DNA from: an uncultured Chthonomonas sp. | GTDB taxonomy: Bacteria; Armatimonadota; Chthonomonadetes; Chthonomonadales; Chthonomonadaceae | Length of the DNA: 64,000 bases | Direction of reading: 5' to 3' | NCBI GenBank assembly: GCA_903859705.1 | Contig: CAIONQ010000076.1 | Coordinates: 1 to 64,000 of the forward strand | Translations under genes and position numbers: made by a program | Part shown: positions 1-64,000 of the stretch, piece by piece | Position numbering within the stretch: the first letter of the stretch is position 1 | Layout of the letters: every line of letters starts with the position of its first letter | Notes under the pieces: generated by a model | What the model saw: the letters and a program-made list of their open reading frames with translations, nothing else | Told to the model about the DNA's origin: nothing | Databases searched by the model: none

Positions 1-390
1 AACAACAATGTGTGACTGTTTATTGATGGATTTATGACGGATCACGTATGCTTCAACCAGGCTTAACAGCATAGAAATTAATTAGTTAATACTTAATGAT
101 ATTTTACGAGCGATGATATCGAAGCAGACAGTGTAGAAACAACATCCTGTATAGTCTATCAATAGTTGTTGTAAAAAATCAGTTACGTGGCGGTAACTAG
201 AAAACCGATAACATTATTTTAAGCACGCAATACTTCGCTTTTTTCGCAGCGAAACATAGTCTCCCCATGCTTGTCCGTTACCTTCAGATACCAGGAAACC
301 CGCGCTTCAGGCTCTGATACGGAAGGCAACGACGGCACACAATACTCCAATTCACAACTCCCAATCTGCTGGGAGAGAAAGGGCAAGACA
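1..390. other. AT-rich leader region, no gene seen
   Basis: This stretch from the window edge to the first start codon is AT-rich up to about position 230 and then closer to the local average. I see no convincing coding frame, RNA gene or repeat in it. It presumably carries the promoter of the PEP-CTERM gene that follows, but no clear -35/-10 pair stands out. Confidence 0.4.
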
Positions 391-1356
391 ATGAAAAGAT
401 CTGCCGTGAGAACAGGCCTTCGTCTGTCACTTGCCGCTCTTGGTACTGCCTGTGCCATGGGTTCCGCTTCAGCAAATGGAACGTTGAATGTTCTGTATGC
501 AGTGGATAGCAATCACTCTAACATCGATGTATTTGACGCAACCCATACCCTGATTTCCACTCTGCACGATAGCACCAATGGAAACCTTGAGGGCCTCGCC
601 ACCACGTCAAACGGTACGGTTTATGTAGGGGGCACAAGCGGAAAAGTTGACTACTTCGATGCGAGTGGGGTATTGCAGGGCAGCCTCCACACCTTTGCCA
701 ATGAGGTCACTGGACTTGCTTCTGACAAAAGCGGGAACGTATATGTGGCTACCGGGAATAGTATTTACAAGTTAAACAGTTCCGGAACCATCTTAGCTAC
801 CTATACCTCCACCGTCCCTGGAATCCTGGAGATGTACGGTGTTACGGTAGATAAGAATGGCACCGTGTGGGGTGTTTCTCAAACTCAGGGCGGCGCAACC
901 GTATACAAACTCAATTCCAGCCTTGGTGTGATACAAACGCACTTCCTTGCTGGTGGATGGGCGACCGCTAATTCAATCGCAGTGGACAACAATGGAAATC
1001 TGGTGATCGCGGACCGAGACATAGGTAGAATTCATACTGTAAACACCACAACCTGGTCCGACACTTTTTACGGATCGACCACTGGCCTGAGCGTTGCTAT
1101 TGATAACAATGGTGTGTTTGGCCCTCTTGGCGCGCTTTATGTTGGGCAAGGGGCGATCCGGCAGGTAAACGAATCGAACGGTGCCGTTCTGGATACTCTT
1201 AACACACCTGGCCAGAACATTGATGCAATGGCATTCGGCAAGTTCCAGGCTCCCGGGGTGCCAGAGCCGGGGAGTGTTGCCCTGTTGATGTGCAGTGGTG
1301 CAATCGGCACATCGTTGATGCTCCGCCGCCGTAGAGCTAAGAACAGCGGCGAGTAG
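391..1356 (+). CDS. PEP-CTERM secreted beta-propeller (NHL/SMP-30-like) protein
   Basis: A secreted 321-residue protein. The chosen ATG is preceded by a purine-rich GGGAGAGAAAGG stretch and opens a signal peptide (MKRSAVRTGLRLSLAALG, cleavage near SASA-NG). The frame extends further upstream, but that would bury the signal. Residues about 25-285 form repeated beta strands with motifs such as GLATTSNGTVYVGG and SIAVDNNGNLVIADRD, typical of NHL/SMP-30-like propellers. The C terminus is a PEP-CTERM anchor: VPEPGS at 290-295, a hydrophobic helix, then RRRR. In known systems such tails are processed by an exosortase. None is encoded here, so the sorting enzyme must lie elsewhere. The ligand is unknown. 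A strong hairpin terminator follows, so the gene is probably monocistronic. Confidence 0.85.
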   Translation: MKRSAVRTGLRLSLAALGTACAMGSASANGTLNVLYAVDSNHSNIDVFDATHTLISTLHDSTNGNLEGLATTSNGTVYVGGTSGKVDYFDASGVLQGSLHTFANEVTGLASDKSGNVYVATGNSIYKLNSSGTILATYTSTVPGILEMYGVTVDKNGTVWGVSQTQGGATVYKLNSSLGVIQTHFLAGGWATANSIAVDNNGNLVIADRDIGRIHTVNTTTWSDTFYGSTTGLSVAIDNNGVFGPLGALYVGQGAIRQVNESNGAVLDTLNTPGQNIDAMAFGKFQAPGVPEPGSVALLMCSGAIGTSLMLRRRRAKNSGE

Positions 1357-1380
1357 GGAGAAATCAATTCTCTGCTGGCC

Positions 1381-1434
1381 AGAACGCCGGCGATCAGCGT
1401 GTGAGCAATTCACACGCTAATCGCTGGCGTTCTT
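1381..1434 (+). terminator. Rho-independent terminator after PEP-CTERM gene
   Basis: A long inverted repeat pairs AGAACGCCGGCGATCAGCGT with a nearly perfect complement (ACGCTAATCGCTGGCGTTCT) around a short loop, followed by TATTTGTT. It lies 25 nt after the stop codon of the upstream gene. Confidence 0.8.
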
Positions 1435-1552
1435 ATTTGTTATGGATCTAAGAAACCGATGCCTCTTCACAGCCAATACATGAATATCGCATGCGCGCGT
1501 ATAAACTGTACTCAACACAACTAAACCTTGCTTGCCCGGAGGAAACCAGCAG

Positions 1553-3712
1553 TTGAAACTTACTCGGCGGCAATTCGCAGCGCTTTCAGGCAGTGTTGCT
1601 GTATCAACCTCATTAAGGACGGAAGCCATGGAGAGGGCAATGCAGCCTGTTCCCGTTTTAGAGCACAATGCTGAGTTTGTGCGTGCGCCTGGCCAGGCGG
1701 CAGATTACAACCTGTGGCGGCTGGAATTGCAGAAACTGGTTCAGAAGCTACGAGCGGAGCTGCTCGATGGCTGGCAACAGCTCTATAATCGGACCGATCT
1801 GCAGTGGTCTTCAGGTAATTTCGGATGCTATTTCGCCTTTTTATACGATGAGGAGTTATACGACCGTGTTAAGCGCCGCTGGAACATTGCGGCATTCTTG
1901 AAACGCATGCGGTCCGATTTTTGCGGCATCGATTCGGTGGTGTTGTGGCATGCATACCCGCGCATTGGGCTGGACAACCGCAATCAGTTTGATTTCTACC
2001 GGGATATGCCGGGCGGCCTCACCGGCTTACGGGGCATTGTGCGCCAGTTTCATGCGCATGGCATTAAGGTATTCATCGATTACAACCCCTGGGATCAGGG
2101 AACACGTCGCGAAGAGCACGGCGATGAGGCGGCGTTGGCAGATCTTTGCGCACATATAGAAGCAGATGGTATTTTTCTGGATACTATGAATGCGGCACCA
2201 ACCGCCCTGCGGGCGGCCGTTGATGCAAGGCGTAAAGGAGTGTTATTTGAACCTGAAGTACGCCCGGAAATATCGGAGTTGCCCGTTTGTACTGCCTCCT
2301 GGGCGCAGTGGTTTAATACGTTTCCAGAGCCTGGCTTGCTGCTGCACAAACTAATAGAGCCGCGGCATATGCAGCATCAGATACGGCGCTGGGATGCCGA
2401 CCATTTGTTGGAGATTGAAACAGCCTTCTTTAACGGCAGCGGAATGCTGATTTGGGAAAACATATTTGGAAGCTGGAACGGATGGTCGGCAGAAGACAAG
2501 ATGTTGTGGCGTCGCGCCGTGCCAATCTTACGAGGGTTCAGCCATGAGCTATCATCTGGTAACTTCCTGCCATACATTCCTACACTGGTGCCTGAAGTTT
2601 ACGCAAACAAGTGGCAGGGGGAAGAAATAGACCTATATTTAATTACGAACCGAAGCGGGGATGCGCCGAGAGGAGATTTGCTACCTCTGGGAGCACTTAC
2701 CCCAAACGATGCTGTTTGGGATCTCTGGCAAGGCAGCAAAATTGTGCCTTCCGCAAATGGGAATGTTGCTTTCAAAGCTGGTCGCCTCAGTGCGATAGCG
2801 GTTACGCACAGTAAGGTGGCCATAGAGCGAGTTCAGCGGTTTTTACGCCAAACCTCCGTTCGGCTCGGCACTCCGCCATTTGCTCCACGCACTGCGCCAG
2901 TACTCCTAAAACCTGCACCCCCTGCATCAATTGAAGCTGGCGCCGGTGCCACCATCCACGGAGCAATGCTTCCCGTTCCAGCGGGAACTGTACGGATGCA
3001 GCTTTCTCATATGCGGCGAGAGTGCGGCTGTTATCCAGATGCCTCTACAACGAAAGATCAGCTGGATACGTTTTTGATGGGCGTTCCGCATGATGGGCTG
3101 GTGAAGCATGACTCCGGCGAAATCCATCTTGCTGCATTCTATATCGATCAGCATCCGGTTACCAATGCTCAGTTTGAGCGCTTTGTGCTGGAAACAAACT
3201 ACCGACCTGCCGACGCCACAAATTTCCTGAAGCACTGGGGAGGCAAACCGTGCCCGGAAAGCCTGCATAACCTACCCGTGGTATATGTTGATCTTGAGGA
3301 TGCACGCGCCTTTGCGCACTGGATTGGGGGCCGCCTGCCTGCAGAAGCAGAATGGCACTATGCTGCGCAGGGGGCGGATAACCGCAAGTGGCCATGGGGG
3401 AATGAGTTACAACCACACTTTTGCCCCACAGATGGCAAACTGCATTCCATAGGAAGTTATCCGCAAGCAGCAAGCCCGTTTGGATGCCAGGAGATGACCG
3501 GCAGCGTATGGCAGTGGACCGAAAGTGAGCGCTCGGATGGCCACACCAGAAGTGTGACTTTACGCGGCGGAAGTTTCTATAAAGCCGATGGAAGCATCTG
3601 GTACTTTCCTGGAGGGCCACAGCCACTAAATTCCCACGCTAAGATGATACTGATGGCTCCGGGGCTTGATCGGTGTGCAACGGTAGGCTTCCGATGCGTA
3701 CGGGATGCCTGA
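1553..3712 (+). CDS. TIM-barrel glycosidase-like protein fused to an FGE/sulfatase-modifying-like domain
   Basis: A 719-residue predicted exported protein. The TTG start at 1553 is chosen because a GGAGG lies 10 nt upstream (1538-1542) and it begins directly with a Tat-like signal (KLTRRQFAALSG). An earlier in-frame TTG at 1532 precedes that ribosome site. Residues about 50-430 look like a TIM-barrel glycoside-hydrolase-like fold of the alpha-galactosidase type: VVLWHAYPRIG, FIDYNPWD (174-181) and DGIFLDTM (205-212) resemble barrel strand ends. Residues about 500-719 match the formylglycine-generating enzyme family (FLMG, IDQHPVTNAQFERFV, GRLPAEAEWHYAA, LRGGSF, VGFRCV). The Cys pair that follows RGGS in true FGEs is absent, because the sequence there reads FYKADGSIWYFP. 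This half is therefore probably a binding or scaffold domain rather than a sulfatase activator. Substrate unknown. Confidence 0.75.
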   Translation: MKLTRRQFAALSGSVAVSTSLRTEAMERAMQPVPVLEHNAEFVRAPGQAADYNLWRLELQKLVQKLRAELLDGWQQLYNRTDLQWSSGNFGCYFAFLYDEELYDRVKRRWNIAAFLKRMRSDFCGIDSVVLWHAYPRIGLDNRNQFDFYRDMPGGLTGLRGIVRQFHAHGIKVFIDYNPWDQGTRREEHGDEAALADLCAHIEADGIFLDTMNAAPTALRAAVDARRKGVLFEPEVRPEISELPVCTASWAQWFNTFPEPGLLLHKLIEPRHMQHQIRRWDADHLLEIETAFFNGSGMLIWENIFGSWNGWSAEDKMLWRRAVPILRGFSHELSSGNFLPYIPTLVPEVYANKWQGEEIDLYLITNRSGDAPRGDLLPLGALTPNDAVWDLWQGSKIVPSANGNVAFKAGRLSAIAVTHSKVAIERVQRFLRQTSVRLGTPPFAPRTAPVLLKPAPPASIEAGAGATIHGAMLPVPAGTVRMQLSHMRRECGCYPDASTTKDQLDTFLMGVPHDGLVKHDSGEIHLAAFYIDQHPVTNAQFERFVLETNYRPADATNFLKHWGGKPCPESLHNLPVVYVDLEDARAFAHWIGGRLPAEAEWHYAAQGADNRKWPWGNELQPHFCPTDGKLHSIGSYPQAASPFGCQEMTGSVWQWTESERSDGHTRSVTLRGGSFYKADGSIWYFPGGPQPLNSHAKMILMAPGLDRCATVGFRCVRDA

Positions 3713-3842
3713 TGGCAGCGGGCACGCGATTTCAATCAATTACAGAATCTCGCCCATGTTCTACCATGCTCTGTCGGTATACTTAATCCAGAGGCCCCGT
3801 CTGTTGGGGCCGGCACGGTTTGAAGGAGCATTGGTATAACAA

Positions 3843-4883
3843 ATGAGGAGTAGATTCCTCGCGGCGGTCTTGGCTATGGGCATTTTTGCCTGCGTCACCG
3901 GACCCGCGGCACCCAGAGACGGGCAGCCGTTAAAGCGCGCTCTCGGTTTGCAAACGTATCGACTTGTTTGGGAATGTTATGTTAACAACAACTGGGAGAT
4001 TTACACCTCCCGGGCAGATGGTTCAGGCATTCACAACCTCACGAACACCCCCGGCGTTCATGAGCACGATCCGCATCCTTCGCCAGATGGGAAGTACATT
4101 GCTGTTTCGGTAGATACAGGAGAAGGCCGCACAGCAATTCGCAGCCTGTGGGTAATGAACTCCGATGGCAGCAACCGTAAAAAAGTGGCTGATTACGCTC
4201 GGGAACCGTTCTGGAGCCCGGATAGCAAGCACGTTGGATATCTGCCACAACTGTATCCCAAGTTCTTCGTTGCAGAAGCCTACAATAAAGGCATGCTGTT
4301 TTACGATGTATCTACAGGCAAAACGGAGCCACATCCCAACTCTGCCGGTATTCGCAGCATCTACAATCCCAGCTATTCAAGAAATGGCAAATGGATTGCG
4401 GTTGTCAAAGATGGCGAGCCCGATGGCATCATTTTGATCGATGCGCACGGCAGCCGGTTTATCAATCTGCACTGCATTGGGTGCCGCCCAAACCTGGCCC
4501 CGGATTGCAAGCACATAGCCTGGGGCACAACCGATCACGAACTTTGCATTGCGCCGATAGATCTAAGTTCTGAAAACCCTGTTATAGGGAAGCCGCAACT
4601 GTTGATCCGAGATGCAGAATTTAAGATCTACCACATACACTGGTCGCCGGATAGCAGTTACGTGGCCTTTAGCCGCGGCCCGGAGGGCAAGGGAGATCTC
4701 AACAAAGTTGGTACCTTCCAGAGCCCAAATGAGATTATTGGCGTGTATGGTGAGGGGTGGAACGTCTGGGTGGCCAATGCGCGCAAAACAGGTGTGATCG
4801 ATCTGAATCATCCCAATTCTACGGATTTCATCAAGATAACCACCAATGGGCTGAGTAACAAACAGCCAGAGTGGGTGAAGTAG
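3843..4883 (+). CDS. TolB-like WD40/PD40 beta-propeller protein, exported
   Basis: A 346-residue protein with an N-terminal hydrophobic signal (MRSRFLAAVLAMGIFACVTG). Cys17 sits in a poor lipobox (IFAC), so a lipoprotein is possible but unproven. The body consists of TolB/PD40 propeller blades: WEIYTSRADGSGIHNLTN, HPSPDGKYIAVS, LWVMNSDGSNRKKV, WSPDSKHVGYL, HWSPDSSYVAFSR. These repeats occur in periplasmic TolB and in many secreted proteins of unknown role. No tol-pal genes adjoin it, so it should not be called TolB. The ATG follows a GAAGGAG site about 13 nt upstream, and the gene ends before a strong hairpin. Function unknown. Confidence 0.8.
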   Translation: MRSRFLAAVLAMGIFACVTGPAAPRDGQPLKRALGLQTYRLVWECYVNNNWEIYTSRADGSGIHNLTNTPGVHEHDPHPSPDGKYIAVSVDTGEGRTAIRSLWVMNSDGSNRKKVADYAREPFWSPDSKHVGYLPQLYPKFFVAEAYNKGMLFYDVSTGKTEPHPNSAGIRSIYNPSYSRNGKWIAVVKDGEPDGIILIDAHGSRFINLHCIGCRPNLAPDCKHIAWGTTDHELCIAPIDLSSENPVIGKPQLLIRDAEFKIYHIHWSPDSSYVAFSRGPEGKGDLNKVGTFQSPNEIIGVYGEGWNVWVANARKTGVIDLNHPNSTDFIKITTNGLSNKQPEWVK

Positions 4884-4918
4884 CGACAGGCAATAAGCTT
4901 GCCATGAAACAAACACAA

Positions 4919-4960
4919 AAGAGTGGCGACAGGGCAACCCTGCCGCCACTCTTCTGTTTA
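4919..4960. terminator. Bidirectional terminator between convergent genes
   Basis: AGAGTGGCG-A-CAGGGCAACCCTG-C-CGCCACTCT forms a near-perfect hairpin (4920-4952). On the plus strand it is followed by TCTGTTTATTTT. On the minus strand it is followed by TTTTGTGTTT. It can end both the propeller gene and the small minus-strand gene. Confidence 0.8.
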
Positions 4961-4973
4961 TTTTGTGTAGCCG

Positions 4974-5225
4974 TTAAACCTGCGGTTCGGGCTTCGGCAA
5001 ATCTTCTGCGTGAATAAATTGCGCTTCCACCCAGCGTTTAAACTTCACGCCATCAGGGTTGGTAGCGATAATCTCAAACGAGTAGGGCGCACCTTCGTAG
5101 CTGCGGATTTTGGTGATGTGCACACGCACCCGCTCGCCAATGCGGTTCTTTTTAGTATCCAGCAGGTCAACAAACGCGTCGCAGCCAACCTCAAGCCCGG
5201 TCTGCACGCTCACTTCGTCACTCAT
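4974..5225 (-). CDS. Small hypothetical protein (83 aa)
   Basis: I do not recognise a family. The gene is supported by a consensus ribosome site (AAGGAGAT) six nt before its ATG and by a terminator directly after its stop. The product is acidic and soluble with no signal or membrane segment. Its alternating hydrophobic pattern (GCDAFVDLLD, ERVRVHITKIRSYEG, YSFEIIA, VKFKRWVEAQFI) suggests a compact beta-rich fold. A short proline-rich tail (LPKPEPQV) ends it. It stands alone and faces away from both neighbouring operons. Confidence 0.65.
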   Translation of the reverse strand: MSDEVSVQTGLEVGCDAFVDLLDTKKNRIGERVRVHITKIRSYEGAPYSFEIIATNPDGVKFKRWVEAQFIHAEDLPKPEPQV

Positions 5226-6059
5226 AAAATCTCCTTACACCCCTGCTGTTGCCGCTAAGTACGCAACTGAAACCAGGGCTCCAAAAGGCTATGCGCAGTA
5301 AACGCGCTGCATGGTTATATTCTACGTTAACCGGGCAGGAGCCTGCCAGATCTTGAGGTGATTTACGGGATGGCGAATCTTTGATGGCTCGGGCTTTCTA
5401 AATCGATTGAATGCGTTCTGCCGAGCCCTTGCGGCTTTGCCTGCCTTTCATCCGAAGGGAGCGGGGGGCACAACCTTTCAGACCAAGAGCACCATCCATC
5501 CGCAAGGCGGCATTCACATTTAATCCTCTCCCACCGGCAGAATGGTGCTGATGCCGAATTGGCTTTCGACACTTAACTATGAATGGCTTATATCCCGGGC
5601 GAATGAAATACAATCTTGAGGACGATAACCCCGGCCGAACCTTTCCAGTGGAAATTGCTGTTTACCTGCCTCCGATTGATTGACGATATACACGCGGCTA
5701 AGGATGGCTATGCCGTTATATATCTCCGTATTGGTGCCACATAGTTAGTGTTTCCATAAGTAACACCCGGTGATTGGGCCGCCGGCCTGTATCGTCCCTG
5801 TTGGACTCCCCGAGTGTCAGATTGTATACACGTAACAAGCTGAAAACGAACTATCGAATACAGTTGATCTAATTGGGCTTGCACATATGCTGTCAATGGA
5901 TGGCAGAAATATACAATTATACTTATCTGCGGAATTGAGCGTCTGATTGTTTTATTGCAATGTTATATAATTTTGATAACTATAATTTCTTAGCGTTTTA
6001 GAGCAAAGGTGCCGTTAGGAAATTATAGCCTGTCAAAATACATTGTGGAGGAACCGCGC
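5226..6059. other. Gene-free interval with a GC-rich island
   Basis: About 830 nt without a credible gene. The short frames within it lack ribosome sites and recognisable composition. Positions 5390-5560 are GC-rich, with small near-palindromes (CCGCAAGGCGG near 5500, CCGAAGGGAGCGG near 5455), unlike the flanks. The last 130 nt before the next gene are very AT-rich with TATAAT-like hexamers near 5964 and 5979, probably its promoter region. Confidence 0.4.
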
Positions 6060-6719
6060 ATGCGACGTCTCTGGTTTCGTGTCCTGGCAAGTATAGGATT
6101 TATTTCGCTTCTGGGTGTTGGAAGTAAGGCGAACGCTCAACTCGTTAACGGCGATTTTGAAGCTGGATCTTATGTGTTTGATGGATTAGGTATTGATTCG
6201 CTGGCAGTTGGTTCGACAGCAATTACAGGTTGGACTACCGTCGGCGCTGAAATTGCCGTTATTACGCAACCCAATAGAGTTGCGGTGACCGCAGAATCAG
6301 GCAACATTAGCCTGGATTTAACGGGATACCATGACTCGAGCCCTTACGGTGGCATATCCCAGACTGTAAACACCGTTGCTGGCAGAAACTATTCTCTGAG
6401 CTTCTTCCTCGGTTCTCAATTCGGGAACGTAAGCATCGACGTAACCACGGGGCTCACTACAAAAAGGTATACAAATTCCTCTGGCGGCCCTGGCCCGGTG
6501 TGGCAACAGTATACGGACGACTTTACGGCCACAGGGGAGACGGTTATTCAATTTCTCGGAATCTCTGCGACCACAGGTTTTTATATACCTTTGGACAATA
6601 TCAGCCTAACCGGAGATTTTGATGCGCCAGTGAACACACCTGAGCCAGGTAGTTTCGCGCTAATTAGCGGTGTTGCTGTCGCTGTTGTGCAAATTAGTAG
6701 GCGTAGACATTCGAAATAA
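6060..6719 (+). CDS. PEP-CTERM secreted beta-sandwich protein
   Basis: A 219-residue secreted protein. The ATG at 6060 has GGAGG eight nt upstream and begins a clear signal peptide (MRRLWFRVLASIGFISLLGV, cleavage near NAQ-LV). An in-frame GTG at 6009 would place that ribosome site inside the gene. The mature region starts LVNGDFEAGSY and includes ITGWTTVG, GISQTVNTVAGRNYSLSFFLG and YIPLDNISLTGDF, features of DUF642-like carbohydrate-binding jelly-roll proteins. The C terminus is a PEP-CTERM anchor: TPEPGS at 193-198, hydrophobic helix, then RRRH. It is the second exosortase-type substrate in the window and is not part of an operon. A surface or matrix role is inferred. Confidence 0.85.
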   Translation: MRRLWFRVLASIGFISLLGVGSKANAQLVNGDFEAGSYVFDGLGIDSLAVGSTAITGWTTVGAEIAVITQPNRVAVTAESGNISLDLTGYHDSSPYGGISQTVNTVAGRNYSLSFFLGSQFGNVSIDVTTGLTTKRYTNSSGGPGPVWQQYTDDFTATGETVIQFLGISATTGFYIPLDNISLTGDFDAPVNTPEPGSFALISGVAVAVVQISRRRHSK

Positions 6720-6759
6720 CTTTCGCCGTGAGCTTGCCTTGACTTGATATCATTCAAAC

Positions 6760-6800
6760 AAAATGGGCCGACTTCAGCCAATGATTTGCGGCCCGTTTTC
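6760..6800 (+). terminator. Rho-independent terminator after second PEP-CTERM gene
   Basis: AAAATGGGCCG (6760-6770) pairs with CGGCCCGTTTT (6789-6799) across an 18-nt loop and ends in a T run, about 40 nt after the stop codon. Confidence 0.65.
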
Positions 6801-7343
6801 TCAACTGTGTTTTGCAGATAGGAGTTGTTTTCGGCACATTGGTTTCCGGTGAAATTTCCAGCATGGCAGCCTTCCATTCTAGATGTCAGGTGGTGTCGGA
6901 GCGTTTTATATTTAGATTCGCGTATATTCATCTATGATGCATCTGCAATCCCAAACAGTCTAATCGGGAGCTGGTTGGCGTAAAGTATCCCCTCACATAT
7001 TCAAATTTTGAGAAAATGTTGGTTACCATACTCTGGACTCAAAGTAACTCTATCGGCGCCGACTCAACGAGGTGTTAACACTGACACAGGCCAGAATTGA
7101 CACTGCGCAGACCTGATGTGATGCATCGCCATCTCCTGCGACAGCTCGGTAATGCGCTCGATGGAGGGCCGTAGGGCAGAGGTACTATGCAGATTAACGC
7201 GTTAGGAGAGTGAGCTTCTTAATAGGCATGTTCTTTGGATCAGTTGGCGTGGATAGTGGCTGGACTCCCCAGGATAGGAGGGCTGCTCCAGCCGCAAGTT
7301 TATCGTGCGCGGTGTGCGGCCCCACCGATTCCCAATATTGCGA
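6801..7343. other. Gene-free interval, possible decayed coding sequence
   Basis: No intact gene or RNA is seen. On the minus strand around 7085-7200 a short frame reads ALRPSIERITELSQEMAMHH before a stop. It has protein-like composition but no start or continuation, so it may be a gene remnant. The rest holds nothing I can name. The glycan operon ends at 7344. Confidence 0.3.
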
Positions 7344-9932
7344 TCAGTCGTCCGGGTGCTGGCCTTCGCCCCACACTTCCAGCTCTGTTAGCCCCGCAAA
7401 TGACTTTCCATGGTGCGTAAATACAACCCTTATTTTGCCTGTTTTCACTGGATCGATATTTACGGTGTTTACCGTTGATGCCTGCGGCTTACCGGGCGTT
7501 TGCTTCTGGCCGGTACAGGGTTTCCAGTTTGCACCATCAAAGTACTGTATTTCGTAGGCATCCGGTGCCTGCACACCGCCGCCATCTCCCCAGATATGCA
7601 GCAGCAATAGATCCACCGTTTTGGGAGTTCCGAAATCTATCTGAACCCAGTCGGTTTTATTAGGGGATTCGTAGGCAGTCCACCGGTTGCGGGAACTGGT
7701 GCTGAACTGTACCACGCCATCGTTCACTTCTTCCACACGATCAAATCTTGAAGTGAAAGATGCACTGGCCACAGGATAGCCTTTGCCGCGGGCGTTTAGT
7801 GCAAGGTTGCCTACCTTTGCAACAGGCTTTGAAAGTGGTAAGTTTGCTTCTCCCATGGCTTCAAACTCTGTTAGCCCGCTGCCACATCCGGGCAGGTTGG
7901 TGAAAACTGCCCGCACAGCAGCCGTAGTAATTACGGGAAACCGAAATGTGTTGCAGCGCCCACCCTGTGGAAGCGGATACTGGGCCTTTACCCCTGGGAT
8001 AGGCAGCCACACTTTTGATGTTAATCCGTGGTACTCAAGGCGGATTGCCGAAGGCGCACGCACTGGTGCGGCCGGGCCATCATCCAGAATGTGCAATCGA
8101 ACGGAACTTATGGGCCGATCGATGCCGAACTGCACGGTGCACCAATCCGTGGCGCTGCCAGAGCCTTTGGTGGTCCAGCGGTTTGGCGGCGATACATCGT
8201 ACCAGGCATTGCCATCTATCACAGTGCTCAGGTGACTATCGGCAGCGGTGTACGATGCCGTTGCTCTCGGATAGTAGCTGCCTTCATTGTTGACCGCGAA
8301 ATTGACCTCTGGTGCCTTTGTTATTGGTGCTGCCTTTGTGGCCAGATCCAGCTTTATCTTACAAAGCGTTCGAGATGAGAATATCGTTTTGCCATCGCTC
8401 TGTATAATTAAGCCCGTACCTTTGTGGTAGTGCTTTCCTGCCTTATCCCAGATGATAGAGAGCAGATGCCCGTGGTATGGAACTCTATCCAGCGCGCAGT
8501 ACTCCCAGCTGTCCGGGATAATTGGGTCGAGCTCCAGCTTGTTGCCTTCTTGTGGGCGCAGCCCCATCAGGCCGGTTATAATCAGGTTGATGTAGCCAGA
8601 ATGGAAATAGTGCTCGCTGTGATTAAAACTATCGGAACCTTCCCACGAACCCGTATCCGGGTTTGCGGATTCGGCAATATACGGGCGCCCCTTTTTGCGC
8701 TGGGTTAGCGTATACACTTTGAGCAGCTTGAAGTAATCTGCCTTAGTAACCACCGCCTGTATATAATCATGAAGCAGGTTGCCCATTGCCTCCAGAGTTT
8801 GCGTGGTGGCGTAGGGCCAACTTTGTCCGCTCCAGACGCAGCAGTTTTTGGAGATCAAGAAAAGTGGGTCGTGCCGCTCTGTAACGGTTGGGCCATAGGG
8901 GGAGTAGAAGTACTCTGGATCCATAAGGTACTTCCACGCAGATTCGTATCCTGCATCTGGCAGGTTGAACTCCCAGGGTACAAACCCAATCTCTTCTCGG
9001 CCATGCTCGTTGCCGGCATACTTGCCAGAATCATAGGTTCGCGTTAGGCCCTTTATCCCATCTTTTTCATCATGCCGGAACATATGTAAAAAGAAGCCAC
9101 GCCGCTTATCCCAAAGCATGCTCTGTACTTTTTGTTTCAGAGATGCTGCTTTGCGGCTGTACTCGCCTGCTGAGGCGGAATCTCCCATCAGCTTAGAGAT
9201 GCCGGTAATAGCATTTGCATCGGCATACATATAACTGTTGAGGGTGGGGCGGTATCCCTGGGCACCGGCAAACCAATCTTCCGTTTGCCGGCTGTTGATG
9301 TTGGTTTCCATGCCATCCGCCATGCCTGTTTGCCAGAACATGCCATTGTTGGCATCAAAATGTTCGCGCTCCCAGCCCTTGTAGTTCTCTATCAGCCCGT
9401 TGCGCATGCTGGTGGCGAAATCTCGGTCGGCATGTACCTTGTAAAGCGCCCACACGCCATCCGCAATCCATGCGCTGTAGTTCCGCGGTTGGGCTCCTTC
9501 AGTTTTCACCCAGTAACGAGCGTAGTCTTCGGCAATCCTCGGGTTCCGCAGCCAGCGTGTTTCGTACAAATGGTGCCCGGCAGCGCAGCTGATGGCGCCG
9601 TACCTGCCCGACCATCCGGGCCGATCCATAAACTCCGTAAACGTGTAACCCGTTTCGGGAGATCCATATACCAGGTGGCGGGTTATTAGCTCCCACCGAT
9701 AGTAGTAGGTGGCATCAATATCTGCATCCGGGCTATCGAAGAACGGAATGTTCTGTTTGTACCATTCAGAATCTCGGTTCACCAGGAAGGCCTGTTCAGC
9801 AATCTTTGCTTCTGCTCGGATTACTCCTGGCGCTGGCGGGGAGGCGCCAGGGGCTGCAAGCGCACAGAATAGTGCTGGTAGAGCAAGCGCCTTAACCAGA
9901 TTTGCCCTTTGGAACGATGCAGAGTTTCTCAA
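7344..9932 (-). CDS. Six-hairpin glycosidase (MGH1/GH63-like) with two discoidin (F5/8 type C) domains
   Basis: An 862-residue exported enzyme. A signal peptide covers about residues 1-30 (LVKALALPALFCALAAPGA). Residues about 45-520 form an (alpha/alpha)6 barrel related to glycogen-debranching, GH63 and MGH1 enzymes (YYRWELITRHLVYG, RPTLNSYMYADANAI, GFVPWEFNLPD, SQTLEAMGN-like helix pairs). Residues about 565-700 and 715-860 are two F5/8 type C modules that usually bind carbohydrate (SVRLHILDDGPA and WVQIDFGTPKTVDLLLLHIW). It is last in a minus-strand operon after GH127 (50-nt gap) and the DapA-like gene, so a plant or microbial polysaccharide containing arabinose is a likely target. The exact bond hydrolysed cannot be read from the sequence. 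Confidence 0.8.
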   Translation of the reverse strand: MRNSASFQRANLVKALALPALFCALAAPGASPPAPGVIRAEAKIAEQAFLVNRDSEWYKQNIPFFDSPDADIDATYYYRWELITRHLVYGSPETGYTFTEFMDRPGWSGRYGAISCAAGHHLYETRWLRNPRIAEDYARYWVKTEGAQPRNYSAWIADGVWALYKVHADRDFATSMRNGLIENYKGWEREHFDANNGMFWQTGMADGMETNINSRQTEDWFAGAQGYRPTLNSYMYADANAITGISKLMGDSASAGEYSRKAASLKQKVQSMLWDKRRGFFLHMFRHDEKDGIKGLTRTYDSGKYAGNEHGREEIGFVPWEFNLPDAGYESAWKYLMDPEYFYSPYGPTVTERHDPLFLISKNCCVWSGQSWPYATTQTLEAMGNLLHDYIQAVVTKADYFKLLKVYTLTQRKKGRPYIAESANPDTGSWEGSDSFNHSEHYFHSGYINLIITGLMGLRPQEGNKLELDPIIPDSWEYCALDRVPYHGHLLSIIWDKAGKHYHKGTGLIIQSDGKTIFSSRTLCKIKLDLATKAAPITKAPEVNFAVNNEGSYYPRATASYTAADSHLSTVIDGNAWYDVSPPNRWTTKGSGSATDWCTVQFGIDRPISSVRLHILDDGPAAPVRAPSAIRLEYHGLTSKVWLPIPGVKAQYPLPQGGRCNTFRFPVITTAAVRAVFTNLPGCGSGLTEFEAMGEANLPLSKPVAKVGNLALNARGKGYPVASASFTSRFDRVEEVNDGVVQFSTSSRNRWTAYESPNKTDWVQIDFGTPKTVDLLLLHIWGDGGGVQAPDAYEIQYFDGANWKPCTGQKQTPGKPQASTVNTVNIDPVKTGKIRVVFTHHGKSFAGLTELEVWGEGQHPDD

Positions 9933-9982
9933 CGTGTTTCCTGGCTCCCTATGGGTTTTGGGATATTCTTACTACGGCTCTT

Positions 9983-12325
9983 TTAGTCGGCCTTTATTAC
10001 GCGTGCCTCAAACAGACCACCGGCCATCATGCCAGGGTGCGCTTGCAGCTTGAGCGTGAATGTGCCACCGGTACCCTGTGGCAGGGGGTACTTAACGGTA
10101 AAGAACTTCTCGGGCATATTGCTATTTAGCTTCTGTGTGCCCACCACTTTTCCATCGATCAAAATATCAAACTCTCGTGGGCCAACATCGCTGCCCCAGT
10201 AGGTAAGGTACAGAGAAGAGTGCGCGCTGTGCCGGAGCTTGTAGCTAAACCAGCCACCGTTGCGTGCATCGCGCCAGCCATGGCCATTAAAATCACCCGA
10301 GGCGCTATCTTGGCCTACATAGCCGTGGTCTCGCTCCTGCTGAGTGAAGTTCGGCTGCACTACGTCCACTGTCTGCCGAGCAAGCTCCCGAAGCCTATCC
10401 TGCTCTTTACGATATGCTGCCTGTTGCTCAGCCCACTGCACGGGTGTTCGTCGGTCCCAATACACCTCATACCGGCCATGCTGCAGCTGGTAAAACGGTT
10501 TCAACGTTACGGAAACGCTTATATCCGGGTTGGATGCCGAGCGGATGAGGCCAGCTGGAACCGTGAATGTTAGGCCCGGGGCAGCCGTTAGCTGCTCGGT
10601 AAGCGCGGTCACCGGTTTATCGGATACAGCGCTGAGCGTTGGGGCAGGGGTACTAACGGGTGCGCCAAGTACGATTGGGCCGTATAAAAAGGCAAACCGG
10701 TTGGGGTCGTCCGCAAAGCCTTCGGTGCGCAGATGCATTGGCAGCCGCACCTCAATGCGGTCTCCCTTTTTCCAGCCTCGCTTAATAACAGCGTAAGATC
10801 CCGGTGCGGAGGTCTCCGTTACTGGCTTGCCATTTAGCAGCATAGTGAAGCCACTGGTTGCCCAGAAAGGGTGCCGGATCTGCATGGCAAACGGTTTACG
10901 GAGTGCAGCCTCTACAGTAATTGTGGAGTAGGGAGTTAGCGGAAAACCCGTTTCCTGCCGGAGCTTAAGTGCGGGTGTTGTGAGCTGTGATGCAATGAAC
11001 TGATTGACGAACAGGCTGCCATCGCTGCCGGATGCATAGATCAGTTCGCCGTAACGGGCATGGTTTTCAATACCGGTACCGGTACAACACCAGAAGGAGT
11101 CTTCGGGCGTGTTGTAAACCTTTTCCGAGCCAGACCGCAGCGGCACATAGTAACACATCATGCCATTATCCGGATTTTGCGAAGCCAGAATGTGGTTGAA
11201 GAGTGCGCGCTCATAGTAGTCTGCATACTCCGCTTTCGGCTGCCATTCAAACAGGCTGCGCGTAAGCTTAAGCATGTTGTAGGTATTGCACGTTTCTGTG
11301 GTGCTTGGCCCGAAGTACTTACTGAGGTGTGCCTTGGGCGAGAAGCCCTCGCCATCGCTGTTGCCGCCAATAACATAGGAACGCTCGTGGGTAACAAAGT
11401 TCCAGAAGCTGGACGAAGCTGTGTACAGCTCCTGCTTGCCAGTAAGTTCATACTGCCGTGCTGCGCCAATAATCTTGGGGATTTGTGTATTTGCATGCAC
11501 ACCATCCAACGGATCAATGCTGTGCTCCAGGGGGCCGACTATCCGCAGGTGGATCATTCTGAGAGAAGTATTGAGGTACTTTTTATCGGCGGTGGCAGCG
11601 TAGAGGCTCGCCATCGATTCGGTAATACCGCCCTGTTCGTTCTCTAACATCCGCTGAATTTGCGCATCGGAAAGGCGCGCCATTCTATCTGCGGTCCAAT
11701 CTCCCATCCTGCGGGCAACTTCCAGCCCTTTGCGCTCCCCACACAGGTTGTAGGCATCCAATAGGCCAGCCTGGATTTTGTGGAGTGTGTACCACGGTGC
11801 CCAAACTGGTGTGCCAGCTATTACGCGATCAATAAAAGACTCAGGGAATGCGCTGAGATACCCTGTTTTTAGGGCATCCTGGCATTTGCCAAGTTCGGCA
11901 CACAGGTAGGTAACACGCCTTCTCAGTTCGGGATCGCCGGTTGCCTGTGCCATTTGTGCGCATGCGGAAAGGTAATGACCCAGAAAGTGGCCCCGAACCT
12001 CCCCTGTTGGCTCTTCCCAACCGCCATACGGCTTTTTGCCCATATCGGGCAAGCCGGCATTGCGCCGAGCGGTTAGCAGCAGCCTGTCTGGATCCAGACT
12101 AAGAAGGTACTTTCGATCCAACTCTTGAGCGTGCTGAAAAGGGCCGGGCAGCAGACGGACGCTGTTAAGACTAAAGCCGGCAGCTTTTAGTGGCGCCGCC
12201 AGCGCAACCTTATCGGTGGCATAACGGTGCGTAAACAGATCTGTGGGTGCAGCCGATACGACTGTACTCACAATCAACCCGGATAGTGCCGTTATACCGG
12301 CAAGCGTCCATCTGCGCATCATCAA
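9983..12325 (-). CDS. GH127 beta-L-arabinofuranosidase-like protein (DUF1680)
   Basis: A 780-residue exported member of glycoside hydrolase family 127, whose characterised members release beta-L-arabinofuranose. A signal peptide (ITALSGLIVSTVVSAAP) covers the first 26 residues or so. The (alpha/alpha)6 core spans about 50-450. The family's zinc-thiolate site is intact: Glu344 and Cys346 in TETCNTYN, and Cys413-Cys414 in FWCCTGTGIEN. Beta domains follow (RHPFWATSGFTMLLNGK) and a C-terminal DUF6805-like module occupies about 640-780. The start carries three consecutive Met codons (12325, 12322, 12319) after GAGGAG, and the first is used here. It lies five nt downstream of the DapA-like gene, so the two are co-transcribed. 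Confidence 0.9.
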   Translation of the reverse strand: MMMRRWTLAGITALSGLIVSTVVSAAPTDLFTHRYATDKVALAAPLKAAGFSLNSVRLLPGPFQHAQELDRKYLLSLDPDRLLLTARRNAGLPDMGKKPYGGWEEPTGEVRGHFLGHYLSACAQMAQATGDPELRRRVTYLCAELGKCQDALKTGYLSAFPESFIDRVIAGTPVWAPWYTLHKIQAGLLDAYNLCGERKGLEVARRMGDWTADRMARLSDAQIQRMLENEQGGITESMASLYAATADKKYLNTSLRMIHLRIVGPLEHSIDPLDGVHANTQIPKIIGAARQYELTGKQELYTASSSFWNFVTHERSYVIGGNSDGEGFSPKAHLSKYFGPSTTETCNTYNMLKLTRSLFEWQPKAEYADYYERALFNHILASQNPDNGMMCYYVPLRSGSEKVYNTPEDSFWCCTGTGIENHARYGELIYASGSDGSLFVNQFIASQLTTPALKLRQETGFPLTPYSTITVEAALRKPFAMQIRHPFWATSGFTMLLNGKPVTETSAPGSYAVIKRGWKKGDRIEVRLPMHLRTEGFADDPNRFAFLYGPIVLGAPVSTPAPTLSAVSDKPVTALTEQLTAAPGLTFTVPAGLIRSASNPDISVSVTLKPFYQLQHGRYEVYWDRRTPVQWAEQQAAYRKEQDRLRELARQTVDVVQPNFTQQERDHGYVGQDSASGDFNGHGWRDARNGGWFSYKLRHSAHSSLYLTYWGSDVGPREFDILIDGKVVGTQKLNSNMPEKFFTVKYPLPQGTGGTFTLKLQAHPGMMAGGLFEARVIKAD

Positions 12326-12330
12326 TCTCC

Positions 12331-13233
12331 TCAGCGTGTGGATACAGGGCGAGTGGCAATTGCCTGGCGGATAATTCCCAGAACGTGCTCACGTTCGGTT
12401 CCCTCGATTGGGAGGCGTGGTGCACGTACGGTTTCGGTGCCAAATCCACATTCGGCATTTGCAAGCTTTATGTACTGAACCAGCTTAACATGGGTATCCA
12501 GGTGCAGCAAAGGCATGTACCATCGGTACACTTCTCTTGCTTCCAGCCACTTGCCTGCCTCTGCCAGATCCCATAGCAGTCTGTTCTCGGCAGGGAAGCT
12601 GTTAACCAGGCCAGATACCCAGCCCTCGGCCCCAAGCATTACAGATTCCAGTACCAGATCATCTACGCCGGCAAATATAGTGTAGCGATCTCCCACGAGG
12701 TTGCGCAGATCGGAGATGCGGCGAACATTCTCAGAAGATTCCTTGATGGCGGCCAGAGTAGGTTCATCGGATAACTCGGCAAACATTGCCGGGGTTATGT
12801 CTACACCATAAGAAACGGGGTTGTTGTAACACATAATTGGCAGTGGGGTTGCGCGTGCTACTGTGCGGAAGTGGGTAATGGTTTCCCGGGCATCCGACTT
12901 ATAAACCATTCCTGGTAGCACCATCAAACCATTCACTCCGCACTGTTCTGCATCCTTTGCATAGCGTGCTGCCAGGGCCGTGGTGTACTCGGCAACGCCG
13001 GAGAGAACGGGGATTCGGCCCTTAACATGAGCAACAGCTGCCTTAAGCAATTCCAGTTTCTCGCTGTACTCGTGGGAGCAGTTTTCGCCAACCGTACCCA
13101 GGAAAATAACGCCATGAATGCCGGCCTCAATGAGCTGCTCCAGGTGCTGCAGTGTGCCCTCAATATTCTGAGATTGATCTGCATGAAACTGTGATGTAAT
13201 GGCCGGGAATACACCCCTCCAATTGCTTGCCAT
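12331..13233 (-). CDS. DapA-family (class I aldolase) lyase or dehydratase
   Basis: A 300-residue cytoplasmic TIM-barrel enzyme of the dihydrodipicolinate synthase / N-acetylneuraminate lyase family. It shows the GTVGEN loop (46-51), Tyr136 in CYNNP and the Schiff-base Lys164 in AIKESS. These enzymes act on 2-keto acids through a lysine imine. As first gene of an operon with GH127, and controlled by a divergent FCD regulator, it is more likely a sugar-acid catabolic enzyme (for instance 2-keto-3-deoxy-arabonate dehydratase) than lysine-biosynthetic DapA. That assignment is inference. The remaining arabonate-pathway genes are not nearby. A CTGAGGAG ribosome site precedes the ATG. Confidence 0.85.
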   Translation of the reverse strand: MASNWRGVFPAITSQFHADQSQNIEGTLQHLEQLIEAGIHGVIFLGTVGENCSHEYSEKLELLKAAVAHVKGRIPVLSGVAEYTTALAARYAKDAEQCGVNGLMVLPGMVYKSDARETITHFRTVARATPLPIMCYNNPVSYGVDITPAMFAELSDEPTLAAIKESSENVRRISDLRNLVGDRYTIFAGVDDLVLESVMLGAEGWVSGLVNSFPAENRLLWDLAEAGKWLEAREVYRWYMPLLHLDTHVKLVQYIKLANAECGFGTETVRAPRLPIEGTEREHVLGIIRQAIATRPVSTR

Positions 13234-13296
13234 AGAAATAGACTCCTCAGGTTACGAAATATGATTTTGCATACGATGTAAAGTATACTCATAGTT
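13234..13296. promoter_or_regulatory. Divergent promoter/operator of the glycan operon and its regulator
   Basis: The 63-nt gap between divergent genes holds AGTATACT (13282-13289), a perfect palindrome. It also forms an imperfect dyad with GCATAC (13269-13274). FCD-type GntR proteins often bind such GTATAC-containing sites. TATACT at 13284-13289 can serve as a -10 for the regulator gene; the ATG begins seven nt later, implying a leaderless or nearly leaderless mRNA and autoregulation. On the other strand TTTACA is a candidate -35. Confidence 0.5.
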
Positions 13297-14238
13297 ATGA
13301 AACTCAGTCAACAGCGAACCGCACTCTCCAGCACAATTGAATCGGATATGGCGCAGAAGATTTCAGGCGGAACACTTGCCGTTAGGCCTCTAACCCTTGC
13401 CGCCCTGGCCTCGCATTACAATGTAAGCATTACTCCTGTGCGCCAGGCGGTTGATCAACTGATAGCAAGAGGATTGATTATCCGCCAATCCAATGGCAGG
13501 CTCTGTGCTGCCGATGTGGCAGGTGGAGACGCACCAGTGGTGCCAGAGGCACACGTTGAGCCATCGACAGAAGCATTGGAGCCGCATTTGCTGAGGCAAA
13601 TTCTGCACTTGAGCCTGCAGCAGCAAGAGATATATGTGCGTGAAGAGGCAACCGCGGTTAGCCTTGGCGTAAGCAGAACGATAATCCGCCAACTGTTCAG
13701 TAAATTTGCAGTGCAGGGGCTTATGCAGCATGTTCCGCGCTGTGGTTGGAAGGTGCAAGCACTGGATAATGCCGATATGCTGCAATATCTGGAAGCACGG
13801 GAAGCTATAGAGGTTGCGGCACTCGATCTTGCAATTCCCAAACTAGATCCCGCGGTACTGCGTTCCATGCATGCCGCAAATATCGAAAAGGCTGATGGGA
13901 GAGATGGTGGGGATGGGGCGCTGGATAATCGGCTACATGCCTACCTTCTGGAGCTGGCAGGAAACCGGTACCTACGCACATTTATTGAAACATATGGCGC
14001 TTACTACACACTTGTATTTGATGTTGCTGCGCCAGGAGCCCATGTAATTGCAGATATGGCGCAGCAGCACCTGGCGATTTTATCTGGATTGTTGGAGGAG
14101 AGGTGGGATGATGCCCGGGATGCGTTGCGAGCGCATATCCGCGCTCAGGCACAGGTTGTTGCTGCCTGTATAGAGGATGCGAGATTGCAGAGCCTTAACA
14201 CAGATAATGAAATCATGAAGCATGTTCCGGCGGGTTAA
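13297..14238 (+). CDS. GntR-family (FCD-like) transcriptional regulator with two winged-helix segments
   Basis: A 313-residue cytoplasmic regulator. Residues about 8-70 form a GntR winged helix (LTLAALASHYNVSITPVRQAVDQLIARGLI). A second similar helix-turn-helix follows at about 98-155 (VREEATAVSLGVSRTIIRQLFSKFAVQGLM, then GWKVQ). Residues about 160-290 are an all-helical FCD-type ligand domain (LEAREAIEVAALDLAI, HAYLLELAGNRYLRTFIE). Duplicated DNA-binding segments are unusual for this family. Being divergent from the DapA-like/GH127/glycosidase operon, it is the probable controller of that operon, with a sugar acid as likely effector. No Shine-Dalgarno precedes the ATG. Confidence 0.85.
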   Translation: MKLSQQRTALSSTIESDMAQKISGGTLAVRPLTLAALASHYNVSITPVRQAVDQLIARGLIIRQSNGRLCAADVAGGDAPVVPEAHVEPSTEALEPHLLRQILHLSLQQQEIYVREEATAVSLGVSRTIIRQLFSKFAVQGLMQHVPRCGWKVQALDNADMLQYLEAREAIEVAALDLAIPKLDPAVLRSMHAANIEKADGRDGGDGALDNRLHAYLLELAGNRYLRTFIETYGAYYTLVFDVAAPGAHVIADMAQQHLAILSGLLEERWDDARDALRAHIRAQAQVVAACIEDARLQSLNTDNEIMKHVPAG

Positions 14239-14290
14239 ACGGTTAATATAGCAACAATACAATTACGCAATGCTTGTTGGGAGATAAGAG

Positions 14291-15226
14291 ATGGGAATTC
14301 TGGATCTGCAATCGGAGATTGAGGCTATCGTTGCTGAGCTTGATGGCCTGATGGGCGTCTGCGTGAGAGATATTGCCACGGGCATCGAAGTTGGGCTCAG
14401 GTTGGATGAATCTCTGCCGATGGCCAGTACATGCAAGGTTCCCATTCTTGTAACTGCATACCGCAGGGTTGAGGCTGGACTGCTAAACCTCACAGATAGA
14501 ATTGAGATTACAGAAGAGACCCGCACGTGGGGAAGTGGTTTATTTAATGCCTTTGATACTGGGATAAAGCCAACCCTGCACGATCTATTGCTGATGATGA
14601 TTGTTGTATCGGATAACGCGGCCACCGATATCGTGCTTTCTCAGTTGCCCGCAGGCGAAGTGAGCCGCACAATGGTTGAACTGGGGCATGCTAATATTCG
14701 GTGTGACCGAACCATTCAGCGGTTGATTGGTGATTACTTCATTGCGCTTGAGCCACAGCTTGAAACCATGAAGTACAGGGAGTGGGATGATTATGTCGAA
14801 AGGATTCCGGGCCTTGCGGAGCGTGGTAAGGATCTAAATATCATCCGCGAGGCAGTTAACGCATCTGCATCCGATAAAGACACGGCTACAGTTCGGGAGA
14901 TGGCTCGCCTTTGTGCACAGATATCGGAGAATATCTGTGCATCCGAGGAGAGCTGCAGCGCCATGCTGGAGATTATGGACAGGCAAGTTCTCAATGGCAG
15001 GCTCCCCAGGCACCTACCACCCTTCACACGGTTTCCGCACAAAACCGGCACTCTGGGCAGCGGTGCCGTGGTAAACGACACCGGAATACTCTACATTGAA
15101 GATAGGCCCGTGGCATCCGTTTGTGTGCTGAGCCGGGACATGAGATGCCCCATTTCAGCCACAGAAACGGCTATGGCACGCATTGGCCGCGCAGTTTACG
15201 ATGCGTATGGAAAACCAGCATCGTAG
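14291..15226 (+). CDS. Class A beta-lactamase-like serine hydrolase, no signal peptide
   Basis: A 311-residue member of the class A beta-lactamase/transpeptidase fold. It has the SxxK motif (Ser46-Thr-Cys-Lys49), SDN (107-109) and KTG (251-253). The general base motif ExxLN expected about 36 residues after SDN is not seen. There is instead an enlarged region (about 143-195) before DKDTATVREMARL. No signal peptide is present, so the product is predicted cytoplasmic and is unlikely to be a periplasmic antibiotic-resistance enzyme. An esterase or peptidase role is more plausible but unproven. GGGAG lies eight nt before the ATG. It starts 52 nt after the GntR gene on the same strand and may be co-transcribed. 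Confidence 0.75.
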   Translation: MGILDLQSEIEAIVAELDGLMGVCVRDIATGIEVGLRLDESLPMASTCKVPILVTAYRRVEAGLLNLTDRIEITEETRTWGSGLFNAFDTGIKPTLHDLLLMMIVVSDNAATDIVLSQLPAGEVSRTMVELGHANIRCDRTIQRLIGDYFIALEPQLETMKYREWDDYVERIPGLAERGKDLNIIREAVNASASDKDTATVREMARLCAQISENICASEESCSAMLEIMDRQVLNGRLPRHLPPFTRFPHKTGTLGSGAVVNDTGILYIEDRPVASVCVLSRDMRCPISATETAMARIGRAVYDAYGKPAS

Positions 15227-15351
15227 ATTTCGTTTACATTACTCAGAAATTAAGGAATGCGAGGCATGCGAACAGGCAACTTGTTGGCATTCCTGAAGCG
15301 TTCTACCGCGGCCTCCGTCTATATGCATAGGAATAGCAGAAAGGTTTTGGC

Positions 15352-18300
15352 GTGATACCAGCTACCAATAGCCTCCGTACCGGCCTCAAATTGAGTGCCG
15401 CATTTGCTTTGTTGCCCATGCCCATGGTTATGGGCACTGGCTTTTTTGCGGTGAATGCGCAGGCTCAACTGCCACCTCCGGCCGCCAAACTGGCAGTAGG
15501 TGCACGTATGCCTGCCCTCAGCCCGGATGGGTCTCGGCTGGCATTTGTTTATCGTGGTGATGTGTGGATTGTAGATTCACATGGAGGCCACGCAACCCCG
15601 CTTACACGCAATGTTGAAATGGACGCATATCCGCAGTTTTCACCGGACGGTAACTGGATATCGTTTTCCAGCACGCGCACCGGCAACTGGGATGTTTTTG
15701 TGGTGCCTGCCGCTGGCGGTGAACCGAAGCGTATAACCTGGCACGATGGATTGGACGTTAGCTACGGCTGGAGCCCGGATGGTAAGAGCCTGATACTAAC
15801 ATCTCGCCGCGAAAGCGGCGACCCTGAGATGCTGACCGTAGATGTTGCAACGTTAAAGCTAAAGCACCTGGCACAAGATTACGTAGGTATGGCGATGCCT
15901 AACTACTCGCCAGATGGCCGCTCCGTAGTGTACGGACATTTCGATAGCTTTCCGTGGACTCGCCCTCGCTATCATGGTTCTGCTGCAACACAAATTGCTT
16001 TGTTAGATACCGCCACAGGCAACTCACGTTATCTCACTTCAGATAGCCATCAGCACCTCTTTTCCCGATTTCTGCCAGATGGTAAACACATAGCCTGTGT
16101 TACGTATTCCGACGAAACTCCTTCCAGCCACAAAGTGGGTGAGAACCCGGGTAAGTACACCGATACAGATAGACGCACCCCAAACCTGTGGGAATTTGAC
16201 CTTAACGGTAAGGGCAAGCAGGTTACTCACTTTGTGGGTGGGGCCGTGCGTTTCCCGGCGGTGGCATCAAAGTCTGGCGATATTGCTTTCGAGTATGGTT
16301 CGGATCTGTGGATACTGAAGGCAGGCGGCAATGCGCCTACAAGAGTCGCCATAACGGCAACAGAGGATGATGCGCAGAATACCTTCCGCCATGAAACGCT
16401 AACAACCGGTGTTACGGAGGCAGAGCCATCTCCCGATGGAACGCAGTTTGCGTTTGGGTTGAAGGGCGACGTATGGACAATTGCCATAGACAAACCTAAG
16501 GGTGCAGCAGGCAAAACTGCTGAGTTTGCGCGCAGACTTACAGATTGGCCTGGGGATGACTCGGATTTTCTGTGGTCGCAAGATGGCAAGAAGCTCTACT
16601 ACCGAAGCGATAGAGACTACGTAACGGGCATCTACGAGATGGACGTTGCAACGCGTGAGAACCGCAGCCTGTGGTCACGTAAAGAGAACGTCGACGAGCT
16701 ATATCTTTCGCCTGATGGCAAAGAGCTTGCCTTCTGGGCTCATGGCACGGAAGGCGGTTTGTACCGCCTTACCATCCAGAGTGGTGTAGCTACCCGCATT
16801 CTGAAAACACCCGATGCTGTGCGAGAGTGGCAGAGTGGGGACGACATCAAGTGGTCGCCAGATCAAAAGTGGATTGCAGTATCTCTGCGCGAGGTAGATG
16901 GGCCCCAGAACATCTGGATAGCCGCTGCAGATGGCAGTGGACCTGTTAATGTTACGCGCCTTAATTCCGGCCACTCATTGCCGGCCTGGACTCCCGATGG
17001 AAAATATCTCCTGTTCTCAAGTGATCGCGATGGTGCCGGATTATACATGCTATCGCTTACGCAGGATACAGCCCGAGCAGTGGATGCCGATATTAAATTT
17101 GAGAAGCCGAAAGGCGCAGTTAAGACTGCAATTGAGTTTGATCAAATATCCCGCAGAATACGCAAAGTAACCGGGCAAAACCCGGAGGCAGATCTGCAGG
17201 TTAATCCCGATGGATTGATCCTTTACATCAGTGGCGGAGATTCCTGGTCTGTATCTTATGATGGTTCGGACCTAAAGAGGCTTACTGCTGGTGGTGGCTG
17301 CACGCATCTGCGCCAATCAAAAGATGGGCACAAGCTCTACTTTGCTCGCAATGGCGAGTTGTGGTTTATGAATGTAGATGGCGGCGGCCAAACGAAGGTT
17401 AACTTTTCGGCGGATTATGACCATGACATTCGGGCAGAGAGGGTGGCCGCGTTTGCGCAGTTCTGGAATGGTTTCAGCAGGCGCTTTTACGATGCAAACA
17501 TGCATGGGCGCGATTGGGCAGAGGTTCGAAAACGTTACGAACCGATGTTGGATGCCGTGGAAACGCGCCAGGAGTTTGCAACTCTGCTGGGAATGATGGT
17601 TGGCGAACTGGAATCCAGCCATTCTGAAGTTGGCGCAGGGCAAGGAACAATTGCTACCGCTGTAACGCCTAATCTTGGATTTAGTTTTGACCTGACGTAT
17701 GCGGGGCCTGGCCTTAAGATCGCCACGGTTCCTCCTGGTGCGCCGGGCTCTTATACTCAAACAAAGGTGACGGCCGGTGAGTATCTGCTTGCTGTGGATG
17801 GTGTAGACGTTACCGGCGATGAGAACTACTACAAAACTGTAAATAACAAGCAGGGGAGAATGGTTACTCTGCTTGTAAACTCGCGCCCAGGCAAGGATGG
17901 TGCCCGCACCGTAAAGTATGTTGCTCTTACCCAGGCAGAGTACGGTAAGCTGCTGTATGCCAGCCGTGTGGAAAGAGCTCGCAAGCAGGTTGAAGAAAAA
18001 TCTGGGGGCAAGCTCACCTACCTTCACATCGCAGGTATGGGGGGAGATAACCAGGTAACGTTTGAGCGCGAACTGTACGAGTACTCCATAGGTAAGCAGG
18101 GAGTAATCATCGATGTGCGCCGCAACGGCGGAGGCAATATTGCGGATACCCTGGTGAACTGGCTATCCGCCAAGCCACATGGCTCTCGCGTGCCAAGAGA
18201 TGGCCTGCCCGAGAGCAGCCCGGGAAGGGTGTGGAATAAGCCTGTAATTGTTTTGATGAATGAAACCAGCTTTTCTAACGCCGAGATGTTTCCAAACTTT

Positions 18301-18552
18301 ATGCGCACATACGGGTTGGCGAAGCTTGTAGGCCAGCCAACACCCGGCTATGTTATATGGACGTGGGGCTTTCCGCTGATCGATGGTACTTCTGCACGTA
18401 TGCCGGGATCAGGTGTGTACCGCAGCGATGGTACCAGTATGGAGAACAGAGGAGAGCAGCCGGATTATCGGGTTGCTCTGACGGCAGAAGATTGGCTAAA
18501 CGAGCGAGATCCTCAGCTTGAGAAAGCCATTGAACTGCTATTGAAGCACTGA
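15352..18552 (+). CDS. Tricorn-type protease (propeller - PDZ - S41 peptidase)
   Basis: A 1066-residue exported protease homologous to the archaeal tricorn core. The GTG start follows AGAAAGG and leads into a signal peptide (LKLSAAFALLPMPMVMG, cleavage near AQA-QL). Two beta-propellers of PD40/TolB-like blades fill about 35-690 (MPALSPDGSRLAFVY, WSPDGKSLILTSRR, WTPDGKYLLFSSDRDG). A helical C1 region spans about 690-760, a PDZ domain about 765-865 (NLGFSFDLTYAGPGLKI, EYLLAVDGVDVTG), and the S41 catalytic domain about 870-1050. The nucleophile is predicted as Ser975 in SFSNAE, and RGEQPDYRV closes the family signature. In archaea tricorn acts after the proteasome in the cytosol. Here the signal suggests periplasmic peptide degradation. 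No tricorn accessory factors are adjacent. Confidence 0.85.
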   Translation: MIPATNSLRTGLKLSAAFALLPMPMVMGTGFFAVNAQAQLPPPAAKLAVGARMPALSPDGSRLAFVYRGDVWIVDSHGGHATPLTRNVEMDAYPQFSPDGNWISFSSTRTGNWDVFVVPAAGGEPKRITWHDGLDVSYGWSPDGKSLILTSRRESGDPEMLTVDVATLKLKHLAQDYVGMAMPNYSPDGRSVVYGHFDSFPWTRPRYHGSAATQIALLDTATGNSRYLTSDSHQHLFSRFLPDGKHIACVTYSDETPSSHKVGENPGKYTDTDRRTPNLWEFDLNGKGKQVTHFVGGAVRFPAVASKSGDIAFEYGSDLWILKAGGNAPTRVAITATEDDAQNTFRHETLTTGVTEAEPSPDGTQFAFGLKGDVWTIAIDKPKGAAGKTAEFARRLTDWPGDDSDFLWSQDGKKLYYRSDRDYVTGIYEMDVATRENRSLWSRKENVDELYLSPDGKELAFWAHGTEGGLYRLTIQSGVATRILKTPDAVREWQSGDDIKWSPDQKWIAVSLREVDGPQNIWIAAADGSGPVNVTRLNSGHSLPAWTPDGKYLLFSSDRDGAGLYMLSLTQDTARAVDADIKFEKPKGAVKTAIEFDQISRRIRKVTGQNPEADLQVNPDGLILYISGGDSWSVSYDGSDLKRLTAGGGCTHLRQSKDGHKLYFARNGELWFMNVDGGGQTKVNFSADYDHDIRAERVAAFAQFWNGFSRRFYDANMHGRDWAEVRKRYEPMLDAVETRQEFATLLGMMVGELESSHSEVGAGQGTIATAVTPNLGFSFDLTYAGPGLKIATVPPGAPGSYTQTKVTAGEYLLAVDGVDVTGDENYYKTVNNKQGRMVTLLVNSRPGKDGARTVKYVALTQAEYGKLLYASRVERARKQVEEKSGGKLTYLHIAGMGGDNQVTFERELYEYSIGKQGVIIDVRRNGGGNIADTLVNWLSAKPHGSRVPRDGLPESSPGRVWNKPVIVLMNETSFSNAEMFPNFMRTYGLAKLVGQPTPGYVIWTWGFPLIDGTSARMPGSGVYRSDGTSMENRGEQPDYRVALTAEDWLNERDPQLEKAIELLLKH

Positions 18553-18568
18553 TGCAAACCCGGGCTCG

Positions 18569-18607
18569 CATGTGCAAATGGAGCGTCAATTTCTCCATTT
18601 GCACATG
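18569..18607. terminator. Perfect 15-bp hairpin after the tricorn gene
   Basis: CATGTGCAAATGGAG (18569-18583) pairs perfectly with CTCCATTTGCACATG (18593-18607) over a 9-nt loop, 17 nt after the protease stop. No T run follows on the plus strand, so it may be a weak terminator, an mRNA-stabilising hairpin or a protein-binding dyad. Confidence 0.5.
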
Positions 18608-18664
18608 GGAAAGCAATCATGGCAATGCATAAGTGAGCAGGCAGTGCGCTGGTAGGAAGCCGCT

Positions 18665-20731
18665 ATGAGTGCAGAAATTATTTTGTTGCCTGACAAAAGC
18701 AAGGACCATGCTATGATTAGCCAAATCGGTGATTTCGATCTGTCTGACATACGGTGTGCGGTAGTTATCTTGAACCGCGAGGGGCGGCACGTATTTGCCA
18801 GCAAGTTTGCCTCGGAGTTTCTGGGGTTCGATGAACAATCAATTCTCGGTAAGACTATTGTTGAGTTGTTGGGTCCAGATCTCGAGAGCCCACTTTTTGA
18901 GATGTTGCAGCGTGCTCTGGACGGCGAAATTGTACACCACCTCCTTCGATTTCCTTCTGTAGATCCCTACACCCGAGATCGCTATCATGAAATATGTTTG
19001 GAACGGTGCATGTTTCAGGGTGAGGTTCATGTACTTAATGTTGTGATGGATATCACCCACCGTGTAGAGGGACGCGTCCATCTGCTTCGCCGTCAATCCG
19101 AACTTGAAAAAGACCTTGAAGGCAGGGGGGCAGAACTGCTTCGTGCCGAAGAGCGGATGCGCGTTGTGGGTGGTATCAGTGCGGATGGCTATTGGGAACG
19201 CAATCTGGTTACCGGCAAACGCTATTGCAGCGATAGTTTTAAAAAGCTGCTCAAATATGAAGATCAACCTATTGAAGAGGATCCCAATTTTTGGAAGAAT
19301 CTAATTTTTTCGGCGGACTACCCGATGTGGAGCGAGGCATATGATAGCCACATTGAACACAATAGTCCGTTTACGGTAACGTTACGGCTGTTACGTTCAG
19401 ATGAACAGCCCATCTGGGTTACTGTTCGAGGCATAGCTATTCGTGACGAAAACGGTGTGCCACTGCGGATTGTGGGCAGCGTTACCGATATCACTGCATT
19501 AAGGCAAGCGCAACACAAACTTCAGAATATTAACCAGACCCTTGAGGCTAAAATAGTTGAGCGCACAGTTGCTCTCACCGAAGAGAAGGAGCGGATCTCG
19601 AGGATTGCATCGCTCGTGCCAGGTGTTATTTTTTCAATATCAATTAATAAGAAACGAAACATCCAGTTTGAGTATATTAGCGATGGGTTTGTAGATATTT
19701 TTGGTGCTTCAGAAGAAAAAGATTCTTTTCCCGGTACGTTTGGCGATCTGCTGGGACTTATTCATATCGATCATCGAATGGAGATTGCAACACAGGTAAT
19801 GCGGGCAGGACACAGCCTAAAAACCTGGCAAGGTGAATTTAAGTTGAGCCGTACGGATAGGGAAGTGTGGGCAAATGTTACTTCCGCACCGATCGCTCAC
19901 TCAGATGGCACCCTGTGGTGGCATGGGTTTGTGCAGGATGTTACCGCGCGAATAATGCAGGAGCGAGAAGCCAACCGATTGCGTGCGGAGGCTGAAGAGC
20001 GCAAAATACAAGATTACCAACAGCTCGCCGAACAGCAGCGCAGCATGACCCACCGGTTTATCAACCTGGCTGAAGAAGAGCGTCGCGGGGTTGCGTACGA
20101 TCTACATGATGGGCTCACTCAGCATGTGATGTCGGCCAACTTATACATGGAAATCTTTCGAGCGAGGGTAGGGGAGCTTGAATTGGCACCGCTTGAGTTC
20201 CTGAATAAAGGAATGGAGTGCCTGGAGCAGGCAGTTAAGGAATCCAGGCGGCTGGTAAATGGTCTGCGAGCACTATATCTGGATGACATGGGGCTGGCTG
20301 GCGCTATTGCACAGGTGTTTGCTGATGAAAGTACCGCGGCGGGGTGGGCCAGCACAATGTACGTGCACAACCTTTCTGATACACGCTTTGAGCCTGAAGT
20401 AGAAACAGCAGTGTTCAGAATAGTACAGGAGGCGCTGGTAAACATCCGCAAGCATGCCTCCGCACGGAGAGTTACAATCGAAATAGTAAAAACTGATGAT
20501 GAGCTCCTACCGGAATTGGTGGTGCGAATTACAGATTATGGGGCAGGTTTTGAATACGCACCCGGCACATACAAACAGGGCCACTTTGGGCTCAGATCTA
20601 TGCAGGAGCGTGCGTCTCTGCTTGGTGGCACACTAACCGTACTTTCAAAGCCTGGGACAGGCACACGTATCACGCTACATATGCCGTTGCATTGGAGCGA
20701 TGCTCCGGTTGTAGCTGGATTTGAAATTTAG
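18665..20731 (+). CDS. Cytoplasmic PAS-domain sensor histidine kinase (HisKA_3/NarL-type)
   Basis: A 688-residue kinase without membrane segments. Three PAS-type domains occupy about 22-135, 165-285 and 310-430 (GRHVFASKFASEFLGF; VGSVTDITALR; HGFVQDVTARIM). A short coiled coil leads to a HisKA_3 dimerisation domain with phospho-acceptor His481 in DLHDGLTQH. The HATPase domain has Asn593 in EALVNIRKHA, then DYGAGF and GHFGLRSMQERA. Such kinases normally pass phosphate to a LuxR/NarL response regulator, but none is encoded in this window, so it is an orphan here. The soluble PAS array suggests sensing of redox, light, gas or a metabolite. Its stop overlaps the stop of the convergent carotenoid glycosyltransferase gene. 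Confidence 0.9.
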   Translation: MSAEIILLPDKSKDHAMISQIGDFDLSDIRCAVVILNREGRHVFASKFASEFLGFDEQSILGKTIVELLGPDLESPLFEMLQRALDGEIVHHLLRFPSVDPYTRDRYHEICLERCMFQGEVHVLNVVMDITHRVEGRVHLLRRQSELEKDLEGRGAELLRAEERMRVVGGISADGYWERNLVTGKRYCSDSFKKLLKYEDQPIEEDPNFWKNLIFSADYPMWSEAYDSHIEHNSPFTVTLRLLRSDEQPIWVTVRGIAIRDENGVPLRIVGSVTDITALRQAQHKLQNINQTLEAKIVERTVALTEEKERISRIASLVPGVIFSISINKKRNIQFEYISDGFVDIFGASEEKDSFPGTFGDLLGLIHIDHRMEIATQVMRAGHSLKTWQGEFKLSRTDREVWANVTSAPIAHSDGTLWWHGFVQDVTARIMQEREANRLRAEAEERKIQDYQQLAEQQRSMTHRFINLAEEERRGVAYDLHDGLTQHVMSANLYMEIFRARVGELELAPLEFLNKGMECLEQAVKESRRLVNGLRALYLDDMGLAGAIAQVFADESTAAGWASTMYVHNLSDTRFEPEVETAVFRIVQEALVNIRKHASARRVTIEIVKTDDELLPELVVRITDYGAGFEYAPGTYKQGHFGLRSMQERASLLGGTLTVLSKPGTGTRITLHMPLHWSDAPVVAGFEI

Positions 20732-21885
20732 TGGGCATTCGGTGCTTCCATATCTTGTGTACCGGTGGGTTCACCAGGTGATAGATGCACAAACTTCCGC
20801 CCTTTCCATGTTCCAGATTTCCTGAACAGGCTGGCCCATTGTATAGTGATAACGCTTAGCGCTGAGATGGGCAATAGGAGTGCATTCAACGCATGTTTAA
20901 AGCGCGTTACCTGAATTAACCTTATTGTAAGTGCGACGGCCGCAACCGTTGCTGCCAGAGTTACCCAGGAAGTATGCCTCAAAACTCCCCATGCTAAGAG
21001 TATAAACGGCAAGCAGAACAGGGTGAACTCGGAAGCCGTTACAGTAATTAGTGCCGGAATGGAGCCTATGCCTTCGTAGGTGTTGCGGGTAAAACCATTC
21101 CACACATCACGGCCGTTTTGATACATTCGGCAGGATATCAGTTTCTCAAGATCAACAAGTTGAATTCGTTTCCCTGCACGTTTGAACTTGCGTGCAAGCT
21201 GCAATCCATCATGAAACGAGGTGCGGATTGAACTATGGCCTCCGACCTGCTCGTAAGCGGATCGACGTGTGAATAAGACTTGACCGCAGGCTGCAGCAAA
21301 TGCTGGAGATGGATCTGTACGCACCTGCCGTACAGGCAAGAAACTCATCACTATAACCTGAAGCATTGGGAGTACCATCACTTCCCAAAAGCTCCCAGTA
21401 ATCTGGCGTGGAAACCCACTTATGAAGTCAACATCGCTGTTGAGTATCTCTGCGTGAAGCGATGCCGTTAGTTCAGGCTGCGGTCGGGTGTCGGCATCCA
21501 GAAATAGCACGAACTCGCCCTTAGCATGCGCTGCGAGTTGTGCGCACGCATGGCACTTACCCGCCCAGCCGGCCTGGATTGGCGCACCCGCGATTAACTT
21601 AAATCGCGGGTCTGTGCCTGCAGTTTCCATCGCAATTTGCCGTGTGTCGTCCTCAGAGCCATCATCCAGAACCAGGATTTCGAGGTGCTTGTAGGTTTGT
21701 TGGCCAACAGCCTGAAGTATTGCCGCAATGTTACTTGCTTCGTTACGTGCCGGGATGCATATTGATATCAGGCAGTCTTCCGCGCCAGAAGGGCCACTGG
21801 GGTACCGATACTCGTTCAGGTTTTGAAGCACCAGGCCAAGGGATGCCAACTCAAGAGTCAGCAATAGGCAGAGAAGAAATATCAT
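20728..21885 (-). CDS. crtQ: Family 2 glycosyltransferase, CrtQ-like (carotenoid glycosylation)
   Basis: A 385-residue membrane glycosyltransferase. The ATG at 21885 is chosen because it gives the same 4-nt ATGA overlap with the upstream gene as the other junctions of this operon; a longer frame opens at 21918. An N-terminal helix (IFLLCLLLTLELASLGLVL) precedes a GT2 domain with SICIPARNEASNI, the nucleotide-binding VLDDGSEDDT and the DxD-type LDADTRP. Three more hydrophobic helices lie near the C terminus (about 265-355). Staphyloxanthin CrtQ has the same plan and glucosylates the carotenoid carboxylate. As last gene of the operon it should add the sugar that the acyltransferase esterifies. 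Donor and acceptor are inferred from context. Confidence 0.8.
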   Translation of the reverse strand: MIFLLCLLLTLELASLGLVLQNLNEYRYPSGPSGAEDCLISICIPARNEASNIAAILQAVGQQTYKHLEILVLDDGSEDDTRQIAMETAGTDPRFKLIAGAPIQAGWAGKCHACAQLAAHAKGEFVLFLDADTRPQPELTASLHAEILNSDVDFISGFPRQITGSFWEVMVLPMLQVIVMSFLPVRQVRTDPSPAFAAACGQVLFTRRSAYEQVGGHSSIRTSFHDGLQLARKFKRAGKRIQLVDLEKLISCRMYQNGRDVWNGFTRNTYEGIGSIPALITVTASEFTLFCLPFILLAWGVLRHTSWVTLAATVAAVALTIRLIQVTRFKHALNALLLPISALSVITIQWASLFRKSGTWKGRKFVHLSPGEPTGTQDMEAPNAH

Positions 21886-22703
21886 GATTGCACGTCTCCA
21901 CCACGTCCCTTGCGCCAACCTGGTGTTACAATATCGCCGTGAGCCTTATCCATATTATTGCCAGTTAACTTTGCAGCAAGGGACCTCAGCACATCATAAA
22001 CAGGCTGAATTCCGCCGCTTCCGCTAAGGATGGTTGTGAAGACAGAAGGAGCGCGCTGTTCCATTTTGATTGCCAGTTGGTTGCACTGCTCCTCAAGTTG
22101 TTGTTCCAGCTCAGCGGTGAACCTACGTCTGGAGAAATTCTTGTCAGCGCTGTAGGTGTGAGCCGGTGAAACCGAAATCGCGGCGACAGGCAACCTATCT
22201 TCCCAGAAGGCGTATTCGATCGCAACGGTAATTACCTCGAATGTACCTATTTCTCGAGCAATCCAGCCAGCACCAGGTTGAAATCGGATTGGCCGGTGTC
22301 TCGCACTCACCATCTCGCCTTGAACTGTAAGCCAGAGTGCCGTGTTCTTGTGCCCACGCAGCAGCTCTGCGCAGTGCGCAGTGAACTCTCTGGCTCCCTT
22401 AAGGCAAGTTCTATCGACCCCAATTACCCCAAGGAATGAAAAGAACCGGTAGCGTTTGAGCTGCCTTTCGTCCATAGCTGTGTATGAGTTTCTTGCAGGC
22501 ATCCGCTCTTCAAGCAGCATGCCAACCAGCAGATCCCACCAACTGGTGTGGTTCATACACACCAGCAAAGGCACGCCAGTTTGGGGAGCCAGGGCATCCA
22601 GATCCCCATCCAGCATCACCCTGCGAAAGTGTCGCTTGAGGTAGAAGCGGTTGTACCCCCGGAATATTCTTAAGAATACAGGGATCTTATGAGCCCTGAT
22701 CAT
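21882..22703 (-). CDS. PlsC-type acyltransferase, probable glycosyl-carotenoid acyltransferase
   Basis: A 273-residue member of the lysophospholipid acyltransferase family. The catalytic HX4D motif is present as NHTSWWD, with the acceptor-site motif GVIGVDR and a later WLTVQGEM replacing the usual FPEG-type block. One N-terminal amphipathic or hydrophobic stretch (FLRIFRGYNRFYLKRHFRR) suggests membrane-surface location. Staphyloxanthin synthesis ends with acylation of the glucose by CrtO, which belongs to a different family. A PlsC-type enzyme could fill that step here. It overlaps its upstream and downstream neighbours by ATGA. A phospholipid role remains possible. Confidence 0.75.
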   Translation of the reverse strand: MIRAHKIPVFLRIFRGYNRFYLKRHFRRVMLDGDLDALAPQTGVPLLVCMNHTSWWDLLVGMLLEERMPARNSYTAMDERQLKRYRFFSFLGVIGVDRTCLKGAREFTAHCAELLRGHKNTALWLTVQGEMVSARHRPIRFQPGAGWIAREIGTFEVITVAIEYAFWEDRLPVAAISVSPAHTYSADKNFSRRRFTAELEQQLEEQCNQLAIKMEQRAPSVFTTILSGSGGIQPVYDVLRSLAAKLTGNNMDKAHGDIVTPGWRKGRGGDVQS

Positions 22704-24229
22704 GCTGTAGCCAGCTTTGGTGCGCCAGAAACCGCTCCGGATGTTATATCTTCTAACACACAGTTGGCTGCAATTTGTCCAGACATCAATACCATCGGTA
22801 CACCAGCTCCCGGGTTTACGCTGCCGCCAGCAAAATACAAGCCTGGCAGTGGGCTGCGGTTACCAGTTTTGAAGGCGGAAGTGAGCCCTCTGCGAGTAAC
22901 TACGCCGTAGATAGCCCCTTTGTTCACCCTGTAAAGCTTCTGCAAATCGAGAGGAGTGATCCACCTCTCGGTTTCGATAGATTCCTCAAGACCGGTAAAT
23001 CCACATCGCTCCATCTTTTTAACGATGATATCTCTGTACTCTCTGGCGCGTGTATTCCAATCGTACTCTGGTGAAACGTAGGGCGTATGCACCAGGGCGT
23101 ATACTGCCTCGCACCCTTCTGGCGCTACGGTAGGATCTGTGATAGAAGGGATGGCAAGGTATATGGATGGGTCTGAATGTGGAACACGCTTCTCATAAAT
23201 GTCTCTGAACTCGGCATCAGAGTCCGATGAGAAAAGGAAGTCATGATGGAGAAAGCCCTCAAACTTCTTTTTACACCCCAGGTATAACACCATCCCAGAG
23301 CAGGCAGGTTCCAGCGCAGAACCCTGACGCTTAACGGCCGTGGTGGCATCTCTTTCAGGCAGCAATTCGGTGCATGTAAGAGTGATATCGGAGTTTGCAA
23401 TCACAATATCTGCCGGATGTATTTTTCCATCGCCATCCGTTATACCCGTAGCTCTACCATTGCTTACATTGATTTGAGCAACCAATGTGTTGCAGTGAAC
23501 TTCGATGCCTAGCTCCAGGCACAGCTTTGTAAGTGCAGCTGCAATTTTGCCAGTTCCACCCATTGGGTACCAGCATCCGTAACCAAGTTGTACCCATGGA
23601 ATGAGGCAGAGGATGGCTGGAGCAACGAAGGGTGATGAACCTACATACTGAACGAAATGCTCAAACAATTGGCGCAATCGTTCATCTTTAAAGTGCCGGC
23701 CAACTGCTTGATGTATAGATGACATTGGGTCTATGGCTGCCGCAAGGCTCAGGCTTTGTGGCCCAAACGTGCTGGCAGACATCACATCTTTCAGAGAACC
23801 CCATGGCTTCCAGAAGAACCACTTTTCCGATATCTCATACATGCGCTGGCAGTACGAAAGAAAATTGAGGTAGTTGCTGATTTCAGCGGGAGCGGTGCGG
23901 CTTAGCTCTGCCGTCATCGCTTCCAGTGAAGAGCACAAATCGATGTGGCTTCCATCTGAGTAAATGGTGCGCCATTGTGGATCGAGCGATACCATGTTCA
24001 GGTAGTCCTGCACATTTCGGCCGGCACTCTGGAACAGTTGCTCTAACACGGCAGGCATGGTGATGATTGTTGGCCCCATATCAAAGGTATAGCCTTTGGA
24101 TTGCCATACATTCATCTTGCCGCCGAGATGGCTATTCTGCTCAAATATTGCCACCTGATGCCCTTTTGCAGCGAGAGGGATGGCTGCCGCCAGGCCGGCG
24201 AGACCGCCACCTACAATATTGATCTTCAT
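22700..24229 (-). CDS. crtP: CrtP/CrtNb-type carotenoid desaturase-oxygenase
   Basis: A 509-residue FAD-dependent amine-oxidase-fold enzyme. The Rossmann motif lies at the N terminus (INIVGGGLAGLAAAI) and the C terminus has GLYFAGGSVNPGAGVPMVL, the flavin signature of the CrtI/CrtN/CrtP family. The segment NKGAIYGVVTRRG and the NPGAG form resemble CrtP (diaponeurosporene oxidase) more than the desaturase CrtN, so oxidation of the terminal methyl to an aldehyde is the likely step. The gene directly upstream encodes an aldehyde dehydrogenase that would continue the oxidation. A strong GAGGAG precedes the ATG. Desaturase and oxygenase cannot be separated with certainty by eye. Confidence 0.8.
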   Translation of the reverse strand: MKINIVGGGLAGLAAAIPLAAKGHQVAIFEQNSHLGGKMNVWQSKGYTFDMGPTIITMPAVLEQLFQSAGRNVQDYLNMVSLDPQWRTIYSDGSHIDLCSSLEAMTAELSRTAPAEISNYLNFLSYCQRMYEISEKWFFWKPWGSLKDVMSASTFGPQSLSLAAAIDPMSSIHQAVGRHFKDERLRQLFEHFVQYVGSSPFVAPAILCLIPWVQLGYGCWYPMGGTGKIAAALTKLCLELGIEVHCNTLVAQINVSNGRATGITDGDGKIHPADIVIANSDITLTCTELLPERDATTAVKRQGSALEPACSGMVLYLGCKKKFEGFLHHDFLFSSDSDAEFRDIYEKRVPHSDPSIYLAIPSITDPTVAPEGCEAVYALVHTPYVSPEYDWNTRAREYRDIIVKKMERCGFTGLEESIETERWITPLDLQKLYRVNKGAIYGVVTRRGLTSAFKTGNRSPLPGLYFAGGSVNPGAGVPMVLMSGQIAANCVLEDITSGAVSGAPKLATA

Positions 24230-25785
24230 CGCTTCTCCTCGAAATTAATAACAGTTGCTTTCATCTCTGCGGACCACCGGATACAGGCTTGCATCAGATG
24301 CTTTGTTGAAACTGGCCCTGGCTTGTGGCGTATATCTATAAGCGCTGTGAGAATATCAGAACCAGCAGGCATATAGGGAAAAAGGTGCCTGCGGGTTCCC
24401 TTGCTTTTATGCCTGTATACCATTTTCCGTACTACCATGGCCTCCAGTCCAAGAGGGCCCCGGAGCTTGCCGTTACCGCTGGAGCGCATCCCACCAAATG
24501 AGCAATCTGCACGTGCAGCATCCAGGAGAACCTCGTTTACGCTCACAATGCCGCACTTTAGCCCGGCAACTGCGCCCGAAATCTGCTCATCATCCCGTGA
24601 CCATATGGAAGCTCCCAGAGCAAGCTCACTTGAGTTGGAGCGCGCAACAGCCTCTTGCACGCTCCCAACCTCAATAACTGGAAGAATTGGGCCAAATACA
24701 TCCTGATTAACCACCCCCATCTCATCGTTGCAATTAGCTAACAAGGCCGGATGCAAGTAGAAGCCGGTGCGACTGCTATCCCGGTATCCGCCAATTAAAC
24801 AGGAAGCTCCCTGCTTCACCGCCTGATCTACTAAACTGATGCACCGATCCACCTGTTGTTCAGTACGTAGTGGCGTAAAGTCTCGATGATTGATTTGATG
24901 TAATTGCGTTTTCACATTTGCCAGGAATTTATCCACCACGCTATTTACAACATAAAACCGCTGGGGTGCTACGCAGCTTTGCCCCGCATTAGTTACTCGT
25001 GCCCACACGGCACATCGGGCGGCAGTATCAATGTCTGCGGATGAATCTACAATAAAAGGATCATTGCCGCTCAGCTCCATAATCGATGGGGTGCCTGTTG
25101 GTGCGAGGTTTGCCATTATCTGTCGGCCGGTTGCAACACCGCCTGTAAACACGATCAGATCGCATTTGCATTGTGTTAGGGCCCGGCCGGTTTGCGTGTC
25201 TCCAGGGAGCATCTGAAACACGCCATCTGGTAAGCCACACTGCTGTAACAGTGAATTAAGAGCCTCGGCACTGTGCAATGCGAGTTCGGATGGCTTCCAT
25301 AAAACGCAGTTGCCCGCTGCAATGGCCTGGCAGATACTAATTACATTCAGGAAAATAGGGTAGTTCCAGGTACCTATGATGCCAACGGTTCCGTAGGGTT
25401 CTGCCACGCTGTCTCTGGATGAGTTTTGCAATATTTTGCGTGCATGGCTCAGCAGGTAATCCAGGCCGTTGATCGCAGGCAATAAGTCGGCACCCAGGCA
25501 CTCCTGCAATGGCCGCCCACTCTCCTCAACGAGGGCAGCAGAAAGCACAAACTGACGCTCGCACAACAAATTGCGAAGCACCTTGATTGGCTTCAGACGG
25601 TGTTGCAACTGTGTTTCTCGCCAAATATTCTCGGCAATGCGTGCTCTGTTTCGAGCCGAGTTTACATCGGAGTCGGTCATGCAGACAGCTGTTCCCATCT
25701 GTTTTCCAGTCAGTGGGCTAATAAGTGAAAGTCGTCTAGAGTTTAGATCTGGTTCATGCATAATTTGCGGGCAATCAGACGGCAT
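24226..25785 (-). CDS. Aldehyde dehydrogenase, probable carotenoid-aldehyde dehydrogenase (AldH-like)
   Basis: A 519-residue NAD(P)-dependent aldehyde dehydrogenase. The active-site Glu237 (MELSGNDPF), catalytic Cys271 (NAGQSCVAPQ) and the Asn-Tyr motif (IIGTWNYPIFL) are in place. In staphyloxanthin synthesis AldH converts diaponeurosporenal to the carboxylic acid. The position between two CrtN/CrtP-type genes points to that role here. The start overlaps the stop of the upstream crtN-like gene by 11 nt; a second ATG at 25761 would remove the overlap. A C-terminal extension of about 40 residues with hydrophobic character might anchor it to the membrane, as expected for an apolar substrate. Confidence 0.8.
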   Translation of the reverse strand: MPSDCPQIMHEPDLNSRRLSLISPLTGKQMGTAVCMTDSDVNSARNRARIAENIWRETQLQHRLKPIKVLRNLLCERQFVLSAALVEESGRPLQECLGADLLPAINGLDYLLSHARKILQNSSRDSVAEPYGTVGIIGTWNYPIFLNVISICQAIAAGNCVLWKPSELALHSAEALNSLLQQCGLPDGVFQMLPGDTQTGRALTQCKCDLIVFTGGVATGRQIMANLAPTGTPSIMELSGNDPFIVDSSADIDTAARCAVWARVTNAGQSCVAPQRFYVVNSVVDKFLANVKTQLHQINHRDFTPLRTEQQVDRCISLVDQAVKQGASCLIGGYRDSSRTGFYLHPALLANCNDEMGVVNQDVFGPILPVIEVGSVQEAVARSNSSELALGASIWSRDDEQISGAVAGLKCGIVSVNEVLLDAARADCSFGGMRSSGNGKLRGPLGLEAMVVRKMVYRHKSKGTRRHLFPYMPAGSDILTALIDIRHKPGPVSTKHLMQACIRWSAEMKATVINFEEKR

Positions 25786-27403
25786 GTGCGGTTCTCGCAG
25801 ATTTCAAGTAGTCTGCCTGCATGCATTCTGCGGCAATCCGGCCGGATGTCAGAACTATGGGTACACCTCCGCCAGGATGCGTGCCTGCCCCGGCAAAGTA
25901 AAGTCCATCTAGTTCTTCACTCTTCATGCGGGGGCGGAAGTAGCTGGATTGCATAAATAAGGGGGAGAGGCCGAAGGCACTTCCGAGATAGCATGAATAG
26001 CGGGTATCGAAATCAGCCGGCGTAAACTGCTGCTCCATAACAATTTTCTGGCGCAAACCGGGGAACCCGCACTGCTCCAGCCTATCCAACACCTTCTCGC
26101 GAATTACCGGGGCTTCTGTTTCCCAGTTAATTGCACTGCCAAGATGAGGGCATGGTACCAGCACGTACAGCACATCATGATCTGGCGGTGCCAGGGTTGG
26201 ATCTGTGCGTGTAGGCACGCATGTGTAAATAGCTGGGTCTGATGGAAACACACCTGTAGTGGTGATTTCTGTAAGCGTCTTCTTGTAGTCGGCACTGAGG
26301 AACACCTCGTGGTGACGTATGTTATCCGGCAACCGGGTAACCCCCAGATACAACAGGTATGCAGAGCACCCATACTCTCGCTGTGCAATTCTGGTGTCGG
26401 AATGGCGTTTGCGGGTGAAATCTGCAAGCAATCTGGAGTACGCGGATGGCGTATCAACATTCGCAAGTACATAGTCTGCTGTGATGTGTCGATCCAAATT
26501 CGATACGGGATCTTTGATGACAACACCAGACACGCGTTTATTGTTGGTTGTGATCTTAGTAACGGGTGTGGACGTATGAACTTCAACTCCAAGCTCACGA
26601 ACTAGTTTCTCGAGGCCGCGGGCAATGGATTGCATTCCGCCTTTAGGAAACCACACGCCAAATTCCATTTCGATGTATGGTAGAAGCGCATAGATAGATG
26701 GGCAACGCGTTGGGCTGATACCGAGATACAGCGTCTGAAAAGTCAATGCCTGTCGCAATCGCTCGTCTTTAACAAACCGTGCAACAAAGCTGTATACATC
26801 CGTAAGAGGCATGGCTTCAAGTAAGCCACCAATTGTTTGTGGCCGCAGCAACGATGAAAAGTGCACAAATGGCTTCTCGATGAAATTTGTGCGGGCGTTT
26901 ACGTACTGTTTACGCATTGCCTCAAATAGCCGTGGCAACTGTTCTGCATCTTCTGGTGCAAAGCGAGCCACATCCGCCATCATGGATTTTACGTTGCCGT
27001 GCATGTCCATTGATTCGCCATCGGCAAAATGAACCCTATAGGCGGGATCAAGGCGCGTTAGCTCAATGTAATCAGCAATGTTCCTGCCACATACTGCAAA
27101 CAGTTGTTCCACTACTTCAGGCATCATCAACAGCGTTGGCCCCATATCAATATGGAATCCATCTTGCTGTATGGCGCTCATTCTGCCCCCACAGCTTTCG
27201 TTTTGCTCATAAAGGGTAACGCGCCAGCCTTGCCGCACAAGGTGGATGGCTGCGGATAGCCCACCGAGCCCACCACCAATTACTATTGCGTGCTGGCTAG
27301 AGTACCGGGCTTCTTGCGTGGTTGGTGATGCGGGGACAGATTCGATGCCGGCAGAAGCCCGGCTACCTGCAGAAGGTGTTGAAACAGTAAAGTTACTTTT
27401 CAT
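25775..27403 (-). CDS. crtN: CrtN/CrtI-type carotenoid desaturase
   Basis: A 542-residue phytoene/diapophytoene desaturase-family flavoprotein. A 38-residue Ser/Ala-rich N-terminal extension precedes the dinucleotide fold (GGGLGG at 43-48). The C terminus carries LYFAGAGTHPGGGVPIVL, the family's FAD signature in the CrtI-like form, and SAFGLSPLFMQSSYFRP resembles bacterial desaturases. It should introduce the conjugated double bonds before the CrtP-type enzyme oxidises the ends. The C30 versus C40 substrate cannot be decided: no dehydrosqualene, squalene or phytoene synthase gene is in the window. It overlaps the photolyase stop by ATGA, so translation is coupled. Confidence 0.85.
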   Translation of the reverse strand: MKSNFTVSTPSAGSRASAGIESVPASPTTQEARYSSQHAIVIGGGLGGLSAAIHLVRQGWRVTLYEQNESCGGRMSAIQQDGFHIDMGPTLLMMPEVVEQLFAVCGRNIADYIELTRLDPAYRVHFADGESMDMHGNVKSMMADVARFAPEDAEQLPRLFEAMRKQYVNARTNFIEKPFVHFSSLLRPQTIGGLLEAMPLTDVYSFVARFVKDERLRQALTFQTLYLGISPTRCPSIYALLPYIEMEFGVWFPKGGMQSIARGLEKLVRELGVEVHTSTPVTKITTNNKRVSGVVIKDPVSNLDRHITADYVLANVDTPSAYSRLLADFTRKRHSDTRIAQREYGCSAYLLYLGVTRLPDNIRHHEVFLSADYKKTLTEITTTGVFPSDPAIYTCVPTRTDPTLAPPDHDVLYVLVPCPHLGSAINWETEAPVIREKVLDRLEQCGFPGLRQKIVMEQQFTPADFDTRYSCYLGSAFGLSPLFMQSSYFRPRMKSEELDGLYFAGAGTHPGGGVPIVLTSGRIAAECMQADYLKSARTAHAV

Positions 27404-28878
27404 AGGTTAAGCGTGCCCTCTAAATTACTACCGCCACTGCGGGAGCCTGTTATAACTGCAAGCGATTGCAATGCCCTCTGCCGGGCTTCGTTGTGATCAA
27501 CAATAGGATAAGGGTAGGTGGCTCCAAGTTGGATGCCACAGGCGGCAAGAACACTTTGCGGTGCCATCCACGGCTGGTGAATATACACTGCTGCCAAGCT
27601 TGAAATTTCGGGTATCCACTTTCGGATGTAACTGCCGTCCGGGTCAAACCTTTGCCCCTGTAGTACAGGGTTAAATATGCGGAAATACGGCGCTGCATCG
27701 GCTCCACAGCCAGCGGTCCATTGCCACCCTAATGTGTTGTTCGCGGGATCGGCGTCTACAAGAGTGTCCCAAAACCAACTGGCGCCTTCTTTCCAGTCAA
27801 TTAACAAGTGTTTCACCAGGAAGGAAGCAACCAACATTCTAACGCGATTGTGCATCCATCCCGTCGCCCAGAGCTCGCGCATGCCAGCATCCACCATTGG
27901 ATACCCTGTGTTGCCTGTTTGCCACGCGATCAATGATGCATCATCTGGCTGCCACGGAAACTTATCGTATTCTTGCCGAAGTGGAGACTTCAAGGTGTGT
28001 GGGAAATGCCAGAGCAAATGCGCCGCGAATTCGCGCCATGCAATCTGCCGTACATATGCGGTTTCTGCATCTGTGGTTATCGGTGGGCCACCACGCCGTT
28101 GATAGATGCCACGAATAATCTGAGCAGGGCTTATCTCGCCAAATGCAAGATGTGGAGAGAGGCGGGATACACCCTTTGCAGCAGGGAAGTCTCGTTGCTC
28201 CGGGTAGTAATCAATTGAGGACTCCAGAAAGCGGTTAAGAGAAGCGCGTGCTCCTGCTTCACCTGGTTGCCACTGTTTGTAAAACTCGGTATCCCAGCCA
28301 CTGTTTGAAAGCAAATTCAGATTACTGAGCGGTATGGAAACTGGCCATACAACGTTTACGGGAGGATTGATTTGGGCAGGCATGATAATGGGAGCAGGTG
28401 GTGGAAGCACTGTACGCTGCAGTGCCTTCCAGAAGGGGGTGAAAACTTGAAATGCCTTGCCTGCATTGTTCAGCGCATCTGACGGGTGCCATAGTAACCC
28501 GTTCAAGATAGCACGATAGGTTACGCCGCGTGCCGCGAGAGCCACCTCAACGTCCGCTTCATTCACTCGTGCTGCCGGCTCTACCCGTTCCGATGAGTAA
28601 ACCGAACTTGCACCACATTCAGTGCAGAGCTCTGTTAGGACATCTGCAGGGCTGCCCTGCCTGATAATCAAGCGGCTACCGCGCAGTTCAAGCTCGCGAG
28701 AAAGGCTGCTAAGGCTCTGGTGCAACCACCAGTCTGATGCGCCTGAGGGCAATTCCAGCCCCGATTCATCGCAATGAATATAAACCGGTATCACTCCATT
28801 ACTGGCCAGAATACAGGCGGCCAGAGCTGAATTGTCACTAATTCGGAGATCGCGCCTAAACCAGTAAATTGATGCCAT
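27400..28878 (-). CDS. phrB: Deoxyribodipyrimidine photolyase (CPD class I)
   Basis: A 492-residue DNA photolyase that uses blue light and FADH- to split cyclobutane pyrimidine dimers. The ATG at 28878 is preferred over a longer frame from 28944 because it follows GGGGGAAG and starts at the conserved SIYWFRRDLRISDN. The alpha/beta antenna domain spans about 1-130. The helical FAD domain spans about 200-475, with QIAWREFAAHLLWH, the WATGWMHNR-like helix and NNTLGWQWTAGCGADAAPYFRIFNP region intact (DADPANNTLGWQW). It is the first gene of the carotenoid operon and overlaps the next by ATGA. Light-damage repair and pigment production are therefore made from one transcript. Confidence 0.92.
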   Translation of the reverse strand: MASIYWFRRDLRISDNSALAACILASNGVIPVYIHCDESGLELPSGASDWWLHQSLSSLSRELELRGSRLIIRQGSPADVLTELCTECGASSVYSSERVEPAARVNEADVEVALAARGVTYRAILNGLLWHPSDALNNAGKAFQVFTPFWKALQRTVLPPPAPIIMPAQINPPVNVVWPVSIPLSNLNLLSNSGWDTEFYKQWQPGEAGARASLNRFLESSIDYYPEQRDFPAAKGVSRLSPHLAFGEISPAQIIRGIYQRRGGPPITTDAETAYVRQIAWREFAAHLLWHFPHTLKSPLRQEYDKFPWQPDDASLIAWQTGNTGYPMVDAGMRELWATGWMHNRVRMLVASFLVKHLLIDWKEGASWFWDTLVDADPANNTLGWQWTAGCGADAAPYFRIFNPVLQGQRFDPDGSYIRKWIPEISSLAAVYIHQPWMAPQSVLAACGIQLGATYPYPIVDHNEARQRALQSLAVITGSRSGGSNLEGTLNL

Positions 28879-28926
28879 GCTTCCCCCGTGCACATTTGGC
28901 CCAGAAACCATCATGTCTAATATACG

Positions 28927-28963
28927 TCTATTATTTATACGCAAAACATAGCCAATAATGCAA
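28927..28963 (-). promoter_or_regulatory. Candidate promoter of the photolyase-carotenoid operon
   Basis: On the minus strand TTGCAT (28958-28963) and TATAAA (28934-28939) are separated by 18 nt, placing the start of transcription about 48 nt before the photolyase ATG. The -35 match is poor and the surrounding DNA is AT-rich, so this is tentative. No light-sensor (CarH/MerR-type) operator is recognised. Confidence 0.35.
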
Positions 28964-29088
28964 CAGTATAATAAAATTCAATATAATGTCGATCATCAGG
29001 CCTCTTTGGGAAGACGTGATAGCGCGCAAGTAAGTTCCTCATACATTTGAAGTAACTTCGGGGATAGTGTGAGTAATGGCGACTCACT

Positions 29089-29121
29089 AAAAAGCCCGGG
29101 CTCCTAAATAGGAGCCCGGGC
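29089..29121 (-). terminator. Rho-independent terminator of the CHAT-subtilase operon
   Basis: A perfect 12-bp stem (GCCCGGGCTCCT, 29094-29105, with AGGAGCCCGGGC, 29110-29121), a 4-nt loop and, on the minus strand, a following TTTTT. It lies 34 nt after the subtilase stop. Confidence 0.9.
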
Positions 29122-29154
29122 TAGCATCTTAATCTAACTGAAGGTCGTCAGTGC

Positions 29155-30342
29155 TTAATGAAGAGCGCCTGCGAAATCCAGAATGCCTGCACCAAGGCGG
29201 CCTGCATAACCGTGGTTAGCATAGTCAACCGAATCTGCAGTTGAAGTCATTTGGCGAGTAATCCGATAGGCACTCCAGGATGGATGTACAGCGGCAATTT
29301 CTGCGGCCTCGCCCGCTGCGAATGGAGCGGCGAAGGAAGTGCCGGACCAGGTTGCGTAACCGCCACCAGGATAGGCAGATCGGATACCGGAACCCGGTGC
29401 TACAAGCTGAACATTCACGCCATAGTTGGAGTAAACCGACAGTACGTCGTTTGCCTCAACCGCACCCACACCGATTACGCTATCGTAAGCGGCCGGGAAG
29501 TGCGCTACGCCTGTTGCATCGTTTCCAGCTGAAGCTACAACTACTACTCCGGCCTCTGTTGCAGAGTTTACTGCGTCCAGCAGAGCGGCAGAGTTCACGG
29601 ATGTGCCGAAGCTCATATTGATTACGCTGGCGCCATGGCGGACAGCGTAGTTGATTGCATGAACCACATCAATAATGGAACCTGTGCCGTCAGCATTAAG
29701 AGCCTTGAGTGGCAGAATAGTGGCATCCGGCGCGACCTTGGCAATTATGCCTGCGATCATTGTGCCATGGCCGTAAGCCGCGTTGTTAACGCCATCCAGA
29801 ATGTCGTTTGGTGCCGTGCCGCTCTCAACGTAATTTCGCCCGGCAAGCAGGCGACCCGCGAGGGCAGGGTGATTAAAGTCAACACCAGTGTCGATGATTG
29901 CAACGATGGGGTTGCTCTGTACTTTCGACCTGGAAGGAAAAGTTAAGTCTATCTGATGATATGCGCCCTGGTTGGCGTAACCGCCAACTACAGAGTTTGC
30001 ATCCCAGACAAGATAAACCGGGTTGGCAGTTGCCTCAGGGAGTGCAACGGTTGCTTCCGGCTCACTGTACACAACTCGCGGGTCCAACGCTAGTTGTGCA
30101 CGGAGCTGCGAAGCGAAGCCCGGTGCTGCGTTTATCTCAGAAAGGCTGAGCCCTGAAACGGTTTTGCTGACAGATGCGCCATAGGTGCGTGCAACGTCAT
30201 CCGCTGACGCGCCCACTGCAACTTTGACGACAAACGATCCGGTCCTGCCGGACTGTGCTCTTGAAGGGAGACCTACTGCAACGACACTGAATGCAGCGGC
30301 CACAGTTGTCAGAACTCGGAGTGCCCTGGCTCCTCGTATCAT
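29155..30342 (-). CDS. Secreted S8 subtilisin-like serine protease with inhibitor-type propeptide
   Basis: A 395-residue exported subtilase. Signal peptide residues about 1-29 (VLTTVAAAFSVVAVGL, cleavage near SRA-QS) are followed by an I9-like propeptide at about 35-105 (SFVVKVAVGASADDVARTYG). The catalytic triad is complete: Asp151 (IIDTGVD), His192 (GHGTMIAG) and Ser336 (SGTSFAAP), with oxyanion Asn274 (SAGND). Mature size is usual for a single-domain subtilase and there is no C-terminal anchor. It is the last gene of an operon, 20 nt after the TPR-CHAT gene. Pairing an intracellular caspase-like protease with a secreted subtilase and sigma/anti-sigma genes suggests a regulated response in which this enzyme is an output. 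That role is inferred. Confidence 0.9.
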   Translation of the reverse strand: MIRGARALRVLTTVAAAFSVVAVGLPSRAQSGRTGSFVVKVAVGASADDVARTYGASVSKTVSGLSLSEINAAPGFASQLRAQLALDPRVVYSEPEATVALPEATANPVYLVWDANSVVGGYANQGAYHQIDLTFPSRSKVQSNPIVAIIDTGVDFNHPALAGRLLAGRNYVESGTAPNDILDGVNNAAYGHGTMIAGIIAKVAPDATILPLKALNADGTGSIIDVVHAINYAVRHGASVINMSFGTSVNSAALLDAVNSATEAGVVVVASAGNDATGVAHFPAAYDSVIGVGAVEANDVLSVYSNYGVNVQLVAPGSGIRSAYPGGGYATWSGTSFAAPFAAGEAAEIAAVHPSWSAYRITRQMTSTADSVDYANHGYAGRLGAGILDFAGALH

Positions 30343-30362
30343 AAGAATCTAGCTCCTTAAAA

Positions 30363-33224
30363 CTATTTCTCACCAAAAAGCGCGAAAGCGGCCCAGTGGT
30401 ACGGGTGTTGCCACATTTCGCGAACGCCGATCTGAGCGGCTCTTAGAGCCGCAGATTTGGACGAGCCGTCTGCCAGTTCATCATGGAAACTGGTCATTAG
30501 CTTTGCAGTTGGTTCATCTTCTGCGGGCCACAGGCTGACGGCTACTGAACGAGCACCTGCAACCAGGAAACCACGAAGAAGACCAAACATCTCATCTCCT
30601 GATTCCACCTGTGCTTGACCAGTTCGGCAAGCAGAAAGAGTAACCAGATCGCAATTTAGACGCATGGTATACAGGTCGCGAGCAAGTAGCCAGCCATCTG
30701 TAAATTTCAATCCAGAGAACAATGGGTTATCTGATCGGAACAGTGCGTGAGTCGCCAGATGGATCAATGGGGCCGAACCTGAATATTGCCTGAAGGCGGC
30801 CACCGTTGCGTCTTTCCCACAGTATACCCGAGAATCCGGTATCAATCGCTCAAGTTCGCGAACTTCCGATTCGATGTGCTCCAGGCCTTCGTTCGGAACA
30901 CCTATCAACAGTGGACGACGGTCCCCGCTACTTCCATCTGTTACCGATTGTGCGAAGGCTTCACTGTTGCTTCGCAGGAAGCGAATTGTAGCGCTGGGCG
31001 CATACGACATTTCCCAGCGGTCAACAGCGTACTGTACGCCATCGAAAAATGCATGAAATGGAAGACCATGAAGCGGTCCGTGCGGAACCACGGTAATAAC
31101 GTCGCGCTCCAGGTACCCTTCAAGTGGTTCTAGCAACAACTGATACAGTTGCGTCAGAACTTTTTGAACGCCTCGCAGGTACTGATCACGATGCTTATCT
31201 GCAAAAGGCGTTTCAGTTGCAGCGCGCATCATCTGGAATCGCAGCTTTCGCGCAAGAGAATCGATGTGTTCTGCGGTGGTAAGATCGCGAATTACATGGA
31301 TTTTTGAGTCGGAAGTTACGATAAAAGCGCAGACGCTACCGTGAATAATGTAGTACTCGAGAAGTGCTTCTTTGTGGTCTATGCACGAGCATAGGTCTTC
31401 TGCGTCAGCAACTCGTATAAGGGATAGCAAGCCGTTTGACCGCTCTGCGTCGGCTGCATTCAGTGCTTCGTTATACGCCTTCTCAACATCTTTCAGCGCG
31501 TATTTTTTAGCCAGGAGCGAAGGGCCAAGGAAACGAGCATGCCCTGTGTTATCATCTGGCCGGATTTGATTATAAAGCTCATTTAGCTGGTTTCGCAGAT
31601 CAGTAACTTGCTGCGATTGACCTTCATTGTTGTTGCCAGATGAGAGTTCTCCAGACAGTGCAGCCTGAACACGCTCGAGCAAAAGGCGGGATTTGGATCT
31701 TTCAACAAACTCAATTGCCTCGTTGATGTCCTTAGGTCGACCAGAGCTTACAAGTACCGCAACAATGTCTTCGTACACGTCAAGTTTGTTGCTGATGAAA
31801 GCTGTATGCAACTCTTCCCCTGGGACAAGGGATCGGGCCGATTCCAGCGACGCAACAGATGCGCGAAGATGTCGCAATGAGCTTTCTGTGTTGCCTACCG
31901 CGGCGTAATACTTTCCCAGAGAATGATTCGCACGGCACTCCAGCCAACCGAGAGCATACTTGCGTGCGGCTACGCGTACCGAAATCATCTTGCGAGTAGC
32001 ATCTTCGCCTTGTTCCAGAGCGATACGAGCTGCAAGATACCGTGCATCTGCAACGCGCGAGTACAGGCGAAGCTTAGTCAGGGCTACATCAGAAGACTCG
32101 GCCAGGCTACGAGCACCGGCTATATCGCCGGAGGTATAGAGCCAATATGCTCGCAATAAGCCAGCAACTGCGAGCTGGGTGTTGTTTCCGTCTGCAGCAA
32201 ACTCTTTTTCTGCGGCATCTATGTCGGAACCCGCTGCAACGAGGTCGCCTTGAGACGCTTGGATAGCAGCTCTACCCAACAACGCGCGGGCAAGCTCTGC
32301 TTTCATGCCATGCATCGAGGCGTACGCATCGATAGCGGCAGTGTAGGCATCCAGGGCTTCGGAACGCAGGTTTAGCGCTCTGTATACTTCGCCAATATCC
32401 AGGTCGGCAGCGGCTACTTCCTTGGCTTGACCAACTTCTGCGAACTTATCCCTCGCCTGTTTTAACAGAGACAGAGCGCTGGAGTATTGACCCAAAATAG
32501 AGGAAATGTAGCCGAGGTTGAGATCCGCGCTCGAAACATACATTTGATGGTTGGCCTGCTCGAAAACAGACCGTGCCTCGCGGATAAGATCGAGGGCCCG
32601 CTGTGGTTCTACCAGTTCTGAGAGAACCAGGCCGCGATTAAAATTGAGGACTCCAATGCCAAATGGATCGCCAGCTGCTTCAAAGTCCGCTGCAGAACTA
32701 TCATAAAACTTAAGTGCAGTTCTGAAATCACCTTTGCGCTGAAATACGTTTCCAAGATTGTAAGTTGCCTTGGCAGCGTCAAGCGGTAGGCCGAGCGTTC
32801 TTAATTTTGTTGATAGGTCCTTAGCCAGAGCTTCAGCACCGTCGAGGTCACCGGCAACTGCAAGGCAGTCAATCTTCCCGAGCAAGCTTCGGGCAGCCTG
32901 TGCCTCGTCGCCAGCCTGGGTTGCCTCAGCAGATGATTGCTCAAAAGCAGCAATCGCTTCGGCTGTGCTTCCTTTAACGCGCAATGCTCGGCCATAGGCG
33001 AGCAACGCAGCAGAACGAGCAACATGGTCTTCTGTGGAATCGAGAATGCGTGTGGCAGCATATGAAGCTGTGAACGCGCGCGCTGGATCTGACCGGGACA
33101 ACTCTGCAGACCGTGATGTCAGATATACAGCAGCTTCAACGTTACCCAGCAACAAAGTTATGAGCGGCTCCGCCTGCTCGGGCGGTGCCGCTAATAGGTT
33201 ATCGCAAACGTCAGCGAACGCCAT
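30363..33224 (-). CDS. TPR-CHAT protein (caspase-like cysteine protease with tetratricopeptide array)
   Basis: A 953-residue soluble protein. Residues about 40-470 are helical TPR repeats (LRTLGLPLDAAKATYNLGNV, FQRKGDFRTALKFYDSSA, VAAADLDIGEVYRALN). A helical linker (about 480-600) with a Ser/Asn/Gln-rich stretch near 520 leads to a CHAT domain at about 640-953. The caspase-type dyad is present: His826 in LATHALF and Cys866 in LSACRTGQ; NPLFSGL and HPYHWAAFALFG are also typical. CHAT proteins are clan CD peptidases; in type III-E CRISPR effectors a TPR-CHAT cleaves Csx30. Here it follows an anti-sigma-like gene by 14 nt. The TPRs may sense a partner and unleash the protease. Activity is predicted, its target is not known. 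Confidence 0.9.
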   Translation of the reverse strand: MAFADVCDNLLAAPPEQAEPLITLLLGNVEAAVYLTSRSAELSRSDPARAFTASYAATRILDSTEDHVARSAALLAYGRALRVKGSTAEAIAAFEQSSAEATQAGDEAQAARSLLGKIDCLAVAGDLDGAEALAKDLSTKLRTLGLPLDAAKATYNLGNVFQRKGDFRTALKFYDSSAADFEAAGDPFGIGVLNFNRGLVLSELVEPQRALDLIREARSVFEQANHQMYVSSADLNLGYISSILGQYSSALSLLKQARDKFAEVGQAKEVAAADLDIGEVYRALNLRSEALDAYTAAIDAYASMHGMKAELARALLGRAAIQASQGDLVAAGSDIDAAEKEFAADGNNTQLAVAGLLRAYWLYTSGDIAGARSLAESSDVALTKLRLYSRVADARYLAARIALEQGEDATRKMISVRVAARKYALGWLECRANHSLGKYYAAVGNTESSLRHLRASVASLESARSLVPGEELHTAFISNKLDVYEDIVAVLVSSGRPKDINEAIEFVERSKSRLLLERVQAALSGELSSGNNNEGQSQQVTDLRNQLNELYNQIRPDDNTGHARFLGPSLLAKKYALKDVEKAYNEALNAADAERSNGLLSLIRVADAEDLCSCIDHKEALLEYYIIHGSVCAFIVTSDSKIHVIRDLTTAEHIDSLARKLRFQMMRAATETPFADKHRDQYLRGVQKVLTQLYQLLLEPLEGYLERDVITVVPHGPLHGLPFHAFFDGVQYAVDRWEMSYAPSATIRFLRSNSEAFAQSVTDGSSGDRRPLLIGVPNEGLEHIESEVRELERLIPDSRVYCGKDATVAAFRQYSGSAPLIHLATHALFRSDNPLFSGLKFTDGWLLARDLYTMRLNCDLVTLSACRTGQAQVESGDEMFGLLRGFLVAGARSVAVSLWPAEDEPTAKLMTSFHDELADGSSKSAALRAAQIGVREMWQHPYHWAAFALFGEK

Positions 33225-33238
33225 TTTGTCTCCGGAGT

Positions 33239-33868
33239 TTAGGCGCCTACGACCAGATCTTCAACAACAACATCATGGTCGTCCCAGGCAATTTTTAAAG
33301 AGTAGGTGCCAGACTGAATTGGAGGAAATGAGAACTCCGCATCATCTACTTCCGCACCGATCTGATGAGAATCCGAAGAAATGAGGACTACGGAATCTGG
33401 GCTAAATACGTCCTCACCATCCTGGCTCATGGCTTCACCAAACAGATGCCACTTGCCACCCGATGCGGGTTCCTGCATCATGTCGATATCTAGCTCGTCG
33501 GTTTGATACATGGCTCTAAGAGGAGCACCCGATAAATCTCGAGCTCCAGCGAACGCCATGCCGTTCGACCGGTTATCCATGAGAAGACGCGCCACAGAAA
33601 CTGCGCGTTTGATCGGGTTCTCACGAACTACCTTCGGTGGCATTATAGCGAACGCCCTCTTGAGCGCTCTCTGTGAAACAGAAAGCTGCCCCATCATAGC
33701 ACTTTCGTGCATAGCAGGAAGAACCGACCGCATCCAGACAAGGGACCGGGCACATTCGTTGCACCCCGAAGAGATATGATTCGCAATCTCCTGCGCCATG
33801 GCGGGAGACACATTACCTTCGTGGTAATCCAGTCTGTTTGCAAAAGTATATGGGCACTTGGCTGACAT
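33239..33868 (-). CDS. Soluble zinc-finger anti-sigma-like protein with C-terminal beta domain
   Basis: A 209-residue protein without a signal or membrane helix. The N terminus resembles anti-sigma ZAS/zf-HC2 domains: CPYTFANRLDYHEGNVS followed by His-x3-Cys-x2-Cys in HISSGCNECARSL (about residues 31-39). A middle helical stretch with basic residues (about 60-105) precedes a beta-rich C-terminal domain (about 110-209, WHLFGEAM, VVLISSDS, SGTYSLKIAWDDHDVVVEDLVV) that looks like a small sandwich. It faces the ECF sigma gene and heads the TPR-CHAT/subtilase operon, so it is probably the cognate anti-sigma factor. Lacking a membrane anchor, it would have to be inactivated in the cytoplasm, and cleavage by the CHAT protein is an attractive but untested idea. 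Its ribosome site is weak. Confidence 0.7.
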   Translation of the reverse strand: MSAKCPYTFANRLDYHEGNVSPAMAQEIANHISSGCNECARSLVWMRSVLPAMHESAMMGQLSVSQRALKRAFAIMPPKVVRENPIKRAVSVARLLMDNRSNGMAFAGARDLSGAPLRAMYQTDELDIDMMQEPASGGKWHLFGEAMSQDGEDVFSPDSVVLISSDSHQIGAEVDDAEFSFPPIQSGTYSLKIAWDDHDVVVEDLVVGA

Positions 33869-34015
33869 AGTTGTCTCTGCTTGCCTCGCATCAGAATTCG
33901 TTGTTCCCGTTTGTATCGAACTGCAAGGTCCAACGGGTACAACCTCGCAGTGTTAAGATGCACTTAAGGTTGCTGGAAATACATCGATCTCCATTTGTTA
34001 TTTTGTACTGTTTTC

Positions 34016-34080
34016 GTGACAATTGCAAGTGTTTTTTTGTGACTGCCAAAAACTATTGTGATTGTTGGTCACAAAGGAGG
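34016..34080. promoter_or_regulatory. GTGAC half-site cluster and TTGTGA-N7-TCACAA dyad
   Basis: Between the divergent anti-sigma and sigma genes lie GTGAC at 34016 and 34039 and a perfect dyad TTGTGA (34056-34061) / TCACAA (34069-34074) with a 7-nt spacer. Two more GTGAC copies occur at 34149 and 34160 within the sigma promoter. The dyad resembles a CRP/FNR-type site with one extra spacer base. An AAGGAGG at 34074-34080 is followed 12 nt later by only a 9-codon frame (34093-34122), of doubtful meaning. Confidence 0.4.
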
Positions 34081-34148
34081 AACAACAACTAGATGAGCGG
34101 AATCTCTGGTGCGAGCGCTTAATAGCGAATATCCTCTAAGTCGCCTGA

Positions 34149-34178
34149 GTGACACAAACGTGACGGAATCTTTATAAT
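34149..34178 (+). promoter_or_regulatory. Sigma-70-like promoter of the ECF sigma gene
   Basis: GTGACA (34149-34154), an 18-nt spacer and TATAAT (34173-34178) match the housekeeping consensus at 11 of 12 positions. Transcription would begin near 34185, leaving a leader of about 45 nt. This suggests basal expression of the sigma factor by the housekeeping polymerase. Confidence 0.65.
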
Positions 34179-34229
34179 GGCTTTTGTGCCATTTTAGTGC
34201 CTAACGTCCACTCCTCGGGAGTTAATTGC

Positions 34230-34865
34230 ATGCCGGGCGAATCCTCCGACTCAGAATCCATAAAGGTTACCGGAATCGTTGCCGCGTACGGTCGAAGGTC
34301 CGATCGTGAGCTGGTATCAGCCTGTTTAAATAATAACCAGGCCGCCTGGGAAGCTCTGATTCACCGGTATCAGAACCTGATTTTTGCAGTTGCCCTCAAG
34401 CGCCTGCAATCGCGTGCCGATGCAGAGGATGTCTTCCAAAACGTATGTTTGAAACTTCTGGATCATCTCTCAGAGCTCCGAAGCGCAGACAGCCTGAAAT
34501 CCTGGATTGCTATGGTTACTACCAGAGAGTGTGGCCAGATTTTCCGTAGATCGAATACAGTACTCTTAAGTGATACCGTAGAGGATTCGGATATGGAAGA
34601 TCGGTATGTTTCCATACATGCGGATCCGTCGGTTTCGCCAGAAGAAGAGGTGTTAGCGGGAGTACGTCGGTTTGAAATTCAGCAGGCGATGCAACAACTC
34701 TCACCTGAATGCCGAAAACTCTTAGAGCTTCTCTTTTCTGAGCAGGATGAAGTCAGCTATGCCGCCGTTGCGGAAGAGATGAATACGCCCGTTGGTAGCA
34801 TTGGCCCAAGGCGGGCGCGTTGCCTGGAACGCCTCAGAGTTATTATGGATCGGCTGAACGGCTAG
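34230..34865 (+). CDS. ECF-type RNA polymerase sigma factor
   Basis: A 211-residue sigma-70 family factor of the extracytoplasmic-function group. The ATG at 34230 has GGGAG eight nt upstream; an in-frame GTG at 34197 lacks one. Region 2 is at about 40-105 (AAWEALIHRYQNLIFAVALK, RADAEDVFQNVCLKLL, LKSWIAMVTTRECGQIFR). A short acidic linker (DTVEDSDMEDRYV) leads to region 4 at about 150-205 (MQQLSPECRKLLELLF, YAAVAEEMNTPVGSIGPRRARCLERL). It is divergent from the anti-sigma/TPR-CHAT/subtilase operon and is probably held by that anti-sigma protein. It ends in a bidirectional terminator. Target promoters cannot be named. Confidence 0.92.
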   Translation: MPGESSDSESIKVTGIVAAYGRRSDRELVSACLNNNQAAWEALIHRYQNLIFAVALKRLQSRADAEDVFQNVCLKLLDHLSELRSADSLKSWIAMVTTRECGQIFRRSNTVLLSDTVEDSDMEDRYVSIHADPSVSPEEEVLAGVRRFEIQQAMQQLSPECRKLLELLFSEQDEVSYAAVAEEMNTPVGSIGPRRARCLERLRVIMDRLNG

Positions 34866-34895
34866 CACAGGCATTCTTAATCTGTATCCAGATAC

Positions 34896-34942
34896 AACGA
34901 AATCAGGGCCCAGCGATCTATTCGCTGGGCCCTGATTTCGTT
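34896..34942. terminator. Bidirectional hairpin terminator between sigma gene and quinoprotein-like gene
   Basis: A perfect 21-bp inverted repeat (34896-34916 with 34922-34942; arms begin AACGAAATCAGGGCCCAGCG) around a 5-nt loop separates convergent genes. T runs are short, but stem strength and position support termination in both directions. Confidence 0.75.
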
Positions 34943-34963
34943 GACTGGAGTAGGCGTAATTGA

Positions 34964-36745
34964 CTACTTCAGGGCTATTATGCCCCCGTATGTAGCGGCA
35001 TACACGATTCCATCGGAACCAATAGCGCTGGCGCCATTGACTTCTCCGGATGTAGCATATGTCCACTTCACGGTTCCATTTGGGTTTATGGCGGTATAGC
35101 CGCCATTTCCGGCATTATCGTTGAAGCCGGTATATACAACACCGTCTCCGCCAATTGCCGGCGCTACCACGTAGTTTCCGCCGATTGTTGCGGTCCACTT
35201 CGGTGCCAGGTGATTGGTGAAAGCATACAGATTTCCATCTGTAGCACCAAAATAAACAGTGCCATCGGGTGCAATTGCCGGTGCAGATGGGTGGATATTG
35301 GTGCCAGTTGTAATGGTATAAACCCACTGTTCGGATCCGGTAGCCGGATCCAGCGCGTGTACACCGCCATCGTTTGTTGCGATATACACGGTGCCATCAC
35401 TTGCAACGCCTGCTGCTGAATCGAAGCCATATGCTCCGCCATACTGCCACTTCTGGCTTCCATCCGGGTTAATCGCGAATAGAAGGTTGGATGGTGTCGA
35501 GATATTCGCAGTTGGCGAATCACAACCAACATACACCGTGCCATCGGCAGCAATTGCAGGCGAAGCAAATATGTAATTGCCCGTCGCAAATGTCCACTTC
35601 TTGGCACCTGTCAGGCCGTCAATTGCATTCAGTGTTCCCTTGTAGGAACACACGTAAATGGTTCCATCGGCTGCCATTGCCGGGTTGGAGTAGATACCGC
35701 TAACGGTAGTGCTGGACCAACGCAATGAGCCATCTGGATTCAGAGCATAGAGGTTGCCGTCGCCAGAGCCGAAGTAAATTGTGCCGTCATTACCAATTAC
35801 CGGGCAACTCGCCTGCCCACCCGTTGCATAAGTCCACTTCTGGCTGCCATCCGGATTAACTGCATACAAGCTACCATTGCTGGAACCGAAGTAAACAGTT
35901 CCATCTATGCCGATTGCTTCTGCAGAGTAGGTTGGGGCACCGGTAGAGAAGCTCCACTTTAGCGAACCCGTAGCACCAGTACCAGAACTGTAGCCAGTGT
36001 TCTGAGCACTACCCTGGTACTTAACCCATTTGGTAGTACTTGCCAGGCCGGGAGCAAACACATTTACTGTGTAAGTGGAAGATGCCGCCGATTCACCTTC
36101 TGTTGCGGTAACTACAGAAGAGCCAACCGTAAGGCCGGAGATCTGCGGTTTGTCTGTGCCCGTGGTAATGGTGGCAACGCCTGTTGACGCACTCTTCCAG
36201 GACCAGCTTGCTGGGGCCGTAAGCACCAGGTTATTGTTGGCATCGTAAGCCGCTGCAGTAATCGGCACCGATCGATTAGTCCAGAGAGTATAGATTGGAT
36301 TAATCTTTATGTTCGTAATAGTAGTGCTCATCGTAAGGCTGAAGTTGGTGATCTTTCCAGCCTGAATCGTAATTGGGGCCGATGCATATGCCTGTGCAAC
36401 ACCAGTGCCATCACGGTTTGGGTACGCCGATGCAGCCAGGGTAAGGGTTCCCACCGGCAGAACATCAAAGGTTACCGTAGAGCTATTGCCAGTAGTGGGG
36501 CGGCTCACAACCTGAGATGTATACTGAGTTGCACCCTGCATAACCACAACTTTGATACTGTTACTTGCGACGGGTATCAATCGTGTGGTTCGCTGTGGCC
36601 ACTTGATGGTAAATGTTACGCTGCCATTAGCTGATTTTGACCCAGTAACAGCACCATTGGATGGACTACTGCCTGTTCCACAGCCAACCAGGACTGGCAG
36701 CAAGAGCAGTGCTGAGACTGCTCGGATTACGTTACTTATTTTCAC
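34964..36745 (-). CDS. Lipoprotein with Ig-like domain and PQQ-type beta-propeller
   Basis: A 593-residue predicted lipoprotein: MKISNVIRAVSALLLLPVLVGC has a good lipobox (LVGC, Cys22). An acceptor region and a Big-type Ig-like domain lie at about 150-230 (SWSWKSASTGVATITTG, GLTVGSSVVTATEG). From about 250 to the end run at least seven quinoprotein-type blades with a recurring DGTVYFGS-NG-LYAVNPDGS-KW pattern. These repeats form an eight-bladed propeller in BamB and PQQ dehydrogenases. No dehydrogenase catalytic residues are evident, so binding or a structural role is likely. It follows the smaller Ig-like lipoprotein gene by 14 nt and is presumably co-transcribed. Confidence 0.85.
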   Translation of the reverse strand: MKISNVIRAVSALLLLPVLVGCGTGSSPSNGAVTGSKSANGSVTFTIKWPQRTTRLIPVASNSIKVVVMQGATQYTSQVVSRPTTGNSSTVTFDVLPVGTLTLAASAYPNRDGTGVAQAYASAPITIQAGKITNFSLTMSTTITNIKINPIYTLWTNRSVPITAAAYDANNNLVLTAPASWSWKSASTGVATITTGTDKPQISGLTVGSSVVTATEGESAASSTYTVNVFAPGLASTTKWVKYQGSAQNTGYSSGTGATGSLKWSFSTGAPTYSAEAIGIDGTVYFGSSNGSLYAVNPDGSQKWTYATGGQASCPVIGNDGTIYFGSGDGNLYALNPDGSLRWSSTTVSGIYSNPAMAADGTIYVCSYKGTLNAIDGLTGAKKWTFATGNYIFASPAIAADGTVYVGCDSPTANISTPSNLLFAINPDGSQKWQYGGAYGFDSAAGVASDGTVYIATNDGGVHALDPATGSEQWVYTITTGTNIHPSAPAIAPDGTVYFGATDGNLYAFTNHLAPKWTATIGGNYVVAPAIGGDGVVYTGFNDNAGNGGYTAINPNGTVKWTYATSGEVNGASAIGSDGIVYAATYGGIIALK

Positions 36746-36759
36746 GGTTACCAGTCCTT

Positions 36760-37356
36760 TCAGTTAATTGATCCTGAGGCGCCGCCATAACCAACGGCGA
36801 TAGTTGCAACATCCGCTTGAGCAGGTTCAAATACGCTGGTGGCAACAACATGATAAATTCCAGGAGTGGCAGGCGCCACGTAATTGCCACTGCTGTCAAT
36901 TGTTCCGCCAGCAGCGCCTTCCTGAATAGACCATGTTACGTTTTGATTTGGAGTACCGGCCACACTCGCAGAAAACTTAATGCTCTGGCTAACGGATGAT
37001 GTAACAACATGGGGTGTAGCAGACACCTTAACATGTACAACGACCGTTGAAGTGGACTGTGCATTGTTATAGAGTGGCCCTGATGCTACTACATGGTATG
37101 TTCCTGCAGAAGCAGGAGCAGTGTAAAGCCCGGAAGTATCCACCGTGCCGCCGGCAGCACCTTCCTGTACACTCCACACAATTCGAGGAGTAACAACATT
37201 TTGGATAGCCGCCACGAACTGTGTCGTGGCGCCCGGATAAGTGCTTGCCGTTGTTGGTGTTAATTTGATCTGGACGGTGTATCCACCGCCACCGCCTCCG
37301 CCACAGCCAGTCATAGCCAGCATTACCGCCGCTGTAGCCAGAATTTTAACCCGCAT
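36760..37356 (-). CDS. Small lipoprotein with two tandem Ig-like repeats
   Basis: A 198-residue lipoprotein. The ATG at 37356 follows GGGAG by nine nt; an ATG three codons earlier abuts that ribosome site. The lipobox is MTGC followed by seven glycines, a flexible tether. Two near-identical modules follow (IVWSVQEGAAGGTVDTSGLY at about 60 and VTWSIQEGAAGGTIDSSGNY at about 145), each ending YTAP or YVAP and YHVVA, typical of bacterial Ig-like surface repeats. It heads a two-gene operon with the propeller lipoprotein. Both may form a surface complex. Specific function is unknown. Confidence 0.8.
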   Translation of the reverse strand: MRVKILATAAVMLAMTGCGGGGGGGYTVQIKLTPTTASTYPGATTQFVAAIQNVVTPRIVWSVQEGAAGGTVDTSGLYTAPASAGTYHVVASGPLYNNAQSTSTVVVHVKVSATPHVVTSSVSQSIKFSASVAGTPNQNVTWSIQEGAAGGTIDSSGNYVAPATPGIYHVVATSVFEPAQADVATIAVGYGGASGSIN

Positions 37357-37365
37357 GAGGGTCAT

Positions 37366-37686
37366 CTCCCTTCGCGCCTCTACAATTCACACAACATGTA
37401 TTCGTAATCACTCACCGAATTTGAATCGATCATAATCGGTTCTTGCCCAAGCAGAGCCCGCTGCTGGTAGTTACGAATGAGCGATATAGTCGATTGCCAA
37501 ATCTGGGTCCGCAGATTTTGACGAAAATTCTGGCTGAAGTGTTCAGGTTTTTTTGCCACCAAACACCTGCAATAATGCAGAGATAGACGGCAAAAAGACC
37601 CGGCGACTCACGTCGTCGGGTCTTCATGGACCAACTAACAGCCGGCGACTGCAGGTCAGCCAGAAGCTCAGAGGATTTATTATACC
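37366..37686. other. Intergenic interval with a terminator
   Basis: About 320 nt between minus-strand genes. Apart from the hairpin at 37594-37625, it should hold the promoter of the Ig-like lipoprotein operon. No gene or clear promoter hexamers are seen. Confidence 0.4.
37591..37625 (-). terminator. Rho-independent terminator of the DUF3500 gene
   Basis: AAGACCCGGCGAC (plus-strand 37595-37607) pairs with GTCGTCGGGTCTT (about 37612-37624) with one G-U type mismatch. Read on the minus strand the stem is followed by TTTTTG. It lies about 60 nt after the DUF3500 stop. Confidence 0.8.
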
Positions 37687-38736
37687 TCAGGCATTGTGAC
37701 CATGGTCGTGATCGGCAGTATTGTAGTGAAGAGCGAGCAAATCAACCCCAAAATCCCCGTGGAAGTCTCTCCAAACGGTGTGAATGTGATTCGCATCATT
37801 CTGGGTGCAGTCATATTCTATCAAGAATGAAGTTCCCTGAATACGATAATAGTGTGGCTGGCCTTTCTCGATGCCACCCATCCACGCAAACTTCAGGTTC
37901 TCAATGCCAGATTTATTGATGGCATCAAGCCGTTGTCGGGCTATTTCTTCTATCTGAATGTTAGCGTACTCATGCAGCAACGTCATAAACATTCCCTGCT
38001 GCTCTGCGGTAAGCTCTTTAAAGGCAATACCATTGTCTTCCAGAATAGACGTTTTGCGTAGTGCTGCAGTAACTACATCCGCCGGAGCGGTGTCGCTTAC
38101 AATCGCTAATTTCTTCTGATCAGCACTGAGAGCTTTTACGAGCGCACGTCCCAGGTCTTCCTCAGCTGCCAAAACACGCGTGCCCTTTTGCGGGCCCTGG
38201 CGAACTTCAGCTGGATTGGTGCCCAGAAACTGAGGGCTGCTGGCAATAATTTTGCCCTTAATTGAGGTCCAGTTTAGCGAAACATGGTGTCCCTCATAGC
38301 GCCAACCCCAGGTGCCTTTGCTAGACGGATCGCCGAATACTGTGAAGTAATAGAGTTCGGGATCGCGGGTGGCGCTGCCATTTTCCATGGCTTTCAGCAC
38401 TAGCTCAAGCTGTCGGATGCCTTCTACTTTACGGTACCCCGATTTGCTAAGGCTCACTTGTAGCAGCTTATGTGCTGCTGCCTGCTGCTCTGGAGTCATA
38501 TTCTTATAGCGAAGGCCGTTACGCTCCTTGGGAATGTAATGCCAGTTAAACCGCTCTTCTGAGTTAAAGGGAAGTTTAGCCTTTGCAAGCCTCTCGGGAT
38601 CCAGCGTTGCCAGAAATGCCTGTACGGCACTTAGAATTACTGGTGCCTTCCTGGCACGGGCCGAAGCTCCCTGTTCGGTTATAGCTGCGGCGGCCACAGC
38701 CGCTCCGCCAATCAAGACCTCTCGTCGGTTAAGCAT
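37687..38736 (-). CDS. DUF3500 domain protein with Tat-like signal
   Basis: A 349-residue exported protein. The N terminus (LNRREVLIGGAAVAAAAI) is a Tat-type signal with the RRE core. The remaining sequence matches the DUF3500 family: FNWHYIPKERNGLRYKNMTPEQ near 62-85, a GTWGWRYEGHHVSLNWT block near 140-158, and YYRIQGTSFLIEYDCTQNDANHIHTVWRDF near 295-325. The conserved His, Tyr and Asp residues hint at metal binding or catalysis, but no activity is established. AAGGAG lies seven nt before the ATG. It ends in its own terminator and appears monocistronic. The His/Asp-rich tail (DHDHGHNA) could bind metal. Confidence 0.85.
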   Translation of the reverse strand: MLNRREVLIGGAAVAAAAITEQGASARARKAPVILSAVQAFLATLDPERLAKAKLPFNSEERFNWHYIPKERNGLRYKNMTPEQQAAAHKLLQVSLSKSGYRKVEGIRQLELVLKAMENGSATRDPELYYFTVFGDPSSKGTWGWRYEGHHVSLNWTSIKGKIIASSPQFLGTNPAEVRQGPQKGTRVLAAEEDLGRALVKALSADQKKLAIVSDTAPADVVTAALRKTSILEDNGIAFKELTAEQQGMFMTLLHEYANIQIEEIARQRLDAINKSGIENLKFAWMGGIEKGQPHYYRIQGTSFLIEYDCTQNDANHIHTVWRDFHGDFGVDLLALHYNTADHDHGHNA

Positions 38737-38868
38737 AACAACTCCTTGTGCAAATTGCCCGGATACATATTCAGCATTGCTGAATACGACGCTGGCATCA
38801 ATTCCACGCGGGTGGCAGCAACTCCTGTGCCAAACAGATGCATGTGTAGTGATTTATATGTGAACTGG

Positions 38869-39282
38869 CTATTCGCTGGATTTTGATTCGTTCTTATGTG
38901 GTGAATTGGACTGGGCCGCAATCTGCTGTTTAAGTTGTGTAGTAGCCGCGTTTAAACGCAAGCCTCCCACAACGTATATTGCAAGATAACCCGCTATGCC
39001 TGCACGCAACATTGTCTTAACAAATCGAGGACGGTGCGTACGCAGGTACTCTAAGCCCAGTAATGGCACGAGGAAAAATGCAGATTTAACTACAATAAAC
39101 CATCCTGCACCGCGGTTCAACGCTGGTATAAGCAGTGGATTTGCTTCTACGGCTTTCCCGGCTCTGAACAGAAGCACGGTTGATACCATATCCGCAACGC
39201 AAATCAGACCGAGTATCCATGTTTCAACAGATAACCGGAATGGCGGACGCTCTTCACTATTAAAGTTTGGATCCGTACTCAT
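38869..39282 (-). CDS. Small integral membrane protein, DUF5658-like
   Basis: A 137-residue protein with three predicted membrane helices: about 20-42 (TWILGLICVADMVSTVLLF), 58-80 (GWFIVVKSAFFLVPLLGLEYL) and 92-110 (AGIAGYLAIYVVGGLRL). The motif ADMVSTVLLFRAGKAVEANPLL is typical of DUF5658-type proteins of unknown function. The ATG at 39282 is preferred over a TTG seven codons upstream, though neither has a strong ribosome site. A polar Ser/Lys-rich tail faces one side. It stands alone between the DUF3500 gene and the RND operon. Confidence 0.7.
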   Translation of the reverse strand: MSTDPNFNSEERPPFRLSVETWILGLICVADMVSTVLLFRAGKAVEANPLLIPALNRGAGWFIVVKSAFFLVPLLGLEYLRTHRPRFVKTMLRAGIAGYLAIYVVGGLRLNAATTQLKQQIAAQSNSPHKNESKSSE

Positions 39283-39448
39283 GATCTTCTGGCTCGGTTC
39301 CAATACGAAATGTTGGGATAATTCGGTGTCAACTGGCGGCCGCAGTCAAATCTGTGCAATACCGCCAGTATCTATTATATCTCGTTATTGATAATTGCGC
39401 TGGTATATCGCTATGCAAGCCCGTGCAACTTCGTGCCAGCATCTGCTT

Positions 39449-42400
39449 TCACTCTTCTACAGTAGGAGCTACGCCCTCGTTCGTCTTGCCCCTTGCTAGC
39501 ATCTGGCGTAGGCCCGTTACGGCATCATCCATATATGTATGCATTATAGGTATATCAAAGAGGCTCAACACAGTGCCCACGGCCAACCCACCCACAACAG
39601 CGGAGGCCAGAGGCTGATACGCATCGAGCCCAGTTTTGGGCGCGATCGCGATTGGAAGCATCGTTATCAGGGTAATGCCGGATGTCATCAGGATTGGTCG
39701 CAGGCGCTCCGGGCAAGCTGTCTTAATAGCCGTATCGCGCGGTATACCGCGGTCTCTGTACTTCATTATCATGTCTATTAACAGCACGGCGGTTGTGATA
39801 TCCATGCCAGTTAACACGATGATACCCAGGATGCTAACTGTGGAGAACGACTGATGAGAGAGCCACAGCGCAATAAACACTCCTGAGAGCTCAAGTGGAA
39901 GAGATGCTATCATTTGCAGAGGCTGCAGAAATCCACGGAACTGGATTACCAGCACCAGATACATCAGAGCAAGGGCCAGTGTTAGCCCAGATATCATTCG
40001 GCGGAAGGAGTCCATCATCTCCTTCATATCGCCCCGAATTTCCATTCCATAGCCAGTTGGGAAGTTTACAGGCTGTATCCCGAGGTTCTTGTTTCCACCA
40101 TATATGTTGGATGCAAGGTTCATAACCACATCCATGGAGGGCAGGCTATTGTTGCGATAGTAGCCGGTTAGCCCAATTACTCTACGAAGTCCATCATGTT
40201 CAATAACCGTTGGCGAAACCGCGCGTTCTACACGCGCCACGGCCTTTAGGGGTACCTGGCGGCCGCCGGAGCCGCTAAGTATCATATCGCCAATGTCTGA
40301 AATCGACCGGCGGTTTTTAGCTTCGTACCTAATCTGAATGGTGTTTTGGCGAAGATTCGGCAACCTAAAGTACTCTGCAGATAGGCCGCCGCTTAATGCG
40401 TAATATGCCTGTTCAGCAATGCTATCTGGCGTTAGCCCGGCGGCCTGTGCCTTCGCGTAGTCCGGCACAATTCTAAACTCTGGTACCTTGTTGCTCCACG
40501 TTAGTGCGGGCTGATACAACTCTGACATTTTCTGAGCGGCAGCCATGGCATCGGTACCTATTTTATCTAGCTGATCCAGCTCTGGGCCAGTTATGTTCAC
40601 ATGTACCGGAGCCGCAGCTGTAGCCATAACATCGCTGCCCATCTCCTTTATCTGCAGCCTACGGATGCCGGGAATTCTCTGTAGTGCCTCCTTTTGAATT
40701 CCATCAATTACCTGAAATATTGTGCGTTTTCTGGCATCTTTGTCGCTCAGCGTCAGCATCATGCTTGCGCCATTCACCTGCGGCATCTGGTATCCCGTGT
40801 AATACGGGCTGTAACTCTCGAACATGGTTTCTGCACCAAGCTCGATGCTTGCCTTTTCAACCTCAGGATACTTTCCAACAATCTTTTCAATCTGGCGAAC
40901 AGCATTTTCTGTTTCTGCAAACGAGGTGCCAGGCGCCATCTCAAGCACACCACTTGCCTGGCCAACATCCGCCAGTGGCATCATCTCGCTGCCGATAAAG
41001 TAGTAAAACGTAAACCCAAGTACAAGTGTTGTCAGTACCCTCACCATATTTGCAAAACGGTGCTTCAGCAGCCACTCTATAAGGCGCGCATATCCTGCTT
41101 CCATTCGGTTAAGTGTTTCCTGGAAGGGATCTAGTACCCAATATAGCACTCGCAAAAACCAGTGCTTTCGGTCAGCGTTTCTGTCTTCGGTGTGGCGCAG
41201 CAGCTTTGAGCATAGTAGGGCTGTGAGGGTGAACGAAACCATCATGGAAGCCAGCAAGCCGAAGATCAGTGGCCATACCAATTCACGGAACATTAACTCA
41301 GTGATTCCACCAGAAAATAGTAGAGGGGAGAGTGCCAGCACAATCATAAGTGTGGAAGCAATAACGGCAACTCTAACTTCAGCTATTCCGTCGATCGTAG
41401 CCTGTTTGGGAGATTTTCCCATTCTGAGGTGGCGTTCCACGGCATGGATGTCGATAATGGAATCGTCTACGAGGCGGCCGATGGAAAGCAGTAGGCCTAC
41501 AAGGGTACCGCTGTTGAACGTCATGCCAAAGGGAGCCATCAGCAAAATTGCGATCGCAAGGGAAGTCGGCAGCGTGATCATAGCAATCAGGGTTCCGCGC
41601 CACTCGCCAAGAAATAACAGTACCGCCAGGCCAGTAAGAAGTACCGCTACAGTTAGTTCTTCCCAAACATTGTGAAATAGTATTTCTACGAAGTGAGAGT
41701 TGTCATAAGAAGTATCGAAATGTATGCCAGGGTTATCCTGTTCCAGCTGCTTTAATACCGCACGAATTGCCGGCATAACACTCGCAGAACTGGCTCCAGG
41801 GTCCTGGATCACGGATACTTCAATGGATTCGTCAACGGAAACTGGTGTTCCGGGGCTATGCTTAAGGTAATGGTATCCGCTTCTACGCTCCCATACTCCA
41901 TCTTCAACACGCGCCACATCGCCCACGGTAACAATACGTGCCGGCGCGGCAAGCGATGTAGTATTCGTTGATGCCCCCGCTGTGGCACCGCCCGGCATTC
42001 CGGATCCCGATTGAGAACCCATTTCCTGAGATGCCGGTGCCGCTTGCGGCTTACTTCCGGGCTCATTTGCGGCTATAGTGTAGCGCTTTACATCTTCTGG
42101 CGTTGATGCGTGCGTATCCAGCCTCACAATCGCTTCCGATGCGCCGGATGTAATTGTGCCAGCGGCCCGAGCTGCGTTATGTCTATCTATTGCATCGCGC
42201 ACATTCAGGATCGATATGCCACGAGATGCCAGCGCTTCCCTGTCTACAGTAACGCGCATCTGGCGGCGATATCCACCGAACGGCACCACCGAATAAACGC
42301 TTGGCACCGATTTTAACCTGTTTACAACCGCATTGTCCGCAAATTCGCGCACTCGGGCTTTGTTCCAACCAAGGGCGGCATCACCTTTTAGGCTAAGGGT

Positions 42401-42883
42401 AACTACCGGCAGGTTCAAGGGGTCAATCAACACCACCCAGCTTGGCTTCATGTTGGCCCCAGTTTGGGGCAGGCTGGATTGCGTTACATTCATCAGGGCT
42501 TGAACATCTACAAGCGACTTCTGCATGTTGGTGCCGTACGGAAACTCCAGCGTAACTATCGAGAAGCCATTCTGGGATGTAGAGCGTACATATTTCACAC
42601 CCTTTACATGTACCATCTGCTGCTCTATTGGCCCGCTAACATACTGTTCCATCTCCCGAGCGCTGTAGCCAGGCATCATGGTAACAACGCCAAGCATTGG
42701 GCTCTCAACATAGGGCGCAAAACGGCGCGGCATGGTGCGTGTTACGGTAATGCCACTCAAAAACAGCATGGCAACATAAAATGCAACAATCGCGTAGGGG
42801 TGTTCTATGCTCCAGCGGTGGATCATATGCAGGGCGTTCTGGTGCTCTGGCTCCTGAGCGGGTATCTGATTCTCCGTGCTCAT
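39449..42883 (-). CDS. RND-family efflux transporter (AcrB/HAE-like inner-membrane pump)
   Basis: A 1144-residue resistance-nodulation-division permease with the usual 12 membrane helices and two large periplasmic loops. An N-terminal Gln/Glu-rich stretch precedes TM1 (YAIVAFYVAMLFLSGITV). The proton-relay Asp pair of TM4 is present in GRLVDDSIIDI, as in AcrB-like pumps. The TM10 segment reads TGMDITTAVLLIDM, without the lysine found there in AcrB. A Gly/Ser/Ala-rich insert near 278-310 enlarges the first periplasmic loop. It overlaps the adaptor gene by ATGA. Substrate class is unclear: pump motifs look HAE-like, while the adaptor looks metal-related. Confidence 0.9.
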   Translation of the reverse strand: MSTENQIPAQEPEHQNALHMIHRWSIEHPYAIVAFYVAMLFLSGITVTRTMPRRFAPYVESPMLGVVTMMPGYSAREMEQYVSGPIEQQMVHVKGVKYVRSTSQNGFSIVTLEFPYGTNMQKSLVDVQALMNVTQSSLPQTGANMKPSWVVLIDPLNLPVVTLSLKGDAALGWNKARVREFADNAVVNRLKSVPSVYSVVPFGGYRRQMRVTVDREALASRGISILNVRDAIDRHNAARAAGTITSGASEAIVRLDTHASTPEDVKRYTIAANEPGSKPQAAPASQEMGSQSGSGMPGGATAGASTNTTSLAAPARIVTVGDVARVEDGVWERRSGYHYLKHSPGTPVSVDESIEVSVIQDPGASSASVMPAIRAVLKQLEQDNPGIHFDTSYDNSHFVEILFHNVWEELTVAVLLTGLAVLLFLGEWRGTLIAMITLPTSLAIAILLMAPFGMTFNSGTLVGLLLSIGRLVDDSIIDIHAVERHLRMGKSPKQATIDGIAEVRVAVIASTLMIVLALSPLLFSGGITELMFRELVWPLIFGLLASMMVSFTLTALLCSKLLRHTEDRNADRKHWFLRVLYWVLDPFQETLNRMEAGYARLIEWLLKHRFANMVRVLTTLVLGFTFYYFIGSEMMPLADVGQASGVLEMAPGTSFAETENAVRQIEKIVGKYPEVEKASIELGAETMFESYSPYYTGYQMPQVNGASMMLTLSDKDARKRTIFQVIDGIQKEALQRIPGIRRLQIKEMGSDVMATAAAPVHVNITGPELDQLDKIGTDAMAAAQKMSELYQPALTWSNKVPEFRIVPDYAKAQAAGLTPDSIAEQAYYALSGGLSAEYFRLPNLRQNTIQIRYEAKNRRSISDIGDMILSGSGGRQVPLKAVARVERAVSPTVIEHDGLRRVIGLTGYYRNNSLPSMDVVMNLASNIYGGNKNLGIQPVNFPTGYGMEIRGDMKEMMDSFRRMISGLTLALALMYLVLVIQFRGFLQPLQMIASLPLELSGVFIALWLSHQSFSTVSILGIIVLTGMDITTAVLLIDMIMKYRDRGIPRDTAIKTACPERLRPILMTSGITLITMLPIAIAPKTGLDAYQPLASAVVGGLAVGTVLSLFDIPIMHTYMDDAVTGLRQMLARGKTNEGVAPTVEE

Positions 42884-45018
42884 CGCGCTGCCTGCCTTTC
42901 CTGCACACGTTCACCCTCGTGCAGATAGTCTTCGCCGCTCACAATCACACGGTCACCTGAATGCAGGCCACCTTTTATGGCGGTGAGCTCTCCGTTTGTT
43001 TCTCCCGTTGTAACCTCTACCTGGTGTGCTGTTACATTGTCTGGAGAGCCAGAAAGTATCCACACAGTGGCCACTCTTATGTCCGTTCTGCTGTCTGAAG
43101 ACGGAGAAGTGCGGGTTTGGATGGCTCTGGATGGTACCCACACACCTGGGCGAGCATCGGTCAGGGAAATGGATACCTTAACGGATTCTCCCGGACGGAT
43201 TTTGCGATCGGGGTTAGGAATAATCACTTCCACTGCCCCCGTACGGGATACCGGATCTACCTGACCACCGGCCGAACTGATACGTGTGTTTATCGTTTCC
43301 CCAGAACCAAACTGAATTTTTACAGGAGTTCCGGTATGAATTAACCGCAAGTCTTGCTCGGCAGGATATGCCTTTATACGTAGACTGCTGACATCGGATA
43401 TCTGAAGTATTGGTTGGCCCGCACCAACTGTTGTGCCCGGGCTGGCAATGCGCCTGGTAACGACACCTGCTGTGAGCGCGCGTATCTCGCTGAATGCTTG
43501 CTGATGCGTTGCCTGCATCAGCATGGCTTTTGCCTGCTCTTCGCCGGCACGGGCCTGGAGTATTTTCTGCTTTGCAGAATCTGCTATGGCTTGTGAAGAT
43601 ACTACATGTGCAAAGTGAGAATCCAGTTCGCTCTGTGCTTCTTTTAGACGTGCTTTCGCAGCTTCTACCGATGCATCAGATTTCTTAACGTTCGCCTCGG
43701 CGGAGCGTATCTGTGCTGCCACCTGCATCGTGCGAGACTCTGCCTGTTTTTGCCGAGCATCGGCAGCGCGAGCCTGCGATTCTTCGCGTTGCAACTCCTC
43801 CTGTGTAATTGCGCCTCGTGCATATAGTGAGCGTTCTCGTGCTATTTCTGAGCGCCAGTACATGTTATCTGCCCGAGCTGCTTCCAGGCCAGCGTCTGCA
43901 TCCTGACGCATAGTTTTTGCAGCTGCCAGGTCTGCTACTGCAGCATTCCGCTCTTCAGCTGCAGAGGTTCTTCCGGCCTGTGCGCCCTCCACAGCCCCCT
44001 GTTTCATGCCAACTTCTGCGTGTGCCTCTTTTATCGAGGCCATGGTTTGTTCATACTCGCGTGTGGCAACGTTTACGCCCTGGGTTGCCATCCTAACGCC
44101 TGCTGCCTGCGCATCTGTTTGAGGAGCGCTTACTGATGTATCCAGCTTTACGAGTAACTCGCCAGGCGTAACTTTATCGCCGACATACGGGATTATGGAG
44201 AGAATTGCACCCTGCACCCTTGCCGATATATCCTGTTCATTGAGCCCTTCCACAGTGCCGGTAAGTGTAATTCCAGAGGCCTGAATGCTCTCTCGCACTT
44301 CAACAGACTCTACGGGTGCCGTTCCTTCAGGTGCAGGCATTTCCATCTGCATGCCCTGAGCCTCGAGCGGGGTCATGGCACCCTGGCGCCTGAAGTGGGT
44401 TACCGCGTAATTTGCTGCTCCAATTGCTGCTACAAGCAGTACAATACTTATGACCGCTGAAAACAGCTTACGCTTATCCATGCGTTTTGCGGATCGCACA
44501 GCAAGTACTAGAACAACTAATCCTACAATAACCGCTCCAATAAACCATATCCTGGTTCCGCTTACAGTTGCAGGTTGGGCGCTAAGTTGATCGGTTTTAT
44601 CCTCCGTCATGCCTCCCACGGTTTCGCCTGTTGCAATTGGTAGCTCAAGGGAAACTGGCTTTACCGCTGACGATGCCACCGTCACCTTTGTGGAGTAGGT
44701 ACCTTCCATAGCAAAAGCGGCGGGCACGCTGTAAATACCGGTATGGCCTGGCATTTCGCTTGCGTTATTCTCGTGCTCCCCCATGTTCATGCCGGGCATG
44801 CGCGTAAAGGCGGTAACGTGCGCTCCAATGAGAGGTTTGCCCTGGCTGGTGGTTACATAAAGGTATAGAGTGGCTTTCCCTATTCCTATTACTTCCGGGT
44901 TGGCCCGTATCACCACATTCACCCCACCAGCGGTTGCGGATGGAGAGGCCATTGCAATCCCTACGAGGCCAGCACCAGAGAGCAAAAAAACTCCCAGAAA
45001 ATAAATAAACTTTCTCAT
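42880..45018 (-). CDS. Membrane fusion protein with N-terminal FixH/YtkA-like Met-rich domain
   Basis: A 712-residue periplasmic adaptor, much longer than the usual 350-450. After a signal or anchor (KFIYFLGVFLLSGAGLVGIAM), residues about 30-135 form a FixH/YtkA-type beta domain (VVIRANPEVIGIGKATLYLYV) containing MPGMNMGEHENNASEMPGH, a Met/His-rich site suited to copper or silver. Two membrane helices follow at about 160-178 and 188-210. The HlyD-type part starts near 240 (ITLTGTVEGLNEQDISARVQG), has a long coiled-coil hairpin (about 310-520), then barrel and membrane-proximal domains (PGTTVGAGQPILQISDVSSL). Coupled by ATGA to both the TolC-like and RND genes. The fusion suggests substrate loading at the adaptor. 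Confidence 0.85.
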   Translation of the reverse strand: MRKFIYFLGVFLLSGAGLVGIAMASPSATAGGVNVVIRANPEVIGIGKATLYLYVTTSQGKPLIGAHVTAFTRMPGMNMGEHENNASEMPGHTGIYSVPAAFAMEGTYSTKVTVASSAVKPVSLELPIATGETVGGMTEDKTDQLSAQPATVSGTRIWFIGAVIVGLVVLVLAVRSAKRMDKRKLFSAVISIVLLVAAIGAANYAVTHFRRQGAMTPLEAQGMQMEMPAPEGTAPVESVEVRESIQASGITLTGTVEGLNEQDISARVQGAILSIIPYVGDKVTPGELLVKLDTSVSAPQTDAQAAGVRMATQGVNVATREYEQTMASIKEAHAEVGMKQGAVEGAQAGRTSAAEERNAAVADLAAAKTMRQDADAGLEAARADNMYWRSEIARERSLYARGAITQEELQREESQARAADARQKQAESRTMQVAAQIRSAEANVKKSDASVEAAKARLKEAQSELDSHFAHVVSSQAIADSAKQKILQARAGEEQAKAMLMQATHQQAFSEIRALTAGVVTRRIASPGTTVGAGQPILQISDVSSLRIKAYPAEQDLRLIHTGTPVKIQFGSGETINTRISSAGGQVDPVSRTGAVEVIIPNPDRKIRPGESVKVSISLTDARPGVWVPSRAIQTRTSPSSDSRTDIRVATVWILSGSPDNVTAHQVEVTTGETNGELTAIKGGLHSGDRVIVSGEDYLHEGERVQERQAAR

Positions 45019-46391
45019 CGGGATATTCCCTCCATGCCTGGCTCATCGCCGCATGCCCTACGAATACCTGCAAGCGCGAGGCGCAGCTCATAGGTGCTTC
45101 GTGCTTCCAGCGATGTTGCAGCCGCAACGGCGGCGTTTGCATCCAGCATCTCAACAATAATTGCTTTACCGCTTTGTAGCCGAAGGGCCGTAATATCACG
45201 CGCCGCGTGGGCCGCAATGCTCTGCCTGTGTGCAGCCTGTAAATTTTTTAATGCGGTATCCGCATCAAGCCATGCCTGCCTAACTTGTGTCTCTATGCTC
45301 AGTCGGGTGCGTCGCTCTTCCTCTGCCGCCTTAATTGCCATAGCCTTTGCAGCATCGGTTGCGGCACGCCGCATGCCAGAATCAAAAACTGGCAGGCTCA
45401 CCATAATCCCTATGGTATATCCGGCACGCCTCTGCATTTGCGTTGCGGTAAAAACGTCTGCCATCGCCGTGCCATAAATCTGCGGAGCTCTGTCGGCTTG
45501 CACAGCTTTCGTCTGCTCCTCGGCCGCTTTTCTGCGTGCTTCGGAGGCCATTGCATCGGGGCGGCGGCTTAGCGCTCCCTGTACAAGCCGAGTTACTTCC
45601 GGTAATGCTCCAGGCGATATCGTGCTATCTACGATGGTAAGAGGGCTATCTGCTGATACCCCGGCAGTGAGGCGAACATCCAGCAATGCTCTGGCTTCTG
45701 CGTTTATGGATCCTGTTAGCATTCGCCGGGCGTCCTCCAGCTCTGCTTCCGCTCGTAGTACAGAAGCCCGTAAGCCTTTGCCACTCTCAAGCAAAGCCTC
45801 AGCAGTGTTCAACATCTCCTGATCCACTAATATGCGTGAGCGCGCGGTATCTGATTCAGCTCGTGCCATCAATGAGCGATAGCACGCTTCCTGTACTCGC
45901 AACCCTACATCTAGCCTCACCTCATCAACATCAAAAGCTGCAGCTTCAGCACGCTTCTGTGCTGATCTCTGTAGGGCTTCAAGTCTGCCGCCAGTAAACA
46001 GGGGAGTCATGATAGTTAAGTTCTGGTCTGCGAAACCACCGCCTGGAACAAGGCTGGAGGCAGCAGATGGAACCATACTGGAAGCAGAAAGGATGGCAGT
46101 GCTATCACCATCAGAAAGATAGGAGCTTGCTGTTACCTGAAATCGGCGCACAGATGCGGTTGCACGTGTCTCAGCCCGTGCTGATATTGCCATTTGCTCA
46201 GCGGATTTTATCTCCGGGCTGTTTTTTAGCGCCATCTGCACAACAGATTTGATTGAGACGGCCTGCTGCTTGCTGGCGTTGTCATCGGGGCTGCACATGC
46301 CGGTAACTGGACCAGCGAGGCAGAGTATCGCGATAGCCAACCCCGGCTTGCGCCCTAATTGGCACGTAATATGGGCGAGCACTGTATTCAT
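45015..46391 (-). CDS. TolC-family outer-membrane efflux channel
   Basis: A 458-residue outer-membrane factor. The ATG at 46391 has AGGAA ten nt upstream and opens a signal peptide (GLAIAILCLAGPVTGMCS, with Cys possibly lipidated in a weak lipobox). The frame extends 50 codons further upstream, but that part has Pro/Cys-rich, non-signal sequence. Two TolC repeats of long alpha-helical hairpins are seen: SIKSVVQMALKNSPEIKSAEQ, EALQRSAQKRAEAAAFDVDEVRLDV and then IYGTAMADVF, GYTIGIMVSLPVFD, SIETQVRQAWLDADTALKNL. It supplies the outer-membrane duct for the adaptor and pump encoded directly downstream, with a 4-nt overlap. Confidence 0.88.
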   Translation of the reverse strand: MNTVLAHITCQLGRKPGLAIAILCLAGPVTGMCSPDDNASKQQAVSIKSVVQMALKNSPEIKSAEQMAISARAETRATASVRRFQVTASSYLSDGDSTAILSASSMVPSAASSLVPGGGFADQNLTIMTPLFTGGRLEALQRSAQKRAEAAAFDVDEVRLDVGLRVQEACYRSLMARAESDTARSRILVDQEMLNTAEALLESGKGLRASVLRAEAELEDARRMLTGSINAEARALLDVRLTAGVSADSPLTIVDSTISPGALPEVTRLVQGALSRRPDAMASEARRKAAEEQTKAVQADRAPQIYGTAMADVFTATQMQRRAGYTIGIMVSLPVFDSGMRRAATDAAKAMAIKAAEEERRTRLSIETQVRQAWLDADTALKNLQAAHRQSIAAHAARDITALRLQSGKAIIVEMLDANAAVAAATSLEARSTYELRLALAGIRRACGDEPGMEGISR

Positions 46392-46571
46392 ATTCGCGGT
46401 TCCTGCTAACGCGCGATTAAGGCGCGGAGGCAGTTTCAGTTTGGAATCCTGAAACGGGCTAAAACAGAGTAGTTGGAAGATGCGGCAACACCATGGTTCC
46501 GGTAAATGCGGTGGTGGTGCCCGTGGCGCAATCTGTAGCACACAAGGCGTGTGGCAGAAAGGCAGCGTGCG

Positions 46572-47033
46572 TTAGAAGAGGGTGGGTGGAGATCGGCCAA
46601 ACAGAGAACCAGGGTCAAATCCTGGCGGAGATTGATGTGGACTAAGATGTATCAGGCGGATAGAGTGGGTTTCGGCACTAAAGTTTGTGCTGATGAGTGG
46701 TGCAGTAAGCTCACACATTGGCCCACCTGCCGTAGTACCACGGTATGTGGATGCCTGCATTCCACAAATACCAGCTGCCTGCAATATGCTAACTTTACAT
46801 CTGGCACTAAGCCGTGTACCCTGCGCACTCTTCACGGATACACATCGAGAGCATGCTGGTTTTTGCACAGCTACATTTGCTGTAGTGGCTGTGGCACGCA
46901 ACATCGGGCAACCTGGCGGGCATATACTCCCATCCGAGCATGCAGCCCGGGCAGTCAGCGGTAAGCTTGAAGCCAACAGGGCGAGGACCAATACCCACAC
47001 TGATATGTAGTTTTTCAGTATTCGAGTATTCAT
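46572..47033 (-). CDS. Small Cys-rich secreted protein leading the RND operon
   Basis: A 153-residue predicted periplasmic or surface protein. The ATG at 47033 opens a clean signal peptide (NYISVWVLVLALLASSLPLTARA, cleavage before AC). A longer frame upstream has no signal. The mature N-terminal 80 residues contain ten or so cysteines in pairs (CSDGSICPPGCPM, CSRCVS, CKVSIL, CGMQ, CELT), suitable for metal binding or disulfides. The remaining tail is Ser/Pro-rich (IHLSPHQSPPGFDPGSLFG). It precedes the TolC-like gene by 180 nt on the same strand, so it probably belongs to the efflux operon. No family is recognised. Absence of a strong ribosome site lowers certainty. Confidence 0.6.
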   Translation of the reverse strand: MNTRILKNYISVWVLVLALLASSLPLTARAACSDGSICPPGCPMLRATATTANVAVQKPACSRCVSVKSAQGTRLSARCKVSILQAAGICGMQASTYRGTTAGGPMCELTAPLISTNFSAETHSIRLIHLSPHQSPPGFDPGSLFGRSPPTLF

Positions 47034-47358
47034 GTGATAAGCGTTCACAAATAGGAATTGATTGATCCCAATTCCGTTCAACACACTCGGAGTATACCGG
47101 TGTTCTAACCATTTACGGTGCTCTTCGCTAGAAAATCCGCCGAAATGTGGACTGGTTTTGAGGTTGATCGGCCTAACAGGGCTACTCGTCGCCAATTTTG
47201 TACTTCACGTAGCAAAGTGTAAAGTTCGGAACAGGAATCGGCCAGCCAATAGCCTAATTCCTCTGCGGTAACGCTTAGTTAATGCTCTGCTTTGCAGCAG
47301 GTACGCCAGTATTGTGGTGCTTGCGCATCTCTATCCCCTGGCCCATAAGGAGAAAAAC
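47034..47358. other. Divergent intergenic region upstream of the efflux operon
   Basis: About 325 nt between the minus-strand efflux operon and the plus-strand DUF1003 gene. It should contain both promoters, but no convincing hexamer pair or metal-regulator dyad stands out. No regulator gene adjoins the operon. Confidence 0.35.
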
Positions 47359-47874
47359 ATGTCTGAGCCAGCACGCGGATTTCACTTCAGACCCGGCCCT
47401 GCAGCCCTCTATAAACATGATCACGCTCCCGTAAGAAACGCGCAAGAAGCCGCAGATGCAGGCCTATCGAGAGGGCAGCGTGTGGCGGATAGAGTGGCAA
47501 CTACGGTGGGCGGTTGGCCGTTCATTATCACTCAGTCTTGCATACTCGTCCTCTGGATGTGCCTGAATGTGTACCTGGTAAGGCATATCAAGGATGCAGC
47601 TTTCGATCCCTATCCCTTTATTCTTCTGAACCTCGTTCTTAGCTTCCAGGCGGCATACACTGGCCCAATTGTTATGATGAGCCAGAACCGGCAGAACGAG
47701 AAGGATCGCATGTCTGCCCAGTGCGATTACGAATGCAACCTGAAAGCGGAAGAAGAGATACGTGTTCTCATGGAGCATCTGGCACATCAGGATTCCATTA
47801 TGTCTGAGATGATAGCCCACCTCACAGAGGTAGAAGCCAAGCTAGATCGCATCGCCGGCGTTGCCTCTGAGTAA
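47359..47874 (+). CDS. DUF1003 family membrane protein
   Basis: A 171-residue protein. The ATG at 47359 follows AAGGAGAAAAAC, an excellent ribosome site, whereas a longer frame from 47314 has none. Two membrane helices are predicted: about 50-72 (FIITQSCILVLWMCLNVYL) and 85-108 (YPFILLNLVLSFQAAYTGPIVMMSQ), the hallmark segment of DUF1003. A polar, acidic and helical C terminus follows (ECNLKAEEEIRVLMEHLAHQ, LTEVEAKLDRI), probably a cytosolic coiled coil. DUF1003 proteins have no settled function; some occur near metal or stress genes. The gene is monocistronic with its own terminator. Confidence 0.88.
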   Translation: MSEPARGFHFRPGPAALYKHDHAPVRNAQEAADAGLSRGQRVADRVATTVGGWPFIITQSCILVLWMCLNVYLVRHIKDAAFDPYPFILLNLVLSFQAAYTGPIVMMSQNRQNEKDRMSAQCDYECNLKAEEEIRVLMEHLAHQDSIMSEMIAHLTEVEAKLDRIAGVASE

Positions 47875-47894
47875 TAATAATTCGCACAGAAATA

Positions 47895-47942
47895 AAGAGC
47901 TCTCGGTGTGCAATGTGCACCGAGAGCTCTTTGCCTTTTTTA
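47895..47942. terminator. Bidirectional terminator between DUF1003 and ABC permease genes
   Basis: AAGAGCTCTCGGTG (47895-47908) pairs with CACCGAGAGCTCTT (47918-47931). The stem is followed by TTGCCTTTTTT on the plus strand and TTTATTTCT on the minus strand, so it can serve both convergent genes. Confidence 0.88.
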
Positions 47943-47957
47943 AGTACGAGAGCGGAT

Positions 47958-49193
47958 CTACTCTCGGCGCAGGGCCTCTATTGGGTGTAAGCTGGCTGCC
48001 TTGCCCGCTGGCCAGTAACCAAAGAAGATGCCTATGCCAGCCGAAACTGCTACTGCCAGCACAGCACTGCCTACAGACGGTATGATGGGCCAGCCAGATA
48101 CCTTGCCAGCAATGAAGCTTACGCTGCCGCCAAGTGCAACTCCCACCATGCCACCCATAATGGATAAGAGCGCAGATTCGATAAGGAACTGAGTTCGAAT
48201 ATTGGTTTCGGTGGCACCCAGCGCCTTACGAATACCAATCTCTCGAGTTCGCTCTGTAACCGAAACCAGCATGATGTTCATGATTCCCACACCGCCAACG
48301 GTAAGGGATATTGCGGCTATACCGCCCAGCAGCAAAGTAAGCACGCCGCCAATGGTCTTAATGATGCTCAGTAACTGGGCTTGATTGAGAACGTTGAAGT
48401 CATCATTATCCGGGAACGGAGGAGATAACTGATGCCTGTGGCGCAACAGTGATACAATCTGCTCCTGTGCTAGATCAATTTTATCAACCGAGCGGCACTG
48501 CACGCTGATCATGGTTAAATTTCGCTGGTTTAGCACACGGTTCATGGCCGTTGCAAGCGGCATCATCACCACATCGTCTTGATCCTGGCCAAAGGTGTTT
48601 GCACCCTTCTTTGCCAGTATTCCAACCACCAGAAACTGGACCCGGTTTATTGAAATCTCTTGTCCCAGGCAATTGAAATCCGGTGTGCCGAAGAGGTTCT
48701 GGATTACTGTACGGCCAACACATATCACTCTCGAGCGCGCGTCGTTATCAGAAAGGTTTAAGGCACGCCCTCGGTCCATGGAGTAGTTATTCACAGACAT
48801 AATGGCCGGCAAGCATCCCGTTAGCTGGGTTCTCCAGGTTTTGGATGCGGACTTTACCACTACAGATGATCGAACCTGAGGCGAGACCTCCAGAACGGAT
48901 CCCGAGCAGCGTTCTTTTATCGCCACTGCGTCGCCAGGCTTGAGAGTTTGCACACCAGGGCCAAGGCCGGGTTGGCCCGGGTTTACGCGCGGGCTACCTG
49001 GGATAATGGTAAGCAGGTTGTTTCCAAGCTGACCAATGGAGTTGGTAACGTTTGTGGAGGCGCCCTGACCAACTGAGACAGCAGTTACAACAGCCGAAAC
49101 TCCGATAACCACGCCAAGCATGGTTAGGGCTGATCGCATTTTGTTGTCTCTAAGTGCCCTCAGGGCAAACCTGAATGTATCTATAGGTGTCAT
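47958..49193 (-). CDS. MacB-type ABC transporter permease (FtsX fold)
   Basis: A 411-residue permease. The ATG at 49193 starts the conserved MTPIDTFRFALRALRDNKMRS. An in-frame extension upstream runs into the ATPase gene and is rejected. TM1 lies at about 22-45 (LGVVIGVSAVVTAVSVG), a MacB-type periplasmic domain at about 50-275 (NLLTIIPGSP, VSPQVRSSVVV), then three helices in the last 130 residues (GGVLTLLLGGIAAISLTVGG, IMGGMVGVALGGSVSFIAG, VLAVAVSAGIGIFFGYWPA). The TERTREIGIRKALGA motif is typical of FtsX-fold exporters. It lies 11 nt after the ATPase and forms a mechanotransmission exporter with it and the HlyD-type adaptor. Confidence 0.9.
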   Translation of the reverse strand: MTPIDTFRFALRALRDNKMRSALTMLGVVIGVSAVVTAVSVGQGASTNVTNSIGQLGNNLLTIIPGSPRVNPGQPGLGPGVQTLKPGDAVAIKERCSGSVLEVSPQVRSSVVVKSASKTWRTQLTGCLPAIMSVNNYSMDRGRALNLSDNDARSRVICVGRTVIQNLFGTPDFNCLGQEISINRVQFLVVGILAKKGANTFGQDQDDVVMMPLATAMNRVLNQRNLTMISVQCRSVDKIDLAQEQIVSLLRHRHQLSPPFPDNDDFNVLNQAQLLSIIKTIGGVLTLLLGGIAAISLTVGGVGIMNIMLVSVTERTREIGIRKALGATETNIRTQFLIESALLSIMGGMVGVALGGSVSFIAGKVSGWPIIPSVGSAVLAVAVSAGIGIFFGYWPAGKAASLHPIEALRRE

Positions 49194-49204
49194 TTCAGAT
49201 GCCC

Positions 49205-49972
49205 TTACAGGTCCAGAACCCCGGTACTCATCGCGTTTGAAGGCTGTGCAAGCCACTCTTCTGCAAGTACCCGGCGCTTAATCAGCTGATCTGCGAGTAT
49301 CTTTCCGTCCTGCACCTGAACCAGCCGTGTGCCGTGCTGCGCGATATGCGGTTCATGTGTAACCAGGATGGCCGTCATGCCCTGAGAGTTGAGTGTCTGA
49401 AATATCGACATGATCTCTTCTCCCTGGCGGGTAGCAACATTGCCAGTGGGTTCATCTGCCATCAGCACACTTGGCTCGGTTGCAATAGCCCGCGCAATTG
49501 CCACGCGTTGCTGCTGCCCGCCAGATAGCTCGGTTGGTTTATGATGCATTCGGTTAGATAGGCCCACACGCTCCAGAGCCGCCTGGGCCTTTTCTCGCCG
49601 TTTCTTCACGCTGCCGTATATCATTGGCAACTCCACATTTTCAACAGCTGTGAAGCTTGGCAGCAGGTTGTAGCTCTGGAACACAAACCCAATTTCTCGG
49701 TTGCGTACGCGTGCCAACTCTTTGTCTTCCAGCCCGCCAACGTTTGCTCCATTCAGCATGTAAGTTCCCTTTGTAGGGGCATCCAACAGGCCGAGTATGT
49801 GCATAAGGGTAGATTTGCCAGAACCCGAAGGCCCCATGATAGCTACAAATTCTCCCTTATGTACCTTGAGGCTAACGCCATCCAGGGCCCGCACTTCCTG
49901 ATCGCCAATGGAGTAGATCTTGTAAACCTCATCCAGCTCAATCAGGGGACTGACTGTGGCCGGGAGCGTCAT
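49205..49972 (-). CDS. MacB/LolD-type ABC transporter ATP-binding protein
   Basis: A 255-residue ATPase. Walker [10 protein letters not shown] (47-55), Q-loop Gln99, signature LSGGQQ (149-154), Walker B with DEPTG (173-177) and switch His206 are all present. The D-loop reads NVATR where many relatives have NLDSR, so its aspartate is Ala180. This variant is tolerated in some homologues but may alter inter-domain coupling. A 30-residue C-terminal extension ([20 protein letters not shown]) exceeds the usual length. The gene overlaps the adaptor stop by ATGA. With the FtsX-fold permease, a peptide, macrolide or lipid export role is likely, with substrate unknown. Confidence 0.92.
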
Positions 49973-51678
49973 CTTCCGCCTCCCTGCGAATCTGGTGCTT
50001 TTACACCGAGCTTGGGTAAGCCGGCAACCACAACGGTGTCGCCTTCAACGAGGCCATCAGTCACCTCCACTTTGGTGCCATCATCAAATCCAGTCTTCAC
50101 GGGCCGTACTTCCACCCGTTCGCTCTCCGGCTTGTTAGCATGCAGCAGGTAAACCACATTGCGTGTAACTTCTCGGTGAACGCTTTCAGAGGGTACTAAC
50201 AGAACGTTGCTCTTCTCACCAAGAATAACGGAAACATCTGCCGTCATATCCGGGCGTAGCAGGCCCTCTTCGTTGGATACAGCAATCGTTGTTTCATAGG
50301 TAACAACGTTATCTTTAGTGGTTGATGAAGCTGCAATTTTGGTGACATTACCCTTGAACACTTTGCCAGCAAATGCTTCAACGCGCACTTCGCACGGCTG
50401 GCCGAGTTTCACTTTGCCGATATCGGTTTCATCCACATAGGCCCGCACTTCAAGCCGAGAAAGGTCTGCCACAGTTATCAGCGTTGGGGCAGAGAAGCCA
50501 GCTGCCACTGTTTCACCCTGCTGTGCGGTAATGGAGAGAACTGTGCCGCTTATGGGGGAGCGGATGATGGTTTTGTCTGCCTGATCAAGCTGATATTTCA
50601 GCTGTGCACGCGCTTGCAGCAACACTGCTTCTGATTGAAGCAGAGCGCTGCGCGACTCGGCAATTGCCATCTTCTTAATCAAATCCTGCCGGGCACCCGT
50701 GCGTTGTAAATTGAGTGCTGCACGCATTTGCCGAACGGTTTCATTAGCGTTTTTGAGATCAGCAAGCTGAACCTGATCCTGAAACTTGCCAGCCCGTGCT
50801 GCCTCAACCGTGGCCTGAGCCTGACTAACCTGATCGTGTGCTGCCTGTAGATCTGCGCGAGTTTTTTCTTTTGCAATGTCGAGGGCCGCCTGAGCACTCT
50901 TGTTTCTGGCGGTTAGTTGCTGATACGTAGCGTCAGATTGATCCACAATGTCGCCGGCAATATAACCCTTTGCCAGCAATTGTCTCTGCCGATCCAGCGT
51001 CTTTTTAGCCTGAATAACGGCCGCATGTGCATCGTCCAGGCTGCTCTGCGCCTGAAGTATCTGTTGAGCCACCGTTTGCTTTGTCTGCAGTTCCGCAGAT
51101 CTTGCAGAAGAAAGGGCTGCTTCCGCCTTCTTAATCTCTGAAACGGTTTGAATCGGCTGCAGCTTTGCAGATGCCTGGGCGCTTTCAACGCGCGCCTGAG
51201 CCGCACTTAGTGCTGCCTCGGCATCGGCAATCTGCGCGGCTGTTTGTTCAGCTGTAAAACCTGCCAGTTGCTGTGCCTGCTCAAACCGGGATTTTGCCTG
51301 TGCTACGGCCGCTTCGGAAGAAGCTACGCTGTGGCGGCTCTGGTCTACCTGTGCCTGCAAATCCGGCAAGTCCAGCACAGCCACAACCTGGTTCGCCTTA
51401 ACGCGGGTTCCAACATCTGCGGGCAGTTCGCGAATGCGCCCTGTAATCTGGGAGCCGATCTTAACCTGGGTTCCGATCTGCGAGGCAACTATGCCCGTGG
51501 CAGCTATCTTACGCTGCTGAGTTCCGCGCTCTGCCTTCGCCACTTCCACTCCGGTAGGCAACGGGCCACCCGGTGCGGTAGAGGCCGATCGGCGTTGTAC
51601 CATAACAACCCCAAGCAGTATTACAACGCCGGCCCAGGGTATCCATCCTAAGCGTTTTTTCTTACCTGCAGCAGTCAT
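49969..51678 (-). CDS. MacA-type periplasmic adaptor (HlyD family)
   Basis: A 569-residue membrane fusion protein. An N-terminal anchor helix (LGWIPWAGVVILLGVVMV) is followed by a lipoyl-type domain (VKIGSQITGRIRELPADVG), a very long Ala/Gln-rich coiled-coil hairpin (about 100-345, roughly twice that of MacA), the second lipoyl half (SPISGTVLSITAQQGETVAAG) and barrel plus membrane-proximal domains (VRAYVDETDIGKVKLGQPC). The extra coiled coil may bridge a wide periplasm or mark a different outer-membrane partner. No TolC gene is in this operon, so it may share the channel of the RND system. GGGAG precedes the ATG. It lies 55 nt after the TetR gene. Confidence 0.9.
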   Translation of the reverse strand: MTAAGKKKRLGWIPWAGVVILLGVVMVQRRSASTAPGGPLPTGVEVAKAERGTQQRKIAATGIVASQIGTQVKIGSQITGRIRELPADVGTRVKANQVVAVLDLPDLQAQVDQSRHSVASSEAAVAQAKSRFEQAQQLAGFTAEQTAAQIADAEAALSAAQARVESAQASAKLQPIQTVSEIKKAEAALSSARSAELQTKQTVAQQILQAQSSLDDAHAAVIQAKKTLDRQRQLLAKGYIAGDIVDQSDATYQQLTARNKSAQAALDIAKEKTRADLQAAHDQVSQAQATVEAARAGKFQDQVQLADLKNANETVRQMRAALNLQRTGARQDLIKKMAIAESRSALLQSEAVLLQARAQLKYQLDQADKTIIRSPISGTVLSITAQQGETVAAGFSAPTLITVADLSRLEVRAYVDETDIGKVKLGQPCEVRVEAFAGKVFKGNVTKIAASSTTKDNVVTYETTIAVSNEEGLLRPDMTADVSVILGEKSNVLLVPSESVHREVTRNVVYLLHANKPESERVEVRPVKTGFDDGTKVEVTDGLVEGDTVVVAGLPKLGVKAPDSQGGGR

Positions 51679-51733
51679 ATCTCACTCCCAAATCCAGCAG
51701 GGGACCCGCCGCCTGTGTGGATTGCGTTGTTAT

Positions 51734-52351
51734 TCATCGGTTTGTCGTTGCGTCTTCAGGCCCGAAACCAAGCCAGAGAGCGTCCACAGCACCACATGCC
51801 GTTGTCTGTATTTCCGCCCTGGTGGGCTTGGTTCCGAAATTGTATGTTACAAAGGCATGGTGCGCTATGCCGCCAAGCAAAAGTGCTGCCATTGCTGCAG
51901 CGTCTCCAGTTCGCATTGCACCCACCGCCTGCTGTCGGCGTATAAATGCCTCAACAACAGCGCGGTCCCGCGCATGTGGAGGCTCCTTCATCCCATCGAA
52001 TGGGTGCGCATGAACAGATCCAACCCTGCTGCCAATTGCTGTTATCATCCTGGGAAACATCTCCAGAAAGTAGGTCAGCATCTCAATGGCAGCGCTTCGC
52101 AGCGTTGCAAGTGCGTCCGCGCCGTCACCCTCTTCCTTAAGCAGCCTGTGCCACTCTGGGAGCTCCGGAATTTCCAGGGCAGCAAAAAAAAGTGCTTCCT
52201 TGGTACTGTAGCGTTTGAAGATACTCCCTTCGGATACGCCGGCCAGTTGGGCAATGCGCGATGTAGGCGCAGTAAACCCATCTTCCAGAAATACTTTTCG
52301 CGCAGCTCGCAGGATCTGTTCGTCCGTTATTGTAACATGCCGGGCCATCAT
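51734..52351 (-). CDS. TetR-family transcriptional regulator
   Basis: A 205-residue regulator. The N-terminal TetR helix-turn-helix spans about 10-56 (DEQILRAARKVFLEDGF, SRIAQLAGVSEGSIFKRYSTKEALFFAAL). The C-terminal helical domain (about 60-200) would hold the ligand pocket and dimer interface (TYFLEMFPRMITAIG, AAMAALLLGGIAHHAFVTYN). It is first in an operon with a MacA-like adaptor and ABC exporter, so it probably represses that exporter until the exported compound, or a mimic, binds. GAGGATC lies upstream. Two consecutive ATG codons leave a one-residue uncertainty. No clear palindromic operator was found in the 175 nt upstream. Confidence 0.9.
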   Translation of the reverse strand: MMARHVTITDEQILRAARKVFLEDGFTAPTSRIAQLAGVSEGSIFKRYSTKEALFFAALEIPELPEWHRLLKEEGDGADALATLRSAAIEMLTYFLEMFPRMITAIGSRVGSVHAHPFDGMKEPPHARDRAVVEAFIRRQQAVGAMRTGDAAAMAALLLGGIAHHAFVTYNFGTKPTRAEIQTTACGAVDALWLGFGPEDATTNR

Positions 52352-52526
52352 GATCCTCGCTAATTAAAAATTGAGGAGACACTCATTAATCCTACGTGCG
52401 AGCGGAACCTCTTGTTTCCAACAACTTACAGTATTTTTGAGAGTTTGTGCCAATATTGTGCATCAATATCGCATTTAGCTGTGCCGCCTCATGCGGACGC
52501 TAACACCTACTTAAGAGGTACCAATC

Positions 52527-53246
52527 ATGGCAGATCTATCCCTTGTCGATTCGATTGTCGAGGAGTTGCGCGCTCTCAGCAGCCCGTCTATAAAAAAGGT
52601 CCTAGTGAACCACGGTGCCACAGAACCATTTTTCGGCGTTAAGATTGGCGATATGAAGCCGATAGTTAAGCGCCTTGGTATTGATTACGAGCTTTCGCTT
52701 GCGCTTTACAGTACGGGCATTTCTGACGCAATGTACCTGGGTGGCCTGATCGCAGATGACGCAAAAATGACCCGATCTGATCTAGAAAAGTGGTTAGACG
52801 AAGCACGTTGGTCTATGCTTTATGAAAGCACGGTTCCCTGGGTTGCAGCAGGCAGCCCGATTGGGCTCGAGCTCGCGCTGGAGTGGATAGAAAGTGCCGA
52901 TGAACGCGTTTCCAGCGCGGGATGGCGCACACTTTCAACCATTGCTTCTATCACTTCGGACGACAAATTAGATCTGCCTCTATATACAGCTCTCTTACAG
53001 CGAGTGGCGGCTTCCATACACACAGCACCCAATAGGACGCGGAGTTGTATGTCTGGCTTTATCAGCGCTGTAGGCGTATTTGTTGCGCCGCTAACTCATG
53101 AAGCCATCAGCACAGCTCAAAAGGTAGGTGTAGTCATGGTAAATAACGGCAATACCGCCTGCAAAGCACCCTCTGCAGAAAGTGATATCGCAGCAGCAGC
53201 GGCAAAAGGGGTTATTGGCAAAAAGCGCAAAACCGCCAAGTGTTGA
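52527..53246 (+). CDS. AlkD-like DNA alkylation repair protein (HEAT-like)
   Basis: A 239-residue protein of the DNA alkylation repair (AlkD/AlkC) superfamily, built of helical HEAT-like repeats. Visible features include FGVKIGDMKPIVKRLG, AMYLGGLIADDAKM, WLDEARWSMLYESTVPWVA and AGWRTLSTIASI. Characterised AlkD removes 3- and 7-methylpurines without base flipping. The C terminus (KVGVVMVNNGNTACKAPSAE) then ends in a Lys-rich tail (GKKRKTAK) that could hold DNA. It is monocistronic, transcribed toward the Ogt/Ada-AlkA group, and its stop codon abuts that of the EamA gene. The clustering with other alkylation-repair genes supports the role. Confidence 0.85.
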   Translation: MADLSLVDSIVEELRALSSPSIKKVLVNHGATEPFFGVKIGDMKPIVKRLGIDYELSLALYSTGISDAMYLGGLIADDAKMTRSDLEKWLDEARWSMLYESTVPWVAAGSPIGLELALEWIESADERVSSAGWRTLSTIASITSDDKLDLPLYTALLQRVAASIHTAPNRTRSCMSGFISAVGVFVAPLTHEAISTAQKVGVVMVNNGNTACKAPSAESDIAAAAAKGVIGKKRKTAKC

Positions 53247-54134
53247 TTAGCCTTCTGTTAATGCTGCGGCTGCTCGGCTGCCAGTTGTCAGCATAAGGGC
53301 AGTGCCTGCAAGTATAATCGCGCATGCAGCAATCTTTAGCGGGGTTATTCTGTCGCCAATGCACACAGCTCCCCATATTAAGCCAAAAACCGGGGTTAGA
53401 AACGTAACGCTCAACGCCTTTGCTGGCCCCACAGATTTGATCAATCTGAAGTACATGATGTATGCCACCGTTGTGCAGAGAACCGTGAGCGCCGATATGG
53501 ATAACACGGCTGACACCGAAGCCGGTTTCATCATATGAGAGGTCGCCGCAAAGGGGGCCAGCATAATAGCGGCGGTCAACATCGAGCCTGCCGCAAGGCC
53601 AATCGGCGGCGCATCTGCCATTTTACGTTTAATATAGGCTCCGGAAAACCCGTAAGAGCTGGCCGCCAACAGGCACGCACCAATGGATAAAACCGTTTTA
53701 GGATCGTGAGATACGGGGCTGAGCCCAACCAGAGCCACAACTCCTGAAAACGCAACACCTATCCCGGCAATCTTGCGAATAGTTAAAGGCTCACCCAGAA
53801 AAATGGCAGCAACTACGGCACCTGCCAGTGGGCTGGTAGCATTTAAAAGCACCGTCATTGATGCATCTATTCTTAACTCTGCCGTTGATACAAGCATAAA
53901 AGGCATCGCAGAGTTCAACAATCCCAGTACAAAGTAATTCCAGACATGTTTGCGGAATCCAAGATCACTGCCAGATAGGGCCCCGTAGCCTGCAAGCAAC
54001 AATCCGCCAAACGAAACCCGCATCTCCACCATGATTACCGGGCCAAAAACCGGAGATGCAACACGAATAAATACAAAGGAACCGCCCCACATGGCGGCAA
54101 GCAGAAGTAAGGTACGGCGTTCAGAAGCAGTCAT
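53247..54134 (-). CDS. EamA/DMT-superfamily transporter
   Basis: A 295-residue inner-membrane protein with ten predicted helices in two EamA repeats (about 8-140 and 150-285). Typical motifs are AAMWGGSFVFIRVAS at the N terminus, LNATSPLAGAVVAAIFLGE before the second half, and VTFLTPVFGLIWGAVCIGD near the end. Members export amino acids, nucleosides or other metabolites; the substrate is not predictable. It lies 54 nt downstream of ogt on the same strand, so it may be read through from the alkylation-repair operon, but a functional link is uncertain. Confidence 0.88.
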   Translation of the reverse strand: MTASERRTLLLLAAMWGGSFVFIRVASPVFGPVIMVEMRVSFGGLLLAGYGALSGSDLGFRKHVWNYFVLGLLNSAMPFMLVSTAELRIDASMTVLLNATSPLAGAVVAAIFLGEPLTIRKIAGIGVAFSGVVALVGLSPVSHDPKTVLSIGACLLAASSYGFSGAYIKRKMADAPPIGLAAGSMLTAAIMLAPFAATSHMMKPASVSAVLSISALTVLCTTVAYIMYFRLIKSVGPAKALSVTFLTPVFGLIWGAVCIGDRITPLKIAACAIILAGTALMLTTGSRAAAALTEG

Positions 54135-54188
54135 TATGCCTACATTATAATGCCATCCTGTGGCAAACCTGGCTGTAGCCTTTCAGAG

Positions 54189-54701
54189 TCAGATATCGAG
54201 TGTAACCTGCTCCCTACTTCTTGCATGTTTTCGCTCGTGGTTGAGCAGCCATGATTTTCGGTTTAAGCCCCCACCAAAGCCAACCAACTTTCCAGAGGTT
54301 CCAATCACTCTGTGGCACGGCACCACAATAGATATTGGGTTTTTTCCGTTCGCCAGCCCAACCGCCCTGGAAGCATTGGAGTTTCCAATCCTGGAGGCAA
54401 GGGTTCCATAACTGATGGTTTCGCCGTAGGGTATATCTCGCAAAGCGGCCCACACCTTTACCTGAAACTCGGTGCCACCACCGGCAAGCGGTAAGTTAAA
54501 GTTCTGCAACTCTCCCGCAAAATAGGCTTCCAGTTGCTCCCGCGCACACACTAAAATAGGCAGGTCGGATCCATCTGTCCATTTCGCATCGAGTTCGGGT
54601 TTTCCGTCTGGTCCAGACATATAAAGGCCAGTAATGTGAGATCCGTCAGACAGCACGGTGATGGGGTCAATTGGCGATTCCACAACTATATACCAGGTCA
54701 T
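54189..54701 (-). CDS. ogt: Methylated-DNA--protein-cysteine methyltransferase
   Basis: A 170-residue suicide methyltransferase that repairs O6-methylguanine. The ATG at 54701 follows AAGGAG; a longer frame from 54761 overlaps the upstream gene. The N-terminal beta domain (about 1-75) is followed by the C-terminal helix-turn-helix domain with ISYGTLASRIGNSNASRAVG (recognition region) and the active-site motif IVVPCHRV, with acceptor Cys129. GKLVGFGGGLNRKSWLLNHE completes the signature. The gene overlaps the upstream ada-alkA gene by ATGA, so it is part of an inducible adaptive-response operon like that of mycobacteria (an AdaA-AlkA fusion followed by ogt). Confidence 0.93.
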   Translation of the reverse strand: MTWYIVVESPIDPITVLSDGSHITGLYMSGPDGKPELDAKWTDGSDLPILVCAREQLEAYFAGELQNFNLPLAGGGTEFQVKVWAALRDIPYGETISYGTLASRIGNSNASRAVGLANGKNPISIVVPCHRVIGTSGKLVGFGGGLNRKSWLLNHERKHARSREQVTLDI

Positions 54702-56128
54702 TGATCTGTCTCCTTCCGTTGCCACAGGTGCATCGCAGCATATGCTCTCCATGGACGCCACTCTTCGGCAAGCGCCTCAGCATCCCGTTGCCTGGTTACT
54801 TTCAGGCGTTTCATAATCACCAGGTCTGCCGCAGGGAATGCATCTGGCCAGCGCAGGGCACGCATACATACATATTGCGCTGTCCAATCTCCCACGCCCG
54901 AAATAGTTTTCAACCGTGCAATTGTACGTTCCGGGTCGGCTGTTGGGCTCAGCCTGAGGGTAGCGTCGCTAATCTGTTTTGCCAACTCTTGTATCGTTAC
55001 CGCCCGCGTGCGTATCGTGCCGCAGGTAATGATCGATTCCAGATCAGCTGCGGCCATAGCATCCGGCGTGGGGAAGTGGTACCTGAGGTCGTCAACCGTT
55101 GGAGCCTGTTGCACACCAAACCGCGCAGCAAGTTTGCCCGTAAGTATGGTTGCAGCCTTTACTGATATTTGTTGACCGCATACCGCGCGCACTGCCACTT
55201 CAAACCCATCCCAGCATCCCGGAACTCGCCTTCCTGGTGAAGAAGCTGCTATGGTACCAAGCCTTCCAGATATAATTTGCGGGTCTGCATCCAGGTCAAA
55301 TAGATCGCGTATGCGGGCGCAGATTTCCAGTGTGTACTTTGCAAGTGCATCTGGTATCTGTAGCACAACGCAGCTTTGTTCATGGTTATCTTCTGCTGTA
55401 ATAACGCCAGATGCACCGCCGAATGTAACCAGGCGCCGGTAACTCTTTTCCGTTACTGCCTCAACACCATCAATGCACCTGTAACTCAGAAATGCCAGCA
55501 AAGCCGTCCAATCCATCGGAGGCCTGTACGCCAGTTTGCACACAACAAAGCCATCCTCACTGGCAGCGCGTAAGCGCCGCATTTCAGTCGGATTTATTCC
55601 ATACCTCTCCTGAAAAAGGGCATTCAATCTGCGCGGGCTCCCGAAGCCGCTCGCAAAGGCAATTTCAGTTATGGATAACCGTGTATCCGTTAGCAACAGC
55701 TTTGCGGCAAGAAGTCGGCGCGATTGTAGCAGTTCTACGGGGTTTACACCACACGCTTTCAGCACCACGCGTCGCAGTTGTCTTTCACTCAACCCGGCTT
55801 TATGAGCCATTTCGCAAACAGTCATATCAGTTCGGAAACCACGCTCTATAACAGAAACAGCCCTGTTTCCCGATTCTGTTGGTGTCCGGCCCGGGGATAG
55901 CTCTGGTCTGCACCGCATACACGGTCGGAAGCCTGCCATCTCCGCCTGTTCCGGACGTTTGTAAAATGTGCAATTCTCCTTCAATGGCAGCCGGGCTGTG
56001 CAAACTGGTCGGCAATAGATTCCGGTTGTCTTTACTGCCGTAAAGAACTTGCCATCGAAGCGCGCATCGTGCGATCGAAGCGCTTCATAACACAAATCTG
56101 CATTTAGATCGTTGGCAATAGTCATCAT
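54698..56128 (-). CDS. Ada N-terminal/AraC-HTH/AlkA fusion (methylation-sensing activator and 3-methyladenine glycosylase)
   Basis: A 476-residue trifunctional protein. The Ada zinc domain (about 10-75) has four cysteines, Cys39, Cys43, Cys70 and Cys73; Cys39 in GIYCRPVC is the expected methylphosphotriester acceptor. An AraC-type double helix-turn-helix follows at about 85-180 (MAHKAGLSERQLRRVV, ITEIAFASGFGSPRRLNALF). An AlkA N-terminal beta domain (about 190-270) leads to an HhH-GPD glycosylase (about 280-470) with ISGVGDWTAQYVCMRAL and catalytic Asp435 in FPAADL. The fusion couples damage sensing, self-activation and base excision. The frame extends upstream to 56242, but this ATG sits exactly at the transcription start predicted from a TATAAT box. 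Confidence 0.92.
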   Translation of the reverse strand: MMTIANDLNADLCYEALRSHDARFDGKFFTAVKTTGIYCRPVCTARLPLKENCTFYKRPEQAEMAGFRPCMRCRPELSPGRTPTESGNRAVSVIERGFRTDMTVCEMAHKAGLSERQLRRVVLKACGVNPVELLQSRRLLAAKLLLTDTRLSITEIAFASGFGSPRRLNALFQERYGINPTEMRRLRAASEDGFVVCKLAYRPPMDWTALLAFLSYRCIDGVEAVTEKSYRRLVTFGGASGVITAEDNHEQSCVVLQIPDALAKYTLEICARIRDLFDLDADPQIISGRLGTIAASSPGRRVPGCWDGFEVAVRAVCGQQISVKAATILTGKLAARFGVQQAPTVDDLRYHFPTPDAMAAADLESIITCGTIRTRAVTIQELAKQISDATLRLSPTADPERTIARLKTISGVGDWTAQYVCMRALRWPDAFPAADLVIMKRLKVTRQRDAEALAEEWRPWRAYAAMHLWQRKETDQ

Positions 56129-56140
56129 AGCGTCATTATA
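56129..56140 (-). promoter_or_regulatory. -10 box implying leaderless ada-alkA mRNA
   Basis: On the minus strand a perfect TATAAT (56135-56140) is separated by six nt (GACGCT) from the ATG at 56128, which puts the expected +1 on the A of that ATG. No Shine-Dalgarno is present. No good -35 is visible, as expected if activation needs methylated Ada protein. Confidence 0.5.
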
Positions 56141-56382
56141 GTGCAGCGCTTCCACCAATGCCAGCCATTTTCGGCCATCGACATCGAATTCATGCAGGTA
56201 CGAGGTTGCCCAATATGGAATGGAAACGGCGCCTGGATGCAATCACCGGGGTAAACTGTAACATCCTGTTCTGTCATCCGTCAGAGGATTTGTGCCCGTG
56301 CATGTTCTGCGCGCGCCTTATGCCTTCTTTCATCAATCTACAGCACGCTATGCACCATTCGATAAATAGAAAGAACGAGTTC

Positions 56383-59300
56383 ATGCAAGTACCGTTTGCT
56401 GCGTTTCGAAAGCGCCTCCGTTTGCGCCATCCATCAGCAACAGTGTCAGGTCTGGTTCTTTTTGCTGCAATAGCTGGGGCTTCGGCTTCGGCGCAAACGG
56501 CACCGCCATCTGCGCCCGTTACTCCTGCTCAGGAAAAGCTCTTCGAAGCATCAATTCGGCCAGTATTGAGTGAAAAGTGCTATAGCTGCCACAGCGCCAC
56601 CGATCAGCGTGCGGGCCTGCGCCTGGATAGCCGTGAGGCAATCCTTAAGGGTGGGGCACATGGCCCCGCAATAAATCTTACCGATCCAGATAAATCGCTT
56701 ATTCTACAGGCAATTTCCTACAATGGCAAGTTGCAAATGCCGCCTGCTGGTAAGCTGCGCCCGGCCGAGCTTGCCGCTTTTACGGCATGGATTAAAATGG
56801 GAGCGCCCTGGCCAGCAGCGAAATCTAAAGCTGCAGCAGCCGGTCAAGCTGCCGAAATGGTTATTACTGATTCGGCACGCAAGTTCTGGTCGTTTGTGCC
56901 GGTCCGCAAGGCGGCACTGCCTAAAGTCAGCAATCCCGCGTGGGCAAGCAACCCTGTCGATCGCTTTATTCTGTCCGGCCTTGATGCGCATCACTTGAAG
57001 CCCGCTCCAACCGCCGATCGTAAAACCCTTATCCGCCGAGTTAGCGTGGATCTTACTGGCGTGGTGCCAACGCCCGCAGAGGTAGAAGCTTTTGTTAACG
57101 ACAAAGCTCCCGATGCATGGGCAAAGGTGGTGGATAGGTTGCTTGCATCGCCCAGATATGGTGAGCGATGGGGCCGTCACTGGCTGGATCTTGTTCGGTA
57201 CGCCGACTCTAATGGCCTGGATGAAAATGTTGCATTCGCCAATGCATATCGGTATCGCGATTATGTTGTCAACGCGTTTAACGCCGACAAACCATACAGC
57301 ACATTTATAACGGAGCAACTTGCGGGCGATCTGATGACCTCGCGAGATGATGTTCAGCGGAACGATCGTCTTGTTGCCACCGGGTTTCTGGAACTCGGAC
57401 CAAAAGTTCTTGCCGAGCCAGATAAAGATAAGCTGGTTATGGATATCGTGGATGAGCAGATAGATGTTGCCTCCAAAGCATTTATCGGGCTTACCATCTC
57501 CTGTGCACGCTGCCACAACCATAAGTTCGATCCTATTCCAACACGTGATTACTATGCCATGGCGGGCATCTTCAAGAGCACACGCACCATGGAAACGCTC
57601 AATACAGTGGCCATGTGGCGTGAGCGCCAACTCTCCAATCCGCAGTTTGCAGCCGAAAAAGAGGCCCATCAACAGAAGCTGGCAGATGCACGCAAGGGTG
57701 TGCAGGAGGCCACTGCGCGCGGCAACGATGCTCTGAAGGCGGAAATATCGCGCCGTTCGGAAGACTACCTTCTCGCGGGTTGGATGGCTTCGCGCTCGAT
57801 GCTGCGCTCCCTGGCCGAATCTAAAGAGAACCTTTCATTCAAATCGATGATCGAGGCCGAGACCTTCACCAAGGGCTCGGGCATTGCTAAGGATTTCGAA
57901 ACCTACGGGAAAGGCATCGGAGTTATCCATACGGTTGGCCAGCCAAGCACCGCCGAATGGAATGTTGAGGTGCCCGCAGCAGGTATGTACCAGGTAGAAC
58001 TCCGTTATGCCTCTGCCGAAGCACGGCCAGTTAAGCTGTTGCTCAATGGCAAGGTTATACGGGAATCCACCGCCGGAGCCATCACCGGCAGCTTTCAGCC
58101 AGAAGGTCAGCGCTGGGAACCCCAGGGCGTGTTTGAGTTTAAGGCGGGCGTAAATACCATTCGCATCGAGCGGAATGAGTCTATCCCGCACTTCGATCGC
58201 CTTTTTGTAGTTTCTCCGCCAGTAAACACGGGTGAGGTAGTAAGCAAAACTCCAGAGCAGATTGCTGCTGAGCGCAATCTGAATGCCGGCCTGGTGTTTG
58301 CATCGGCCGCGGTTGTTGGTGGCATTCCATCCAATCCGGAAAAGCTCTCTGCTGCCGAGCGCAGTGCAGAGGCCGCTAAGCTGGCAGCCAACTTTAAATC
58401 TCCTGATCATGCTGAAAAGTTCTTCAGCCCTGAGAATGCCGCTGCTCTAAAGTCCGCCGAAGATAAACTGAAGGCTGTGGAGGCTGCTGCCCCGCAGGCA
58501 CCCATGGCAATGGCTGCCGAAGAGGGCAAGGTAGAGGACTGCCGTATCCATATCCGGGGAGATACACAGTCTCTGGGAGATTCCGTTGACCGCCATTTCC
58601 TTACCGTCCTGAATGGCGACAAAAACGCGGGCATATCAAAGCAGCAAAGCGGTAGGCTGGAGTTGGCGGCATGGTTAACCCGGCCAGAAAACCCGCTTAC
58701 GGCGCGTGTTGCGGTGAACCGCATCTGGCAGGAGCACTTCGGCTCTGGCCTCAGCAAAACACCGGATAACTTTGGCCTTCTTGGAGACCGGCCATCCAAC
58801 CAGCCGTTGCTGGATTGGCTTGCTGCAACCTTTATGGAGCAAGGATGGTCGTTCAAGAAAATACACAGGTTACTGCTTACCAGCAACACCTACAAGCAGT
58901 CTTGCAATGCCGATGCGATAACAATCAAAAAGGCAGAAACTGCAGATCCAGATAACCGCCTACTGTGGCGCATGGATCGCCGCCGTATGGATGCGGATGC
59001 GTTTAGAGATAGCATTCTGGAAGTCGCTGGTACCCTGGACGACCGCATGGGCGGCAGCTTGCTGATGACCAAAAACCACGATTACGTTACCAACGATCAG
59101 TCTGCAAATGCTGCAGTGTATGATAGTCCACGCCGCAGCCTGTATCTGCCCATTATCCGAAATGCGCTGTACGATATGTTCCAGGCATTTGATATGGGCG
59201 ATCCAAGCATGGTGAATGCAGTTCGATCTTCTACAACGGTTACGCCGCAGGCCTTGTTTATTATGAATAGCCCATTTGCGCTAACACAGTCCAAAACCTT

Positions 59301-59541
59301 TGCGCAGTCGCTGCAAAAGGTTCAGGGCGCAACCGATGCGGCACGTATCTCTGAGGCTTACATGCGGGCATACGGCCGCAAGGCAACTGCTGCCGAAACA
59401 GCAAAGGCATTGAAGTATATCTCCCGATATTCAGATGTGCTAGCCGCAAAGCAACCGGATGCAACTGCGCGTAAAAACATGGCATGGGCAAGCTGGTGCC
59501 AGGTTCTGCTGGCAACCAACGCTTTCATCTATCTGGATTAA
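56383..59541 (+). CDS. PSCyt1-DUF1549-DUF1553 multidomain secreted protein
   Basis: A 1052-residue exported protein of the type abundant in Planctomycetota and related phyla. The ATG at 56383 begins a signal peptide (SATVSGLVLFAAIAGASASA, cleavage near AQT); the frame runs further upstream without a signal. A PSCyt1 cytochrome-c-like domain has a heme motif Cys66-x2-Cys69-His70 (KCYSCHS). DUF1549 spans about 200-420 (NPVDRFILSGLDAHHLKP, RYGERWGRHWLDLVRYADS) and ends with a second CxxCH (CARCHNH, 374-378). A carbohydrate-binding-like insert (about 520-600, MYQVELRYASAEARPV) precedes DUF1553 (about 750-1040, RVAVNRIWQEHFGSGL). Paired with DUF1501, it is often linked to polysaccharide or sulfated-glycan processing, but the reaction is unknown. 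Confidence 0.9.
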   Translation: MQVPFAAFRKRLRLRHPSATVSGLVLFAAIAGASASAQTAPPSAPVTPAQEKLFEASIRPVLSEKCYSCHSATDQRAGLRLDSREAILKGGAHGPAINLTDPDKSLILQAISYNGKLQMPPAGKLRPAELAAFTAWIKMGAPWPAAKSKAAAAGQAAEMVITDSARKFWSFVPVRKAALPKVSNPAWASNPVDRFILSGLDAHHLKPAPTADRKTLIRRVSVDLTGVVPTPAEVEAFVNDKAPDAWAKVVDRLLASPRYGERWGRHWLDLVRYADSNGLDENVAFANAYRYRDYVVNAFNADKPYSTFITEQLAGDLMTSRDDVQRNDRLVATGFLELGPKVLAEPDKDKLVMDIVDEQIDVASKAFIGLTISCARCHNHKFDPIPTRDYYAMAGIFKSTRTMETLNTVAMWRERQLSNPQFAAEKEAHQQKLADARKGVQEATARGNDALKAEISRRSEDYLLAGWMASRSMLRSLAESKENLSFKSMIEAETFTKGSGIAKDFETYGKGIGVIHTVGQPSTAEWNVEVPAAGMYQVELRYASAEARPVKLLLNGKVIRESTAGAITGSFQPEGQRWEPQGVFEFKAGVNTIRIERNESIPHFDRLFVVSPPVNTGEVVSKTPEQIAAERNLNAGLVFASAAVVGGIPSNPEKLSAAERSAEAAKLAANFKSPDHAEKFFSPENAAALKSAEDKLKAVEAAAPQAPMAMAAEEGKVEDCRIHIRGDTQSLGDSVDRHFLTVLNGDKNAGISKQQSGRLELAAWLTRPENPLTARVAVNRIWQEHFGSGLSKTPDNFGLLGDRPSNQPLLDWLAATFMEQGWSFKKIHRLLLTSNTYKQSCNADAITIKKAETADPDNRLLWRMDRRRMDADAFRDSILEVAGTLDDRMGGSLLMTKNHDYVTNDQSANAAVYDSPRRSLYLPIIRNALYDMFQAFDMGDPSMVNAVRSSTTVTPQALFIMNSPFALTQSKTFAQSLQKVQGATDAARISEAYMRAYGRKATAAETAKALKYISRYSDVLAAKQPDATARKNMAWASWCQVLLATNAFIYLD

Positions 59542-59606
59542 CTGCGATCGGGTTTGAAGGGCGGCTCTGCCACGTGCACCTGCCCCTGTTTTGAAAGGCG
59601 AGTGGA

Positions 59607-61028
59607 ATGAAGAAACACTTTATGGATGCCATAACGCGAAGAGAGATGCTGCAGGGCTACAGCGCCGGCTTCGGCATGTTTGCTCTTGCCGGATTACTGG
59701 GGCAGGAACAGGCCATGGCAGATGCCGCCAAAGCGGCAAAAACCCCGCTGGCACCACGGCCACCCATGTTCCCTGCAAAAGCCAAGCGCGTTATCTTTGT
59801 CTTCATGCACGGTGGCCCTTCGCAGGTAGATACCTTCGATCCCAAGCCGCTCCTAACCCGGGATCATGGCAAACCACTGCCATTCGCAAAGCCGCGCGTG
59901 CAGTTTGCGCAAACCGGCAATCTGCTAAAGTCCCCGTGGGAATTTAAGAAGTATGGCCAGAGCGGTATTGAAGTTAGCGATCTATTTCCAGAAGTTGGTA
60001 AATGTGTAGATGATCTCTGCGTGGTGCGCTCAATGTACGGCAGTAACCCCGCGCATGGTGGCGCTCTCCTGGCTATTCACACTGGCTCCGATCGGTTCAT
60101 CCGCCCCAGCATGGGCTCGTGGATAACGTACGGACTCGGCACTGAAAACCAGAATTTGCCCGGCTTCATCACTATCTGCCCAACACTCGGGCACGGTGGC
60201 GTTCAAAACTGGTCCAGCGCATTCCTGCCAGCATCGTATCAGGGCACGCCCATAGGCAATGCCAGCATTCCGGCCAAAAATGCCTCGGTTTCATATATAA
60301 AGAACCCTGAGACCAGCACCGATCTACAACGGATGCAATTGGATGCTCTCAAGGATTTAAACGAGGATCAGATACGCCACTTTGGAATTGATCCGCAGCT
60401 GGAAAGCCGAATCCAAACCTTCGAGCTTGCCTTCCGCATGCAAACCATTGCACCAAAACTCATGGATATTTCAGATGAGAGCAAGGCCACCCTGGATATG
60501 TATGGCGTGGGCGAAAACCCAACAGATAACTTTGGCCGTCAGTGCGTGCTGGCTCGCCGCTTCTGTGAGGCCGGTGTGCGGTTTGTTCAGGTTACACATA
60601 GCTACAAGTGGGATCAGCATGGCGATCTGCGCAATGGTCACAGCCGCAATGCCAAAGAGGTGGATAAGCCGATTGCTGGCCTGCTCAAGGACCTGAAGGC
60701 GCGTGGCCTGCTAAAAGACACGCTTGTATTGTGGGGCGGTGAATTTGGCCGCACCCCAACAGCACAGGGCGATGATGGTCGCGATCACAACCCCAACGGT
60801 TACACCATGTGGATGGCCGGCGGTGGCGTGAAACCGGGCATGGTTTACGGTGCCACCGATGATTACGGCTACTATGCCGAAGTGGATAAAATGCACATCC
60901 ACGATCTGCACGCCACCATGCTGCACCTGCTGGGTATAGAGCACAAGAAGCTCACCTTCCGCCATGGTGGAAGGGATCATCGCCTCACAGACGTTGCGGG
61001 CGAGGTGGCGCACGCAATAGTTTCGTAA
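59607..61028 (+). CDS. DUF1501 (sulfatase-fold) exported protein
   Basis: A 473-residue protein with a Tat-like N terminus (ITRREMLQGYSAGFGMFALAGLLG). It belongs to DUF1501, which has an alkaline-phosphatase/sulfatase-like fold. Visible motifs are AKRVIFVFMHGGPSQVDTFDPKP near the start, VSDLFPEVGKCVDDLCVVRS, VLWGGEFGRTPTAQG and HDLHATMLHLLGIEHKKLTF. The Asp and His residues in these blocks are candidate metal ligands. It lies 65 nt after the PSCyt1-DUF1549-DUF1553 gene, the almost invariable partner. Both are probably co-transcribed and act together in the periplasm on an unidentified substrate. AAAGGCGAG precedes the ATG. Confidence 0.92.
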   Translation: MKKHFMDAITRREMLQGYSAGFGMFALAGLLGQEQAMADAAKAAKTPLAPRPPMFPAKAKRVIFVFMHGGPSQVDTFDPKPLLTRDHGKPLPFAKPRVQFAQTGNLLKSPWEFKKYGQSGIEVSDLFPEVGKCVDDLCVVRSMYGSNPAHGGALLAIHTGSDRFIRPSMGSWITYGLGTENQNLPGFITICPTLGHGGVQNWSSAFLPASYQGTPIGNASIPAKNASVSYIKNPETSTDLQRMQLDALKDLNEDQIRHFGIDPQLESRIQTFELAFRMQTIAPKLMDISDESKATLDMYGVGENPTDNFGRQCVLARRFCEAGVRFVQVTHSYKWDQHGDLRNGHSRNAKEVDKPIAGLLKDLKARGLLKDTLVLWGGEFGRTPTAQGDDGRDHNPNGYTMWMAGGGVKPGMVYGATDDYGYYAEVDKMHIHDLHATMLHLLGIEHKKLTFRHGGRDHRLTDVAGEVAHAIVS

Positions 61029-61050
61029 CACCAATAGAGTTGGAGGGAGC

Positions 61051-61755
61051 CTACAACCGGAACCGAATTCCGGCGCTGAGGCTCCAGCCGCTTAAATCAA
61101 AGCCTTTAACCGTGGTTGTGCCGATGTACCTTGCCTCGACATAGCCACGGTTTTTGTATGTAATGCCGATAAAGGCGCTTGCTGCAGCTCCATTCCGAAT
61201 TCCGGAGCCGATGTTGTCCTGATCGGATATTAAGTCACCCACCATTAAGTCCAAACTGCCTCCAGCATAAGGAATCCACGCTGGAAGCGGCACTGGTTTG
61301 CTTTTGCCAGGCTTCTTCTCATCTGGTTGTGTGCGATTTGGCAACAGGGCCTTTCGGTACTCTGCTCCAAGCATCACAAACAACGCCGAGTTCCACCCAT
61401 TGGCCTTACCCAGTATGTGAATATCTGGCGAAAACCGCCCATTATCGCGTGCAATATCAACGGAACCAAAGCCCGGGCCAATGTCAAACCAGGTGCTGCC
61501 AAATCGGTTGCGTGTAAGCGCGTTTGAAGGAATATACACACCCACATCTGGCCCAAGTAACAGGTGATCGTACCAGTGTGTTTTGCGTGGTTTCTCTGTT
61601 TTGTCTGCACTTGTGGAGGGCTGAGAAACGGTTGTATCGGCTTTCGTTTCCTGTGCCGTTACCGGGCACGCAATGGCAACCAACATGGCAACCGGGAGAG
61701 GAACCCAGAGGATTGCTTTTGCGCGCGAATAGCTTTTATTAGAGTGGTGTTGCAT
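61051..61755 (-). CDS. Predicted outer-membrane beta-barrel protein
   Basis: A 234-residue protein with a signal peptide (AILWVPLPVAMLVAIACPVTAQE). After a charged linker (about 32-58) the sequence alternates in short amphipathic strands (TWFDIGPGFGSVDIAR, SALFVMLGAEYRKALL, SAFIGITYKNRGYVEARYIG) and ends SLSAGIRFRL. A terminal aromatic-x-hydrophobic strand is typical of outer-membrane barrels and of porin-like OMP-b-brl proteins. AGGAGACC lies upstream of the ATG. It is convergent with the DUF1501 gene and divergent from the amidohydrolase pair. No specific function can be given. Confidence 0.7.
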   Translation of the reverse strand: MQHHSNKSYSRAKAILWVPLPVAMLVAIACPVTAQETKADTTVSQPSTSADKTEKPRKTHWYDHLLLGPDVGVYIPSNALTRNRFGSTWFDIGPGFGSVDIARDNGRFSPDIHILGKANGWNSALFVMLGAEYRKALLPNRTQPDEKKPGKSKPVPLPAWIPYAGGSLDLMVGDLISDQDNIGSGIRNGAAASAFIGITYKNRGYVEARYIGTTTVKGFDLSGWSLSAGIRFRL

Positions 61756-61983
61756 CTGGGAGGTCTCCTGGACAAGAGTACGGCCGAAAATACTTTATTA
61801 TTATCGATACTGTAAGATACCTTTGTACAGCCAGTTTACCAGCGTTTTCTCTCCGCTTTTGCCCTTATTTCTGGTATTATGAGCGAACGCAAAGTTGCTT
61901 TCATTCCTCCTGGGCATCCGGGCACTGTTGCTGTGCCTGCGTTCCAGAGCTCCCATTCCCGTTTATTATTCGGAGGTTTCCCT

Positions 61984-63561
61984 GTGCAGTCATCAGTCTT
62001 GAAACTGTCGGTCTGCGCGGCCATTCTGGCTGCCGCAACGCCGTCTACGGCTCAAACACCGCCATTTAGCGGTGTGTATGCCGTTGTGGGCGCGCGGATT
62101 GAGGTTGGAGACGGGCGCGTAATAGAAAAAGGCACCGTGGTGGTTCGCAACGGAGTTATCGTTGCAGTAGGTGCCGATGTAAAAGCTCCGGCAGATGCCG
62201 AAGTAATTAAGGGCGACGGGCTCACGGTTTACCCGGGCTTTATAGATGGTTACTCCAGCAAGGGAGTTACTGTGCCGGATGGCCAGCCTGCACAGGATAC
62301 TCCACCAGATACCGGCACCGAGGCTCCGCCCTTTATGCGCGAAGCAAACCGAAAGGGGATTCGGCCAGAGGTTAAGGCGGCAGACCTTCTTACGATTACG
62401 GATGATTTTGCAAAACCCGCGCGTTCGGCCGGTTTTGTAACAGAAATGATCTCTCCTTCTGGTGGAACCATTAATGGCCTCGGTGCCCTTGTTAATCTGA
62501 ATGGCCTGCCCCGTCGAGATAGCGTTGTGCTTCCCACAACTACCATGGATTTTTCGTTCGGTACAAGCGGCTCTGGTTACCCGGGCAGCCCGATGGGCAT
62601 TATTGCTCTTACCCGCCAAACGCTGTACGATGCACGTCGATTTCGCACTCTCAAATCTCAGTTCGCTTCTGGAGGCGCTGTCCGCCCGCCCGATGATCCC
62701 GTTCTGCTTGCGCTTCAGTCCGTTATAACAGGGGAAGTTCCCGCTCTTTACGCCGCCAACAGTGAGCGTGAAATTCGGCGAGCATCCGCAATGGCAGATG
62801 AATTCCGCTTAAACCTCTGGATCAACGGCGGTCTTGAGGCCTATAAGGCAGCAGACCTGCTTAAGAAGAAGCAGATACCTGTAATCGTTAGCCTCAACTT
62901 TGGTCAGGATCCGGGCGCACCACCTGCACCGGCCCCCGCTCCGCCTGCTGCGGGCGGCCCTCCTACTATTGCTCCACCGGCAGGCGCGCCAGCGGGTGCT
63001 CCTACTCCGGGTGCTCCCGCAGGGCAGCGACCCGCCGGCGGCCGAAGAAACCGTGGCGCTGGCGGCGCACCACCTGCAGCCCCCGGCGTACCGGCTGTGC
63101 CTGCGGCCCCAGGTGCCGCGCCCGCTGCAGCTGCAGAGCCAGATCCCACACCAAAAGAGGTGCTGGATGAGCGCCACAAAAAGTGGGAAGAGAAGACAGC
63201 CAACGCGGCAAAACTCTATGCTGCCGGGGTTCCCATGGTCTTCTCTACACAGGGCGTTCGAAACCCCGCAGAGTTTCTTACAAACCTGCGCAAAGCCATT
63301 GCCGCTGGCCTGCCTCGTGCCGCAGCACTCAAGGCACTTACCATTGATGCCGCCCGCCTGTTTAAGGTGGATAAGCACCTTGGCACCATAGAAAAGGGCA
63401 AAACCGCATCGCTGGTTGTTATGACCGGTGATTTTGTGGATGCCAAAACTACGGTACAGGCAGTGATAATCGACCGCGTTAAGTTTGAACCTGCCAAAGA
63501 CTCCGGTCCACTGATCCAGATGCCGGCCAGACGCCGACCGGGAGGCGACGATGAGAACTAA
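61984..63561 (+). CDS. Amidohydrolase-family protein with degenerate metal motif
   Basis: A 525-residue exported member of the amidohydrolase superfamily. The GTG start at 61984 has GGAGG seven nt upstream; a longer ATG frame at 61879 contains that site within it. A signal peptide (LKLSVCAAILAAATPSTAQ) follows. The family's beta domain is clear (VVGARIEVGDGRVIEKGTVVVRNG, then YPGFIDGYSS at 83-92), but the HxH metal pair that should follow FID is replaced by Gly-Tyr-Ser. Residues about 311-386 form a Pro/Ala/Gly-rich low-complexity insert. The C-terminal ALTIDAARLFKVDKHLGTIE and KTASLVVMTGDF remain. It overlaps a second amidohydrolase gene by 11 nt, and may act as a non-catalytic partner. Confidence 0.85.
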   Translation: MQSSVLKLSVCAAILAAATPSTAQTPPFSGVYAVVGARIEVGDGRVIEKGTVVVRNGVIVAVGADVKAPADAEVIKGDGLTVYPGFIDGYSSKGVTVPDGQPAQDTPPDTGTEAPPFMREANRKGIRPEVKAADLLTITDDFAKPARSAGFVTEMISPSGGTINGLGALVNLNGLPRRDSVVLPTTTMDFSFGTSGSGYPGSPMGIIALTRQTLYDARRFRTLKSQFASGGAVRPPDDPVLLALQSVITGEVPALYAANSEREIRRASAMADEFRLNLWINGGLEAYKAADLLKKKQIPVIVSLNFGQDPGAPPAPAPAPPAAGGPPTIAPPAGAPAGAPTPGAPAGQRPAGGRRNRGAGGAPPAAPGVPAVPAAPGAAPAAAAEPDPTPKEVLDERHKKWEEKTANAAKLYAAGVPMVFSTQGVRNPAEFLTNLRKAIAAGLPRAAALKALTIDAARLFKVDKHLGTIEKGKTASLVVMTGDFVDAKTTVQAVIIDRVKFEPAKDSGPLIQMPARRRPGGDDEN

Positions 63562-64000
63562 GAAAAACGTCAAGGGCCAAAGCAAATCTGGAACAAACAC
63601 CGTCCGAAATTTGATAGCTAACAGGAATTCGAGCAGAAACTTGAATCGAAACAGTTCCCTATGGTTGCTTCCGGCAGCCCTCTTAACGCTAGCTACTCCG
63701 TTTGCAACAGTGCTCGCACAGGCACCCACAAAACCGGCTGCTAAACTGCCATTTGAGCTGGAAGCAGACCGCATCCCGGCAATAAAAACAACCGGTAGCT
63801 GCCTTTTAAAGGGTGGAACCGTAATTACGGCAGGGCAGGCAGATCAGGTCTCCACAGATGTTTTGATTGTTGGCGGCAAAATCAAGCAGATTGGCAAAGG
63901 CATCAGCGTGCCGGCAGACGTGCCGGTGATTGATTGTACTGGCAGGTTTGTTACGCCCGGTATCATCGATGCGCACTCGCATATCGGTGTGGACGGAATT
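63551..64000 (+). CDS. Amidohydrolase (5' part, cut by window edge)
   Basis: The first 150 codons of a gene that continues beyond the window. The ATG at 63551 follows GGGAGG and overlaps the upstream stop by 11 nt, so translation is coupled. A basic, Asn/Arg/Ser-rich stretch of about 36 residues precedes a signal helix (LWLLPAALLTLATPFATVLA). The beta domain (LLKGGTVITAGQADQVSTDV, VIDCTGRFVTPGIIDAHSHI) carries an intact HxH (His-Ser-His) metal motif, in contrast to its neighbour. Such paired exported amidohydrolases resemble imidazolonepropionase- or prolidase-like enzymes that hydrolyse amides or peptides, but the substrate cannot be assigned. Confidence 0.85.
   Translation, partial: MRTKKNVKGQSKSGTNTVRNLIANRNSSRNLNRNSSLWLLPAALLTLATPFATVLAQAPTKPAAKLPFELEADRIPAIKTTGSCLLKGGTVITAGQADQVSTDVLIVGGKIKQIGKGISVPADVPVIDCTGRFVTPGIIDAHSHIGVDGI

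Follow-up and report, generated by a model that had tools for sequence, protein, structure and literature searches.

We found that an operon in the window (the whole 64,000-nucleotide stretch of DNA analyzed here) probably encodes, as judged from sequence, a tripartite efflux pump whose adaptor has a built-in chaperone of the CrdA/CusF type. The expected substrates are soft metal ions of the periplasm, Cu(I)/Ag(I) being the most likely. All genes are on the minus strand, in the order leader ORF, OEP, adaptor, and permease. The leader ORF (46572-47033) encodes 153 aa from the chosen ATG and had no Pfam match up to an E value of 10. A gap at 46392..46571 separates its stop from the likely start of the gene for a TolC-like outer membrane channel (OEP; 45015..46391, Pfam PF02321); this start (ATG at 46391) was chosen by reading the sequence, the listed ORF extending to a GTG at 46541. 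The adaptor ORF (42880-45018, 712 aa, ATG start) overlaps both the OEP ORF and the permease ORF by 4 bases, and the permease (39449..42883, 1144 aa) was recognized as AcrB-like and Met rich from Pfam, NCBIfam, a structure model, and alignment. No separate CusF-like gene was noted in the window's operon. A matching permease ORF lies on the same strand downstream of the adaptor in 34 of 37 related loci, and in the other three (L094, L096, and L097) the adaptor reaches the contig end.

The first-pass annotation had described a 712-residue adaptor with an extra N-terminal beta domain and two helices ahead of an HlyD body, and the ORF, Pfam, and AlphaFold agreed on this layout. The AlphaFold model (15 aligned sequences) contained a beta domain at about residues 25-130, with block pLDDT values of 85-95 from residue 31, and long helices at residues 154-177 and 182-209. 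Pfam YtkA (PF13115) matched residues 29-112 with 30.5 bits against a cut-off of 25.9, whereas FixH (PF05751) was absent from the adaptor's matches. On the basis of Pfam, the AlphaFold model, and matches to CrdA, we annotated residues 25-130 (44629..44946, minus strand) as a YtkA/CrdA-like domain. The two helices were annotated as a membrane hairpin (44392..44559, minus strand), and residues 236-712 (42883..44313, minus strand) form an HlyD-type adaptor body according to Pfam and NCBIfam. This body passed Pfam HlyD_D23 (residues 437-610, 68.4 versus a cut-off of 30), HlyD_3 (residues 512-610), and the NCBIfam RND adaptor model TIGR01730 (168.8 versus 94.9); the CzcB/NccB metal adaptor model TIGR00999 was not reached (103.7 versus a cut-off of 319.3). 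From these elements, we infer a topology with a signal peptide, an exported YtkA domain, a membrane hairpin, and an adaptor body that would also lie outside.

In a Foldseek search with the YtkA domain, the two best PDB matches were Helicobacter pylori CrdA in its apo (6.5e-7) and silver-bound (4.7e-6) forms. VIA aligned the domain with silver-bound CrdA at a Z score of 13.4, with an rmsd of 1.9 over 101 residues and 24% identity. The rows that followed, with Z scores of ∼9 to 10.5, were mostly the periplasmic proteins FetP, HftA, Tp34, FtrA, and P19, together with a DUF4426 protein and an S-layer protein. Several of these close folds belong to periplasmic proteins that bind copper. A single-sequence search with the domain gave no match; a six-row profile retrieved CrdA at 3.8e-8, with no other match below 0.1.

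According to PMC9182242, CrdA binds copper, and the motif MMxEMPGMxxMxEM with Met69, Met72, Met75, Met78, and Met99 forms a Met cluster that has been proposed as the Cu(I) site. The adaptor domain likewise has a CrdA-type MPxM motif and a later Met (M74, M77, M79, and M104). Residues 74-92 read MPGMNMGEHENNASEMPGH, and the Met motif MPGMNMGE (residues 74-81; 44776..44799, minus strand) and the fourth Met, M104 (44707-44709, minus strand), were delimited by conservation across 15 aligned YtkA adaptors. M74, P75, M77, M79, G80, E81, and M104 were invariant in 15/15, giving a conserved core of M-P-x-M-x-M-G-E plus M104, whereas H82 and H92 were private to the window's adaptor. Hence, of the Met/His-rich site noted previously, the Met component held and the His component did not. 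Given the site proposed for CrdA and the conservation in 15/15 sequences, the Met residues of the N-terminal domain represent a signature of the YtkA/CrdA family. The earlier proposal of a built-in, putative metal-binding domain is thus supported by homology (CrdA fold and profile, Met cluster) and by context, namely, heavy-metal-binding domains (HMBD) and cupredoxin domains on related adaptors and a leader that resembles copper sensors. That this predicted soft-metal-binding domain loads the pump directly is our inference.

YtkA domains also have a role outside efflux. In Bacillus, YtkA proteins deliver copper to cytochrome oxidase according to PMC13344008, where CtaK and the YtkA domain of YcnJ are described as supporting CuA assembly in Bacillus subtilis. 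The operon could accordingly handle copper for the assembly or acquisition of cuproenzymes rather than for detoxification, with the YtkA domain as a CtaK-type CuA-assembly module, and the leader peptide CruR, which the leader described below resembles, heads a copper-uptake operon (PMC9426467). However, a domain carried by an RND adaptor that is encoded with an OEP and a permease constitutes an export architecture, and the nearest structure is that of the resistance protein CrdA. We therefore regard a cuproenzyme function as highly unlikely.

A second Met motif, which the first-pass annotation did not contain, follows the hairpin. This juxtamembrane motif, MTPLEAQGMQM (residues 215-225; 44344..44376, minus strand), was defined by conservation across 21 aligned adaptors: M223 and M225 were invariant (21/21), M215 was present in at least 90%, and [EDQ]AQ followed by M-x-M came directly after the second helix in 20/21, with L045 diverging. 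It is more widely conserved than the site proposed in the first-pass annotation. MxxxEAQxMxM sits at the position corresponding to the Met segment of CusB; the N-terminal 61 residues of CusB are reported in PMC4446572 to be enough to bind metal and to accept it from CusF. In the pump that we propose, the exported YtkA/CrdA-like domain would capture metal through M74, M77, M79, and M104 while tethered at the membrane by the hairpin, and the metal would then be handed to the juxtamembrane MxxxEAQxMxM site, from there to the Met-rich AcrB-like permease, and out via the OEP.

Several known systems share parts of this design. H. pylori CrdA, which works with CrdB, CzcB, and CzcA (PMC9182242), has the same domain fold, the MPxM motif, and OEP, adaptor, and RND permease partners, but it is a separate small periplasmic protein, whereas here the domain forms the N terminus of the adaptor and precedes a membrane hairpin. 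SilB of Cupriavidus metallidurans is likewise described as a metallochaperone covalently joined to an RND adaptor (PMC4446572), but its domain is C-terminal and of the CusF fold, in contrast to the N-terminal domain of YtkA/CrdA fold with two transmembrane helices found here. E. coli CusB/CusF/CusA has the same tripartite layout and a Met segment just ahead of the adaptor body, and it differs by its separate CusF and by its permease, that of the window being AcrB-like and below the CusA/CzcA cut-off. The principle of an adaptor-fused chaperone is thus already known from SilB, and the YtkA form is new as far as our literature search reaches: we found nothing joining YtkA with a membrane fusion protein or FixH with CusB in a search that most subscription papers fell outside, and, judged by title, there was no adaptor paper among the matches listed for YtkA and efflux. 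A query on copper RND efflux in Armatimonadetes matched only a salt-lake survey. If our reading is correct, the chaperone step, for which two proteins usually have to meet in copper RND efflux, is made covalent here, so the hand-off of metal can be studied within a single polypeptide.

To evaluate the distribution of the adaptor, we relied on several searches, of which a motif-seeded scan and a plasmid search extended the search for YtkA-adaptor fusions beyond the phylum Armatimonadota, to which the window's genome probably belongs. The motif-seeded scan of 84,980 species, whose strict pattern misses variants such as EAQVM, yielded 37 confirmed loci (L086 and L098 share one contig). Armatimonadota in the wide sense accounted for 33 of them, including Chthonomonadales, Fimbriimonadales, Abditibacteriales, and others; the remaining four (L074, L078, L079, and L080) had no phylum label, and L078 and L080 adjoin labeled rows on the permease tree. 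The plasmid search had hits in 305 records, of which none spanned 80% of the adaptor, and all 30 rows among the matches listed began no earlier than query residue 182. Scanning genome contigs with the full-length adaptor as a single sequence found no relative; the motif-seeded scan, which was made with an alignment and came afterward, did. The domain search for further fusions that had been proposed in the first-pass annotation was positive: a profile spanning YtkA, the hairpin, and the linker matched end to end (from profile position 49 or earlier to position 214 or later) in 43/291 genomes of the phylum among the matches listed, which argues that the fusion of YtkA, hairpin, and linker is not due to chance.

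The N-terminal module varies within this adaptor family. By sequence pattern, the 37 loci comprised 14 of YtkA type (2 also with HMBD), 19 with HMBD without YtkA, and 4 unclassified. A Pfam scan of ten adaptors found HMBD in 5/5 of the HMBD type and YtkA in 5/5 of the YtkA type, 4 of the latter 5 also carrying a C-terminal Cupredoxin_1. When mapped onto a permease tree of 25 rows, the YtkA label required two changes, and 0/500 shuffles required as few. The HMBD adaptor L095 falls within the YtkA clade, together with the window and L062 (support, 100/99); such a swap of one metal module for another suggests that the modules play equivalent roles. If our reading is correct, adaptors of one family that naturally carry YtkA/CrdA-like, HMBD, or cupredoxin modules would lend themselves to direct comparison.

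The permease is not a disguised CusA. It scored 298.8 against the cut-off of 701.45 of the CusA/CzcA model TIGR00914, and its identity to CusA (21.4%) is close to that to AcrB (21.9%). CusA M573, M623, and M672 are replaced by other residues, conserved Met lying 1 to 3 columns off in regions where the alignment is uncertain, and the positions of CusA E939 and K984 are not kept. For the permease model (pLDDT of 76.2, loops 686-699 and 751-757 of low confidence), each of the 50 Foldseek matches listed was AcrB, AcrD, or another HAE pump. AcrB Asp407/408, Arg971, and Thr978 are retained, in agreement with the HAE-like proton relay noted earlier, except that the position of AcrB K940 is occupied by Thr in 22/22 permeases. 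Compared with the HAE1 multidrug class, the permease therefore has the fold but lacks the combination of D407/D408 with K940. It has its own conserved features: an extra TM4 Asp in 21/22 permeases, His480 in 22/22, and, among 248 invariant columns, 15 Met invariant in 25/25 permeases; at 14 of these Met positions, neither CusA nor AcrB has Met in the same alignment. At periplasmic positions, Met amounts to 4.35% in the permease family versus 1.54% in 14 RND paralogs encoded by the window's genome, and to 3.61% in AcrB and 2.56% in CusA; as the AcrB value is close to that of the family, Met content alone identifies no metal pump.

The AcrB-like fold and the paired TM4 Asp raise the possibility of an HAE-type pump for organic substrates, in which the adaptor domain and the leader merely sense metal and regulate assembly or expression. 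In addition, tetracycline export and induction by copper are reported for H. pylori CrdAB-CzcBA (PMC12319023). The replacement of K940, the 15 invariant Met, and the presence of Met sites not only on the YtkA domain but also on the linker speak against this possibility, which we consider unlikely. If the permease indeed belongs to a Cu(I)/Ag(I) pump, it would show a second way in which an RND scaffold can serve metal export.

The leader ORF of the window, which the first-pass annotation also did not contain, has a hydrophobic N-terminal stretch and a Cys-rich middle and ends with GRSPPTLF. We scanned 50 loci, over a stretch reaching from 3500 bases ahead of the adaptor to 400 bases past it, for same-strand ORFs ending with R[AGS]PP within the last 12 residues. 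Five loci (L032, L040, L049, L094, and L097) had no matched adaptor ORF with a stop and were left unscored; leader-like ORFs are visible in L032, L040, and L049. A small Cys-rich leader ORF precedes the operon in 34/45 scored loci; a second upstream match in each of L030 and L088 looked spurious and was dropped from this tally but kept among the 36 upstream matches used in the comparison with ORFs elsewhere. The 34 leaders end with RAPP (29), RSPP (4), or RGPP (1); all have a close Cys pair, 32 have at least 4 Cys, 19 have CxxC, and 30 have a strongly hydrophobic stretch near the chosen start. R[AGS]PP combined with at least 4 Cys occurred in 34/643 upstream ORFs versus 6/5057 elsewhere (Fisher P = 5e-27, a value that overstates the enrichment because the loci are related). 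Among the 11/45 loci without an R[AGS]PP leader, upstream sequence is too short in L031, L078, and L079, a leader-like ORF with the ending LSPPDL is present in L068, L043 has a Cys-rich upstream ORF read as YHS type, and L024, L026, L027, L037, L045, and L083 showed no recognizable leader upstream.

These features look like those of a ribosome-stalling metal sensor, and the leader is a putative one by analogy with CutF and CruR, which are likewise small, exported-looking, Cys-rich, and located upstream of an operon, with a Pro-rich C-terminal end. For CruR, copper on CxxC is described as relieving arrest at RAPP, and for CutF, copper is thought to lengthen arrest (PMC9426467 and PMC9973294), although arrest by CruR and CutF themselves is presented as not yet demonstrated in a 2024 source (PMC10987492). 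CutF-like genes upstream of OEP/RND copper genes are reported mostly from Pseudomonadota and Bacteroidota (PMC9973294), and RSPP, the ending of the window's leader, is partly arrest permissive in published mutants (PMC12992588). The leaders found here differ from CutF/CruR by another Cys layout and by the absence of a DUF2946 match in Pfam (10 scanned, E limit of 10), on which ground we rejected membership in that family. RNA folding of 46376-46600, covering the leader-OEP gap, was no better than that of shuffled sequences (z = −1.28; 22/200 folded equally well), and a stem-loop masking the OEP start, as at cutO, thus lacks folding support. Probably, the leader tunes expression, with metal on the Cys-rich nascent chain altering stalling at the C-terminal R(A/G/S)PP, as proposed for CutF/CruR. 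The main texts searched on such leaders do not name Armatimonadota, and a query on arrest peptides in this phylum matched only work on ribosome quality control in Bacillus. If confirmed, the leaders would add Armatimonadota, a bacterial phylum that has received little study, to the groups in which nascent chains sense metal.

Met/Cys sites and HMBD can also serve metals other than copper, and they would fit a pump that exports a different soft or heavy metal (Hg, Zn, Ni, or Co). However, all-Met sites favor Cu(I)/Ag(I), and copper-binding periplasmic proteins make up several of the closest folds. Some CutF-like proteins are encoded upstream of Ni/Co genes, but the leaders concerned are described as His-only (PMC9973294), whereas those found here are Cys rich; we judge a pump for these other metals to be highly unlikely. 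The assignment to Cu(I)/Ag(I) efflux draws on the CrdA fold, the two Met motifs, the HMBD and cupredoxin relatives, L095, and the leaders. We counted against it the permease, which fails the CusA cut-off and positions, its HAE-like fold matches, the indecisive Met enrichment, the role of YtkA in Bacillus, the 11/45 loci without an R[AGS]PP leader, and the missing stem-loop. More tentatively, these operons may represent a phylum-wide class of Cu(I)/Ag(I) exporters that arose on a permease of the AcrB type instead of the CusA type, with a Met pathway of its own (the 15 invariant Met, the extra TM4 Asp, and His), an adaptor-fused CrdA-type chaperone exchangeable with HMBD, and a lineage-specific R(A/G/S)PP nascent-chain metal sensor.

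The genomic context is also consistent with a Cu(I)/Ag(I) pump, since two permeases encoded elsewhere in the genome pass the CusA/CzcA model and neither has Met at the three cleft positions of CusA in pairwise alignment. These two candidates for a canonical Cus pump were rejected on this ground and may still be metal pumps. A Cu-type P-ATPase above the cut-off is also encoded in the genome.

In the related locus L043, a Cys-rich protein with a His tail (9442-9912, minus strand) occupies the place that the leader holds in most loci, and we read it from its sequence as two putative YHS/TRASH-type metal-binding repeats. In another genome of the phylum (G106), a stand-alone YtkA protein is encoded on contig C1 (2776071-2776316) immediately ahead of a YtkA-fused adaptor (from 2776386 onward). 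Several relatives also carry a protein of ∼175 to 190 amino acids that adjoins the permease or lies within the operon. Its N-termini are alike (RFG-x-GT...ALI), and it was located in loci L025 (6968-7513), L036 (4498-5070), L039 (3571-4122), L041 (13370-13921), and L043 (3670-4197).

The window's own genome contains two permeases that exceed the CusA/CzcA cut-off, on contigs C95 and C54 (L114 and L115). Pairwise alignment placed no Met at CusA's cleft positions (M573, M623, and M672) in either permease.

Within the window, a DUF3500 protein is encoded downstream of the pump (37687-38736, minus strand); it carries a Tat-like signal, and its C-terminus is rich in His (DHDHGHNA). On the upstream side of the operon, a putative MacAB-like ABC exporter, which has an adaptor of its own, lies together with a TetR-like regulator (47958-52351, minus strand); these names were assigned by reading the ORF list.

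Farther away, the region 20728-28944 (minus strand) looks like a C30/C40 carotenoid cluster, as predicted from two desaturase-like proteins, an aldehyde dehydrogenase, and a glycosyl- and an acyltransferase, names likewise assigned by reading. A photolyase adjoins this predicted cluster.

In the related locus L098, another Cys-rich ORF (16330-16758, plus strand), C-terminal SRAPPTN, lies distant from the pump leader and may head a further metal operon.
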